From Ricordea florida (lineage: Eukaryota; Cnidaria; Anthozoa; Corallimorpharia; Ricordeidae): a DNA stretch of 64,000 nt. Positions 1 to 64,000 of the stretch are shown here, in pieces (position 1 is the stretch's first letter; every line of letters begins with the position of its first letter). The stretch is taken from the NCBI GenBank assembly GCA_949710005.1, contig OX453281.1, positions 17,016,379 to 17,080,378 of the forward strand. Direction: 5' to 3'. A program made the position numbers and the translations under genes. Below the pieces are notes generated by a model. It saw nothing but the letters and a program-made list of their open reading frames with translations. It searched no databases and had not been told where the DNA came from.

Positions 1-45
1 AGGAGTCCCATTACCAGCGGTAAGAAACAAGCAAACAGGATAAAG

Positions 46-1437
46 GTGATACCAATCACCCTTGGCGCATGGAATGTGCGCACACTTCTTGATAGGGCTG
101 GCGCTTCATCAAGACCTGAGAGAAGAACTGCCCTGATCGCCAGAGAGCTGGACCGGTATGGCATCCAGATCGCTGCCCTTATAATTAGCGAGACCCGTCT
201 AGCTGGAGAGGGACAGTTGACAGAAGCTGGTGCTGGCTATACATTCTTTTGGAGTGGCCGTCCTGAAGCAGAGAGACGTGACGCAGGAGTCGGGTTTGCC
301 ATAAAATCCAACTTGGTCAACAAGCTGGCTGCACTTCCCAAAGGTGTCAATGACCGCCTGATGACGCTGCGCCTGCCTCTTCGAGGCAAACATTTTGCCA
401 CACTCATCAGTGCCTATGCGCCTACGATGACCAACCCAGACGATGTGAAGGAGAGGTTCTATGAGGACCTGACAGCCACCATCACTGCAGTGCCCAGGGC
501 AGACAAGCTCATCATTCTTGGTGATTTCAATGCCAGGGTCGGCACCGATCACAAGTCTTGGGAAGGGGTCCTCGGCAAGAACGGCACGGGCAGCTGTAAC
601 AGCAATGGCACGCTTCTGCTGGAGACCTGTGCGGCGCATGAGCTCTTGATCACCAACTCTGTCTTCTGCCTTCCCAAGCGCAACAGGACCTCTTGGATGC
701 ACCCCCACTCAAAACACTGGCACCTATTGGACTATGTCATTGTCAGGCAAAGGGACAGACAGGACGTCAGGGTTACAAAAGCAGTGTGTGGTGCAGAGTG
801 CTGGACTGACCACAGGCTCCTGGTATCTAAGCTAAACATCAAGATCCACCCTCCCAGGAGGCCTCAAGGTCTCAAACCACCAAAGCGTCTGAATGTCTCC
901 AGGCTCACCAATGCCTCTGTCAAGCAATCCCTGGCTGAAGAGCTCACCAGTGTACTGCAGGACCTGAAACTCTCAGGGAACGTAGAGGTGGACTGGGCTG
1001 CGTTCAGAGACACAGTTCACACTGCTGCCTCCAAAGCCATAGGACCCGCCATCCGTAAGCAGCAGGACTGGTTTGACGAGAACGATGATCACATCAGAGA
1101 TCTACTTCAGGAGAAACATCGCCTGCACAGAGCCCACCTCAGTGATCCAACATCTTCCCAAAAACAGTCTGCCCTAAAGAACACCAAAGCAACCATCCAG
1201 CGGGAGCTGCGTCGAATGCAGGACAACTGGCTTAGCAGGAAAGCTGATGAGATCCAGTCCTATGCAGACCAGAACGACAGCAAGAACTTCTACAGCACCC
1301 CCAAGGCCATCTACGGTCCCGCCTCATCAGGATCTTCCTCTCTCCTCAGTGCTGATGGAAGCACTATGGTCACCGACAGAGAGAAGATCCTCGAGCGCTG
1401 GGTCGAGCACTTCAGCGGCTCCTCAGCTGCCCCTCAG
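46..1437 (+). pseudogene. LINE endonuclease (EEP/APE family) and linker, N-terminal half of ORF2
   Basis: This half would encode the metal-dependent endonuclease that nicks target DNA to prime reverse transcription. Family signatures visible in order are the N-terminal GAWNVRTL strand, ISETRL (catalytic glutamate), SAYAPT, LGDFNARVG (Asp/Asn pair) and the C-terminal WTDHRLL with the catalytic TDH. An alpha-helical basic linker follows (about residues 280-450). The open frame runs to 1611, but the sense of the protein switches to frame 3 around 1415-1437, because residues after HFSG lose similarity to LINE proteins while frame 3 reads a normal linker into the RT. This implies a single-base deletion. 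There is a plausible ATG at 46, but the true start may lie upstream. Confidence 0.8.
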
Positions 1438-3110
1438 CCATCAACGACGAAGCCATTGCACGCCTCCCTCAAGTGCCAGTCAACACTGCCCTTGATGAGC
1501 CACCAACTGAAGCTGAAGTCATCAAAGCCATCAGAGGGCTTCCAAATGGCAAAGCACCTGGTGCTGACGCAATTCCAGCAGAACTCTATGCAGCTGGTGG
1601 ACCTCCCCTAACTAAACATCTGGCAGACTTATTCCGCACCATGTGGAACCAAGGGAAGCTGCCCCAGCAGTTCAAAGACGCCTCTATTGTCCCCTTATAC
1701 AAGCGCAAGGGCAACAGGCTGGACTGCAACAACCATCGTGGCATCGCTCTACTGTCAGTGGCGGGAAAGATCCTGGCCAGAATTCTGCTGAACCGCCTGA
1801 CAGAACATCTCGAACATGAAGTCCTCCTGCCGGAGAGTCAGTGCGGATTCAGGCAGGGTCGTGGCACAGTCGACATGATCTTTGCTGCTCGCCAACTCCA
1901 AGAGAAATGCCGAGAACAGAATGTCAGTCTATACTCCACCTTTGTAGATCTGACGAAGGCCTTTGACACTGTCAACCGCCAGGGCCTCTGGAAGATCATG
2001 TCAAATTTCGGCTGCCCAAACGTCTTCATCAACATGGTCCATGAATTCCATGATGAAATGCAGGCACGAGTCCAAGACAACGGTGCATACTCCGAGCCTT
2101 TCCACGTGGAAAACGGTGTCAAGCAGGGCTGTGTCCTGGCACCCACCCTGTTCAGTATGATGTTCTCAGGCATGCTGACAGATGCATTTCGTTCTGGAAA
2201 AATGGGGATAGACTTGCGCTACCGCACTGACGGCGAGCTTTTCAATCTGCGAAGACTCCAGGCCAAGACCAGAGTGCAGATAACCACAGTCTGCGACTTC
2301 CTCTTCGCAGACGACTGCACACTGAACGTAACCAACCAGCTCGAAATGCAGCTGTGCATGAACAACTTTGCCACAGCATGTTCTGACTTTGGCCTCACCA
2401 TCAGCACAAAGAAGACAGAGGTGATGCACCAACCTGCTCCTGGAGCCTTGTACTCTGAACCCCTCATTATTGTGAACGGAGAACAGCTCAAGGCAGCTGA
2501 AAAGTTTGTTTACCTAGGTAGCACCCTGTCGCGTACGGCCAACATTGATGAGGAGGTCATGCGCAGGGTAGCACACAGGAGTGCAGCTTTTGGCAGACTC
2601 CGCAGCTCTGTCTGGGAGCGTAGAGGGCTCAGCCTCCAGACCAACCTCACCGAGGTCCTCCACAGGGCTGAGATGGAGAGCATCTTCGCCATCCTCAAGC
2701 GCTCCCAGCTGAGATGGGCTGGTCATGTCTGCCGCATGACAGACAAACGCCTACCAAAGAGGCTTTTATATGGCGAACTACAACATGGCAAGCGATCACG
2801 CGGCGGCCAGAGGAAGCGATACAAGGACACCCTGAAGGCCAGTCTGAAGAGCTGTGGTCTGGACCCAGAGACCTGGGAGGCCGACGCCCAGTGTCGTACC
2901 AGCTGGCGCTCTGCAGTCAGGCACGGCGTTGCAGATTTTGAAAGGCGACGCATCCGTGAAGCGGTGCAGAAACGACAGCTCCGAAAGGCCAAGGACAGCT
3001 CCTCCCTCCCACCCAGCCAGCCCTCAACCCTAACTTGCCCTCACTGCTACCAGACATTCCTTGCAAGGATTGGCCTCATCAGCCATCTCCGCACCCACAA
3101 ATCACTGTGA
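1438..3110 (+). pseudogene. LINE reverse transcriptase with C-terminal C2H2 finger, internally deleted
   Basis: Reverse transcriptase of the same LINE, one frame away from the endonuclease half. Visible motifs are LPNGKAPGADAIPAEL (RT motif 1), GFRQGRGTVD, TFVDLTKAFDTV (motif A, catalytic Asp), GVKQGCVLAP (motif B) and FLFADDC (motif C, ADD). The C-terminal RSQLRWAGHVCRM and GKRSRGGQRKRYKD blocks and a terminal C2H2 zinc finger (CPHC...HLRTH) are typical of this LINE type. About 50 residues that normally separate the thumb from the RWAGHV block appear to be missing near position 2653, suggesting an in-frame deletion. It ends at a stop at 3108-3110. The frameshift and deletion make it inactive. 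Confidence 0.85.
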
Positions 3111-3164
3111 AGTCTAGTGGTCATCTTCGCATGCGAAGGACGAACACGATACGTTTCAAACAGC

Positions 3165-3600
3165 GAAATTTATGTATTGTTATCGTAACAACCTGCTGCC
3201 TTCGTTGTTTTTAAACTTGTTTGTTACAAATAGTCAAATTCATAGCTATAGCACCAGAACAGCCAACAATTATCGAGTGCATCATTGCCGAACTAATCTA
3301 AAAAAATTTACGATTCTTTACCAAGGACCAAAGATCTGGAATTCCCTTCCTCTTACAATCCCTTCTATGTCAAGTTTTCCTGGCTTTAAGAAAACACTGC
3401 TAGAGTTTTTATTAAAATAATCATTGAATCGGCAAAGCCGCACATTCAGCATTATTATGTAAACATGTTGTTATGTCCCAGGTGGCCTCAAATATAAGCC
3501 TGGTGGTTTCTAGAGGTCACCTCGCCATACATTAAAGCAAGTTTTTAATTGATAATGTATTAAGAAAAGAGGCAAAAATAAATGATGATGATGATGATTA
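3165..3600 (+). mobile_element. 3' fragment of a CR1/L2/Rex1-like LINE
   Basis: The 82-residue open stretch 3172-3420 reads as the extreme C-terminus of a jockey/CR1-group reverse transcriptase. The blocks NYRVHHCRTNLKKFT, GPKIWNSLP and FKKTLLEFLL are the characteristic end of such proteins. A 3' untranslated tail follows and ends in a (GAT)n-like run at about 3583-3599, as is usual for these LINEs. The copy is 5'-truncated. It lies just downstream of the stop codon of the minus-strand death-domain/OTU gene, in opposite orientation, so it may form part of that gene's 3' flank. Confidence 0.75.
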
Positions 3601-3649
3601 AATCTCGAGAAGTCTTTCTCTCACTTGAAACCATAGTAACGCTACAACT

Positions 3650-4036
3650 TTATGCCTTCTCTTTGTTTTTTACAACGTCAGTGCGTTTCATTTCTTTGCG
3701 AAAATCAATAAGTTGACCAACTGTAAGTGCTTGGTTGGAATTAGAGAGAATCGAATGCGTCGGCTTTTCTCTTTGCTCAAGAAGTCTTATATAATCACGA
3801 TCCATCCCAAGTGTCTCGGCCAGGCTCCGGAAATCGTCGAAGAAATCGCGCTTATAGTCGAGCATAGTGAAAAACTTTGGAGTAAACAGGGAAAGGAAGA
3901 TCTTTCGCTGATACAGAACGCTTTTGACAACTTTCCATCTGCCGCGGATCAGCTGTTGGTACATCGCAGTTACCGGTACCAAACGAAAGCATCTGAGAAC
4001 CTTCACTGTTCTGTGAACGTGGAAACTTTGCGCCTT
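3650..4036 (-). CDS. Exon 8, Ser/Gln-rich linker and fourth death domain, frameshifted
   Basis: The acceptor TTGTCCGTTCCAG|AAGGC continues exon 7 in phase 1 and gives a polar linker (EGAKFPRSQNSEGSQ and on) ending VYSKVFHYARL and a stop at 3854-3852. Exactly there another frame takes over with DYKRDFFDDF, RSLAETLGMDRDYIRLLEQ, LTVGQLIDFRKEMKRTDVV and a stop at 3652-3650, a clear death domain. A one-base insertion near 3852-3865 best explains the switch. It could be a real mutation, a polymorphism or an assembly error. An unseen short intron is the alternative. This domain is closer to UNC5/MyD88-type death domains by eye than exons 2-4 are, but the subclass is not certain. Confidence 0.6.
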   Translation of the reverse strand, partial: KAQSFHVHRTVKVLRCFRLVPVTAMYQQLIRGRWKVVKSVLYQRKIFLSLFTPKFFTMLDYKRDFFDDFRSLAETLGMDRDYIRLLEQREKPTHSILSNSNQALTVGQLIDFRKEMKRTDVVKNKEKA

Positions 4037-7000
4037 CTGGAACGGACAATAACATTGCCATTTCAGAAATGAAAGAGAGATCACTACACTGTACAAAGTT
4101 TATCTGTTTTCTCCACAAAAAGGGAGCACTGGTAAAACGGCGAGGAAAGAGAACGCAAATCACAAGAAAAATGGATGGCGAGTGAAAAAGTAAATAGACT
4201 TCGACCACCTCGTGCCGCCTATTGTCAACACGAAATACAGTGTTCCATCATAGATCAAACACCAAGGAAGAAGCTAAAAATACGAAGCGCAAAGTATTTT
4301 CGGTGAAATTTCAGGTGTTTTCTATGTGATGAGACACAAGTATAAAGTATTTGAAACAGTTTTTCAAACCAAATGACAGTAGAAAGAGAAGGCGTAAAAG
4401 AAGCCGTGTTTCAACAAATATCCAACCAAGTCACAGTGCTTGATTTTCATTCTCTTTCACTTACGCATTACCAACGACCCAGCTACTTCCCTCTGCCGAT
4501 AGCGCGATTGCCAGATGACGTTAAAATAACAAATGAAAAGACCTTAAACTGCCCCCCACCCTCAATTTTTTTCTATTTATTTCAACAAGAATACATAATT
4601 TGGTGACGATTAAAAAAAGAAATGAGTAAATCCGTCAAATCCTCTCGAATCTATGAAGGTTTGAATTTGTAATTTTCTGGTTCCCGGCCGCGTGAAAGGA
4701 GGTCTGAAACCTAATGTAGTTGTGATGTCAGCGGGGGAAGTAGATTTGTTCGATTTGAGACGCTTGTGCTATCGGCTTGTTTTCGTCCGAAGTTTCTGCC
4801 CCTGAATCTCGTTAATTTTACCTTCTGGCACAGAAATCATTTAAGACCACAACAAAATGTCATCAAGAAATACAGATTCGCAAGATTCCTTCGACTCCGA
4901 GGACTCTGATGTCTGTTCTCTCTCTCGGAGCAAGACATCGAAAACGAACATGGTGATTTGAAAAAAAACGAACATGGTGATTTAAGAGACTACAAGGCCA
5001 CATAAAAGTACAAAGTAACCACACAGCAGCTCCTGTAACACCAAGAACTACAATGAGGCAACGTTCACACTATAATCCACTTTGGATCCGGTATAAAATT
5101 TGCACGGATGGGCCTTCCGTTCACATTGTAGCTGCTATCCGGTATCAGGTCATGTACCGTCTATCCGTGCAAGTTTTGTAGCTGCTCCAGGAGAAGATAG
5201 AGTTTTGGATCCATAATGGTCTCAAGTTGAGCCGGCACAATATGAACAGCTCAGTTCGGTTACGGTTTCGTCGTTTCGAATTCTGCGCATGGGAAACCAA
5301 ACCGCTGTCTTCTAGCGATTGTGGACGGGTATACCGGAAACATATGAAAATACGAAAACCGCTTTGGTGTGAACAGGTGTAAAACTTGCACGGATTCAAA
5401 CTGCACCTGCACGGATCTACTCTGTACCGATATAGTGATCGTTCAGTAAGACCGTAGCCTAATAAAAAGACAAACATAACGAAACAACAGCTTATGTAAC
5501 ACCAAAAATGACACTGCACGACACCCACATGAAAATACAAATATAACCTAACAAAAGCTGTTTTAACATCAAGAATGACACTAAACAATCCTCAAAGAGC
5601 ACACATGACCCTTAAAGCCCACGCGGCCGGAGCTTATCCCGGTTTCAATAGCATGAAGCACCTGGGAGTATTATTACTACCCCCTGGATGGGATGTTAGT
5701 CCGACGCAGGGTTACCCCCAGCTTACACCGCCAGTACCCATTTATACACGTGCAATCAGCGAAAAAATTACTTGACACATTGTGTTTGAACAATTCTTTT
5801 TAAGTGTAAAATACCCATGCTATTTGTACCACGCTCTAAATGAGTGCAAAATACCCCTCCCCATTCAATGTTCTCTGTTTGTAGCTAAACAACCCGCGAA
5901 ACATTGTTTTTGGGGGAAGGGAGGAAATTGGGCTTCCTAGGAATGCAGAAAGGGAGAACAATCGCATAATAAGGGGATAGAAATGATCGAAGTGTCAACA
6001 ATTTTGTCGCCGATTGTGGGTGGAGAGGGACTGTGTGGAGTTAAATGTCTTGTATAAGGAAACAGCACAGTGAAATCACCAAGGCTCCAACTCCGGACAT
6101 ACTACTGAGGCTCCACTAACCAAACATACCATAACAACAACTTCTGCAACGCCAAAAAAAAAATGCAAGACAATATCTATATGACAATACAAGTGTGACC
6201 AAACAATAACACCAAAAGACACTAAACAATATCAATATGACAATAAAAACGCAACCAAACAATAGCTTCTGTAACACCAAAAGACACTTAACAATATCAA
6301 TATGACAATAAAAACGTAACCAAACAATAGCTTCTGTAACACCAAAAGACACTTAACAATATCAATATGACAATAAAAACGTAACCAAACAATAACCTCT
6401 TTAACACCAAGAAAAGACAATTAAGAATAACCACGAGATTACAAACGTAATGAAGCAATGGCTTCTTTAGCACCACTTAAACTCACTAAAGAGGATTAAT
6501 GCCCTTACCAGGATTAACCCGATGAAGACTAACATAGTGTTCTTCATGGACGTGTCCAAGCACCAGGGGGTTGCCGCTGTGCATAGAGATTTCTGGATCA
6601 ATAAAGACGTCCTTGTGGTTGGGAATACTGCTGACCACACGAATAGAAACGCTAAAACAGTTAGCCGCTGCAATGAGAACAATTTGGTCGCCCCAGGTTC
6701 CCTCACTCTTTAACTTTCCTAAATATTCAGACCATGATGAGGCACTGACAACAAAGTCCATCAGATCTGTCCCGTCAGCCTGCGATAAGAACGATAAAGA
6801 CATTATTAAACTACCTATCAAAGAGATATTAAAAATGTTGATATGAAACAAATGGTGACGCATCGATGGGCACAAAAATGGTTGATAAGGTAATTTGACC
6901 AGAATACAGAAGATGGTAACGTTTTGAGCCTCACTGCGTGGTTTAATCCGCAAATGAAAACGTTTAAACCACACTGTATAGTAAAAGACAGTACCACAGT

Positions 7001-10000
7001 ACCAAAAAAGGAAACGGAAACGGAACGGTACCAGTCTTACTCACTTGCAGAGGGTGAGACGAAAATCAAAAAATCAGCTTGTATTGTACTAGCCCGAAGC
7101 TCTGAGGTGGTAGCCCGAAATTAATATATTCAACAAAGACAATAAAATTTATTTACTGGGCAAGATACATGCTTATTAATAATGTGGAGCATAGATCAAC
7201 TAATTCAACAGTACTTATATAGAAATGCTCGATTTAATGAATGCTTAATCGTTGCAGTTACAACAGACTTTGTATCAACATTTGAACATGAGCGAGAATT
7301 CCAAAGCTAAAAGACCATAATACAGACTACAGCTGATAACATACTTCTGTGTGCTGCAAAGCCATTGTCATTGTCATTGCTGCAAAGCCACGTACTCTAA
7401 AAATAGTTCTACTTTTGAAGACCATAAGTCGCAAATAACTCAGTACCAAATGGAAACTTGTCGTGGAGTAATATTTTACTCAAACACAGACTAGAAATTA
7501 AACCAAAAAATAAAAAAAACCTTCGAATGTGTTCGCTCCTCCAACGCTGTTTACACTCAACGCCAATCGGTCGAAAATTTACGAAATCATAACACAGCAA
7601 AGTTGAAATTTTTCCGAAGGCCATAAGAGCTATGATCGATCGATCAATTAAAATAGTACACTAGTCTAATTAGAAGTTTTTCGGATCGAAATTCAATGAA
7701 GTAAATCTCTTCCAAGCTCTTGGAGAAGTGTGAGAAAGAATATAACATCTTGCCCGCCCGCCTTGCCCGTCGGGCAACCCGTGATCTTAAGACGCTAGCC
7801 CGAAGAATCATTCCACTAGCCCCGGGCTATCGGACAGCACTTTTGTCGCGCCCTGCTTGCAGCTAGAAGCTGAATTGCGGAGGAACCAGAGGGTGAGATC
7901 GGACATCAGCATAAAGAAGGTGCCTCAGTCCATAGATGATCTCAACCCACCCACCCAGACCAATGACAGCACAAGTCAGCTAGACCATTACACCGGGAAC
8001 ACGCCCTACTCTTTTCGAGCAGTGCCATGTGTTCTTTTACGTCCCACATTTACGAATCTAGTATAAAGAGTTGTGAGACGGGGCCTACGGTTTATCGTCC
8101 TAAGATTAGAAAGTCTAACCATATGAAGATGTCATTACCAAGCACTTTCTCCTCAATTATTTTAAGACCCTGAGTGTTGGTCCGGCTGGGGTTTGAACCC
8201 GCGACCTCCCGCACGCTAGTCCAGTGCTCTACCAACTAAGCTAACCGGTGGGCGGTCAACAGTACAGTACTGTTCAGTAGCTTTCCAAAGAATGGTCACA
8301 CTGCATGGTTTGATCCACAGATGAAAAAGTTAGAACCACACTGTATAATAAAACAAACAGTACCACAGTACAGCACTGTTCAGTAGCTTTACAAAGAATG
8401 GTCACACTGCATGGTTTGATCCACAGAGGAAAAAGTTAGAACCACACTGTATAATAAAACAAACAGTACCACAGTACAGTACTGTTCAGTAGCTTTCCAA
8501 AGAATGGTCACACTGCATGGTTTGATCCACAGAGGAAAAAGTTAGAACCACACTGTATAATAAAACAAACAGTACCACAGTACAGTACTGTTCAGTAGCT
8601 TTCCAAAGAATGGTCACACTGCATGGTTTGATCCATAGATGAAAAAGATAGAACCACACTGTATAATAAAACAAACAGTACCACAGTACAGCACTGTTCA
8701 GTAGCTTTCCAAAGAATGGTCACACTGCATGGTTTGATCCAAAAATGAAAAAGGTAGAACCACACTGTATAATAAAACAAACAGTACCACAGTACAGTAC
8801 TGTTCAGTAGCTTTCCAAAGAATGGTCACACTGCATGGTTTGATCCAAAGATGAAAAAGATAGAACCACACTGTATAATAAAACAAACAGTACCACAGTA
8901 CAGCACTGTTCAGTAGCTTTCCAAAGAATGGTCACACTGCATGGTTTGATCCAAAGATGAAAAAGATAGAACCACACTGTATAGTAAAACAAACAGTACC
9001 ACAGTACAGTACTGTTCAGTAGCTTTACAAAGAATGGTCACACTGTATGGTTTGATCCAAAGATGAAAAAGATAGAACCACACTGTATAATAAAACAAAC
9101 AGTACCACAGTACGGTACTGTTCAGTCACACCGGGCCCACAGATGACAAAAAGCTGCATTGTGATGTCTTCAAAAATGGCGCTGGAAATCAAGGTGTTCG
9201 AGAAGAGACTGGGGCAGAGTTATGAAGCCTATAAATAATGGGCCCTCCTGCATTCTGGGAGATCTGTAGTGCTTCATTCAGCGAAAAAGATGGCAGCTTG
9301 TTTCCTGAGCTTTCCGCACATACCAAATATGCCATGCTTTTTATTAGAAAACTCGCTCCACCAAAGCGCATTCTTCGAGGTCTAATGGCGTCGTGTTTGC
9401 CGGCGTTGTAATGCGAAGTTTTCGGCTTGGAAAGAATTTAACAGTGTTCAAAATAACACCACTTCAAAACGAAATTTTGCATCTCTGACATCTGGGTAAG
9501 AATCGTATCGTTTTTGTTTTGCTGAATTTTTGTTTCTATGGCTGTTATATCATATTGAAGTTGGCTCGGATATTGCAGGAGAAGTCCACCTCTGGGTGTT
9601 GGGAATTTTGTCCTTTTTGAAAGAAAAGTCGACAAAGTATTATCCACATAGGCGACTCGATCAGTCCTCGCATGACAGCCTGCAATCCTTGGACTGTGCA
9701 AGTAATAATAGATTCTCCTGCGGACGTTTTGAGCTGGCAGCATCATGCCACACACCAAGAACAGACGATTCGATGTTAATGCCTTTATGAAGACCCGAAA
9801 GGAAGCGAGGGAGAGGGCAGTACAAGAGTGTACAAGTTTGCAAGGAGAAATTAACAGAAACACGAGGAAAATTAATAGACTAAAATCGAAGGTTTGTGGA
9901 ATGTTTGCATTTATGTTTTTAATAGTTGCACTGCAATGCACTTTGTTTAAACTTAAATTACTTTTTTAAGCAAACTATAAGGTATGCGTGAAGACACACA

Positions 10001-13000
10001 TGCAATTAATGATAAATATTTCTATAAATGCTATACATCAACTGCCACTGCATTCATGAGCAAAACAGCCCCCATGACTAGTCTCAGGAACCAAATTCCA
10101 GTCCCAACAACTAGATTTTTCTACAAATGTGTTCTTTTTGTTTTTTGTCGGAATGCTAGCTAGTTTCCTGTCTTCAGAATGCACTTTCGAGGGGCCTTCC
10201 TGGATAAAATTCTCAGGGTACCCTCTGACAAGGAGGTGTGTTTTGAAGACAGATATCAGTGTTAATTCTTTCTTTAAATAATGTTCTGGAAGAGTTAAGT
10301 TCAGAGAAGTCTTAGGGCCTCTCCTTTGCTAAAGCCTTGTATTATTCCTGATGGGTGGCACATGGAAAAGATCTTGTACTGAAAAGCTTCACTTGGCTTG
10401 AAGTGAGTGTACACATCAAGCACATACTCAGTAAGAAATCTCTCGCCTTTGTAAACAGCAGTATTCAAGAAATTGGTCTCTGTTTCAGATATTTCAGATG
10501 CTAGGTGGACCCAGGGCACATGGTGACTAATGTCAACCTTTTTTGCCATGCATTCCTCTTTAAATAAAAGCAAAATCCCCCATGTTGACATTGTGAAACA
10601 TGTCAATCTACTGTTTTCAATCTTCTGTTTATAAGAAATTTAATATACTAGAAATTTTGGAGCAATTGCAGGCTATCCAGCCCACTTCTTTGGATGTGTT
10701 GGCTGAGGAATAACACTGTAGGAGCTATTATTTTCAGTGAAAACAAGTACATGTAAGTGGGCCAGGTATTCTGCAATTTAGCTGGAATTTCTTTTGAAAA
10801 TGTTTTGCTATAAAGAACAGCCTGTTAATAATATTCAAAAGTTACCACATTTGCATTTAAGAAATTTTATTAGAAAATTATATATTTCAAAATGTTTTTG
10901 TGAGAAATGTTATTCAAAAGTTAGCTTAATAATATTGAAAAGTGAGCACATTTGTATTTTAGGAATGTTATTGGAAAATATATTTGAAAATGTTTTGCTG
11001 GAAATTATATTCAAGAGTTAGCACATTTGTATTTTATGACGAACCATAATGTGCATGTTTGTAAAACTATTGCAATAAACGTTAAACCTGGTTTAAACTT
11101 ATGCATCGACTGTAGTCTGATTCCTGCCATCTTACAACAATAACAATGCCCAGGGTGGGGACTTTCATATAAAAGTGACAGGGGGTGCTTGACTTACATC
11201 TCAGAGGTCAAAAATGCGGTTTTGATACCTCTTAAGGTGTTCAGTTTCAAAAGGTCCCAAGTTGTGGCTTTCACGGTACGGGCGAGAGTAGACATGAAAA
11301 GTTTCACAACACTGTATTTTAACTTTCAAAAGTGTATCCATACACATTTGTAAACTTGTAGTAGCACTTCAGCAACACGTGCCCTTTCCTGAAGTAAGAC
11401 ACTAAACGGCTTTTGGGCAGTCACAATAACCCTTGCGTTTCCTTTCCTGGGGCCTTTGCTTTTCTTTGAAAAATACTCAAGAACTGATTCTCTGGGGATG
11501 TGGCAAAGTCGATACAAATCTCTCACGACTCGATTCTCCTGTGTGTAAACAATACAATCTACGGGTGGGCTTTCTGAATAGGTGACACCATACCGTGAGG
11601 TTGCCTTCTTAACACTCTCCAATATGAAACAAAAAACTTCCGCAGGCAAATCTCTTGTAACTTACTCAGTCCAAGGATCACGGGCTGTCATGCGAGGACT
11701 GAGTCGCCTATGCAACGTTTTAAGCCAGAGGTTGACTTTTCCTGCGATAATCGAGCCAACTTCAATTATCGAATGTCGAACTCTTTCAATCGGATTTTGA
11801 TCACTTCGATGCTTTTCGAATAACGTGGATAACACTTCCTCGACTTCTATTTCAAAAAGGACAAAATTTCTAACATGATCACGCAGAGGAATTAGAGCTC
11901 TCGTGGCTGCACGGATTTCTTCCTTGTCCGCCATTTTGAAAATCTATACTTTTGCAACTCATACCGCTGGCTAAATAGGAACTACATGCGGGCGCCAAAG
12001 TGCAGTTTGGAGGCGTGCGCTGGCCCAGCGTGAGTAGCTTTCCAAATAATGGTCACATTGCCTGGTTTGATCGACAGATGAAAAAGATAGAACCACACTG
12101 TATAATAAAACAAACAGTACCACAGTACAGTACTGTTCAGTAGCTTTCCAAAGAATGGTCACATTGCCTGGTTTGATCGACAGATGAAAAAGATAGAACC
12201 ACACTGTATAATAAAACAAACAGTACCACAGTACAGTACTGTTCAGTAGCTTTCCAAAGAATGGTCACACTGCATGGTTTGATCCTCAGATGAAAAAGTT
12301 AGAACCACACTGTATAGTAAAATAAACAGTACCACAGTACAGTACTGTTCAGTAGCTTTCCAAAGAAAGGTCACATTGCCTGGTTTGATGTAATAGATCA
12401 AAAACGAGTGCGAGTTTTTCATCAGGGGTTCCAAACACCGAGAAACAGATGAAAGCACGACGCCGAAGGCGGAGTGCTTTTATTGTTTCTCGGTGTTTGG
12501 AACCCCTGATGAAAAACGAAGCACGAGTTTTTGAGCTGGCTTCTCAAAGTAGCATGAGAATTTTTTTCGAAGAATAGGTAATTAGTAGGCGTGCTCAATA
12601 GGCTATTGTCTGTTTTTTATTCATATGGTAAATGAAATGAATCTTTTATATGCGGCCATGTGGGCAAGTTTTAAAGGTTGAATTTTTAATAAATTAACAT
12701 TATGCCGCGTTTTGGAGATCGAGTGCAGATCAGAACGTTTTCGAGTTCCAAAAACCTCTTCTCAAGAAAATGTTTTGGTGAATGATGCTGTTCCAGTTTC
12801 AACTAAGTATAAAAACAAGTGGGCTGTGAACATTTTTGCCGAATGGCAGAGGTTGAGAGAGGTTAAAGTTCCGGTATTAGATTGTGGCGGTCTCTTCAAG
12901 GACTACGATTTACACAATGTTACCGCTGTGAGTGTAGATATTGCTGGAATGGACGCTCTGTCGCTGAACTATTGGTTGTCAAAATTTGTGATGGAGGTAG

Positions 13001-16000
13001 CTAAAAAGTCCGGTGAAAGATACCCTCCGAAGTCTGTTTATGGTATCATTTGTGCCCTCAAGCGTTATTTGGAGGAGAAAAATGGATCAGAAGCTTTGAA
13101 TCCTCTGGACGCTAGTGACAAAAGGTACTTGACAACTTTTAGACCGAATTGGTTAGTAATTTAAAATGCACTGTTTCAGGACTTTAATTTTGTGTGTTAT
13201 TTTTTGAAGGTTTGTCCTTTTCCGACGTTGCTTAGATGCCGAGATGAAGAATGGCGTTCGAGAAGGGCTTCACATTAAGTGTAAGATAGAGGAAAAGGAG
13301 TTTGTGAGCTGAGCGAGCAAGAAGAAGCAGTATTCTGGCAAAAGAAATTGCTGGAAACTACATCAGCTAAGTCGTTATTGAACACGATCTATTTCTACAA
13401 CGGAAAAGTTTTTGGGTTGCGGGGGGGAGATCACAGAAATATTGTTGTAAACAACTTTGAAATTGGTCCAAATTTTATTAAGTTTGAAGAAAATGCCTCT
13501 AAAACTTATGATGGAGGTCTTTGTGATCTAAAGTATGTGCCGCGAGTGGTCAAGCACGTTTGTCATTCTATTGAGGAAAAGCACGAGCCGTGCCGCCTTG
13601 TTGAGATATTCAGATTGTATGTAGGGTTAGTTGAGACTCATGCAAAGGAAGTTACTGCATTTTACTTTAAGCCATCAAAAACTAGGTTCGCATTCGATAA
13701 AGCGCCCGTAGGCATCAACAGCTTGAACAAGATTTTGCCTGACATGTGCGACGCGGCAGGTTTTAAACGCAAAACCGCTCACAGTTTGCGCGTTACTTGT
13801 GTTTCCTCCCTGTTCAATTCTGGGGTTGAAGAAAAATTGATTCGCGAAAGGTCGGGACATCGTTCTAATGCATTGTTGCAGTACGAAAAGCCTACAGAAG
13901 AAAATGTGTCTTAAGTTTCAAAGATCCTAGGTCCAAGTGTTGTTAGTACAACTACATGTTTTACCACAGAGAAACAGGATCAATCTTAAACGGATGTTGT
14001 TTTCCAGAAAGGAAAATTCAAAAACTGTACAATTAATGTAACGATGTCTAAGAAGGAATAATATGTTGCTGTATTGTTGTTGTAAGCAATGACTTGAGCG
14101 GGAAAAATGCTGTATTTAGAATTATAATTAAGACTGATTAAAATTCAAGTTTCTTGACCAGTGTCTTGATCAGTTTTTGAACTAATCTACCGTGTGTTGA
14201 TCGGTATGTTCATTGGGTATCAACATACATGCACCTGACCCAATTGATGCGAGCTGATTGGGTCATCAGCTCATGAATAATTAATGAGTTTGAGAACGAC
14301 ATATGAAAAAGGTAGAACCACACTGTATAGTAAAACAAACAGTACCACAGTACAGTACTGTTCAGTAGCTTTCCAAAGAAAGGTCACATTGCATGGTTTG
14401 ATCGACAGATGAAAAAGGTAGAACCACACTGTATAGTAAAATAAACAGTACCAGTACAGTACTGTTCAGTACCTTTACAAAGAATGGTCACACTGCATGG
14501 TTTGATCCAAAGATGAAAACGTTTGAACCACACTGTATCGTAAAACAAACAGTACCACAGTACAGTACTGTTCAGTAGCTTTTCAAAGAATGGTCACACT
14601 GCATGGTTTGATCCACAGTTAAAAAGTTAGAACCACACTGTATAGTAAAACAAACAGTACCACAGTAGAGTACTGTTCAGTAGCTTTACAAAGAATGGTC
14701 ACACTGCATGGTTTGATCCACAGTTAAAAAGTTAGAACCACACTGTATAGTAAAACAAACAGTACCACAGTAGAGTACTGTTCAGTAGCCTTACAAAGAA
14801 TGGTCACACTGCATGGTTTGATCCACAGTTAAAAAGTTAGAACCACACTGTATAGTAAAACACACAGCACCACAGTACAGTATTTCTCAAAGAATGGTCA
14901 CACTGCTAAAACTGAAGATTGTAATCAGGTCAGTATGTCATACATTACATTTACACTGGATTCTTGCAAAATTAAGAAATGGAAATGGTGGCAATCCTAT
15001 GTTTTAAGGGGAAGCATGAGCGGATTGCACAGTATCTTACCAGCTTGCGGTGTTTCTCAAGAAACTCAACCAACGTTCTCCGTAGCTCGGAATGTGTCAA
15101 CATGATTCCTTTGACGAGCTTCAGCTGATCGGCCAGTGCGTAAAACATGCAGTCTCCATTCCTAGGGTTGTCACTAATTACAAAGCCTTTTTTTCTGGCG
15201 ATGTCTTCCAGATCACTTCTCAAATCAGTTTTCCGGCGAAGCTGATCAGTTTCAATCTGAAGCTCTTTCCGATCGCTGCACACTTTCCTAACTGGAGAGA
15301 AAAAACACAAAGGTGTTTTATGTTGTTGATGCATTTCTTTTTCATTTGATTTTTTTTTATTTTTGACGCCCTATCGAAAGCGTGGCGGATGTCGCGTCAA
15401 GATATAAGATGTTACCATGTTACGCTGGCCAACTCTTACCAAGATCCCTAAAATGGGATCAGGGTACAACTTAACTGAGATCACATAAAAATCCAAGAAA
15501 CATTCATAGAAAATTATTTCGAGGATCAACGAAAGTTAGACCAACGTGCAGCTGTGGACTTTGGGCAGTTTACACTTCATTCTCCCAGATGTGATCTTCA
15601 CCCAATTTCACTTTATATTATAGAGTCAAAACGTCAATACACTGTTAAACAAAGATAAGATTGTTAACCCTTTAAGTCCCAGTAGTGACCAGCATCCAAT
15701 TTCGCATTACAATACTCACTGTTCATCAACCATTCATGTTATGAGAATAACGAAAATGATCACCAAATAAGAGTTGTATTGATAGTTAAACAAATTCTCT
15801 TCACTAGTACTATAACAAATATATGAGAATGGTTTGGAGATTAAAGGCTCCTTCGAGCTACCTCATGGTCTGTGGTAATTATTCCAGGAAGTGCTGTCGT
15901 TTTGTGCACTCTTGCCACGACTGATCGATTACTCGTCGTCCAAATTGGAGACATCGTCTCTTTTAAAACCCATTTCTTTCCCCTCGAGCATTCTTGAACA

Positions 16001-19000
16001 CATTTCCTGTTCGTTCGCGAGTTCTTCAAAAGTGTATTTTGATCAAAGATGGAGCGAAAGGAACGAAAACCCGCCTTGACAATCTCTGCGTCGGGCTCGA
16101 CATAACAGACGCCATTTTAAAAACATGTGCTGCCGCTTTGTCTCACACCCTCCCCCGACATATGTGAACATAAAATAATTGCACGACTTTGTGAACAGAA
16201 CCAAACCTAATAGGGGAGACAGGGGAGAACCTGTTTAATTCACATTTTTAATTAAAATGCAGATTTAATGCATAAATTAATTGTTTAACGGGAATGGAGT
16301 GACCAATCCAACCATCACTGACGTACATACCATGAGGTAAAAATGAATAATGATATTGGGGCTTAAAGGTTTAAACAAGTTGATAAAGTATAGTTATGCC
16401 ACCGTACGGTAAAAAGAGGGTGCTCACGTTTCGAACGTCAGACTGTCGCTCTGTTCAAAACGCCCGATCAAGAGAATATAAAGAACAAGTGAGGGGTTCA
16501 TGGTCTCGGTCAATGAAAACGCGAAGGAAGAACTCGGTCAAAATGCAGCCATCCTCACCTCACGCTTGGACAATGACGCATATTTATTGATCACTTAATA
16601 CGGGGAATTGCTACTCCAAACTTGAAAGTAAAAGCTTGTTATCTTACTTGGAGTAGATACTGCTGTAGTTGGTAACTGCTGAAGTGCGGCGCCATGTTCG
16701 AAGCCAACACCCTCCTCAAAATCGTCTTCCAATTTAACTGCAAGGAAATAAATAAGAAAATCAAATAATTCCAGGTGCTATTTGCTACCTTATCAGTGTT
16801 GATACTTTCTCGGGTGTTCTCGAAAAATTCGGGTGTAATGCACTCCATACATCTTCTCTAACAAAAGCGAACTAACTTAATTAAACTTAATTAGCACGAT
16901 TTTTATACTCCATAAAAGTAGTACAGAAGAAAACCAGACGATGACAGCGGAAGTGAGATGTTTTATAACCTTTTAAATCCTCTATTTCGCCTCACCCCTC
17001 CCCCCTTCCCTGCACCACTCCCTGGTGGGATAAGGCAAAACGATACATTCACGGCCAAGCAGTTCAGTTTGTGACGTCATCGCACCATTGATTCCGGTAA
17101 GACAGTGGGTGGCCGCTGGTCGGCTCTCCTGTTGGTTCATTCGGTAATTTTGTATTTTCGGAGTTTCGTGATTTTTGTAGCATACACGAGAACGAAAAAA
17201 ATACTCGAATCTACGAAAACAATAACCTCCAAATACGGTAAACTTATGATGCTGCATTTAGCTAAACCAATCAAAAGGGACCTGAAGGGGTAAAATGACA
17301 ATCAGGATTGGCCGGATTTTGTCCTGGGAAAATGGGATTGAAGTCGTTGAGACTTGGATCAGTCACTGGGAAGATTTTTCCCGAACTCTGCCAGTGAGAA
17401 AGGAATTTGAGCACTGGGAAGTGGGATGTCGAAAACCGATGGGCCACCCCCAATGGTACCTTGAGTAAATACGCCAGCCGAGTGGCTTGTTAGAGGATTT
17501 ACTGTTTTTATACAGATCACAAGACAAGTTACAGGACGCATAGTGAAAATGTTTCACGCTATGGATGTTTCTAGGGATAGGCTATGGATAGGCTTTCTAT
17601 ATATATAGGATATATATATATATTCTATATAGGATAGGCTTTCTCTGGCTATGGATGTTTCTAGGGATTTATGGTTTGTTGGCTGTATCTTTCAAAGCTC
17701 ACTTCTTATGTCGCCCAGCTCTTTTCCAATTCTTATACTCTCTCTTAAGCCACCTCTCCCCCCTTACCCAACCCACCCCGCCCCCGACCCTCTAATTACC
17801 CACTCCTTTAAGTACTGTAAATAAATAAGCCACTCGCATGGCTTAATATAGGATTTACGGTATGTCGTTGGTGCAACTCCGCCATTGTGACCTCTCAGCG
17901 GCAATGTTCCACTTGTGGCGTGCCTCACCACGTGCTAACGTACTAACACACCCAAGCAAAATGCCTTTCATATTAGACCCGGATGGATTCAAGAGGCATT
18001 TTGAAATCAAAGCTTTATTTTCACTCAAGCCGAACCCCTCTCTTCTCTGGTAAACCGTAAAAAATAAGCAAAGAAGCCTTTTTATGATCATTATGATGAT
18101 TTTTATAATTAGCTTCAGATTCAGCATCGGGATCAGCATTAGTAATAGTAACGTTGTTTTTATTACTACTCTCTCAGGACATCTAGAAACAATCACACCT
18201 ACCTTTCTTCACTTCATCGGTTACCAGCTCCACCACATCAAGGCGCTCAATATCTTTCAGTTTGACCAACAATTCTTCCACAGTACAGAAAGGTTTATAG
18301 GTTGCCAGCCACTCAAACAAGAGCTTTGTTGGGCTTTTTGCTCCTCCTTTAGATGTATCAAACGTGTCGTACACTTCATGCGGAATCTTAAGTCTGAAGG
18401 CCAAATTGCGCCAGTTTTTTACAGCTCTCATCTCTTTATCGAGCCGGTTGCTGATCTCGTCCAGTAGTTCCGAGTCTGCCTTCAGCTTATGCCGTACAAA
18501 TGCGCTGTCTGTACAGCAAAAGAAAACAAACACACTTAACCCATTTAATAGTAGTTATGGCTCGGTGAGCCAAGCCAAATAAATCCGACTTTCCCGACGA
18601 TTGGCTACTCAACTGGCCAAGATAGAGCCATCTTGTCATGAATGGCTTCACAAGCGGCAAAGATGAAGCTATCTTGTCTTTGTTTGGCTACCCAAGTAGC
18701 CAGAATGGCGCTGTCAAGCCTGTGATTGGCCATTCAAGCGGCAAAGATAGAACTACAGTACTTTGCCTTTGACTGGCTACCCTAATGGCAAAGATGGACA
18801 CATGCTACCTGCGATTGGCCACCAAAGGACCCAAGATTGAGCTATTTTCACTGTGATTTGCTAACCAACTGACAAAGATGAAGCTACATTTGAACAACAA
18901 CTGCGAGTCCTAGGTTCAAACAACGTACAAACCATAAATAATCTCTACTCTCTATGCGTCGCTTTGGATCAATAAATCCCATCATTGTTTGACTGAAGGT

Positions 19001-22000
19001 GTGAAACTAATTCATTGTATAATTGCTTCAGAACATTGCTTTAAAACGTTTAATACTGGCGGGGTACGGAATCCACATATATAGATTTCAAGTTCGTGGA
19101 TCAGTAACATAAATCCTCTGAAAGGCAAACGTTCAGTTTACGAATAAGATATGTAGGAGTGAGTTTCTAAAGAAACTGGTTCTGCGTCTGAGAAAAACTG
19201 AAACACGCCCAGACAAAACAGTTGATAATGACAGTTTTACCAGCGTAAAATTGAAGGGGAGCTGACGTTTAGAAAGTTAACCCTTCGTCGGAGTGAAAGG
19301 TACGAATGTGGTATGTGTTTAGTTTGTATGTTTTTGTCTGATATGAATGTCTGAGCGGTTAGGAGTTACGTCCGAGGTTGCGCAGGCCACTAACTATAAA
19401 CTACCAACCCTCTCTTTGGATCTTAGCACTCGACCAATTTCCTTTTAAAACGTTTACCCGCTACCTACCATCCACGTTGTGCTTGTCCAAGATTCGAACC
19501 ACATCATTCCTTTCCATGGCCGTAAAGTGATCTCGCAACTGTCCAATGGTTAAGTTAGGAAAGCCATCGGCAGTTTCCAAGTAACGGAACAACATAGCAG
19601 TCGGTCCGTGGTGAGGAAGGCCAAACTGATCTAACTTAGTTTTGGGAATACGAAAGTATGCACCAAGTTTTCTCCAGTTACCAATTGAACGAGAATCCAT
19701 GTCGAGTTTCGATGAAAGTAGTGCAATGAATCTTGCATCGCTAAAAAACAGGTCGCTCGTTTTCATTGTGCCGTCATCAATTCCTAACACAAGAAAATGT
19801 CCGATGTTAGCAATACCTGGAAGCAACAATCAATGAACACAAACAAGAATTCTAGTCATCTATCAAACGCACAATACGGTGAAAGGTGGATTTTTCGGCA
19901 ATGTCACAGACCAATTAGGAAAAGGAAAATCCACGTTCTCCCAATAGAGGTCGAACCCACGGCATTCCGATCACTAGTTCAGGCACTCTACCACATAGTT
20001 ACAGGAGACTCGTGGGTGCAATGCCTTAAACTAGCTTCAAGGGGCAAACATCCTGCATACTGCTAGGATTTGAAAAGTGAGAGTGAAAGGGTTTTCGAGT
20101 TCGCCCGTGTCTATGCCGAAAAATTCATGTTTCACAAATTCCCCAGGCTCAAAATCTACCATCTTTGTTAGTTCTCGAAATACGGTGTTTCCTCAACAAA
20201 AAGAGAGCTGAAAAACAACATGCAATGGAGTATTGCTAACGAGATTCGAGGATTGATTTCATACACCTGAGTTGTAGATATCTTTCCAACACGGGCAGAC
20301 ATTATGCACCTGCTCCTAGCTAGCACAAACGGCTGTGTAGCCCGGCTTGTAGAACGAGGTCACGGGTTCAGGGTCCGAAATTAACGTTTTCATAAGGGCG
20401 CCAACTGGCGACTAACCTGAAAATGTTGGTCGCCAGATGGAAGGGTTTGGTCACCAATAACAAGTGTTGGTTTTTCGCCTGCGATATCCGTATTGGGAGA
20501 AGCCGCTGAAACAATATCCCGCCAGGTAAATATGGCGATCGTAAAATCAGTCGTCGCTTCGTTTTACTTCAATTGTCCATGGGAGCTTTATGTTTTCTTT
20601 TTTAAAAGCCCTTTTACCTTGGAATTTCAAATGCCGTGGGAACAAAAGGTTAGTCGCCTGCTGGCGACCAGGTTCTAAAATTCTGGTCGCCAACACCTGA
20701 TTTTTGGTTGCATTGGCGACCAGTCAGTCGCAATTTCGACCGTGCCGGGTTCGAAACCCGTTCGAAGCCGTTCTGTCTCGCTTTTTTTTTTTTGGGGGGG
20801 GGGGGGAGGGTAAAATGCAATTGCTATAATTTGCGAAAATAAGGGTCCAGTCTTACAGTGTCACAACTCCAACCATGGTCACCCAAACAAATTTTCACAC
20901 AAATTATCCAGTCCTGACACAGGCGGCCCAAGCTCATTTCATGAACGCGGACGTGACTCTTTCTTGCGAGCGGTGTTGTGTTACAAACGGTTATTTACAA
21001 AGGTTTGTAGGGTATGTAAACGGTTTTTCTTGAAAGAGGGAAAAATGTAATTTTTTAAAATAAAATCAACTTAAATTTTGGTGTTCCACTGCTAAAAGAA
21101 AGACTTCTTTTAGCAGTGGAACACCAAAATAGCGCTAACTCGCCGAAAACGCTTCAAGACGGCCTGAGACGCGAGAAAACAACAAAGAATACAACAAAGC
21201 AATAAGGTAAGTTGATTTTATTTTAAAAAATTACATTTTTCCCTCTTTCAAGAAAAACCGTTTACATACCCTACAAACCTTTGTAAATAACCGTTTGTAA
21301 CACAACACCGCTCGCAAGAAAGAGTCACGTCCGCGTTCATGAAATGAGCTTGGGCCGCCTGTGGTCCCGATCGAATATAGAAAACGAAATCTCTACAAAT
21401 GTTTTATAGTGTATTTCGCTTTAAATGTATATAATTTGTGCTACAACTGTACAAAACACATCAAGATTAAAAAAGAATCATCTTGGTAGGAAGAAACTCG
21501 CCACTTAATCTGCTGTTCAGCGTCAAAAACAGGCATTCAAAATTAATAACAATAATAATCTTTATTGAGATGACTTTTTCATAAAAAAGTATGGTTTTCA
21601 AAAAGGATCTCATTAAAAAAAATACAAAATACAAAATACACACAATACGCAAAAACATTAAAAAGCTAAGATATGTAAAAAACTATTAAAATATACAAGA
21701 TATTAAGTAAAATTCAATTTAGATTACAGATTTAAAAAGATTATGTTTAAAAATATTCAATTTGTATGGAAATGTATTTGCCTGGGAAGCCTTGGTTTGA
21801 GTAGTGACAACAACCTTAACACTAGTCGCCTTTATCTAACTCCCTTGTTTGGTACAAAGCAATCAGTCTGTTATATAACTACAGTATAACGAGGGTATCG
21901 TACCTTCTTCTAAACTATGGATCAAATCATTGCGGTGCAAGACTCTTAGAGCAGTCTTGAGTCCGTCAACTGTTAAATCAGGATTCCAGGCGACCAAGAA

Positions 22001-22394
22001 GCTAAAAAGATCCTCAGTGGGGCTTTGTTCAGTATACAAATCAAACTCTCTGGTCATCTCTGATGGCACGTCAAGGACATAAGCCAAATGCTTCCAACAC
22101 TTGATAACTCGACTTTCTCGATCCAGATACTTTGAGAGCGTGTCCAGGAAAATACTATTGTTAGTAATGACTTGGCGTACTAACAATATCGCACCTAAAC
22201 AAACAAAGGATATTGATTAAATAAATAAATTAGGGTTTGTTTAACAATTAGTGATGAGTTCAAGATTTCCGTTGAATGGTAAATGATGAGGGCAAACCTC
22301 GAATCAATGCAGGGAAATCGAGAGCAAGTAATCTAATTCTTTTAATAAAAGTCTACTATTTTACTATAAATTTACCTGAAGAAGCAGCCGCCAT
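3650..22394 (-). CDS. Tandem death domain - OTU protease - death domain gene, 8 exons (gene-level entry)
   Basis: I join eight minus-strand exons: 22394-22376, 22194-21904, 19783-19469, 18508-18203, 16737-16648, 15291-15041, 6779-6509 and 4036-3650. Every boundary is GT-AG and phases agree throughout (1,1,1,1,1,0,1). The predicted protein of about 650 residues is MAAASSG, three death domains, a linker, a complete OTU fold with Cys and His catalytic residues, then a fourth death domain. Death domains form oligomeric signalling platforms (apoptosis, NF-kB); OTU proteases remove ubiquitin. A cytosolic regulator of ubiquitin-dependent innate or death signalling is therefore inferred. No signal peptide or membrane segment is seen. 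I do not recognise a named orthologue. The last exon has a frameshift, so this allele, or the assembly, may be defective. The joining is a prediction from splice signals only. Confidence 0.75.
5041..5455 (+). repeat. MITE-like inverted-end repeat inserted in minisatellite units
   Basis: The ends are imperfect inverted copies: AACGTTCACACTATAATC on the left, and the reverse complement of the right end reads AACGATCACTATATCGG. Copies of the 65-bp minisatellite lie immediately on both sides, which suggests that this unit inserted into an older repeat tract. It contains several GTTCACA-type motifs and repeated TTGCACGGAT blocks. No coding potential. Confidence 0.4.
6117..6480 (+). repeat. 65-bp minisatellite, with outlying copies near 4985-5040 and 5455-5590
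   Basis: About five to six units of 65 bp share AATATGACAATAAAAACG, CCAAACAATAGCTTC and GTAACACCAAAAGACAC. Two central units (about 6227-6356) are almost identical and the outer ones are diverged. More diverged copies occur at about 4985-5040 and 5455-5590, so the array once extended further and was broken by later insertions. Small minus-strand ORFs here are artefacts of the repetition. Confidence 0.8.
6509..6779 (-). CDS. Exon 7, C-terminal half of OTU domain with catalytic His
   Basis: A 271-bp exon (phase 0 to 1) between the acceptor TTCTTATCGCAG|GCTGA and the donor CCTG|GTAAGG. It reads ADGTDLMDFV, SWSEYLGKL, EGTWGDQIVLIAAANCF, IRVVSS and NPLVLGHVHEEHYVSLH. These are the second half of an OTU fold: the WGDxIxLxAxA strand-helix and the C-terminal His in EEHYVSL (His codon 6539-6537). 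It supplies exactly what exon 6 lacks, 8.26 kb away on the same strand and in matching phase. A 106-bp satellite and a Crypton lie in the intron between. Confidence 0.8.
6912..7005 (+). repeat. Isolated diverged unit of the 106-bp satellite
   Basis: The blocks TGGTTTAATCCGCAAATGAA, AACCACACTGTATAGTAAAA and CAGTACCACAGTACC match the 106-bp satellite unit found from 8258 onwards. The copy stands alone, 1.3 kb from the main array, and is more diverged than units inside it. Confidence 0.7.
7006..8061. other. Unannotated part of intron 6
   Basis: I see no gene. A GC-rich patch at about 7745-7850 carries repeated GCCCG and TAGCCCGA motifs, which also occur near 7090-7120, so a small unidentified repeat may be present. 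Confidence 0.3.
8062..8256 (-). mobile_element. tRNA-derived SINE
   Basis: Read on the minus strand from 8256, a tRNA-like head shows an A box (TTAGCTTAGTTGGTAGAGC) and a B box (GGGTTCAAACC). A body with ACTCAGGGTCTTAAAATAA, GTAATGACATCTTCATATGG and GACGATAAACCGTAGG follows. The body also occurs at 29240-29500, which identifies a family. This copy lacks the 3' TTA-rich tail. It abuts the left end of the 106-bp satellite. Confidence 0.75.
8258..9127 (+). repeat. 106-bp satellite, block 1 (about 8 units)
   Basis: Units of 106 bp repeat head to tail with few differences; each contains AGTAGCTTTCCAAAGAATGG, CACACTGCATGGTTTGATCC, a short (G)ATGAAAAAG block, AACCACACTGTATAATAAAA and CAGTACCACAGTACAGTACT. 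The last block is a near-palindrome centred on GTACAGTAC, so each unit can form a small hairpin. 106 is not a multiple of 3, and the 62-residue minus-strand ORFs that recur here are by-products. The array lies within intron 6 of the death-domain/OTU gene. Confidence 0.95.
9441..9970 (+). other. Scrambled partial copy of the 11662-11934 sequence, and a small ORF
   Basis: On the plus strand, blocks such as ATTGAAGTTGGCTCGG, ATTTTGTCCTTTTTGAAA and CAGTCCTCGCATGACAGCC reappear from the minus-strand ORF at 11934-11662, but in a different order. This points to rearrangement of a diverged paralogue. From about 9745 a basic open stretch (HTKNRRFDVNAFMKTRKEAR and on) runs into a possible splice donor near 9890. 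I do not recognise it. Confidence 0.35.
10301..10606 (-). pseudogene. Reverse transcriptase fragment, Penelope-related type
   Basis: The C-terminal two thirds read TNFLNTAVYKGERF, VLDVYTHFKPSEAFQYKIFS, CHPSGIIQGF and SKGEALRLL. This is the region after the catalytic palm in Penelope-like and related cnidarian RTs, where a 'YxKPTxTxQYxxFxSCHP' block precedes 'GEALRLLRTNS'. The fragment has no start, no palm and no endonuclease. It is minus strand inside the 2.9-kb insertion. Confidence 0.6.
11326..11934 (-). CDS. Unrecognised two-part ORF inside the satellite insertion
   Basis: Minus strand. An ATG in good context (AAAATGGCGGACAAGG) opens a 90-residue helical stretch (MADKEEIRAATRALIPLRDH and on) that reaches a stop at 11664-11662, right where GAG|TAAGTT or TGA|GTAAGT could be a splice donor. 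A second open frame of 107 residues begins about 10 bp later and ends at 11326, with VDCIVYTQENRVVRDLYRLC and a Lys/Arg-rich patch. They may be exons of one protein or a frameshifted ORF. I recognise no domain. A diverged copy of the first part lies at 9441-9790. Confidence 0.35.
12031..12389 (+). repeat. 106-bp satellite, block 2 (about 3.4 units)
   Basis: Same unit as block 1, with variants GGTCACATTGCCTGGTTTGA and GATCGACAGATGAAAAAG. The block is cut after GGTTTGAT at 12389, where the Crypton element starts. Confidence 0.9.
12398..12534 (+). repeat. Long hairpin at the left end of the Crypton
   Basis: Arms of about 60 bp face each other: TTTTTCATCAGGGGTTCCAA and ACACCGAGAAAC on the left, and their reverse complements on the right. 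The loop contains GCACGACGCCGAAGGCGGAG, itself palindromic. TCAAAAAC begins and GTTTTTGA ends the structure. It could be a Crypton terminal structure or a separate hairpin MITE. Confidence 0.8.
12712..13914 (+). pseudogene. Crypton tyrosine recombinase (DUF3504/KIAA1958-like), one intron, frameshifted
   Basis: Tyrosine recombinase that would excise and integrate the Crypton. Exon A (to 13151) has a helical SAM-like DNA-binding region: TKYKNKWAVNIFAEWQR, LSLNYWLSKFVMEVAKKSG, YPPKSVYGIICALKRYLEE. A 58-bp GT-AG intron (13152-13209) restores NW|FVLFRRCLDAEMKNG. In exon B the frame breaks near 13305-13312 (stop TGA at 13310), and one frame over reads LSEQEEAVFWQKKLL. Catalytic residues are intact afterwards: Arg in FGLRGGDH, HSLR, GHRS and the Tyr in LLQYEKP. 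The start is unclear, because the only nearby ATG (12702) is in another frame. A single deleted base explains the break. Confidence 0.8.
14297..14907 (+). repeat. 106-bp satellite, block 3 (about 6 units)
   Basis: Continuation of the array after the Crypton, with slightly shorter variants (GATCCACAGTTAAAAAG; AGTAGAGTACTG). It ends at AGAATGGTCACACTGC near 14907 and gives way to unique sequence about 130 bp before exon 6. Confidence 0.9.
15041..15291 (-). CDS. Exon 6, N-terminal half of OTU cysteine protease domain
   Basis: A 251-bp exon with the acceptor TTTTCTCTCCAG|TTAGG and the donor AAGCTG|GTAAGA. A charged helix (RKELQIETDQLRRKTDLRSD) leads into LEDIARKKGFVIS and then DNPRNGDCMFYALADQL, the OTU catalytic loop with Asp and the nucleophilic Cys (codon at 15151-15149). 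The block LTHSELRRTLVEFLEKH matches the following OTU helix. Known OTU enzymes hydrolyse ubiquitin isopeptide bonds. The domain is cut after the helix and must be completed by another exon; exon 7 fits in phase 0. Confidence 0.8.
15292..16647 (-). other. Intron 5 of the death-domain/OTU gene
   Basis: No recognised repeat or gene. A minus-strand ATG at 16115 opens a 29-residue ORF (MASVMSSPTQRLSRR and on), which could be an alternative first exon but has no fitting donor. Otherwise I see nothing. Confidence 0.35.
16648..16737 (-). CDS. Exon 5, acidic linker between death domains and OTU
   Basis: A 90-bp exon (30 codons, phase 1 to 1) between a strong acceptor (TATTTCCTTGCAG|TT) and a strong donor (CCAA|GTAAGAT). 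It encodes an acidic then Gln/Thr/Pro-rich stretch (KLEDDFEEGVGFEHGAALQQ and on). No domain is recognised. It is included because both splice sites are good and its phase links exon 4 to exon 6 exactly. Another small exon could lie on either side. Confidence 0.55.
16738..18202 (-). other. Intron 4 of the death-domain/OTU gene
   Basis: Contains a local duplication of ATGGATGTTTCTAGGGAT (about 17560 and 17651) around an AT-rich stretch (17600-17632). The rest shows no recognisable feature. Confidence 0.35.
18203..18508 (-). CDS. Exon 4, third death domain
   Basis: A 306-bp exon (102 codons, phase 1 to 1) with the acceptor TTTTGCTGTACAG|ACAGC and the donor AAAG|GTAGGT. It encodes LLDEISNRLDKEMRAVKNW, RNLAFRLKIPHEVYDTF, SPTKLLFEWLATYKP and TVEELLVKLKDIERLDVVE. 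The layout matches the two preceding exons position by position, so the three arose by exon duplication or repeated shuffling of a phase 1-1 module. Confidence 0.75.
18598..18895 (+). repeat. Degenerate tandem repeat of about 60 bp with ATTGGC boxes
   Basis: Five or so diverged units share GATTGGCTACCCAAG, GGCAAAGATG and AGCTATCTTGTC. Each carries an ATTGG (CCAAT on the other strand) core. It lies in intron 3, just upstream, in gene orientation, of exon 4. It is probably a decayed minisatellite; a regulatory role is only speculation. Confidence 0.65.
19215..19290 (-). repeat. Penelope-type terminal relic with decayed hammerhead core
   Basis: On the minus strand the sequence CCGACGAAGGGTTAAC, then CTAAACGTCAGC, matches the layout of hammerhead cores found in Penelope-like terminal repeats (CUGANGA, stem, GAAAC, GUC), with a substitution in each core strand. 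No coding part of the element is present nearby. Confidence 0.4.
19469..19783 (-). CDS. Exon 3, second death domain
   Basis: A 315-bp exon (105 codons, phase 1 to 1) between the acceptor TTCTTGTGTTAG|GAATT and the donor GATG|GTAGGT. It reads a short acidic lead, then FIALLSSKLDMDSRSIGNW, RKLGAYFRIPKTKLDQF, TAMLFRYLE and LTIGQLRDHFTAMERNDVV. The last block is a textbook death-domain end (T-x-x-x-L-x-x-x-L-x-x-x-x-R-x-D-x-x). It is clearly related to exons 2 and 4, though much diverged. Confidence 0.75.
19930..20040 (-). mobile_element. tRNA-derived SINE remnant
   Basis: The minus strand shows GTAACTATGTGGTAGAGTGC (A box) and CCGTGGGTTCGACC (B box) about 35 bp apart. Stem pairing is poor, so it is a SINE head rather than a functional tRNA gene. 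Confidence 0.5.
20300..20815 (+). mobile_element. tRNA-derived SINE interrupted by a 375-bp element
   Basis: A B box region (GAGGTCACGGGTTC) is followed by 375 bp of other sequence and then by a second CGGGTTCGAAACCCG, a short GC-rich piece and a T12/G13 homopolymer. The duplication of the B box core is best read as a target duplication of the insertion. Confidence 0.45.
20370..20744 (+). mobile_element. hAT-like non-autonomous element with GGTCGCCA subterminal motifs
   Basis: The 375-bp unit is flanked by ACGGGTTC and CCGGGTTC (7 of 8 match, the hAT target length). The ends are loosely inverted: AGGGTCCGAAATTAACG versus CACGGTCGAAATTGCGA. Inside are about six copies of GGTCGCCA or its reverse, as seen in transposase-binding subterminal regions. 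No transposase gene. The 61-residue ORF across it has no support. Confidence 0.45.
20919..21362 (+). mobile_element. Palindromic MITE with 156-bp inverted arms
   Basis: The arms 20919-21074 and 21207-21362 are almost perfect inverted copies beginning CACAGGCGGCCCAAGCTC. Near the left arm an internal perfect hairpin (about 21077-21132, TTGGTGTTCCACTGCTAAAA paired with its complement) adds a second structure. The flanks GTCCTGA and GTCCCGA may be a diverged target duplication. Located in intron 2. No coding capacity. Confidence 0.85.
21904..22194 (-). CDS. Exon 2, first death domain
   Basis: A 291-bp exon (97 codons, phase 1 to 1) bounded by the acceptor TTTGTTTAG|GTGCG and the donor GAAG|GTACGA. 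It encodes a helical domain with the death-domain pattern: FLDTLSKYLDRES, then IKCWKHLAYVLDVP (Trp-x2-Leu-Ala core), a middle helix with TEDLFSFLVAW, then LTVDGLKTALRVLHRNDLI, the signature final helices. One exon equals one domain, with symmetric phase, as in the next two exons. The domain mediates homotypic protein interaction. The call rests on pattern, not on a profile search. Confidence 0.7.
22376..22394 (-). CDS. Exon 1, start codon exon of death-domain/OTU gene
   Basis: On the minus strand an ATG in good context (AAAATGGCGGC) opens MAAASS plus one leftover base, followed by the donor G|GTAAAT. The next exon starts in matching phase after an acceptor only 181 bp away. I chose this start because it is the nearest ATG upstream of the first death domain and it splices in frame. 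No upstream coding exon is needed. Confidence 0.65.
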
Positions 22395-22911
22395 TTTGCT
22401 GACAGTCTTACAGTGTAAAGCTAGTTGATCTACACAAGGTTCAGATAACTAGGCACCAGCATACAGTAAAATCAATACAACCCATGCCTCATTCATCATG
22501 CAAGATACGTTATCCAAATTTTGATAATATCCCAGAACAGAGGTACAATTTCTTGCCATTCACGACAGAAAACTGAACACTTTGCCTGAAGTAATCATTA
22601 CCCTATCAAGTACAGTAATCCTGATTACCAAGCATGAGGCCAAGACGGCTGCATATCAGCCAAGTTCTTAGGTCAATAAAAATGCAAACAAGAACAAGAC
22701 CAATATGCAGCCATTTTGATCGGACAAGCTTGCTCAATAAAGGATTTATTACATGGCTATTTTGCTTCAGACAGGTATCTAAAATTCATGTCCCCAGAGC
22801 CATTAGGTAAAAAGTTCTGATTAAGGTACATGTATTTGCTTGCCAGTGAATTTTGAGGGGGATAGGGGTGGGGTATTCCACTAAAAGGAAATATGGTACT
22901 TCTGGTGTATA
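22395..22911. other. Upstream region of the death-domain/OTU gene
   Basis: Should contain the promoter if exon 1 is correct. I see no clear TATA box or other motif that I would defend. Confidence 0.3.
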
Positions 22912-23102
22912 ATGGCCCCGTTGGGGGTAAATTCCGGCAAGCGACATGGCTTTGAAATGGCGACACGAAGGAGCTGAAATGACGATGAACGACGAGTCAC
23001 TCACGCAAAATTACGACAGCGACCTGCGAACCTTCCGAAATTGCGACGCGAAAAGGTTTGAAACTCACACGGGCAACATAAAGAACCCCCCTAACAGGGC
23101 CT
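22912..23102 (+). mobile_element. 190-bp MITE, copy A (second copy at 38345)
   Basis: Begins GGCCCCGTTGGGGGTAAATT and ends CCTAACAGGGCCTC, near-inverted ends. The interior (CAAGCGACATGGC, AGGAGCTGAAATG, AATTACGACAG) matches 38345-38528 closely, which proves dispersal. Confidence 0.7.
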
Positions 23103-23235
23103 CTATAATGGTTAAGCTGTGGATATATTCAATTCTATTCATTTCTTTATTTCACACAGTGACTATAAATAGCTTTTACACAGAGTTTATGGCAAGACAA
23201 AAGAAAGAAAAATAAATTAAGGTAATATTTGTAAT

Positions 23236-23241
23236 AATAAT

Positions 23242-23282
<41 letters not shown>
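23236..23282 (+). repeat. (AAT)n/(AT)n microsatellite
   Basis: Simple repeat directly left of the Penelope-like inverted structure. A matching (AT)n run lies at its right end (26341-26368). Confidence 0.9.
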
Positions 23283-23285
<3 letters not shown>

Positions 23286-23379
23286 CGGTTATAAAATGCC
23301 TCAAGCCAACAAAGAATGCCACTGCGTCAGGAGGATCAATGAAGATTCACAGTCCAAGCCTCACCACAAAAATGAATTT

Positions 23380-24481
23380 AAAAACGTTAGATAAAGCAAG
23401 GACGGACAACTTCTGACGATAAAAAAGTTAAAAAGTTAAAAATTTAATAGAAAAAACGTTTCGGTCTTAGACCTTCGTCAGTTACAGGAGAAAAAGGACG
23501 GAAACTAAGTTTAAATACGGTTACAGTGTGGGAGATTACATACCGAAATGAAAAATACTATCGTGCTATTAATACATCGTGATTAATACAATACAGGGAA
23601 AAAAATGCAAAACGAGAAATACAATGCTGTACCATAAATTACGTCATACAGGGTGATAATTAATAGACCAAACGAAAAAGATACAATGCTGTGCATAAAT
23701 TACATTATAAAGCGGGATAATTGCAGAACTAGGTTAAATTCAACCTAAAAACTAAAATAGTTAAAATAGATAAAACGGACTCTTGCAATGCGGTAAATAT
23801 TACGGGAAAACTAGTTTACAAAGATATGCAGAAGAAACCTACGTTTACGCTGGACAGGGTTAATAACAAAATCCCAAATCGAGGCCTTTGGAGCATTAAA
23901 GGGTTGACAAACAACAAAATCCCTGGAGGGGCCCTTAAACAATAAGCTGTAATAAGATCCCAGGCAGGGCCTTTGAGCATACCTAACACCCAAAGAGCTG
24001 GCAAAATCCAAGAAAGGGCTTTTGGACTGCTTTATGGCGCAAACGCATATTTACACAAGAGAAAGTTAATTATAACAAATTCTGTTTTTGGAGTGAAATT
24101 CTTTTCTTTTATTTAAGCCATGGGGAGCCATAGAAAACAGTTGAGCACTCCAATAAGCCTCTTTCGTAATTAAAAACCTATCGATCTCGTCTAAGTCATT
24201 AGGGGCCTGCACCTGATCAATGCATTGGAATTCAAAATCATCCAAGGAGTGTGGAATTTTATTGAAATGTACTGCTACCTCACAAGTGGTTTTGTTTGTG
24301 AGCATAGCAGACTTGTGGTTACGAAACCTAACCCGAAAATCGGTGGTAGTTGATCCTACGTACTGTAAACGACATTTCTTGCAGGAAACTAAATAGATCA
24401 CGTTTTTAGAATCACAAGAAAGCCTTGAATGAATGGTGTATTTTCTGCACGTTCTAAAACTTAGAAATGATTTAGATTCAA
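23380..24481 (-). mobile_element. Inverted partial copy of Penelope-like element (left arm)
   Basis: Base by base the reverse complement of 25239-26340: 1102 bp on each side. The only difference I found is a pair of compensating one-base indels at the GTAATATTACC block. It contains the last 111 codons of the GIY-YIG domain (24401-24066) and the 3' non-coding region. Penelope-like elements often carry a truncated copy in inverted orientation at the 5' end, and this fits that arrangement. Confidence 0.9.
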
Positions 24482-25654
24482 GCTAAGTTTTCCGGTCCGA
24501 TAAAGCCATCCTTGTGGTGGCGTTATCGTGACGATGTCTTTGATCTTTGGCAGCAAGGCCTTCCTGCCTTACATCAATTTACTGATTATATCAATTCTCT
24601 ATACCCTACTATTAAATTCGAGTTAGTTTTTTCTGAACGTGAGCTTCACGTACTTGATCTTACTTTACATCTTGTGGAAGGGTTTATTAGAACTGATGTT
24701 TATTCTAAACCTACAGATAGCCATTTATACCTTCCACCCTCTAGCTGCCATCCCAAGCATGTCTTCAAGGCTATTCCTTTTGGAGTAGCGACTAGATTGA
24801 AGAGAAATTGCTCTGAAGAAACTTTCCTTGCCGAGAGAACAGTTGAGTACAAAGGTTATCTTGTTAATCAGGGTTATCCCCCAAAATTAGTTGACGATCA
24901 ATTCTCCAAAGCCTCCACCATTTCTAGGATTGATTTACTACGGCAACGCGGAAAACAATCGAGGAAATTATTTCCATTTGTTCTCACATTTAATCCTAAC
25001 TTGCCTAATGTGAGTAGCATAATTAGAAAGCATTTGTTGATTTTGCAATCCAACCCTAAATTGAAAGAACTTTTCCCTCAAGGCTCTATCATACCATCTT
25101 TTCGTAGAACAAAAAACCTGAAAGAATTATTAGCACCATCTCGTTTTAAAACCGCCGATGAGGGACAAACAATTCAGCCAAACAATGGCTGCTTTAAATG
25201 TGAAAGAAATAGATGCGATCTCTGTCGAAATTTCTTTGTTGAATCTAAATCATTTCTAAGTTTTAGAACGTGCAGAAAATACACCATTCATTCAAGGCTT
25301 TCTTGTGATTCTAAAAACGTGATCTATTTAGTTTCCTGCAAGAAATGTCGTTTACAGTACGTAGGATCAACTACCACCGATTTTCGGGTTAGGTTTCGTA
25401 ACCACAAGTCTGCTATGCTCACAAACAAAACCACTTGTGAGGTAGCAGTACATTTCAATAAAATTCCACACTCCTTGGATGATTTTGAATTCCAATGCAT
25501 TGATCAGGTGCAGGCCCCTAATGACTTAGACGAGATCGATAGGTTTTTAATTACGAAAGAGGCTTATTGGAGTGCTCAACTGTTTTCTATGGCTCCCCAT
25601 GGCTTAAATAAAAGAAAAGAATTTCACTCCAAAAACAGAATTTGTTATAATTAA
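24482..25654 (+). pseudogene. Penelope-like element ORF: RT C-terminus, zinc linker, GIY-YIG endonuclease
   Basis: An open frame starting exactly at the inverted-repeat junction without an ATG, so the protein is 5'-truncated. It begins inside RT motif C (WWRYRDDVFDLW; Asp pair present) and continues through the thumb with DVYSKPTDSHLYLPPSSCHP. A Cys linker follows (CFKCERNRCDLC), then a GIY-YIG nuclease: VIYLVSCKKCRLQYVGSTT, DFRVRFRNHK with its Arg, and the Glu in ITKEAYWS. RT motifs upstream of C are missing, so it cannot work alone. There are no stops in 390 codons, which means a fairly recent copy. Confidence 0.9.
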
Positions 25655-26335
25655 CTTTCTCTTGTGTAAATATGCGTTTGCGCCATAAAGCAGTCCAAAA
25701 GCCCTTTCTTGGATTTTGCCAGCTCTTTGGGTGTTAGGTATGCTCAAAGGCCCTGCCTGGGATCTTATTACAGCTTATTGTTTAAGGGCCCCTCCAGGGA
25801 TTTTGTTGTTTGTCAACCCTTTAATGCTCCAAAGGCCTCGATTTGGGATTTTGTTATTAACCCTGTCCAGCGTAAACGTAGGTTTCTTCTGCATATCTTT
25901 GTAAACTAGTTTTCCCCGTAATATTACCGCATTGCAAGAGTCCGTTTTATCTATTTTAACTATTTTAGTTTTTAGGTTGAATTTAACCTAGTTCTGCAAT
26001 TATCCCGCTTTATAATGTAATTTATGCACAGCATTGTATCTTTTTCGTTTGGTCTATTAATTATCACCCTGTATGACGTAATTTATGGTACAGCATTGTA
26101 TTTCTCGTTTTGCATTTTTTTCCCTGTATTGTATTAATCACGATGTATTAATAGCACGATAGTATTTTTCATTTCGGTATGTAATCTCCCACACTGTAAC
26201 CGTATTTAAACTTAGTTTCCGTCCTTTTTCTCCTGTAACTGACGAAGGTCTAAGACCGAAACGTTTTTTCTATTAAATTTTTAACTTTTTAACTTTTTTA
26301 TCGTCAGAAGTTGTCCGTCCTTGCTTTATCTAACG

Positions 26336-26340
<5 letters not shown>
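25655..26340 (+). mobile_element. Penelope-like element 3' non-coding region (right arm)
   Basis: The 3' tail of the same element, shared with the left arm. It ends in TAACGTTTTT next to (AT)n. Short ORFs here are present identically in both arms, and are non-coding or the end of the element. Confidence 0.75.
26239..26262 (+). ncRNA. Hammerhead-ribozyme-like core in the Penelope 3' region
   Basis: CTGACGA, a 4-bp stem with 3-nt loop (GGTC TAA GACC) and GAAAC follow in the order of hammerhead core strands. Penelope-like elements are known to carry such ribozymes. No clear stem III or cleavage triplet follows, so this may be inactive or incomplete. The mirror copy lies at 23481-23458. Confidence 0.45.
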
Positions 26341-26374
<34 letters not shown>

Positions 26375-26590
26375 CGGGAGAAAAAACACACAAACAAACT
26401 ACACGTTCATTCCTACAAGCCTGTTTCGCGGTTTCCCACTCTGTATAATGTTAATCAACCTTACGTTAATCGACGTTTTAATCGATCGTTGATCGACATT
26501 AATCGATCGATACGTTAATTAACGTTTTACGTTAATCCCCTTTTACGTTTATAATCATCAATATATATATATATATATATATATCGTACA
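26341..26590 (+). repeat. (AT)n runs around a 190-bp Penelope-type remnant
   Basis: (AT)n at 26341-26368 and 26561-26584 flank sequence with CCTACAAGCCTGTTTCGCGG, a block that I associate with Penelope terminal repeats, and several ATCGAT/ATTAAC palindromes. No coding. Confidence 0.45.
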
Positions 26591-27046
26591 TGCATGTGCA
26601 CATTTACTGTTAATAAGAAACAGTAATACTATTATTAACAGCCACAGTTTTGGGATGAGGGAGTGGGTTTCATTTTTGTACATGGAGTTTGTTGGAAGCA
26701 TCTTAATACATCAGTATTATTGGAGTTGGGGGGGAGGGGTAACTTTTCTTGATGACCCCATTAGGAGCTCCCCAACATTTCCAACCCAGAGGAAGTACAT
26801 TGTATACATGCCAGTTGCCATGAAGGGTCTTAGATATATATGATCCTATTCAATGCTGTAGCTATAATAAAACTAAGACCCTTCATGGCAACTGGCATAA
26901 ACCTATTCCAAATTTAACAGCTCTCCTTTGGGAGCCTGTAGAAACTAAGTGAAATTCAAACGACTCTATTAAAATCCCATCAAGGTAATTTACAGCCTCA
27001 TCTGTTAATATCTTTAATGACTTACTGACTAAAAGTTGCAGATTAC

Positions 27047-27115
27047 CTGCATGATTAGCTGATGCTCCAGAAGAGGAAGGCGTAGGAGTGTCCACTGGTG
27101 CCACATTCTGAGGTT
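27047..27115 (-). CDS. Candidate 69-bp exon, Pro/Ser/Thr-rich linker (copy 1)
   Basis: Minus strand, acceptor TTTTTAG|AACCTC and donor GCAG|GTAATC, 23 codons in phase 1 to 1, reading EPQNVAPVDTPTPSSSGASA and on. The tandem copy at 27484-27552 keeps the same length, phase and splice sites. The rest of the gene is not seen. It could belong to a gene upstream of the death-domain/OTU gene or be an unused 5' part of it. Confidence 0.4.
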
Positions 27116-27483
27116 CTAAAAAATTGAATTGGGAAATGCGCTAAACATATTTAATATATTCTTGTCATTACAAAAATGACAACTAATAATTATGGTTGGT
27201 GTTATACACTAGATTCAGTTGCACTGACTCAAAGCATAGGGAATCATGCTTCACTGGTACTTGCATCACCAGTCCATCATAGAATAGGATCATATAATTC
27301 TATCTAAGACCCTTCATGGTTATGTGGCATACACCTATACCAAATTTACCAGATATCCTTTCAAGAGCCTATAGAAACTAAGTCAAATTCAAATGACTCT
27401 ATTAAAATCCCATCAAGGTAACTTACAGTGTCATCATTCTGTCGATATCTCTAATGACCTACTGACTGAAAGTTACAGACTAC

Positions 27484-27552
27484 CTGCATAATAGGCAGAT
27501 GCTCCAGAAGAGGAAGGCGTATGATTGTCCACGGGTACCACATTCTGAGGTT
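27484..27552 (-). CDS. Candidate 69-bp exon, Pro/Ser/Thr-rich linker (copy 2)
   Basis: Paralogous to the exon at 27047-27115, reading EPQNVVPVDNHTPSSSGASA and on, with acceptor CTTTAG|AACCTC and donor GCAG|GTAGTC. Preservation of an open frame and both splice sites in a diverged duplicate is the only evidence that it is used. Confidence 0.4.
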
Positions 27553-27660
27553 CTAAAGAAATAAATTTGGAAATGCGCTGAACACATTTAATATATTCTC
27601 ATTATGACAAAAATGACAACTAACACGGTTGGTGTTATACACTAGATTCAGTTGCTCCAC

Positions 27661-28469
27661 TGGTACTTAAGACTTAATTAACATGTAATAATGACGGTGC
27701 ACCTGCATGCATGTATATCACTTAGGATTTTGGTCGTTGATCATGAACATATATTGACGTACTCTGTCTGTAAGTCATGACCTTGAGCCAAATAATTTTC
27801 TGTCTGGCCTTTCAGCTTTATAGTCAGTAATATTATTACATAATGGCATATCTTATGACAGGTCATTAACTCCTTTACGTCTTCCGTGACATTAAATCCG
27901 CATGCATTAATTCTCCTTTAACATGGGATCAGTTACTTTCCACCTGACTACAGCTTCAATCACTAAACAAAATTATCTCTTTTGCAAACAACTTTGTCAC
28001 TTTCTCAGACAGGTTTTGCTTGTTTATTTGACTAATTTCTCTAGTTCTTAATCTATTGATATAAAGTATAATAATTTGACCTCAGAGGCCAAAAAAAACT
28101 GATCTCAGATACCAAAAAAACTGACCTCAAATATTAAAAGCAATAATTGAAAACCCTCTATTTTAATACAAAAGATGCAAAAATGTTACATATCTAAGAT
28201 AAAGGAAACAAGCAGATATATTTATAAAGTCACTAACATGGCTAACACATCGGGAAAAGCTTACGGCGAGAAGGAATTACCTAGTAATTATCTTATTAGT
28301 CAAAGTTCTTTGTATAACAGTGGGCGATTGATAAATATGGCCACTTTCACAAACACAGACAATGGATGCCGGTGAATTTCTATATTGCATGATTTTAAAA
28401 TTGAATTTACCTAGAGCAAGAATGTCTGAAGCAAATGTGCCAAATCAAGCTCCATTTCGCCTACTAGGG
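27661..28469. other. Flank left of the Polinton
   Basis: No gene recognised. About 27925-28050 resembles 41212-41340 on the far side of the Polinton in the same orientation (AAATTATCTCTTTTGCAAAC, GACAGGTTTTGCTTG). Confidence 0.4.
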
Positions 28470-28768
28470 TTGATGTAGTTATTGGCGGGTTCAGAGACAA
28501 AATTTAAACCTGGATAAATCATTTTTTGTGCCGCTATAATCTTCCAGGATCAGAATCAAGTATATATAATCAAGTTAATCCAGAATCAAAGTTAATCCAT
28601 GATCAGAATAAAAGTATAATCAAGTTAATCCAGGATAAGTGATCAAACTCTAATCCAAACCTAATCCTGATACAAATTTTGATCCAGTCAATCCAGAATC
28701 AGAGTCTCATGCATCCAGCATAGAACAAAAAAAATTCTAAGACATATTTAACAATCGTCCCAAAAAAA
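28470..28768 (+). repeat. Polinton left terminal inverted repeat
   Basis: Starts TTGATGTAGTTATTGGCGGG and ends near GTCCCAAAAAA. It matches the reverse complement of 40675-41022 with moderate divergence. It contains several internal repeats of AATCCAG and GATCAGAAT. Confidence 0.85.
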
Positions 28769-29089
28769 ATTGATCCTTATTATAATAACAATTATAAGCC
28801 GACAAACAAGGGTTATCCAATCTATCAAAAATTACGCCAATTGGTTATTATCATACGTACCCGAGGCGATAAGACAGCCAATTAATAATGCATGTACTAA
28901 CTAGATTTAGCGAGGGCGTTAATAGAATTTACGATAGATTTACACATAACCAATTTAACACCAAAACAAAGGCCGCAGATGAAAGTGAATATGTCGAGAC
29001 AGCTGATGAAAGTGAACAACATCAAACACCGCTGTAGTTAATACCGAAGATGAATTCCAGATCATAGAAGTGGAATCAGCATTTGGGAG

Positions 29090-29239
29090 TAAAATGAGAA
29101 ACTATAAGATAGTTGGAAAGAGTGGATACGATCCGCTAACGTTCCTAGAAGCGATCAAACCAAAAGTTATTGAATTCATAAATGCGCAGAAAAAAATCAA
29201 TCAAACTTCAGTTTATCTTGACTAGTCATTTTATCAAAG

Positions 29240-29274
<35 letters not shown>

Positions 29275-30715
29275 GAGGGATTTATATAGCGCTTTATCCA
29301 AGGCTCAAACCACTTTACAACACTTTTTGTGGGGGACTTTGCCAGACTGCTTATTAAAGGTGCAAATGGCAGCCACGCAGTTCACAATCTTATCAGAGTG
29401 AATAGTAGGATACACAGGACCTATATACGTTTATCGTCCTTATCCGAGAAGACTAGAAGGTCTAACCATTTGGAGATGTCATTACAAAGGGGATTTCTTC
29501 TCAGTTGGTAGAGATTCAGCGGTTGTTGAAGAATCTATATGGTAGTTTAGAGTAATAACTATGAATATGGTGCTTCAAACTGGATGTTTGAAAGTACTGA
29601 AAGATTCGACATCCACATACACACACAACCCAATTTCTGCAAGTGCATATATTCCTTTTCCCAAGCATATAACCTCTACGAAAGCTATTATTGATGTGAA
29701 GAACGAAAGGGATTAAATGAGTGTTTTAAATGGGCAGTAACCTCTGCTGTATGTATCCAGTGGATATACACCCAGAACGCCTTACTAAACGAATGCGGAA
29801 TATTCTGAAAAGCTTGATGGCATGGGCAGGGATATAGTTTCCAGTGACATATAAGGGTATTGATAGCTTTGAGCAGCAGAACGATTATGCAAAACGATTA
29901 TGAAAAGAAACAATTCTACACAATTAGAGTATCTCATAACCATCGCATTAACTTGTTTCTATCATCAAATAATGAGACAAATCACTACTGCTGGATTAAG
30001 AATTTTAGTAGATTGATATCATCGCAGATAAATAATCATAAAGGCGTTAGATTCTTCTGTTACAGGTGTTTTAACCCATTCAAGTGTGAGAATTCCTTAA
30101 AACGACACGATGAATATTGCCCTAAACACAATTCTGTTAACGTAAAGATGGCTGTTAATCCAGATGGAAGTCCTAAATATCTTAGTTTCAATAACTACAA
30201 CTGGAAAATGTGTGTTCCATTTGTAATCTATGCAGATTTTCAATGCTTTACAGAGAATGTAGACACCTGCCAACCTGATGATAGTAAAAGCTTTACCCAA
30301 AGATATCAGAAAGACATTCCTTCAGGGTTCTGTTATTTAATCAAATGTCTTGATAACTGGATATATAAACCTAAAGTTTCAAGTTCTACAGCCAAATCAC
30401 CTGATGATGATGTAGCTAAAATATTTGTCAAGTGGTTGGGACAGGATATTAAGGACATTTACAATAACATAATCAAAAGGAAAAAGAATGTTAATATCTC
30501 TCCTGCAGATAAAATAAATTATCAGGATGCTACATACTGCCATATCTGCGAATGTGAGCTAGGTGGAGACAAAGTATTGGACCACTGGCACTTAACGGTC
30601 AAATGCAGAGGAGCAGCTCATTAGGCTTGCAATTTAAATTACAAGTTACCAAAGTTCTTTCCAGTTATATTCCATAATCGCGAGACAAAATATATGAAGA
30701 CAAACTACTGGAATA
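29090..30715 (+). pseudogene. Protein-primed DNA polymerase B of Polinton, N-terminal part only
   Basis: An N-terminal portion begins near 29090 (FLEAIKPKVIEF type block), is cut by a SINE (29240-29500), continues with stops to about 29870, and is then open from 29860 to 30624. That last stretch has a Cys/His zinc-binding segment (CYRCFNPFKCENSLKRH), VPFVIYADFQCF (the exonuclease motif, here with Gln where Glu is usual) and CHICECELG...DHWHLT, typical of Polinton and related viral polymerases. The frame closes at 30624, and the palm and thumb regions are absent. It is not functional. It is described only, not reconstructed. Confidence 0.75.
29240..29500 (-). mobile_element. SINE with (TTA)n tail inserted in the Polinton polymerase
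   Basis: On the minus strand the body GTAATGACATCTCCAAATGG, GACGATAAACG matches the SINE at 8062-8256. It ends in GCGCTATATAAATCCC followed by (TTA)n, which appears as (AAT)n at 29240-29272 on the plus strand. It lacks the tRNA head. Located inside the polymerase pseudogene. Confidence 0.7.
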
Positions 30716-30789
30716 AAAACTAGAGGTTGAAATCATGGAGTACCGGTAGGTGATATTAAGAAGCTTTCTCATAAAAATGTTGAAAAATG

Positions 30790-31114
30790 TTATAACCAAT
30801 ACCAAGTTGTATTGGGTAAGCAGGTAACTAGTGGATTAGTCGTATCAGCTCTCAGCTATGCTGCATCCCGAGCTATCTCATATCTTTTACCTATTGACAG
30901 TTGCGAATCGTTATGTAAAGATTCACAGGATGGCAAGTTGATAAAGCGTGAACTATCTAACTTTGCGGGTTTATTAGTATTAAAGGGAGGTAGATTAGTA
31001 GCACTTGCTAGCAGTCTATTCCAGGTTGCTAAGCCTTTAAAATTAGGAGAATCTGAACAGAATACCAACAAAATGGTAGAAGATGCCAGCAATACTGAGC
31101 CAACTACCGTTTAA
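30790..31114 (+). CDS. Small Polinton ORF, unknown
   Basis: About 100 codons with an Ala/Ser-rich amphipathic start (SGLVVSALSYAASRAISYLL) and an acidic end. It directly follows the polymerase remnant. The listed ATG-like start is not firm because the frame is open upstream. I recognise no family; it resembles the short membrane-type ORFs common in such elements. Confidence 0.35.
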
Positions 31115-31554
31115 GATTACTTAAACCGCGTTACAAAAGAAGCCAGAACCTCGGGAAATAGATCTAAGAAAGGTTGCGGATGAATTAAATAAGTGGATAA
31201 AAGAGGTACTTGCTATGAATAATGGACTTGGCCCTGACATAATCTATGAATCTAAGTACGCACCTTGCATTCGAGGTCTACTGGGTTTACTTCTTTGGAA
31301 ACAGATATGATGTACTTGCTATTGATCACTATTATGAAGTGATATGTAAGTTAGCTGAGGAAATTACTTTAAGATTACTTAAGAATCACTTATAGAAACA
31401 TGTCAGAAGAGACTGAACAGATTACTCGAGATCCACCAGTCCAAGTTAAAGTTGAAAGGAAAAAACCTCTAAGAAGGTGAAAGATGGAAAGAGGCTACAA
31501 GAATATAATCGTAGGGCTCGAGAGGCATTAAAAAGGTAACGACAGTGAATTTAT

Positions 31555-31749
31555 AGCCCAGAAGAATCATCTGAAGAATTGCCTGAACCATCATCTAAGC
31601 CATGGACTCCAGAGCTACGTTTTGCAACCGTAATTTCTCTAGTTGCAATAGGGTTAACAGCTTTGAATGTATTTATGAAGTACTACCGAAAACCATCACC
31701 AGAGCCCGTCCGATATCGGGAACCTGAACCTCATAGACCTCCACTTTAA
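31555..31749 (+). CDS. Small single-pass membrane protein ORF in the Polinton
   Basis: An open stretch reading PEESSEELPEPSSKPWTPEL, then a hydrophobic segment (ATVISLVAIGLTALNVFM), then a basic/proline tail ending HRPPL and a stop at 31747. Upstream the frame is broken. The predicted topology is one membrane helix. Function is unknown. Confidence 0.35.
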   Translation, partial: SPEESSEELPEPSSKPWTPELRFATVISLVAIGLTALNVFMKYYRKPSPEPVRYREPEPHRPPL

Positions 31750-32062
31750 CCTAAACAGCCTAAAATTGGTATGTTATAGCTTAAGCTATTTAAAGATTCC
31801 AGTCTGCATATATATAGAGTGAACAAAATAAACTAGTGAAAACAGTAACTGATGCCGCCACTTTGGTTGGATTATCTGCTACAGTTGGTTATCTTTGTAA
31901 AGAATCGTTCATCAGTGACCCTAGTAGTAGTATTACAAAAAAAATGCTAAATGGGTCGCTGTAGTAGCTGGAAGTTTGGCGTTGAAAGATTACCTCGCAA
32001 CACAAAAGAGTTTACCTAAAAACATCTAGTTAACTAATATGTAGATAGCGTCAATAGCTTTA

Positions 32063-32272
32063 ATGATTGGTGGTGCTATTTTGAATGCAACTACTTTCTT
32101 TGGAGGCAGTTATCTTGCAAAATATCTTTCAGGCAGTAACACAGATGAAGAACAGGTTCGACATAATAAAGCTATGAAAACATATCAACATGATTATATA
32201 GAATACCAGGAATGGCGGCAGAAATTAATGGATTGGTACTCTCAGCAAAAGGATAATGAGTATGAGGCCTGA
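32063..32272 (+). CDS. Small Polinton ORF with N-terminal hydrophobic segment
   Basis: 69 codons: MIGGAILNATTFFGGSYLAK hydrophobic start, then a charged helix ending SQQKDNEYEA. No domain recognised. The same size and layout (short membrane anchor plus charged tail) recurs among its neighbours. Confidence 0.4.
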   Translation: MIGGAILNATTFFGGSYLAKYLSGSNTDEEQVRHNKAMKTYQHDYIEYQEWRQKLMDWYSQQKDNEYEA

Positions 32273-32882
32273 CAAAACATGTTAAGTACCGATAAGGCAC
32301 TGAAATTATATAGTGAAACACACACAGATTATATAGTTACTTGAACCCCAATTCTCTGATTATTATAGACCGAGTAGTACTCAACTGGGTGGTGAGTTAG
32401 CCTATGCTGGTGGTGGAATCTTAGTTCTAGGTTATATAGTAGATGATTATAATATCAGTGTTATAGAGTAAATGACAGTAGGAGGTTTAGACTTACCTGA
32501 ATCTGAAAAGATGAATCAATTCTGTGTTGTTGATGGGGATAAGGAAACGGAAGATCCATTGCTACCTAATCAGGATGGAAATACAATAGAATCTTCCACA
32601 ACACGACCACCAGGCACGCGGCCTTAAGATAAGTATCCAAGCTTGCTTGAAGAATATATTGAGATGGAAACCATAGGTCGAGTTGACCCAACAGTTCCTT
32701 TTTAGCGGATTTATTAGCGGATATTGATATTTACAGATAGGAGCATCAGTAGTAAATTCCCAAGAACTAAAATTAAATCCACACTCATTACTCGGAAGGA
32801 TAAATTAGGTAGTCTTGGCTAGGTTATTTGGGAGAGGCTCAAGAGAATACGCAATACTAGACTAGATAAAATCCCACCTGCA

Positions 32883-33224
32883 ATGAGAGAAGCTCTTGGA
32901 CCAACAGCAGAGGAGAGATCCTTATGGATAATGAACGTGAGATCGGAAGACGCGAAGAGAAGCGTAGAGAGTTACAACAGAGACGTGATGCTATACAAGA
33001 TACGTGTTATGCAAGAAACGAGACCTCCAATACAGGAGCAAGCCAGGGAAGAAATAAGAAAAGCTATTGAGCGAGAACAGGATCGGAGGCCTTTAACTCC
33101 AGAAGAAAGAAGTCAGATAGAGAGTCAAAGTAACCAAATCGACGATCGTGAGCGAGAGCATAAGGAGATCAGAGACGGCGGAATGTCACTGCGGGACAGC
33201 TTCAAATACATCTTTAAGAAATAA
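32883..33224 (+). CDS. Charged coiled-coil-like ORF in the Polinton
   Basis: 113 codons, rich in Arg, Glu and Gln (REEIRKAIEREQDRRPLTPE, SQIESQSNQIDDREREHKEI). It probably forms a long helix. No recognised family. Spaced 12 bp before the next ORF, so the two may be expressed together. Confidence 0.4.
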   Translation: MREALGPTAEERSLWIMNVRSEDAKRSVESYNRDVMLYKIRVMQETRPPIQEQAREEIRKAIEREQDRRPLTPEERSQIESQSNQIDDREREHKEIRDGGMSLRDSFKYIFKK

Positions 33225-33236
33225 GGTTTAACCGCT

Positions 33237-33512
33237 TTGCTATCATTACTCAGTGCGGTTGGTGCTGTTTTAGGTGTTGTCGTTTCTAATCTAAAGAATG
33301 GTTTGACTAATGTCGTAAAGGGGGTCGATAATGGTTTAAAAGCACTTGGAAAAAAGATTGCTCAGATATTACCAGGATTGATAGGACCAATAGCTAGTTT
33401 TATATTCCGAACTCCAGGTCAGGTTTTTGGATTTTTTGCTGACAACGCTTGGCTCTTAATAGTTGCCTTGGTTGTATATGCCGCAGAGCAGTTTCCACGG
33501 AGACATCGTTAA
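33237..33512 (+). CDS. Hydrophobic Polinton ORF with two membrane segments
   Basis: 91 codons. A Gly/Val-rich hydrophobic start (LLSAVGAVLGVVVSNLKNG), a central helix, then a second hydrophobic stretch (WLLIVALVVYAAEQFP) and a basic end. A membrane-active or virion protein would fit, but this is inference from hydropathy only. Confidence 0.45.
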   Translation: MLSLLSAVGAVLGVVVSNLKNGLTNVVKGVDNGLKALGKKIAQILPGLIGPIASFIFRTPGQVFGFFADNAWLLIVALVVYAAEQFPRRHR

Positions 33513-33546
33513 GTAATTTAAAGCTATGTTACTTAGATTATTAAAA

Positions 33547-35033
33547 TGGAAGAAAACAAAAGACTCTACCCAGACTTATCTAAAGAACTGAGTTACAACG
33601 AGAAGGTAGGTAACAGAGGCAATTTCAGACTCAAGCGATCATGTGAGATATTGGAACTTCTCCAAAATGAAATTAAGCTTTACGAGTCTACCAAGCAAAA
33701 AAATATATGCGGTTATGAAAAATAGTTGTTCGGACAACTGGTGGAATTTCTGTCTCCCTATCAGGTGCTGGATTACCATTATCTCTAACTGGCTTTGGTG
33801 CTACGGTAGGTGGCCCCATTGGCGCAGTTGGTGTATTATTTGGTGCTATTTCTACTACCTCTGGAGTAACATTATCCAGAAAGATAGCTAAGCATGTTGA
33901 GACCGTTCAATTAGCTCAAGTATGACAATATTGACGAAAAAGTCCCTTTTTTGAAGAATTAAAGCCACTATAAAGACCGATAAAAACATATTGGAACGAT
34001 TTTGTCGAATTTGCCCCACGATGAGTGTCAAATTCAAGGAATGTACACAATGGTTGAAGTTTTTTACATGGTAACGGCCATAGCAACGGTTGTTTATTGT
34101 CAGAAAATGACTGAAAATGTAGATAACAGTTTTGAAATATATACATAATACATTGTGGGAAAGCTGTAAATAGCTGTACAGATTGACAGATCTAATAACT
34201 TGTGAAAAGCCTTTTTTCAATCGCCATCACAGGCCTCATTTACACTATGAAGCTGAATATTTCCTTCAATTTGCGTAACTTTTCACATACCTAGAGCAAC
34301 TATTTATCCCCTACCGTCCTCCTCCACAAAGTGCAACCATCCATCTCCCCCCTTACGCCACTGCTAACTTATTAAATGCTTAACTTATGTACAAGACACT
34401 TTAGGAGCATTTTTCTCAAAAGTCACATTTTTAGTTGGGTCACATGACAGGAGGTAATTTGTCCACTCGGTTTGGTGACAAATAAGTTAATGCTAATTTA
34501 AAGCCTGTAAAAAGCACTTTCATCATAATTTTATTGTGAAAATTTTGATTTATTGTACAGACAGGAGCATCAATTCACAAGCTATATTTGTTTTGAAGTC
34601 AAATCTTGTTTCCTTATTATTCCTTATACTACAAGTGTTGGCTTAAGGGCCTTAAAAGCTGACTTCATCAAGGTGTGGATGGTTACTATAGCAACCATTT
34701 CGAATAAGAGCTTCCCAATTTCTTTTCTTTTAATGAGTGTAATCACGTGTAATTGAAGTTTCTTGACCAAATTGCAACAAATTGTTTGGTGTAGTTTAGG
34801 GTGGATGACCGTTTTAATACATTAATTTAAATGATATGGTCTCGCGGGCACTACATGATAATAAGATATCTGAAGAGGAATTTTCAATGATCTTAGCGGA
34901 AGAAGGAAAGTACAATATGAAGCGAGATATTAGGGTTAGACAGGCTAATATAGAAAAAAAGGTCCTGATATTGCAGACCTCGGATCCAAGATTTGGAAGG
35001 AGATGTTAGAAGAAATATTTAAGAACGTAAAAT
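33547..35033 (+). pseudogene. Polinton gene with glycine-rich hydrophobic core, split by a 0.9-kb insertion
   Basis: The N-terminal part (MEENKRLYPDLSKELSYNEK) reaches a stop near 33726. Another frame then reads a Gly-rich hydrophobic core (SLSGAGLPLSLTGFGATVGG) and HVETVQLAQ. After an unrelated block of about 0.9 kb, SRALHDNKISEEEFSMILAE continues the same kind of protein (34840-35033). Such N-charged, Gly-core, C-helical proteins are common in cnidarian genomes near virus-like genes, in my recollection. It has frameshifts and is interrupted. Confidence 0.45.
33932..34830. mobile_element. 0.9-kb unidentified insertion within a Polinton gene
   Basis: The coding sense stops at about 33930 and resumes at about 34836. 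The intervening block has no ORF of note and a distinct repetitive look (ACATGGTAACGGCCATAGCA, GTGGATGGTTACTATAGCAA). Ends and target duplication are not clear. Confidence 0.4.
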
Positions 35034-35126
35034 GAGAATAACGTTAGAGCAGTCACCAGTAGGCTTTGTTTATCTATGAGATTGGTTGTTTTAAGTCTTA
35101 AAAAGATCTCACTTTAAGGAATAAAG

Positions 35127-35551
35127 ATGGGTTTACTCAATGAATTCAATAAGCGATATCCCGAGCATGATATGCTCAAGTTTAAATTCATTCAGGACAG
35201 TTCTGGTGGATATATCTACTGGAAACACAACAGGCTTACCATTATGAGTTATCATGATTTATCAGAGAATACTTGGACTGAAGATCTTAGCCCCGAATTG
35301 AAAGTTAGATTACATAAGGATCTTGGTATCAATAATTAGATTGGATTACTTGGGCAATTAAATAAACTATACCCAGGGGCAGGTGTGTCGAAGTTTAAAT
35401 TCCTTCCAGACAACTTTGGAGGATATATCTATTGGAAGTACAATAGGCTCACTATCATGAGTTATGATGATTTAACCGGGAAGACTTGGACTGAAGATCT
35501 TAGCCCGGAATTGAAGATAAAATTAGATTGAGAACTTGGTATTAGCTCTTA
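35127..35551 (+). CDS. Tandemly duplicated 70-residue ORF in the Polinton
   Basis: Copy 1 (35127-35339) and copy 2 (35340-35551) follow each other directly. Both read GGYIYWK, NRLTIMSY and TWTEDLSPELK. Copy 1 is a clean ORF; copy 2 has an in-frame stop near its end. Function unknown. The conserved YIYWK and WTEDLSPEL blocks should be searchable. Confidence 0.55.
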
Positions 35552-35821
35552 ATTAGTCCAAGATCTCCAGATAAAGGGATTCGTTCCCGGATAGTTTATA
35601 ATTAACTGATAAAAAAAAATCCTATATCTGCTATAAGTTTCGAAGAGTTGCCTGATGAAATCATGACCTTATTAACACAGTTAGATATATATGTTTCAAC
35701 TAAGCAAAAGTTTACGTTTAATATGCGGAAAATTTTTTTAAAAGAGTACTGCTGCAACCTGCAAGACTGCGAAAAAATGTAATGAGCCTAATTTTTACTA
35801 TTTCTCTCAGCAATTAAACTT

Positions 35822-36090
35822 CGCCGTCTAGCTAGTGTGCTACATCTGGTTCAGTGTGGTAGGGGACGTAGTTCCCGGTGTGGTGGCCTATCTCTACGTC
35901 TGGTTTCATCTGACAATTCATGCATGGGTTGGGTGGGTTGGTGAGATCATATATGGACTGATAGCGGCAGCCAGAGGCGCCGTTACATGCTGACGTCCGA
36001 TCTCACCCAATAGACGTGTAAAGCGCCTTTGAACATATTCATATGAAAAAGTGCGCTATATAAATTCATTATCATTAGTATTAGTATACG
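35822..36090 (+). mobile_element. SINE-like repeat with GCGCTATATAAAT tail
   Basis: Ends GTGTAAAGCGCCTTTGAACA, GTGCGCTATATAAATTC and a degenerate ATTATnn tail. This 3' segment type also ends the SINE at 29240. Inserted between Polinton ORFs. Confidence 0.55.
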
Positions 36091-36172
36091 GGAGAGCATT
36101 GATTATCCGCCTGTTATATATAGCTTCATTAAATACCGTATTTACTTTACACTTAGAGGAATCTTATATGAA

Positions 36173-36478
36173 TTGAGCATTCCACTACCTGGTGATCCTG
36201 TATTTACTAGTGAAAATAACCCCTATAATAAGGTTGCTTACCATAGACTACGTCACGAATTTGGATTACCTGTTAATCCAGATTTTAGATGGATTGGTAG
36301 TAAATGGAATCATCGATTAGGTGATATATATGTATTTTACCCGGGTGATGGAACTGATTCTGCTGATCAAAACATTCATGTTGTTCGGAGATGCGATATC
36401 GAGGCTAATATATGGCCGGATAGGTTGAATGTCTTTTCGGATGAAGGCAGCAAGAGGGAAGAAAGGAAATTTAATTAG
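36173..36478 (+). CDS. Small Polinton ORF, unknown, 101 residues
   Basis: Reads PLPGDPVFTSENNPYNKVAY, DFRWIGSKWNHRLGDIYVFY and NIHVVRRCDIEANIWPDRL. The first codon is not certain; an ATG is not clearly placed. No family recognised. The composition looks coding (no stop, aromatic-rich globular). Confidence 0.45.
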   Translation: MSIPLPGDPVFTSENNPYNKVAYHRLRHEFGLPVNPDFRWIGSKWNHRLGDIYVFYPGDGTDSADQNIHVVRRCDIEANIWPDRLNVFSDEGSKREERKFN

Positions 36479-36492
36479 TTTCATACGTAACT

Positions 36493-37440
36493 GTGAAGAC
36501 ATGGCAGACACGATTTTGTTGGTTTGTTCCTATCGAGGGTAAAGGTTTGACTAAGGCTAGTTTAGGTAGATTAAATAGATCAGTTGAGGCCTTTGTCTAT
36601 TGTATATTAATGAAACCCCAAGTCAGTACAAGATCATCAATAGTTGGAAATAGCGGAGGGGCTAGGGAGACGCAATAGCAATTTATAACATTATTTGAAT
36701 TTAGTGTCCTTGAGAACGACATATCAAAATCAGTACAAAGATATCAGCTAGCTGTAGGGGAGGCTAAATGAAGGTGAGACTTAGCTGTTGCTCCTGGATT
36801 ATGGTTGATGCCTAGTAACTTAATCACAAATACAGAAAGTATCACTGTCTATTAATAATAAACTAATGAAGGCTAGTAATGATATGACGTTTGGAGTTAA
36901 CAATTCATGAAACAAAAATGTAAATGTACCTCATACGAGGGAGGTTAGTGTTAAATCTATACAAGATAAGCAACTACAAGATAGACCGATACCGCTGCGT
37001 TCTTCTACAACCACTACACAGCATGAGATTAATCTTATTATGATGACTGCTGCTATGGGTGGATTAGCATTGTTTCTCTTTAGGTGGATTGATAGTTACA
37101 TAATAAACTGGGATAAAAGTAACCATAAATGTTGACCGCTTTTACATGATCCAAATTATCGTTATAAAATGCAACCAATTACAGTCTCATATATAGAAAA
37201 GGACGGTTGTACTACTATCATTAACAATTCTCAGCAGATCGCTAATGATATTTATTGTGAGCTACCTGATCTAAAAAGATGTTTTGCTAAAGGCTAAGCC
37301 TGTCGTGTTACTATTGTTTGTGATAAAATCTATATTCCAGGCAACCATTCTGCTGAACGACTATAAGAGGTACTTGCTAGATACATCCGAAGTAATGTGT
37401 TAAGTGGTAAATGCGGTTGTTCAGAAACTGGTAAATACCG
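36493..37440 (+). pseudogene. Run of decayed Polinton ORFs
   Basis: Open stretches in changing frames: VEAFVYCILMKPQVSTRSS then FEFSVLENDISKSVQRYQLA, a membrane-anchored one (MMTAAMGGLALFLFRWIDSY, about 37040-37134) and one with VSYIEKDGCTTIINNSQQIA (about 37170-37300). Frequent stops show decay. No domain identified. Confidence 0.35.
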
Positions 37441-37506
37441 GCAAGCGGAGAACGCGAAAATGCCGAGCGTGTGGCTCAGGGTCGCTTAGGGCGGTGATAT
37501 ATGTTA

Positions 37507-37708
37507 TTAGTATCACCCAACTAGTGGACTAATGCAAATGCCGCAATCTGATTGGCTACGCTACTAGAGGTCTATTAGTAATAGTCCTCGAGTAGCGAAA
37601 TTCGTGGCGCTTTCTTTTGTTTTATTCCCAAATAAATCTTTCTTCAACTTGCATTTGCTAACTTTATTATTGCTTTTTCTGTCCGACTAGTTGGGTGATA
37701 CTAAAACA
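37507..37708 (+). mobile_element. 200-bp MITE with AGTATCACCCAACTAGT ends
   Basis: AGTATCACCCAACTAGT at about 37511 is mirrored by ACTAGTTGGGTGATACT at about 37687-37703. The interior has no coding. A separate stem-loop (ACAATTAGACCC...GGGTCTAATTGT, about 37709-37750) follows. Confidence 0.7.
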
Positions 37709-38344
37709 ATTAGACCCTTCGCCCTCAAGGGCTACGGGTCTAATTGTTAAATGTCAAAACTTTACATATGTTCAAACTGCCAACTTGGGTCTCCATTCTT
37801 AAAGTGTCAGATTAATTTTAGTAATCGTAGAACCATTGAGTCGAAAATTATGTACAGATCGTTTCATTTAGTTATTCTTTCTACATTATAGATAACTCTC
37901 GGTCGAATGTTAATAAGAAATTTCTCGGGATCGACTCCCATTCCAATTATCCTTTCTTGCTTGTTCATTGTTATTATAGGTTAAATGAGTTTTTCTAAGA
38001 TGTGGATAAGTCTTCCCTATCTATTTTGCCTCAGTGAATCTTGTTTTCTTTGCACCGCACTCCACACAGATACACTTAATCATAGGTCTACCGTTTTTAA
38101 CTTGTGGATACGCGAAACGTATTTGCGAGTTTTTGTGGGGACTCCAATATGCAAATTGTCACTCACTCACTCACTCCAGTGTAGACACTCTTAGTAACTA
38201 GTCGGAAAGAACTTGGGAGCACCAATATGAAGACGACAATTGTCGTCACCGAAGTCTACTGATCAAAGTTCACGCTGAAAGCATATCGTACCGGTGCCAG
38301 AGTTTGTAATGATTTTGTAGCTTAAGAGGACGATTAGCGAGGCC

Positions 38345-38528
38345 CTGTTAGGGGTAAATTTCGACAAGCGACATGGCCTTGAAACGGCAACATGAAGGAG
38401 CTGAAATGGCGACGAACGACGAGCCGCTCACGGGAAATTACGACAGTGACCTTCGACCTTCGGAAATTGCGACATGAAATGGTTTGAAACTCAGACACGC
38501 GACATAAAGAACCTCACTAACAGGGCCT
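38345..38528 (+). mobile_element. 190-bp MITE, copy B (see 22912)
   Basis: AGGCCCTGTTAGGGGTAAAT to CTAACAGGGCCTC, with inverted ends and an interior nearly the same as copy A. Confidence 0.75.
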
Positions 38529-39370
38529 CACTAGCGGTCTTACTAAAATCAAAAGGAGTTTAAATGTTTCCAGTTAGGACAATGGCCAACTTGGAGACCG
38601 AATTTCATGAGCCTTTGACTCGGCCAGGCGTTAAACGTGACCAGATGATAACTATTCGCTCTTCCGACATCGACCGCCCCCAAGATTACAACTCCAGTAT
38701 ATGAATTTCAGTTGGCTCGAAAGTGATCTGAAGATGAGAAAATCTCTTGCTATTGTAGTAAGCTTTAATGAGAACTCATAGAGCGAAATGAGCACTTGAA
38801 TGAGAATTTATATGAGCGAAATGAGCGCTTAAATGTTATTGAAAGAAACGACTCTGACTGAAAACAGAATATATTGACGAATCCATGATGTGAAACCGAA
38901 GAACTTCTGTTGCCAACCAGGATAGGAAACATCGCATGGAGGACTTTTCTACTGATTTAAGTGTTAGTACTAACACGAATGGAGTTGTAGAAGTATTGGG
39001 ACAGCCAAGAAGTATGTCAACATTTACTTATGAAGGCGCCTGCCGTGACGGAGAACAATGAAGGTTACATTGTAAGAATCATTAAAGGATTCGAAAAGAG
39101 TAAGTCATGTAGAAAATGTATTAAGCGTTATATTATATGCAATACACCACACGCCTTAACAATGAAAAGTTTTCTGTTCATTGATTTCTGAATTTACCTT
39201 GAAGTGAACTAGTAGGCTTACCTGTTTTGCTTACTGCTGTGTGACTGATCATATTTACATTGTAAAAACAAGAAGTTAATAAGCATAAAAACAGAGATGT
39301 ATTGCTGTATTAATGATGGCAAGTGTGATTCAGCCTTTTAAGTGCGACCCTGAATATATATGGACTTGCT

Positions 39371-39757
39371 GTGATCAGTTGTGGTATAGATCATCAGTTA
39401 CAAAGTGTGATGATAACAAAGACACTAAGTCAGTGCACCAAAAATTTACTAGCTGTATGCATACTTGATAAAGGATTGAGAGTCTTAAGGATTTTAAGAT
39501 CATCACTAACATTTTTTGCAAAAATGCAAGAAAGACTTGTTTGGTATGATTTGTCAGCTGGGCAATTTACATGGTTTTGTTCATTATCAGCTGCAGAATC
39601 AAGGTGGATATTTCTGTTGAAAACATTAAATAGACTTGTAGCAACGAAAGTCAGACCTTATTCAGTGTTAGAAACATTGCACACACAGACAGTGAGCAAC
39701 AGGATACCAGAACTACATTTGGTTTTGGCTCCATTTAATCCTGTACCCTTATGTTAA
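39371..39757 (+). pseudogene. Possible Helitron-like N-domain fragment
   Basis: 128 open codons; the block GQFTWFCSLSAAESRWIFLL resembles the 'TWFxTLSAADxxW' block of Helitron replication proteins. The rest is not recognised. The ATG-like start is not firm. Low certainty, and it may be a chance match. It lies inside the Polinton boundaries. Confidence 0.3.
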
Positions 39758-40145
39758 GTTATCAAATTTTTTAACAACTGTGTGCTTGCCACCTGCCTTA
39801 TAACTGATGCCTAGTGTAGTCAAATGATTGGCGTCATGTACTCACTGTATGTTTATTTCAAAAAGGTACTCAGCTCCCAGCTGGTCACATTTATGTTGTG
39901 ATTATAGATTATTCAAATTATTTTCAAGTTCATTCAATCACAACTATGAAAAAACACTTCGTTAATTTTAAAATTATTTCTTTTTTCTCTATTTTGTAAA
40001 CATATCCACGAGTTCACCATAGTCCTACTTTGATTTTGTAGTGACGTATTCTTCACTACCTTCTACACATTCAGTCATCTTCCTTTGTTTAACACAATAA
40101 CTCAACATAAATCTTCACACACAGCATAATTTACATATATAGGCA

Positions 40146-40650
40146 TTAGAACCTAATCTCACCCATAGATAAGGCAATCTTGTGTGGATCAAGGTATCTG
40201 CATATTACTAAAATTATAGTAAAAAGGTGTTTCTTTCCAAGATTGGACATATATTCAGGTTCTTCTACCAAAGGGTGGACATCATTGATAATGATATGCA
40301 GTGCACTAACTCTTTGCCTGCGTACTTCAGGATTTTTAAACACGGGATGAAGTGTTTCCTCACAGCAACGAATATAAATCAGGCATATATCATAATCAGA
40401 CTCAATATATTTACAATCCATTTGGAGAATATAAGCCTCATTGTTACCACATTTATCATTAAGCGTTAAACGAAAATGTACAAACACTTCTCCAGGTAAT
40501 TAAGTCACATACCAAATCATCGACAACGTCTTCATTGGTTTGGTAGAAGTAAGATAAACCCAACCCATAAATATCAGTTATTTTATATCCATCTTCAACT
40601 AATTTAGGTTTAAAAATCACTTCGGCGACTAACTTTTGCACGGTTTCCAT
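40146..40650 (-). pseudogene. Inward-facing ORF next to the Polinton right terminal repeat, frameshifted
   Basis: An ATG at 40650, 25 bp inside the right terminal repeat, opens METVQKLVAEVIFKPKLVED and YGLGLSYFYQTNEDVVDDL. Around 40490-40510 the frame shifts, and VHFRLTLNDKCGNNEAYILQ continues to a stop near 40146. One indel would join them (about 165 residues). No family recognised. Position beside the terminal repeat suggests an original element gene. Confidence 0.5.
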
Positions 40651-40674
40651 CGTAATGTTATTATTTCTCTGAGT

Positions 40675-41022
40675 ATTTTTTGGGACAATTATTAAATATA
40701 TGTCTTAGAATTATTATCGTGTCTATATGCTGGATATATGAGACTGATTCTGGATTGACTGGATTAGACTTTGATTTTGGACTACGTTTGGAGTAGACTT
40801 TGATTATCTATCCTGGATTACCTTGACTATACTTTTGTTCCGACCCTGAATAAACTGGATTAACTCGATTATACTTCTATTCTGATCGTAGATTAACTTT
40901 GATTCTGAATAAACTGGATTAACTTTATAATACTTTGATTCTGATCATCGGAAGATTCTAGCACAAAAAATTATTTATCCATGTTTAAATTTTTTCTCTG
41001 AACCTGCCGATTACTACATCAA
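40675..41022 (-). repeat. Polinton right terminal inverted repeat
   Basis: Reverse complement of the left repeat, about 50 bp longer through extra internal copies of GGATTAACT/GATTCTGA-type units. Ends TTACTACATCAA at 41022. Confidence 0.85.
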
Positions 41023-42436
41023 GGGTAACTTTAGGAAAAACATTTTGATTTAATTATCAATGCATGAGCAAATTCTGTCTGTAATAAATTTAAGCTGATT
41101 TATGTATACACGCTCTAACTACAAGTATATGGCAAAGGTAATCTTCACAAAAATCCAACCATCATGATTGGTTCTGCTTTTAGTCTGGATTTTGCCACAC
41201 AACTGGTTTCCATGGATCAGTTACATGGATTTTCCACCTGACTAAAGGTTCAGCCACACAACAAAATTATCTCTTTTCCAAACAATTTTGTCCCTTGCTC
41301 ACACAGGTTTTGCTTGACTGCATGTGCTTCTATGCCCTTTAAATTTCTCTGCTGATGATTGGTGATGTGGCTGCATTGAGAAGCTGCTACGTACTGCACA
41401 AAGTGGAAAGTGGAAGTTTACAACTGGAGTCACTACACTCGTGATGATTCACCTTTGCTCTGCCATCCCAGTACGTTTAGTGGTGAACATTTCTCTTTAC
41501 CTAATATCGCTTACTCTTGTTTACTTCATTGTGACCAGGCTTACCTTCTGTTTGTAATGAGCCATTTGTCTTATCCTTACTTTTCCCTGGGAAAAAAAAC
41601 AGATCGTTATATAGAAATGCACTTCACAATAACTATATAATTAGCAAGATCTTTTCTAGGAGATCAGACAGCAAATATTTTAACTGCCCGCTACTGGCAC
41701 ATTTTGAACCACGAGGCCTTATTAGACTTAATCATTGGGCTGTGTGAGGCTTTAACATTTGAAATGTTGAAATTTAATGAGAAGATGCTGCAGTCCCTGC
41801 CCTCACATAATATGTTTTATATTTGTTCCTTTCCCCTTCATGAGTTGCTCTGGTAATTGCTGAACACCTTTCTTTATTTTTAAGAATCAAAATAGATATT
41901 TTCTTTAACCACTAAATGTCTTGACAAGCCATCTATCATTGCATCACACTTTTTCCGTGGAATGCCTGTGGCAGGCCACGGTGAGGTTTCGCCGGGGTTT
42001 CTTTTTTTTTGAACGTCAAAATGTAGTAAGGGTAAGTTAAAGCCACTTCAACTTACCCTTACTATATTTTGACGTCGTCATTTTGACGTTGTCATTTTAA
42101 GCCATATCCCACAACCACGGCAAATTTGATTGACAATGAAATCCACGTGACGGCTGAAACTATTTTTATTGGGTAAACTTGGAAGCACATGCAAGATGAC
42201 ATGATTTTGACAAGAGTAAACATATATGCGCCGTTATTTCGAGAGCTAGCGAGGATTAGCGTTCAGGAAATAAACCGAAGGTAAGACATTTTCGAAGGTG
42301 TCTTGACCTTGTGTATTGAATTGAACTGTGAAAACGGATTGCATAGAGTTCGCGGATCACACGTTCGAATTCCGTGTTGTGATACACATCGAACGAACGA
42401 GTTCACTGTTCATTCGGCCTACGTGCCTAACGCTTA
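41023..42436. other. Region between the Polinton and the Harbinger MITE
   Basis: No gene recognised. 41212-41340 resembles the left Polinton flank. 42005-42075 has AACGTCAAAATGTAGTAAGGG facing CAACTTACCCTTACTATATT, an inverted repeat whose motif recurs at 61441 and 61699. Confidence 0.4.
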
Positions 42437-42582
42437 GGGCCTGTTTACAAGCAGGTAGGGTAACCCTAGTGCTAGGGTTACCCTAGCGCTCCCACATTTC
42501 GTCTTTTTTTCATCAACGTGTTTACAAGGCAGCTAGGGTTACCCTAGCACTAGGGTTACCCTACCTGCTTGTAAACAGGCCC
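42437..42582 (+). mobile_element. 146-bp Harbinger-type MITE with TAGGGTTACCCTA arms
   Basis: The inverted ends GGGCCTGTTTACAAGCAGG face each other across about 40 bp, flanked by TTA on both sides (the PIF/Harbinger target). The arms contain nested palindromes (CTAGTGCTAGGGTTACCCTA). This is not telomeric sequence, although TAGGGTTA looks similar. Confidence 0.8.
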
Positions 42583-43329
42583 TTAGTCTAAACAAAAAGT
42601 TTGAAGCAACTTTTACACACGATATCCACTGGATCAGTATATTCACAAATCAAGGAGTCCATCACGGAAAACATAGACACCAACCATTTCAAAAATTGGC
42701 TGAAATATTTGTTGTTTTGCAATTGAAGATATTTAAGCTTCGGGAGTTTTACTCTATCTGAAACTTACACAGTTCAATCCACGAGTCGACAATCATGCTA
42801 CGTCTATGTTAAAGGTTTTGTGTATTCTTGCTGGCATTCAGCTTACCTTTTCACCAAATAATAATAAGCACACATTATCAATGGCAATATACCAGTTCGT
42901 ACCAAAGAAACAGTCAGTTTAAACTGTCAGTTTACTTTGACCCGGGCTTCCCTTCTCGCCATGTCAGTGAAAAGTAGTTCAATCTTACATATCAAGAATA
43001 AGTGAATTTGACAAGAATTATATATTTCCGATCACGAATGTTCGCCGCAATATTGTTCGCTCTTGCAGGCTAGGCTGGTACCCATTCCTCAAACGTCACT
43101 ATACTCTCAGATTTAATGTTGGTGTTAAGTTATTTACAGTATTCTTCAAGGTCCAATTTGATTAACATATTTCTATCATCTGAATATTGGATACTTTTAT
43201 CCATTTATTCAGACTTATTAGTATTATATTATTAGTATGATGGTGTTAGACTGCTGTATTCATTTTGTGTTTCCTTTCATTTTGAAGTATCATTGGTCAT
43301 GACTTTTACTTCTTTGGTGGCTCCTAAAG
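42583..43329. other. Region left of the hAT element
   Basis: I see no gene, repeat or site that I can support here. Confidence 0.3.
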
Positions 43330-43631
43330 TAGGCATTTGCCGATTGTGCTAGTAAAAGTGGCATATTATGCTGGTGGCAGTGCTCGTTTTTTGCCCAAAT
43401 TATGCTCGCTTTTCAAAATTATGCTACTTTTTTAAAAAATTATTCTGTGCACAAACTTCACAACTCACAAGACAAGTTTGAAAATGTATTTTATTAAAAC
43501 AAATACAGCGAAAACTAAACCATGCAGTTTCTGACAAAGCCCTGGATAACAAATTTAACATTGAATAATCTCGCTCGTTTCTGAACCACGTAGTCCGGCT
43601 TGACTTCTCTAATTCGTTCTCTAACAGTTAA

Positions 43632-45625
43632 TTAGCGCTTGTTATATTGAAGCATCACACTTGCTTGCAAGTAATCTGCAAGTGCACGATCTTGTTGATC
43701 ATTGAATGAAGCTGCCAGGATGCTGAATACTCTCTCTGCGGCAGCAGACGGTGGTTGGACCAACAGTATTTTCTTCACTGCCATGGACCAATTTGGGAGA
43801 CGGTCTGCGTGGGCCTGCCACCACTCCACCTTCTTTTCCTCTTGTTCAATGACCACATCCTGAGCAGCAGCGACGTACTGTTGAAGCTCTCTAATTAGGC
43901 CATTGATAGTTGCATCATTGTCGAGGAAAGGGAAAATCCTTAGGGCTTCTACTGTAGCGGGTGTAGGCCTCATCCATTGAACGGCAACTGGACACATGAT
44001 TCTTGCAGCTTTGAAGGCCGTGACTGTGTCATAGAGCTTCACGTTAAACTTCTGCAAGAACCAAAGTATAGCCGGCTGTACACAAGCTTTTGCCTTCCGT
44101 TCTAGATCCGCGGCTCTCTGAGTAGCATCTTCGTTGGCAATTGCGGCAGCAACTGCGCGTACATTAGGAAAGTGCGGAGCTTGGCATGCCTCGGCGACAG
44201 CCTTTAACTTCTCGTAGCATGAAAACACAAGGGGCCCGTCACCTTCCAAGTAGTATGTAGCTTTGACAAAATGCTCTCCTACATCAATGGTCACAGCCAA
44301 CTCGAGCTTAAGATCGACAAGGCGCTGAGGATCTGAGAGTATAGCTCGAAGCTGTGCCACAATCTTTGGAGCAATGTTCTCTACTTCCGCATCATTCAGG
44401 AATCCAGCAACGTCTCCAAACTGCTCCAGTAGCTGCCTGTAAACTTGCCATTTTGACCACCAGCGTGTTTCGCTATACGATTTCGGCTTTCGATCGGTTA
44501 GATCCTGCCATGCCAACTTTGCTTTATGGCTGTGACTGAATAAGCGTACCCACAGGTTTCCAAACTCCAAAAGAGTAGGAATTTCCAGATGTTTGCCAAC
44601 ATTATTGAGCGTGTGGGAAAAGCAGACAATGTTCAACATCTTTGGGAAGATGAATGCTATCCGATCCAATGCTGCTTGATTGACACTTGCTCCATCCCTC
44701 ATCGCTGCAAGCAAAGAGTTCGCCTTGATCCCAAATTCAACGCAAAGGGCTTCGTTGAGAACTCTTGCTAGTTCTTCTGAATTCACCGACTTTGAGCAAA
44801 TATCAATTCTTATAAGACGCTGTGTTATCATCCAGTCATCATTAATAAAGCGAAGGATTATCGCAATAATCAATCAATCAATAAACTTTATTAATGTGTC
44901 AAGGCCACATAGCCTGGGAAAATCCCATACTAATTTGGGGACACAATAATAGCCTCACCTTGCCTGGTGCTCCCGTTAAATATTACTGAAACGTCCCTTG
45001 TCATATCTTCTCCTGGCAAAGACAGTTCCTTCTTTATTCTCTCCACTTCTTGCTTGAAAATAAGAGAAACATACTGTCCGAGATGCGCACTATGAGTGAG
45101 GCGATACCCATTTTTCTCCAGCAAAGGACGTAGCCTGTCTACCTTCCCGATTGGAATCCCTGCTTTCAAAAATTCCTCCACTACTTCCTGTCGGTATGCT
45201 TGCCCAGCCAACGGCAGCGTGTTGTCTTTACGAGTCTTCTCTCTGCTGAGTGCTTCGGCTATCGTTTGTTCTCTTAACCTTGATCTCTTCAGCGCATCTT
45301 TCCCTTTGCCATGTTTTCTTGAACTACAATGTGATGCTAAAATGCTCTTTTTGGATGATACAATTTCTCTGCAGGCATTGCAAAAGATCGTTGTGCCTCT
45401 GACACTCAGTTGCTGATCAGGGAACTGATTAATACGATCTTGCAAAGGGACATTTTTCACATTAGTGACATTACTCGTCCCCCTCCTCTTGTATTTTCCA
45501 GTGGTGGATTCGAGGCGTCTATCCCGGGCAAGTTGTGCAGGCTTTGGTCTATCCTCTCTGTTCTCGCTTCCTTGTAAACTATGTAAGTTCACTGCACTTG
45601 ACTCGTTTGGCGTGGCGGCCGCCAT
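43632..45625 (-). pseudogene. hAT transposase, about 637 codons, interrupted by an 80-bp insertion
   Basis: Transposase of the element above. The N-terminal part (45625-44951) has an ATG, a basic region and a C2H2 finger (FCNAC...HCSSRKHGKGK), then HSAHLGQYVSLIFKQEVERI. The C-terminal part (44870-43632) has AAMRDGASVNQAALDRI, NIVCFSHTLNNVGKHLEIP and the hAT dimerisation end PSAAAERVFSILAASFND. Removing the 80 bp restores one frame (spacing checks as a multiple of 3). At the place of the first catalytic Asp (usual FDGTT/S) the sequence has VIFNGST, so Asn replaces Asp, which should kill activity independently. Confidence 0.85.
44871..44950 (-). mobile_element. 73-bp retroelement 3' end inserted in the hAT transposase
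   Basis: Reads on the minus strand TGTCCCCAAATTAGTATGGG to AATAAAGTTTATTGATTGAT, i.e. a 3' untranslated end with a polyadenylation-like AATAAA and a (TTGA)n tail. CAATAAT at 44864-44870 and 44944-44950 is a 7-bp target duplication. It is an extremely 5'-truncated LINE or a SINE tail. It breaks the transposase frame. Confidence 0.85.
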
Positions 45626-45999
45626 TTTGAAACGAGCACTTGGAGAAAGACTAAGGAGTCTGGGACCGAGACACAGACTTCCGGTTCCGTTTCATCGAAT
45701 TCCCGCGGTATCTCAACACAACTAAAAAGCAATCGCAAAATAGGAGTGGAACCAACTGTTAATAGTAATCTATCGTTTTTAGTAGCTGAGATCTTCGTTT
45801 TCTTGAATTATTCTAAAATTGCGCTATTAAGACAAGAAAATATACGGATTATGCTAGCAGTGCTACTTTTGGAAAAAGGGCAAAAATTATGCTCAATTCC
45901 TCAGATTATGCCAAAAATTATGCTAGCACAATCGGCAAGAGCCTATCCTAAAGGAGCCGTTTGTTTGTTTATAAACATTTGTTTCGGGATTCAGCTTTC

Positions 46000-47766
46000 T
46001 ACTGGTCCATTCAGGTAGGAGCAGGCCATCAGTAGCTGTCTTGCAGATCTTTGACTGTTTTCGCACTGTTTTCTAAGTTCAAAGATGGGACCCTGTAACA
46101 GCCGGTACTGGTGACGCTGAATCCTTCTCAGTTTTTTTTCTCTGAAACAAGCCAGACCTAAATGCCAGGTAACCTACAAGTAGCTTCTCTGTGTAGAAGA
46201 CTTATCAAGACGTACATGGGGAGCTGTCCAAGTTGACTTGCCCCGGTTGAGCCCATGTCACCCCTCTATGTCGTTGTTTGTCCGGATCGCTTTCTTGAAG
46301 GTCGACCACTCTGCCGGGGTCCAGGTATTGCCTGTGATCCAGGTACCAGATACATATTCTATGAACGGGACGAGGGACGGAGAGGCCTGATCTTGCTAGT
46401 GGTCAGACTCTCTTCTTATCTCGTTCTCTGGTAAGAAGGGTAACGCCATCACTCTTCGTACAAAGGTGTACGTACCGCGATCACTCCGGTAGGCAGCCTG
46501 CAGGACAAGTTATTGAAGCTACAAAAAAAACAATGAGCAGTTATTACAAGACATGTTTATTGCAAAAAGGAGTCATTCTGACACAATCTATCGTCTTAAA
46601 TCCCAGTGATTCTCTTCCTTTGTAATGTATTGTAAATGTTCTGAGGAACTCATTCAACTGTCTCACCAAATGTGAACTAAAAATTTATTTTTTTCTTTTC
46701 CACAGACTTAATCATACCTTTCTTCATAGGGCTTGCATCCAATGGAATGTACAACCCTGTATAGTAGCCTGTGGAAGTTCTTTTCGGATGGCTGCCCAAA
46801 CGGCCTTCTCAAAATCCAGTGTTACTTGCTTTACCACTGGTGGTAAAGGGAGGGCTTCCAAAACTGCCTAGAAAACTTTGCTGTAGTCCCTCTCCTTTTA
46901 ACCTGACATCAGGACAAAGACTAGGGGTACTTCTTTCGCGTAATCGTTCTTCCGTACAAATGCGTTGATTGACAGTAGCTGACTAAAGGGGTGTCGACAC
47001 AGCTTAAATGTCCCGTCGACGTACCAGTGCTTGGCCTTGGCTAAGATGTCGAGCGCGAACTGTAAATCCTTGGGGTCTTTAGGCCGAAATCGCTGGCGGA
47101 GGCGACTGGCAGCTCTAGCTATTTATTCGGGCTTGCCGGCCAGACTGGGACGGGGACCATCGGGAATATCTTCAAGAAGCACCTGATTGATCGAAAACCT
47201 ATGGGTTATTGTGCCGGTAAACCCACAGAAAAGAGAAACATTTTCTACTAACCTTAAATAAATAACTACAAATAACAAACTAACCTTTGGTCTTTTGCTG
47301 CATAGCCAGTCAGTGGCTTGAGCTTGACACCGCTTAACACTGTACCTATACCCTCGACTGTCGATCATCTTCGGTTTTCCTTTCGTGCTGCTGGTCGACA
47401 CCTCAAAGTTGACAGTAGATGGAGAATCATCTGGTTGGTCCGCTTGCGGCGGCTCCGCAATCGATGACTCGTCTAGGTCTGGATCGTCTACAGGAACAGG
47501 TGGGTCATAGACCTTGGACATGAGATCAGAAGGTACATCCAACTCCACTGGGGTACTTTCTACGACAGGTGAGGTATTGGTTGAGGGAAGTCACAGATAC
47601 TGCAGCACCAATCGATTGAAGTGCCAGTCTTGACTGCGTCACGATACTCGCTTTGAGAAATGCCAGTGCCGCAGGTACGATGTTGCCAACGAAAACAACC
47701 ATCGCACTGGAGAGCTTCTTGACGAGGCCTCACTGGTAGACGACAGGAAATGCACGGCGAAGACAT
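46000..47766 (-). pseudogene. MULE transposase with PHD and FLYWCH-like domains, decayed
   Basis: From 47766: MSSPCISCRLPV, a PHD-type zinc finger (CDGCFRWQHRTC...CCSIC), a short acidic linker, then a FLYWCH-like block (SRGYRYSVKRCQAQATDWLC) up to a possible donor AAG|GTTAGT. After a gap come EDIPDGPRPSLAGKPE, then minus-strand MULE blocks ARAASRLRQRFRPKD, WYVDGTFKLCRHPF (catalytic Asp), LSINAFVRK, TLDFEKAVWAA (second Asp) and further on TNNDxEGWH-like and LISLLHREAT remnants near 46220-46290. Stops and frameshifts are numerous. The fusion of PHD, FLYWCH and MULE is a known cnidarian transposon layout as far as I recall. Confidence 0.7.
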
Positions 47767-48390
47767 TTTATTTGAATGGAGTTCAATCGCGATAAGATAT
47801 CGACTTGCTTGTTGTAGCTAATAAGCTGAAATGAATACCCCTGGAATGGCCCTTTTATGCTTTCTATGGGACCAAAAATCCCGTATAGGGCAATTGCCAT
47901 TGGAAGATGAGAAACAAATGATCAATGTTTTAATTAAGTTAAGCGGACCTGTTAGGAAAACATCCCCCTTTTACCTGTAGCTTCATTAAGCGTCCTTTAA
48001 CGGGACATTTAAATTCCACAGTGAATTAGTAACGCTTTTTTTACTTTGGTTGTAGCGTGGATGGCCTTTTGAATTCCCAAAGAAAATACTTAGAATGGTC
48101 GTATTTAGATAAAAACATTTGAAAATTAAGAAAGAGAGAAAAGCGCCGCGAATCGTTAATGCATCAAACGATCATGATCGAAAATATATTCACTTCTTGA
48201 TTAGGCTGTATTCATTATGTATGCTACAGGAGGGCAGAGGATTTTTTTTTCAGCGGCTCGTTTTTTTATATCCCCCCGAAGGTCCATACAAATTTTCATA
48301 ATTCCCCAAGCAATCAGCCGTAAAATGAATACCCCCCCCCCCCTCCTCCCTCACAAGAAATATCAAAATAAATATCTGTATTTACGGTTA
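47767..48390. other. No feature recognised
   Basis: Scattered A/T- and C-homopolymers; I see no gene or repeat here that I can support. Confidence 0.3.
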
Positions 48391-48391
48391 G

Positions 48392-48572
48392 AGACTGAAA
48401 TGAGTGGTTTGTTTACAAATACACGCACGCGCTGGCTGTAAAATGAACGAGAAATTGTCAATACTGCACGAAGCGAAGCTGAGTGCAGTATTGACAATTT
48501 CGAGTTCATTTTACAGCCAGCAAGTGCGTGTATTTGTAAACAAACCAAGAATTTCAAGTCTCTAACCCTTTT
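48392..48572 (+). mobile_element. Hairpin MITE, about 80-bp arms
   Basis: TTTGTTTACAAATACACGCA, CTGGCTGTAAAATGAACGAG and AAATTGTCAATACTGCACGA are mirrored on the right around a GAAGCGAAGC centre. The outer ends are GGTTAGAGACT and AGTCTCTAACC. No coding. Confidence 0.85.
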
Positions 48573-49017
48573 AATATTCAATCTGAGTTCAATGAAATAC
48601 AAAACATTTTGAAACACTTGCAAACCTGCTTGAGCCGGCCATTTTGATGCCAGCCGTTGTGTGATGGCATGATGTATTCTCATTAGTGCACGGTTACTAG
48701 GTGATGACGTGACGTATCACAAAATCACGTGATTGAGTTTAGCCAATCACGCGCATGGATTTAGTACATTGAATGAAGATTAAATATTAAAATAGTATAA
48801 TAGTACACCATATATGTTTGTTAAAACTATTACAAAAGCTAGACAGAATCTTACAAAAAATAAGCATCCCCCAAGGAGATATTTATACAATTTTCACATC
48901 CCCCCTTTTTTTGCTCTAAAAATTTGAGAAACCCCTCCAAGAAAAATCCTCTGCCACCCCCACCCCCCTGTAGGATACATAATGATGCAGCCTTAGTAAA
49001 AATGAAACAGAGTTTTA

Positions 49018-49085
49018 GGGTGTCTCGAAAACTCAGACCTCGAAAACTCAGACCCTCTGGGTGTCTCGAAAACTCAGACCCTTAA
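49018..49085 (+). repeat. Short tandem repeat GTGTCTCGAAAACTCAGACC
   Basis: The phrase CTCGAAAACTCAGACC occurs three times within 68 bp. Local duplication only. Confidence 0.8.
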
Positions 49086-49751
49086 AACTCAATCAAATTC
49101 AAGATAACTTCATAAAAATAAACAAGTGTGATCTCATTCAACTAAACAAATTCAATCAATTTCAACAAAATTAAAAATCCGATCACAATCAACAAAAAGA
49201 AATTGACCGGATTCAACAGCTTGCGATCACAGTCAAGCAGCAAATTCGATCAGATTCAAGAAGGGCGAGAAAGTCTCTACGGGGTTAATGTCAATTGGGG
49301 CTTGCCCTGTTTCTTCCTCCTGTCATAAATCGTTTGTAAAATATATCTAATTTTTGTGACGAAAATAAAACTAAACTATTAAATAGATTTAGGCAAGCCT
49401 AAAAGCGGAGCTCCTCACACAGACCCTCACACATTGAAAATGCTGTCACTAAAGTTATTAAATACGCCTGGTGTACGCAACTACTTAAAGAAGATTCGAT
49501 AGCTGAAATAAATCGTCAAAAAAAAAACCATCTAGCTCGCGACTCAACGGAAGAGCCATTGCGCGAAAAACAAAGCCTCGTTTCGATTTAAGACCTTCTA
49601 AATATCCCAGATGACTATGGCCGCCATGTTGGGGCAACGTCGTCGTCGTCGCTAGGCGCACGCGCCCGCGAGCCATGCCGCTAGCCACGATGACCATGAA
49701 AACTCAAACGCATGGTTTTCTCAATTTCTATCCTCGCACGGTAGTAATGTA

Positions 49752-51360
49752 TGGCGCGTTTATACTGTCAAAATCCAACATCACAAATCGAGAGTCATCA
49801 TTCCAAAATGACCACCATAGCTCCAATTCAATCAACAAACCTTTTCTAAATCGAATGCCATTTTCTCGTAACAGATGGGTTAATTCGATCAGCTACTTTT
49901 CAAATTGACCAGTTTCCTTCTAAATCGAGCAAATTACATCGTTCACATTAAATCGATTAGGTTAATTCGATCAGACACTCTTCAAATTGATTCGATACCT
50001 TCCAAATCGATCAGTTTCCTTCTAAATCGATCACCATACCCAAGATGCTTTGCTGGTATACTGTATCCGCTGACAAAACACTACCGCGGGCTCTTCAGTT
50101 TACAAGTGGAGCGACCGTCAAAGGACATTAGAGGTAAAGTCTGAGTGTAATTATACTTTAATGTAGGTACCTAGAATATGATTTATTCATGAAAGTGGCG
50201 CATGTTTCTTTGGAGGTCTTATTGTGTAATATCTCCAACGCATCGAATGCTCTTAAACTCGGATAAAACGGACACAAACAATCGCAAATCACTTGTGAAC
50301 TCGATCTCCTTGCCACAATAAGCTCAAATTAAGCTTACCGCGAATATAGAAAAGAAACTTCATTCGGATAACGACAGATTTTCCAAAAACGCTACCAGAG
50401 AAAGAAAAAAGTAAAGATTCCTCTACCCTTGCGATGCCATTTATGGCCTATATAGAAATAGAAATTATTATAGAAATTATTCAGCCTTTCTCTTTGGAAC
50501 AGGGTTGATTTTTCCCCAGAACTCCGCTCCCTCATCGCTTTACCTTCAAGCCACAGACGAAGTCAAGTGAGCACTTTGTGATATTCTCCAGTGTTTTTTA
50601 TATCTATATATTTTTTCTATATATATTTATTTTTTTTCTAAGCATTTTCCTCCCTTGCTCCAAATGTAAACAATGAATCGTTTACTCTAACTATCGAAAT
50701 CTTTACTTTTTTCTCTAGTAGTATTCTTAGAAATCCGTGGTTATCCGAATGAACTTTCTTTTCTATATTCGCGGTAAGCTTAATTTGAGCTTATTGTGGC
50801 AAGGAGATCGAGTTCACAAGTGATTTGCGATTGTTTGTGTCCGTTTTATCCGAGTTTAAGAGCATTCGATGCGTTGGAGATATTACACATTAAGACCTCT
50901 AAAGAAATATGCGCCACTTTCATGAATAAATCATATTCTAGGTACATATATTAAAGTATAATTACACTCAGACTTTACCTCTGCTTTGTCTTTGACGGTC
51001 GCTCCACTTGTAAACTGAAGAGCCCGCGTAGTGTTTTGTCAGCGGATACAGTATACCAGCAAAGCATCTTGGGTATGGTGATCGATTTAGAAGGAAACTG
51101 ATCGATTTGGAAGGTATCGAATCAATTTGAAGAGTGTCTGATCGAATTAACCTAATCGATTTAATGTGAACGATGTAATTTGCTCGATTTAGAAGGAAAC
51201 TGGTCAATTTAAAAAATAGCCGATCGAATTAACCCATCTCTTACGAGAAAATGGCATTCGATTTAGAAAAGGTTTGTTGATTGAATTGGAGCTATGGTGG
51301 TCATTTTGGAATGATGACTCTCGATTTGTGATGTTGGATTTTGACAGTATAAACGCGCCA
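49752..51360 (+). mobile_element. 1.6-kb palindromic element, about 620-bp inverted arms, TA flanks
   Basis: The ends are TGGCGCGTTTATACTGTCAA on the left and the reverse complement on the right, each next to TA. The left arm (49752 to about 50375) matches the right arm (about 50737-51360) nearly throughout, including mirrored short ORFs with no support as genes. The central 360 bp is unique. The arms contain many AAATCGATC-type motifs. Non-autonomous. Confidence 0.85.
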
Positions 51361-51634
51361 TAGTTATGGGGCTCCGCTCTGCGGCTCTTAGAGCCGCTGT
51401 GGAGTATGGCGCGCCAAAGCAGACAAAAATACTTACGCGCTAAAATATAATACTTATTTTGTGAAATATACGACTTGTGGTGAAAATATAATACTTAGTT
51501 TGTGAAATATACGACTTGTGGTGAAAATATAATACTTTATTGACGCCAGCGGTTTGTGGTCAGCGGCGTATGGCAGGGCGCATGCAAAGTAGGTCTTTTT
51601 TCGCGCCAAATTCCTTACTTGTCGTCCTCTCAAA

Positions 51635-52206
51635 GTGGAGTTTCAAACTATGGCAGATCCTATTTTGAACAAGCTTATAGAAGTTGTTCAAAATTTAGCT
51701 GAAAACAGATCTGGGGCATCGCCAGCTTCGACGAGGCCTCAAAATGATATAACCAAGGTTGAAGACACAATGAAAGCACTATATCCAAGCACTAAAGGAA
51801 GATCCAATCCCTTCAACCCTAACACGAGCTACTGTAAACCCAAAACATCGAAGCACCGTAGTGCCTCTACATCAAGCGTTCCTTCGAAGAAAAAGTCATC
51901 GGAACGTATAGCTTGTAAAGCTGTACTTAAAGATTTTATTCTTCTTCCGAGTCCAAGCATAGAAAATGTTCCATAAGGGCAATTCCGCGAATACCTATAC
52001 GGCGAGGGCTTCGCTGAGTCAGGTGTGACCCTGTCAGAAGAGATGGACGAGAACGAAGTACGAGAGATGTTGAACAAGTTGTTCAAAAACAAGCTTCACA
52101 TGTCACCTGTGTCCAAAATCAAGTTTTGTGCGGGCAAGAGGCAATAAGATCATAGATGTTAACAATGGGCCGTTTACAGCTTTACAAGCTGTACGTTCTG
52201 ATGACT
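51635..52206 (+). pseudogene. Captured gene fragment, N-terminal domain seen in G2E3/HECT-like cnidarian ORFs
   Basis: An ORF of 113 codons starts MEFQTMADPILNKLIEVVQN, is Ser/Lys-rich, and reads KAVLKDFILLPSPSIENVP up to a TAA at 51974. The same frame continues FREYLYGEGFAESGVTLSEE and VREMLNKLFKNKL to a second stop near 52146. A frameshift then reads IIDVNNGPFTALQAVRSDDF. The pattern 'KDxxLLPSP...VP..R..LY..GF' is one that I associate with G2E3/HECT-like proteins in cnidarians; certainty is limited. It is truncated by the LINE. Confidence 0.4.
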
Positions 52207-54547
52207 TTACTTGATGTTACAAGTTACATGCCAAGATGAGAAGACCAGATAATGTTCAGAGGAAAGTCTACTGTTACAAAAGGGCTGATTTTCAAGGTCT
52301 AAAAAATTCATTACAGTCTATATCATGGGATTCTGTGGTTTCTGACACCTGTATTGATACAAGTCTGGATAAGTTTCTAGACATTGTACATTTTGTTGTG
52401 GCTCAACACATACCACAGAAAACACTCAAGCGGCGCTCAAGACCTCCCTGGATTAACAATGATATTATGAAACTTGTTAGAAAGAAGAAGATACTTTGGA
52501 AGCGTTTGAAGTCCAGTGGCTCTCAGGATTTGTTCATGAAGTTTAAGGAACTTAGAAAGAAAACAAAGAGACTAATTAATTTTAGTTACTCTCGATACCT
52601 TAAATCTTTATCGGAGAAGCTTCAGGATAACCCCAAGCATTTCTGGTCCTTCTACTCCATGAAATCAAAAGCCAAGAGAATCCCGGAGACTGTTACCTAT
52701 GGCAATTCACAATCAACTGATTTGACCTCTAAAGTGGAACTATTTGGGAAGTTTTTCCAATCTATTTATTCCAAATCTTCGTTGGATGTGAACTTGTCAT
52801 CTCCAGATGTTGTAAATCCTTATTTATTATTGAATGTTACAACTTCTGCCCCGGAAGTGCAAGAAATCTTGAGTAATCTTGATATAAATAAAGCTCCTGG
52901 CGTGGATAATCTACCAGCCCGAATTCTTAGAGCCTGTGCATATGAACTTTCTGTACCTTTGACTCACTTGTTTAATTCTTCATTAAAGTCTGGTGTAATG
53001 CCTATCTTATGGAAGTCTGCTAACATCACTCCTGTTCACAAGGGTGATAACAGGGAACTTGTGGAAAATTATAGATCAATTTCTCTGCTACCCATTTCTG
53101 CTAAATGTTTGGAGCGTATTGTGTATAATGCCATCTACTCACACGTTTCATCCTATCTAAGCGAATGGCAGCATGGTTTTGTCAAGGGAAGGTCATGTGA
53201 GACTCAATTGGTCCTTACCCACCATCAATGGGCCAGGGTGCTGGATGAGGGTCGTCAAGTAGATGTGGCCTTTTTGGACTTCTCCAAAGCCTTTGATAGG
53301 GTTAGTCATCCAGTCCTACTGAAAAAGCTTTGTGGCTTCGGAATCTCTGGCTCTATCTTACAATGGTGTGAAAGCTATTTAAGCAAACGACGGCAAAGAG
53401 TGGTCTTGGAAGGTGTTTCGTCATCTTGGGTAGGAGTTTCTTCTGGCGTCCCACAAGGCTCTCTCTTAGGTCCACTGTTTTTTGTCATATTCATATGCGA
53501 TCTCCCAGATGTTGTACTTCCAGGAAATACCATCGCCCTCTACGCAGATGACTGTAAAAGTTTCAGGATCATTGACTCTGCCTCAGATCAAAACATGTTT
53601 CAGGAGGATTTGGATAATCTTCATCAATGGAGCCTATGCAATTTTATGGATTTTAATGTAAAGAAATGTAAAATAATGAGAATTACGAAGAAGAAACAGC
53701 CTTTTATTTCAAATTTCCATTTAGATAACTCACTTTTGGAGGAAGTCAGTGAATTCCGAGATCTAGGAATAACCACTGATCAGCACCTGCGTTGGAATTT
53801 GCACATCGACAAAGTTGTAGCCAAAGCAAACAGGATGTTAGGATTAATTAAAAGAACTTGCAGAGATTTTGATGATCATAAGACTTTAAGAACTCTCTAC
53901 TGTGCTCTTGTACGATCCAACTTAGAATACTGTTCTCCAATTTGGTCCCCTTACACCACAAAAGGCATTGAAAAGTTGGAGAGGGTTCAAAGAAGGGCAA
54001 CTAAATTTATTTTAAAGACTGAGGACACCTATGCTTGCCGTCTGAATAAACTAAATTTGTTATCATTGGAAAAGAGGCGATTGTTAGCAGATGTTACTTT
54101 TTTATATAAAGCTCTTAATGGGATTATTGACATCAATGTTGAACCTTATGTGGATTTTTATAAGGAAACTGATCACTATTCTTTTAGACATAATGATAAG
54201 TTAACTCTGAAGATGAGATATGCAAGAACGAACGTCCTTAAATTTTCTTTTTTCCATAGAGTAGTGGGAACATGGAATTCGCTTCCCTTTTTCATTCGTG
54301 AGGCAACAAGTGTGAACTCCTTTAAGGCATTAGTTAAAAGGTTTTTTATGGATCAGCATAATCTTTGAACGGACTTCTTGTTTACTTATTTATTACTATT
54401 TTAATTTCGCTTTCATTTGTATTTTTTATGTTAGTACCTTAGGTGATCTGCTTTAATATGGGGTCCTTGACTCTTTTGCATTTCATCCTTTGGCTTTTGT
54501 TTTCTTTCTTAAGCCATAAATTGTAATAAATAAATAAATAAATAAAA
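52207..54547 (+). mobile_element. 5'-truncated CR1/jockey-group LINE with 7-bp target duplication
   Basis: GATGACT occurs at 52200-52206 and again at 54548-54554, bracketing the unit. The 3' end is an (AATA)n tail (about 54524-54547). The endonuclease is absent; the 5' cut falls in the RT N-terminal region. It inserted into the older TA-flanked element. Confidence 0.85.
52236..54368 (+). CDS. LINE reverse transcriptase, 710 residues, intact frame
   Basis: Open from an internal ATG to the stop at 54368 without interruption. RT blocks in order: INKAPGVDNLPARIL, ANITPVHKGDN (motif 1/2), QHGFVKGRSCETQL, VDVAFLDFSKAFDRV (motif A), SSGVPQGSLLGPLFFVIFI (motif B), ALYADDCK (motif C), then LGITTDQHLRWNLHIDKVV and the thumb/C-terminus with VVGTWNSLPFFIREA. 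The catalytic Asp residues are present. It lacks the endonuclease, so the encoded enzyme would not mobilise itself, but the open frame shows a young copy. No promoter is expected after 5' truncation. Confidence 0.9.
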   Translation: MRRPDNVQRKVYCYKRADFQGLKNSLQSISWDSVVSDTCIDTSLDKFLDIVHFVVAQHIPQKTLKRRSRPPWINNDIMKLVRKKKILWKRLKSSGSQDLFMKFKELRKKTKRLINFSYSRYLKSLSEKLQDNPKHFWSFYSMKSKAKRIPETVTYGNSQSTDLTSKVELFGKFFQSIYSKSSLDVNLSSPDVVNPYLLLNVTTSAPEVQEILSNLDINKAPGVDNLPARILRACAYELSVPLTHLFNSSLKSGVMPILWKSANITPVHKGDNRELVENYRSISLLPISAKCLERIVYNAIYSHVSSYLSEWQHGFVKGRSCETQLVLTHHQWARVLDEGRQVDVAFLDFSKAFDRVSHPVLLKKLCGFGISGSILQWCESYLSKRRQRVVLEGVSSSWVGVSSGVPQGSLLGPLFFVIFICDLPDVVLPGNTIALYADDCKSFRIIDSASDQNMFQEDLDNLHQWSLCNFMDFNVKKCKIMRITKKKQPFISNFHLDNSLLEEVSEFRDLGITTDQHLRWNLHIDKVVAKANRMLGLIKRTCRDFDDHKTLRTLYCALVRSNLEYCSPIWSPYTTKGIEKLERVQRRATKFILKTEDTYACRLNKLNLLSLEKRRLLADVTFLYKALNGIIDINVEPYVDFYKETDHYSFRHNDKLTLKMRYARTNVLKFSFFHRVVGTWNSLPFFIREATSVNSFKALVKRFFMDQHNL

Positions 54548-54609
54548 GATGACTGACCTACTTTGCATGCGCCCTGCCATATGCCGCTGACCACAAATCG
54601 CTGGCGTCA

Positions 54610-54875
54610 ATAAAGTATTACATTTTCACCACAAGTCGTATATTTCACAAAATAAGTATTATATTTTCGCCACAAGTCGTATATTTCACAAAATAAGTAT
54701 TATATTTTCACCACAAGTCGTATATTTCACAAAATAAGTATTATATTTTCACCACAAGTCGTATATTTCACAAACTAAGTATTATATTTTCACCACAAGT
54801 CGTATATTTCACCAAATAAGTATTATATTTTCACCACAAGTCGTATATTTCACAAAATAAGTATTATATTTTAGC
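54610..54875 (+). repeat. 41-bp tandem repeat in the right terminal region (6 units)
   Basis: Units ATTTTCACCACAAGTCGTAT, ATTTCACAAAATAAGTATTAT in series. Two inverted units lie at about 51448-51530. Copy number thus differs between the two ends of one element. Confidence 0.9.
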
Positions 54876-54985
54876 GCGTAAGTATTTTTGTCTGCTTTGG
54901 CGCGCCATAGTGGAGCTCCGCTAAAACTAAGCAAATCCCATGATTCTCTACGAAGGCTGCAGCATTCGGTTGGACTGGGGCTAAA

Positions 54986-56476
54986 TTGTTTTACAAGATG
55001 GCGGACGGGGATTCTTCAAGAAACTGGCAGTTGTTCTTTAACTCTCTGCTTTCCATAATTGATGACTGCGAGAGTGTGGGACGTACATCTCTGCCCGGAT
55101 CTTTGGAGAGGAAAATGCTTGGAATGCGTTTAGAACAGGCTGTCCATGCCTTACAGCAAATTTTGTCCCTAACTGTTGATCAAGGTGATACAGAGAGTGA
55201 AGCATTCCTTTATGAGCTGCTGCGAAATTATCAGCTACTTCAGATTGAATTGAATCGTTCGGAATCCTCTACTCACTGCAGTACTCACTGCAGTATTCTT
55301 GCTCTATACACTTTGGAATCTCCGCCTGTGAGTCGCACTAATAATATTGGAAGGCCGAAATTGGAAATAAGTAAACATATGTTACTTCAATTGCGCTCTT
55401 TAGGTTTTAAGTGGAAGCAAATAAGTGACATGTTGCTTGTTTCAAGGTGGACAATACGGAGAAGGGTTGTAGAGTTTGGAATTCAAGAAACAACGTGTTT
55501 TACTGACATAACAGATGCAGAACTTGATGGCTTAGTTCAACAGTTTATGCTAGAACATGGTTCTTTGATTGGATGCGCAATGATAAGTGGGCGATTAACA
55601 TCCCTTGGACTGAGAGTCCAGCGACAGAGATTGAGAGAAAGTATTGTTCGTGTAGACCCCGCTAATGTAAGGTTAAGATGGGCTAGTGTTGTATATCACA
55701 GGGCCTACCCTGTGTCTGGACCAAATAGTTTGTGGCATCTTGATGGACATCATAGTCTTGTTAATTGGGTATTTGTGGTTCATGGTGCTATTGATAGGTT
55801 TTCTAGGTATATTTTATTTCTCCAGTGTTCTACCAACAACAAGAGCGACACTGTGAGGCAGCTTTTTCTGTGTGCCACAAATAACTTTGGATGGCTATCC
55901 AGAGTGAGAACTGATTGTGGAGGAAAGAATGTTTGGGTGTGGGAGCTGATGGAGGAGTATAGAGGTCCAAACAGGGGAAGTTACCTGGCAGGATCATCAG
56001 TACACAATCAGCGCATAGAATGGTTGTGGCGAGATGTTTTTTGTATGGTTTGCCACATATATTACTATACATTTCAGGCAATGGAAAAACAGGTAATTCT
56101 AAACAGAAGTGAAGACATACATCTCTTTTTTATCCACTATGTCTTCTGCCCAAGAGTAAAAAGAGCTCTTGAAAGTCTGACCTCCTAATGGAACAATCAT
56201 CCAATCAGAACAGAATGAAAAGGGTCACCAATTCAGATGTGGACAAATGGTATGCTGGTCATGAGGAACCATGAATTAGTTGGTGTGGCAGATGTTGTAG
56301 GTGATGCAGATTTAGGGTATCTGGAATGGTTTGGATATGATCCTCAAGCACCACCTCCAGATGATGATGGACTGTCTACTGTTGAAGTTGAAGACATCAC
56401 TATTGACTTGCCTGACAATGCAATGCAACAGCTGAGAAATGAGGTTAATCCCTGGAATTTTCTGATATTTTTTTAG
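54986..56476 (+). pseudogene. DDE integrase-core protein with HTH, two nonsense mutations
   Basis: An ATG in good context (AAGATGGCGGACGG) opens 400 codons. After a helical N-terminus comes a helix-turn-helix (GRPKLEISKHMLLQLRSLGF, KWKQISDMLLVSRWTIRRRV). The integrase core follows: WHLDGHHSLV (Asp 1), RVRTDCGGKN (Asp 2) and VHNQRIEWLWRDV (Glu), with about 34 residues between Asp 2 and Glu. TAA at 56186-56188 and a TGA near 56217 interrupt a frame that otherwise continues to 56476 with MWTNGMLVMRNHEL and DDDGLSTVEVEDI. Such integrase-core genes are multicopy in cnidarians and fish. Two point mutations, no frameshift, so decay is recent. Confidence 0.75.
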
Positions 56477-56830
56477 CATTTCACCTGCTTTCCTTGTTGT
56501 ACACATCATGCTGTAGCAAGCTAAGTGAATTAGAAACAACATAAATAAGCTAGCTAGCGATCTACGGAATGGATGTTCAGAAGCAAGGTTACCACAGATT
56601 GTGGTGTTTAAACCCTGTTGAAAACATGTTTTTTTTTGTAGAGCTCAACTTCACTGAAAAAATTTTATTTTAAAAAATAACTAACTCTAAAAAATATATA
56701 AAGTGTTTCATAAGGTGGTCATGTTTAAGCATTACCGGTACCCAGAAATGAAGGCTCCACAACACAAACTTTAACAAAGGTTTAGAAACATGTTTACAGT
56801 CTGTTCTTCCAGATTATTCTGTAACTGTAA

Positions 56831-58765
56831 ATGTATAGAAAAATAGCCATACAAAGTCAGATAGGAATGAAATTTTCGATATTGCACAAGGTGAAAATAA
56901 ACATCCAGTTTCATTCATGGCTGGCAAACATTAATTGTGAAGAACTGGCATTTCCAGTGTTATTTCCAAATGGCAAATTTGGATACACTGTAGAGAGATT
57001 GGTTAATTTACACCTTCAAATTTTTTCAATGCACGTCTAATTTACAATATAGTGGCAGCTTTGCAATGAATCCTGAATATTTGTTCTTTGCACAGTTTAT
57101 TATAGAACAGAAGAAAGTATCAGACGACATCAACGCATAGCTCTCTCAAAACTTCATGGGCAGTCCCTTAACTTACAGCATCAGATTTAAGATCCAATAT
57201 ACAAAGGTTACAAAATCTTGTTTTCCAAGACCAGCTGGCCTATCTATTTCTGAGACATGTTCCAGGCTCACCACCCTATTGGCAAAAGTTTATGTATGAA
57301 GTTGTAGCCATGGTGAAACAGCTTGGCATTCCTACTTGGTTTATGACACATATTTGTCTTGTGCGGACCTCAGATGGATTGAGCTGTTCAAATTATTGGT
57401 AGAACACAGGGCCTTAATTTAACTGATGCCCAAGTCGATGCATTGTCTTATATGAAAGGTGCTCTGTGTTGAACTTAAATCCTGTTGTTGCTACTATACA
57501 CTTTCAGTACAGGGTTGAAACATTCTTTACTGAGGTACTTCTTACACAAGCAAATCCTATTGGCAAAATAGTACGATATGCTTTATGCATTGAATTTAAA
57601 ACGAGAGGCTCACCTCATCTACATGAATTGATATGGACAAGTGCATGATTGTCCAAAGCTAACACATGAAATCAAACACGACTATGCAGATTTCATAGAT
57701 AGCCATGTCCAAGCGTATCAGTGCCAGATACAGGAGCAGACCCTGAATTATGACTTGGTTGCAATGTATCAAAGGCATAATCACTCAAAAACATGTAGAA
57801 AATACTGTAATGTTCCATGCAGATTTCATTTTGGCCAATTTCTCACAAGAAGAACAATTGTAGCAGAACCACTGTCAGAAGAATTAGATGAAGAGATGAA
57901 ATGCAACATATATGTTAGCGACAGAAGAAACAAAATTCTTACTTTAGTCAAAGAGCAAACAGACAAAGTGTTGCATCCAAATAACCCACAATATGATCCA
58001 AGTAAAACAGAGAAACAATTTTTGAGTTCCCTGGGTATAACTGAAGAACAATATTACTGGGCTTTTCCAGTAACTCACGACTCTGACTTTGATCTCCACC
58101 TAAAAAAGGCCACTTGATAGCCATTATATCAACAGCTATTTTGTTGCTGGGGTAAAAGGTTTCAGAGCTAATGTTGACTTACAGCCTGTTTTTAATCATA
58201 ATTTAATGTGTAACCTACGTTTGCTCATACTTCATAAAGGATGAAACAGAATGTTCACAAGCTATTGCCTGTTAGGGGCATTTTAAGAAACATATGGGCA
58301 GCCTTTCTCTTCACAAGAGAAGTGAGTTCACAAGAATATGTATACAGATTAATGCCTGAACTTTAGTTAAGAAACGTTTTCCCAAAAACAGTCTTTGTGA
58401 GCAATGATTTGCCACAGAAAAGAGTTTGAGTTACAAAACGTCAGCAGGAACTGTAGATGATGAAAGCAGAGATATTTACAAAACAAATAATAGTTATAAT
58501 AGAGCGCTACAGTATCAGACCAAATTCAAACACTACCATTGATAACCTGTGTCTGGCTGAATTTGCTGCATGCTATTACAAAAAATACAACATTGATCCC
58601 ACAAGAAATGATGCACAACCAGAAATTCTTACAGATGATCTAACAGAATTGCATGTTCAATCTACCACAAATACTGATGTCATCAGCTTGTTACCTCCCA
58701 AAAGTAAATTGCTTAACACTAATGAAGTCATAAAATGCAGGGAAACTAAGGGCCTGATTACGTGA
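56831..58765 (+). pseudogene. Helitron Rep/helicase, N-terminal part, heavily decayed
   Basis: Successive open pieces match the order of Helitron proteins: ANINCEELAFPVLFPNGKFG (56930), RHVPGSPPYWQKFMYEVVAM and KQLGIPTWFMTHI (57260-57350), NPVVATIHFQYRVETFF, YALCIEFKTRGSPHLHELIW (the His-x-His of the HUH replicase region, about 57570-57640), CRKYCNVPCRFHFGQFLTRR (57790) and SYFIKDETECSQA (58235). Frameshifts and stops separate them. The two-Tyr region and helicase are not seen before 58765. The copy is on the same strand as the integrase pseudogene but unrelated. Confidence 0.75.
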
Positions 58766-59189
58766 GCCGGGCTGGCCCGGTTTGCCGAGGTGACTTATTA
58801 GCCGAGGCAGCCAGAGGCGAGCTGAACTTTGGCGCGAACGTCTTTGGCAGGAAGTAGTTTATTTAAAAATAGCTCCTTCAAGTAGAATGCGTCGAATGAT
58901 TGTCATCACCTTTCTACAGCATCTGACTGCATTGTTTTCCGTTTCAATGCAGTTTCATGGATTGCTCTATCTTTATATGTTGTATAGAAAGCGGAACATA
59001 AATTTGATGGTGGTCCACTTTGCTCGAAAGAGAAATCTATTCGTGCAGAAGTGCAAGCAGTTAAAAATTCGACAGCTCCATGTTTGCGACAGAGCACCAA
59101 TGCGCATGAGTTTTATAAAGTACCCGATGTCCAGCCTCGTCCTATTGCTGGCCCAGCAAGCCGGGCTGGCACGGTGAACGCGATTACAT

Positions 59190-59495
59190 GGAAAATTTTC
59201 AGCCCGGTTAGCCATGACCTCTGCGATACCGGAGCAGTGCTCTACCAACTGAGCTATCAAGACAACTGGGAGCTGGTCATATTGTGAGTTCGTAACATAC
59301 CCGTAGATGGAGAAGAATGATGCAAATGAATATATAAAAGGCCATATATTTGAACTGCGAAGTAATATGTTCTTCTCCATCTACAGGTATGTTACGAACT
59401 CACAATATGACCAGCTCCCAGTTGTCTCGATAGCTCAGTTGGGAGAGCACTGCTCTGGTATCGCAGAGGTCATGGGTTCGAATTGAATTAAGAAA
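59190..59495. mobile_element. Two SINE heads in inverted arrangement
   Basis: The left arm (59290 to about 59200, minus) and right arm (about 59365-59490, plus) both read CTCCATCTAC.GGTATGTTAC, AACTCACAATATGACCAGC, GATAGCTCAGTTGG.AGAGC (A box) and GGTATCGCAGAGGTCATGGG. The 70-bp centre is unique. The third copy at 60825 is direct. tRNA-like but without a proper anticodon stem. Confidence 0.7.
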
Positions 59496-59934
59496 CGAAT
59501 TGCAAAAGAAGGAGAAGCAGGGCAACCGACGTGGTTTGAGAAATTCACGGCGGAGTTCTATTATTGAAATAATCAAACAAGTTTACTGCAAGCCTGGGTG
59601 GGTTTGCTACAAAGCAACAAACAATACAACAACAAAAGACATATATACTGTACATGTAATGACCAAGTAACAAACACCAGTGCTTATGAAGGAATAAATT
59701 TGGTGGGTGAACTAAAACATGCTCATGAAATGAATATGGCCGAAAGGATAAAGGTGAAGATTTTAAAATTACAAATGAATATAATTATGATCATTTAATT
59801 ACTCTTAAACATGACTTTTACACACATTTAGAATGTGTTTAAGGTTCTAATTAAACAATATATATTGTAAAAGTCAGAAGATATTTTGGTTGTATTTAAT
59901 GGTCACTTAAACATACATTAAGCTTTAGCCTTAA
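59496..59934. other. No feature recognised
   Basis: AT-rich sequence with a small 66-codon open stretch at 59598 that I cannot support as a gene. Confidence 0.3.
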
Positions 59935-60698
59935 GGGGGCCGTCTAGTCAGATTTTTTGTTAATTTTCGGTCATCCAACCATTTTTTATATTTTTACTTA
60001 AAACTATAGTTTAACCCATCTACTTTAAGTTTTCGAAGTCTTTTTCACATAAATTGACCTGTGAAAGCTGATAAAAGCGATTTTCGTGATGCAATCTGCC
60101 AATGGCGATCGGTTGCCATGGAAACGGTTAAGGAAAAGTTTAAATTTGTGCCAACTTTAAGGGCATTTTTCTCAAATTTGCCTTTTTCCGGAAGTAGGCA
60201 TCTCCCCCTAACTATTTTTTGCTTAAGTATATGACCAATTGCTGTGAAATTTGGCACAGACTGCCTTTAGGATGTAAACTATGATCCTATGGAGCGAAAT
60301 TGGATTAAGTTAAATACTTGAGGAGATATCTGTTCTACACCCATATTTGGAAGGATTTGGCTGCCATGGGAACACTTATGGCCTTACCCCGAAACCGCTC
60401 CATAGGATCATAGTTCAATCCATGTTAGTTATGGATAGAAAGTGGAATTCATTTTCAATGAATTCTGCACATAACAAGTATGTGGGGCAGACGGCAACCC
60501 TCAGCTGATAAGGTCAAATTCAGGAGTTAATCATTAACTATCTTTTAACTACTTCATCTCAAATTACACCTTACTGTGTAGGTCATCCTGAAGGGATGCT
60601 CTGGTGAAAATTTCATTGTTTTCTATAAAATCGTTACAGAGCTCTGTTGTTTTAAAGATGCTTAGAACATTTCTCTGAAATTTGACTAGACTGCCCCC
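59935..60698 (+). mobile_element. 764-bp MITE with TTAA flanks
   Basis: The ends GGGGGCCGTCTAGTCAGATT and, reversed, GGGGGCAGTCTAGTCAAATT are inverted repeats. TTAA lies on both sides (59931-59934, 60699-60702), the target of Kolobok and piggyBac elements. Inside, CTATGATCCTATGGAGCG is mirrored about 110 bp later. No transposase gene. Confidence 0.8.
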
Positions 60699-60824
60699 TT
60701 AAGGGTGTTTAAGGCGGGTTTAAGTTGAAATTAAACTTACTTTTAAGTTTTTAAACCTCTAATTAGAGATTAATTTCAGTTTAAGACTGCTTAAATGTTC
60801 TTTTTCTCCTTGTGATATTCATTT

Positions 60825-60985
60825 GCATCATTCTTCTCCATCTACGGGTATGTTGCGAACTCACAATATGACCAGCACCCAGTTGCCTTGATAGCTCAGT
60901 TGGTAGAGCACTGCTCCGGTATCGCAGAGGTCATGGGTTCGAATCCCGTTCAGGCCTGAGTTTTTTTTTCAGGCTTAAATTTCAC
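60825..60985 (+). mobile_element. tRNA-derived SINE, most complete copy of the family
   Basis: Leader CATTCTTCTCCATCTACGGG and ACTCACAATATGACCAGC, then the tRNA-like part TTGATAGCTCAGTTGGTAGA and GGGTTCGAATCCCGTTCAGG, ending in CTGAGTTTTTTTTTCAGGC. A and B boxes are intact, so RNA polymerase III transcription is possible. The putative anticodon arm has a mismatch and the acceptor stem does not close, so I do not call it a tRNA gene. Confidence 0.7.
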
Positions 60986-61420
60986 CGCTGCTAAAGTTGT
61001 GTTCATAACTGCGATGATCAATTAATGTCATTACATTATCATTCCTTGGTCGAGAAAGCAAAACCGAACAACACAGAACGCAAAGAGAAACCAGCAGAAC
61101 CGACAACGTTGACGAAGATAAATTAGGGACCTTAAGTAAGGACGACGCCGACGTCAACGAGAACGACTATAAAAAACAAATTCTCATTACTACGTATACA
61201 ATGAAGTTGCAATTAGTCCACTGACACATTCTCCTTGTGAAACTCATTCCAACTGATCAGGAATTTAACTTGCATGAACGGCGTTGATGTTGGTAAGATT
61301 TCTGCACTGGCCCCTTCTTCATTATGCATGCTGTAGATATACTATTTCGTTCCTCCAAAATATGTAAAGTTAATTTGCTCGTACAATGCCCAAGACAATA
61401 CACTGTCAATGTCACTGTCA

Positions 61421-61725
61421 CTTAGTGCGCATATGTGTGGCTTTAACTTACCCTTACTACATTTTGACGTCATTTCAAGTCACATCCCACAACCCTACCA
61501 TTTTTTATCACCTTGACATTCATAGTGTGGGAACCTAGAGCTCATCTGCTGGCTGTGCCATGTTCATGAGGCCTAACAAGGCCGAAACAGCTGTCCATGG
61601 CTGCTGGCTTTAGAGATCAAGTTTTTCATCTTTTTTTTTTGGTAGCAACAGGGTTTTATCTCTTCTACCACTGTGGCCTTAGTGCGCATATGTGTGGCTT
61701 TAACTTACCCTTACTACATTTTGAC
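61421..61725 (+). repeat. Direct repeat of CTTAGTGCGCATATGTGTGG around a Penelope-like relic
   Basis: About 47 bp (TGCGCATATGTGTGGCTTTAAC, in part) occur at 61421-61467 and again at 61678-61725. Between them lies a hammerhead-like segment (61557-61601) and a T-rich stretch. The TTAACTTACCCTTACTACAT block also occurs near 42030. Confidence 0.6.
61557..61601 (+). ncRNA. Degenerate type I hammerhead ribozyme motif
   Basis: Stem I GCCATG/CATGGC, then TTCATGA in place of CUGAUGA, stem II GGCC (TAACAA) GGCC, GAAA, a minimal stem III CAGCTG, then TC with the expected cleavage after GTC at 61595. All parts are in the right order; two core positions deviate. Short stem III motifs of this type are known from Penelope-like elements. 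Probably inactive. Confidence 0.5.
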
Positions 61726-62029
61726 GTTGCCAAGACAATACAGCTACAGCATGCATAGTGAACTACGGACCTGTGCGGAAATCGTACCTTGATGTTTTCC
61801 GAGTTAATTTAAAAATTTTCTCTACTTGTTCTCGCGTCCTCCACAGAACTTTAAATTTGGTCATTTCACGTCGTTTTGGAGAGAACGGCAACGAAATGTA
61901 CAAAAATGCAAAACGCACGTGCGGGGCGTGCAGAGCCATTGTTTTTGCTCGTTATGCCTCTTTTTTGCGTTCTCGTTGACGTTGGCGTCGTCCTTGCTTA
62001 AAGTCCCTTTAATATATTGAGTAATACTA

Positions 62030-63535
62030 ATGAACGTGAACCTTTTCCCGAACCAAAAGCCAAAGCAGCAAGGACAAACTTTCAATCTACCTGGTTGGAT
62101 ACTAAAATTCAAGTGGTTGCAATACGACAACACAAAGGGTATGTTGTGTTCGATTTGCATTGAGTCTAGCAAAGCAAATCCCTTCACTTCTGGATGCATT
62201 AATTTCAGAACTTCGACACTGACTCGCCACGTAGGAAGTCAGGATTATCAAAATGCTCTAAGGAAGTTCAAATGGCCAGCCATTCTGAAAGAGCTGTTGT
62301 AAATTCCATTGCTCTCCAGGAGAAAGCGGCAGTTTGTGCATTGAGAACTGTGTATTAATTGGCTCAGTAAGGAATATATCACTACCGAGAAATACAGATC
62401 TTTGTGGAATTTCCTTAAGTTGCAAGGGTGCAAAGACCTTTAAAACCTTACTGTAGGAAAGAATGCCTCATATGATTCAGTTAAAAGTACTAAAGAATTC
62501 CAGTCAGTCAGTGCTGAGAACATTCAAAGTGAAATCACTGAAAACCTGCAGAAATCTTCCTTTGTAAGTGTCATGGCAGACAAAACTACTGACATTGCAG
62601 TTTCCAAAAAAACTGGTGGTTTACGCAAAGTTGATATCTGATTGTATTATTCCAGACACTCATTTCCTCACTTAAACATAACTACTGAAGAGGAACTCAG
62701 TGCACAGCTTCTTGTGTGGCTCAGAAAATAAAAAATGTCTTTGTAGCCTGTGGTGTATCTCCCCATAATGTTAGGAGTTTTGGAAGTGATGGGGCATGAA
62801 TCATGACAGGAAGGGTTGGAGGTGTTGGCACGCTTCTGAAAAAGGAAAACCCATTTCTGATTAATATCCATTGCATGGCACATCACTTGGCATTGTGCAG
62901 TAGTCAAGCAGCCAGTAATGTTTCAACAATGGAGAAGTACAGGCAACTGTTAACAGATTTGTATTATTACTTCTCCAAATCCTCAAAACAAACTGTTGGG
63001 TTAAAGGCCATTCAAGAGATTCTACAGAGCCCAAAGTTGAAGGTGAAGGAAATGCATGCAGTTAAGTGGTTTGCTTTCTATAGTTATTCCTTGGCTAACT
63101 CAACTAAACCAAATATTTCAGAAGGAGGATCTTGATGTTTCCGTCATCCGAGCATGCATTTCCACCACTTTTAAGGAAATTGGCAAAGTGAAAAAAAAGA
63201 CAAAGACTTCTACACAAAGAAACTCACTGAAACCTTGAAACAGGATGAGTCTGGTGACTGGTATTTGGGTGAGCACAAAATATCAGTTTCTGAAGCTGCT
63301 AATTAAGCTCAGGCTATCAAGAGCAGATGCTTTTATTGATAATGTAACTGAACAGATAACAGCCAGCTGATTTCCTCAAGAATCACAAGATCTTGTTGAT
63401 GCATTTTCAATCTTGACATCTGAAGAACTTTCAAACTATGGAAATGTTCAATTACTGATTTACTTTGGACAAGAAAGGTCAAATGAGAGTGGAGTAATCT
63501 TTCCTGGTGTTGTTAACCCTACACAGGCGGTAGGT
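62030..63535 (+). pseudogene. ZNF862/TTF-type hAT-derived transposase, decayed
   Basis: Starts with LPGWILKFKWLQYDNTKGML and CSICIESSKANPFTSGC (TTF/BED-like zinc finger), FRTSTLTRHVGSQDY. After stops it continues NIQSEITENLQKSSFVSVMA-DKTTDIA (about 62520-62590), SPHNVRSFGSDGA (62760), NPFLINIHCMAHHLALCSSQ (62850) and a C-terminal trace to about 63480. This is the order of KIAA/ZNF862-like hAT proteins. Multiple stops and frameshifts. No TIRs seen within the window. Confidence 0.7.
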
Positions 63536-64000
63536 GTAAGATGCCAGTCCTAAGACAGCAGGAAAAATTGAAATAAAGTGCAGAGTTATCCGCTGGTCAA
63601 CCTGGTACCAGGACTTCTCTTAAGCAAACCTGCTGACCGGGGACTCACGTGCACGGCCAAACGAGTCGGCCATGTTTGTGTTTCGGACGCTGCGAGCGAT
63701 TTGAAAGACTAAGCTAGTTATTCCTCGCCTTATGGACTTCTTGTAAGTGTCCTCGCTTCATTAGCTAAGTCTATTTGTGTCGTATTGTGATTTTTGCGTT
63801 CCTATTCGATTGTAGATTGATTCCTTCATCGTTGACATTAAAGTGAATTTTGCTCATCGAGAAGGCTCTTTCTTCATAAAGTTTAACTAAAATCAGTCAG
63901 AAACAACCTAAATCAGATCAAAATCTGTCAAAATCCCAAAAATAGGACCAACATCCCAAAAATCAGACAAAAACCTGATAAAATCAGCGAAAATCAAAAT
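63536..64000. other. End of window, no gene supported
   Basis: ATGGACTTCTT|GTAAGTGT at about 63732 would make a fine first exon with a strong donor for a plus-strand gene beyond the window, but nothing confirms it. The last 130 bp is a degenerate repeat of CAAAAATC/AAATCAG. Confidence 0.3.

Follow-up and report, generated by a model that had tools for sequence, protein, structure and literature searches.

Death domains build cell-death and immune signalling complexes, and in animal inflammation they meet OTU enzymes, such as A20 and OTULIN of NF-κB/death signalling, as separate proteins. To our knowledge, neither A20 nor OTULIN carries a death domain. We analysed a window of 64,000 nucleotides from the corallimorph Ricordea florida (contig OX453281.1, positions 17,016,379 to 17,080,378, forward strand), in which a minus-strand gene of about 11–19 kb combines the two: three death domains (DD1–DD3), an OTU domain, and the remains of a fourth death domain (DD4). 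As with A20 and OTULIN, the OTU domain is expected to act in death-domain signalling; a coral protein with both parts would let the scaffold control its own ubiquitin signal. The titles and abstract beginnings of the papers listed for the death domain together with the OTU domain, the ovarian tumor domain or a deubiquitinase do not describe the three-Death/OTU/Death architecture, which suggests that it is absent from print. Probably the locus arose by segmental duplication of a coral gene whose product is a death-domain scaffold with an OTU of its own; this OTU would trim or read ubiquitin on the scaffold's complex.

Exons 1 to 7 were rebuilt from the minus strand with GT-AG sites (the donor only for exon 1), leaving the phases 1, 1, 1, 1, 1, 0 and 1. 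Exon 1 (22376..22394) opens with a start codon at 22394 (MAAASS) and a phase-1 GT donor, and is kept in a sister locus of the same assembly. The three N-terminal death domains occupy one exon each: exon 2 (21904..22194, DD1), exon 3 (19469..19816, DD2) and exon 4 (18203..18508, DD3), with 96.9%, 98.3% and 97.0% amino-acid identity to the sister, respectively. The OTU domain is split between exon 6 (15041..15291; 91.6% identity to the sister), with the catalytic Cys codon at 15151-15149, and exon 7 (6509..6779; 91.1%), with the His codon at 6539-6537; both codons lie where the preliminary description had placed them. That description had claimed eight GT-AG exons in consistent phases, which held for exons 1–4, 6 and 7, but neither for the phase of exon 8 nor for exon 5. 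The latter, a doubtful 90-nt linker at 16648..16737, was rejected as a conserved exon: it has no counterpart in the sister locus and no similar stretch in the aligned relatives. Exons 4 and 6 join in phase without it, and the stretch is probably intron.

The intron between the OTU halves (6780..15040, minus strand) is swollen by repeats to 8.3 kb as against 1.4 kb in the sister. Arrays of a 105–106-bp tandem unit lie within it at 8259-9126, 12033-12389 and 14306-14882, and the sister's shorter intron has the same unit. By eye, the plus strand of the same intron (12682-13914) shows open frames whose end resembles a tyrosine recombinase (HSLRVTCVSSLFNSGVEEKLIRERSGHRSNALLQY); they may belong to a mobile element of the Crypton or DIRS type.

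Profile searches, which the preliminary description had proposed as a check, recovered both Death and OTU. The joined exons matched Pfam Death (PF00531) in three stretches (E = 1.9e-18; 66.8 bits against a cut-off of 22.6), corresponding to DD1–DD3. All four death modules claimed earlier were matched in their exons: DD1 at 5.4e-5 (exon alone), DD2 at 7e-5, DD3 at 8.8e-7 and DD4 at 1.3e-5 (25.7 bits, cut-off 22.6). The six-helix fold of PF00531 was found in a fold test that covered DD4. The bDLD3 profile (PF20690) scored 65.1 bits summed over DD1–DD3, with the exons alone at 24.1, 26.0 and 24.9, each below the cut-off of 27.1; bDLD3 is related to Death, so its name implies no bacterial origin. 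DD4 resembles the death domains of UNC5B, MyD88 and IRAK4, DD3 is weakly like those of p75NTR and FADD, and DD1 weakly like that of p75NTR. Unlike any of these proteins, the gene described here, in its intact form, joins four death domains and an enzyme domain in one protein.

We then asked how far this order is kept in relatives, collected by searches of 5.8 billion proteins; about 7,992 candidates were scored per search, and the list is accordingly a lower bound. Four proteins, P0001, P0002, P0004 and P0003 (Porites evermanni), all align with the three death domains, the OTU, the linker and the fourth death domain, with 46% identity along the whole order. Pfam alone finds Death in two or three stretches of these four and bDLD3 in three stretches of each. 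Since these relatives align over the whole and the sister copy is 91–98% identical, the domain order is not due to chance. P0001, P0002 and P0004 are uninterrupted ORFs of 985, 882 and 675 aa, on longest contigs of 3,217, 3,973 and 2,795 bases; these contigs are too short for a gene with the introns seen here, and spliced transcripts are the simplest reading of them. They carry the source code "lgn", which presumably denotes assemblies of public reads. The order proposed earlier thus holds for a conserved coral protein, which the relatives, to judge from contig sizes, make from one transcript, but it is not supported for the window copy itself. Judged by these sequences, at least one more coral has this design. 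The N-terminus MGNKxGKG of P0001, P0002 and P0005, absent from the window's model, could be an N-myristoylation signal.

It is very improbable that a death-domain gene and a neighbouring OTU gene were wrongly joined here. The long repeat-bearing intron between the OTU halves would suit such an error, and the P. evermanni model P0003 probably contains one of its own; however, the window exons join in phase, and P0001, P0002 and P0004 carry the whole order in one ORF on contigs of 2.8–4.0 kb. We rejected the mistaken joining of two genes on these single ORFs. The WD40 tail of P0003, which we take to be BUB3-like, was likewise rejected as belonging to the design: the sister copy is followed, about 7 kb downstream, by a WD40 exon with 89% identity over 38 aa to this tail. 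The tail therefore probably comes from a neighbouring gene fused into the model, and the pair of a death-domain/OTU gene and a WD40 gene seems to be common to Ricordea florida and Porites.

The OTU domain matched Pfam OTU (PF02338) with E = 6.3e-11 in the joined protein and 8.2e-12 in the joined exons 6 and 7 (46.2 bits, cut-off 23.3). In the structural model of a relative the domain has an OTUD-like fold, and OTUD3, OTUD5, OTUD1 and Otu2 lead both the fold and the sequence comparisons; with a mean pLDDT of 67.1 and a pTM of 0.38, the arrangement of the domains is not predicted by this model. OTUD3, OTUD5/DUBA, OTUD1 and yeast Otu2 share with the coral domain the fold, the order Cys..His and the size of the catalytic domain. 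They differ from it in sequence (about 17–25% identity), and the coral OTU lacks the usual acidic positions and is joined to death domains. None of the 50 fold matches listed was A20-like or OTULIN, which is no evidence against kinship with them.

According to portions of PMC7396840, the acid of OTU enzymes usually lies two residues after the His, or before the Cys in A20-type enzymes. The window OTU reads HYV, with Val two after the His, and N-G-D-C, with Asn three before the Cys; it has neither an acid or Asn two after the His nor an Asp three before the Cys as the third residue of PF02338. Val stands two after the His in 25 of 26 OTU segments (Cys and His being present in all 26 by construction), and no Asp stands three before the Cys in any of 22 segments of its subfamily. 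The His is kept in all 22 segments picked by their Cys motif, and the Cys, the His and the surrounding loops persist across very different fusions.

Given these substitutions, the OTU might instead be a pseudo-enzyme: it would bind, but not cleave, ubiquitin or some other modifier, and would act on the scaffold as a sensor or docking module. The missing acid at both positions favours this, but the upkeep of Cys, His and nearby loops across different fusions does not, and in the same portions of PMC7396840 the loss of activity in acid mutants ranges from complete through intermediate to none. Further, OTUs of repeated long-ORF loci of this genome likewise lack the acid (of seven, five have Val, one Ile and one Ala two after the His, with further Val elsewhere), and its absence is thus not peculiar to this gene. 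We regard the pseudo-enzyme as rather unlikely, and another acid close in space is possible. With Cys, His and the OTUD-like fold kept and both usual acidic positions missing, a putative deubiquitinase or ubiquitin-editing activity is plausible. The missing residue leaves a well-defined question for biochemistry: whether the domain is an enzyme or reads ubiquitin.

In the reading we favour, of a scaffold with its own OTU, the intact form would assemble with partner death-domain proteins through DD1–DD3 and the C-terminal DD4, the latter closer to UNC5, MyD88 and IRAK4. Assembly would place the OTU beside ubiquitin chains made on the complex, and by trimming or binding them the OTU might set the strength of the signal. 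The domain types suggest an NF-κB-like or death pathway. The gene offers a defined protein with which to test the part that ubiquitin plays in cnidarian cell death and defence.

The sister copy, on the minus strand, occupies C10:16914935-16926906, at an offset of about 112 kb to the window copy. Blastn delimits the shared block at 3625..22767 of the window, with unaligned inserts in the introns; its main collinear blocks of at least 300 bp are 86–96% identical, with the highest identity in the 5' half. By exon, the DD1–DD3 and OTU proteins are 91–98% identical. Comparison of the two sequences indicates that the sister is the intact copy and the window copy a damaged duplicate. More Death-domain matches lie near both C10 copies (16.91–17.44 Mb), with a cluster at C12 5.15–5.21 Mb, among at least 134 matches in a six-frame search of the genome.

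The damage is in the last exon. Its strong acceptor is at 4036 (tgtccgttccag), and the exon best supported (3852..4036, minus strand) comprises the linker and the start of DD4. Read in the phase of exon 7, this acceptor yields a linker that matches the sister's (81% identity), ends like those of the relatives (..PVYSKV) and runs into an in-frame stop at 3852. DD4 proper lies in a different frame, at about 3877-3653 (3650..3877 as the remainder of the domain, recognised by its Pfam match and its alignment with the sister), with the frame break near 3870. The single last exon of the sister thus corresponds to two window pieces in two frames. Relative to the sister, a T run in helix 1 of DD4 contains one additional base in the window, and the last helix is shorter there by 21 nt, in frame; the linker has two further indels, of 3 and 6 nt, that keep the frame. 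When the whole assembly was searched with the sister exon, one complete match appeared (C10:16914963-16915364), and the window matched it in two overlapping pieces; the remaining 8 of 11 matches are at 30–37% identity. The phase-consistent exon 8 of the preliminary description would need an acceptor at 4005 or 3930, our guess, as no exon coordinates were given there. Both sites lack a good pyrimidine tract, and we rejected them because the peptide that they add upstream of DD4 is unlike that of the sister and the relatives. With DD4 out of frame and shortened, the idea that the window copy makes the full three-Death/OTU/Death protein is not supported; its sequence would supply at most three death domains and the OTU.

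Whether the window copy is a functionless pseudogene, with the protein made by the sister alone, appears to us evenly balanced. Pointing to decay are the DD4 frame break with the 21-nt loss and the repeat-swollen OTU intron; against it, the exons of DD1–DD3 and the OTU are all open with intact splice sites, and the one-base difference in the T run could be an assembly error, which leaves the 21-nt loss unexplained. Over 1,455 coding bases (DD1–DD3 and OTU), the window and the sister show 17.5 synonymous and 25.5 non-synonymous differences (dN 0.0228, dS 0.0573). The pooled dN/dS of 0.40 speaks against a pseudogene, but would also be expected if the sister alone were constrained. The 23 amino-acid differences divide into 11 derived on the window's branch, 5 on the sister's and 7 unassignable; the window copy looks less constrained than the sister, though the numbers are small, and 11 of 16 assignable changes are too few to conclude from. 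The window copy may be on its way to a pseudogene or may be a truncated regulator.

The same OTU subfamily occurs in other coral proteins: with LRR, Roc, COR and GT4 in varying order (P0010, P0011, P0017), and in LRR-Roc (P0016), COR-OTU-Death (P0009), LRR-7TM (P0012), two OTU-Death-TPR-NACHT (P0007) and OTU-NACHT-WD40 (P0024, Acropora) fusions. These are predicted proteins, among which fused gene models are possible, as in P0003. Their sequences make the subfamily look like a shuffled defence module. Related described systems include the GT4-conflict and related invertebrate immune fusions (PF20706; PMC8195603, whose main text lacks the word OTU), in that the same OTU subfamily follows GT4 in coral proteins that also have LRR, Roc and COR; unlike these systems, the window gene has no GT4, STAND or LRR part. 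The VTD deubiquitinases of cnidarians belong to another deubiquitinase family, not OTU; portions of PMC9741609 report that corals and anemones have them joined to diverse protein regions, with a transposon origin perhaps for some. A further OTU-sensor fusion was seen in bivalves, where P0022 (Pecten maximus) and P0027 (Pinctada imbricata) join an OTU to a Mab-21 domain, which we take to be cGAS-like.

On C11 of this genome, 12 of 18 OTU matches are preceded, within 12 kb 5' of them on the same strand, by a GT4-conflict match (counted with the 50 of 59 six-frame GT4-conflict matches that lie on C11), whereas the two C10 copies are not. Large arrays of GT4-conflict exons were seen on C11 at 22.3–25.6 Mb and 9.6–10.2 Mb, many with OTU exons behind them. 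In all nine OTU loci fetched, the match falls into two pieces, the first ending at query residue 81–83; the second starts at residue 75–76 in six, as in the window, and at 36–38, overlapping, in three. A GT4 match is present in four of the nine. This pattern would suit the spread of the OTU as a two-exon cassette. The recurrence of the same OTU over several defence-like kinds of protein points to a shared output. Tentatively, and with somewhat less confidence than in the scaffold itself, we suggest that corals use a single OTU subfamily, whose active site is non-canonical, as a plug-in output module, shuffled onto death-domain scaffolds, NACHT-WD40, TPR-NACHT, LRR/Roc/COR/GT4 and LRR-7TM proteins, so that ubiquitin control might be the common output of many immune sensors, with the triple-death-domain form as an adaptor.

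PF02338 has 148 six-frame matches in this genome, many sharing score and ORF length, and the OTU seems to ride on mobile elements here. Ginger1 and Helitron transposons with an OTU are known among animal elements, Hydra included, from portions of PMC2836005. Like these, P0021 joins an integrase core and an OTU; the window gene's OTU subfamily differs in standing apart from 17 repeated-locus OTUs in our tree. In that tree of 49 OTU sequences, with several long branches flagged, the 17 labelled as mobile fall on one side of a branch with a support of 83/92, short of strong. They come from 20 likely-repeat loci fetched, of which three stayed out of the tree, L042 for want of a match and L046 and L048 because of their short length; their long single ORFs and repeated copies suggest that they are mobile elements. 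The tree neither supports nor excludes that the coral OTUs descend directly from mobile elements. The sequences nearest to those of the window and its sister are two OTU paralogues at C10 17.37 and 17.85 Mb (labelled GT4genome in the tree, with no GT4 seen beside them); the 20 kb fetched around each contained no death-domain exon.

Elsewhere in the window, we observed by eye two long LINE-like reverse-transcriptase ORFs on the plus strand (1356-3110 and 52215-54368), an inverted frame pair at 24066-25654 with a GIY-YIG-like stretch of the kind that Penelope-like elements carry, and, on the minus strand at 43632-45691, ORFs of 413 and 253 aa with the look of a hAT-type transposase and a zinc-finger part. 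ARAGORN placed a tRNA-Thr (ggt) at 60885-60957 on the plus strand.
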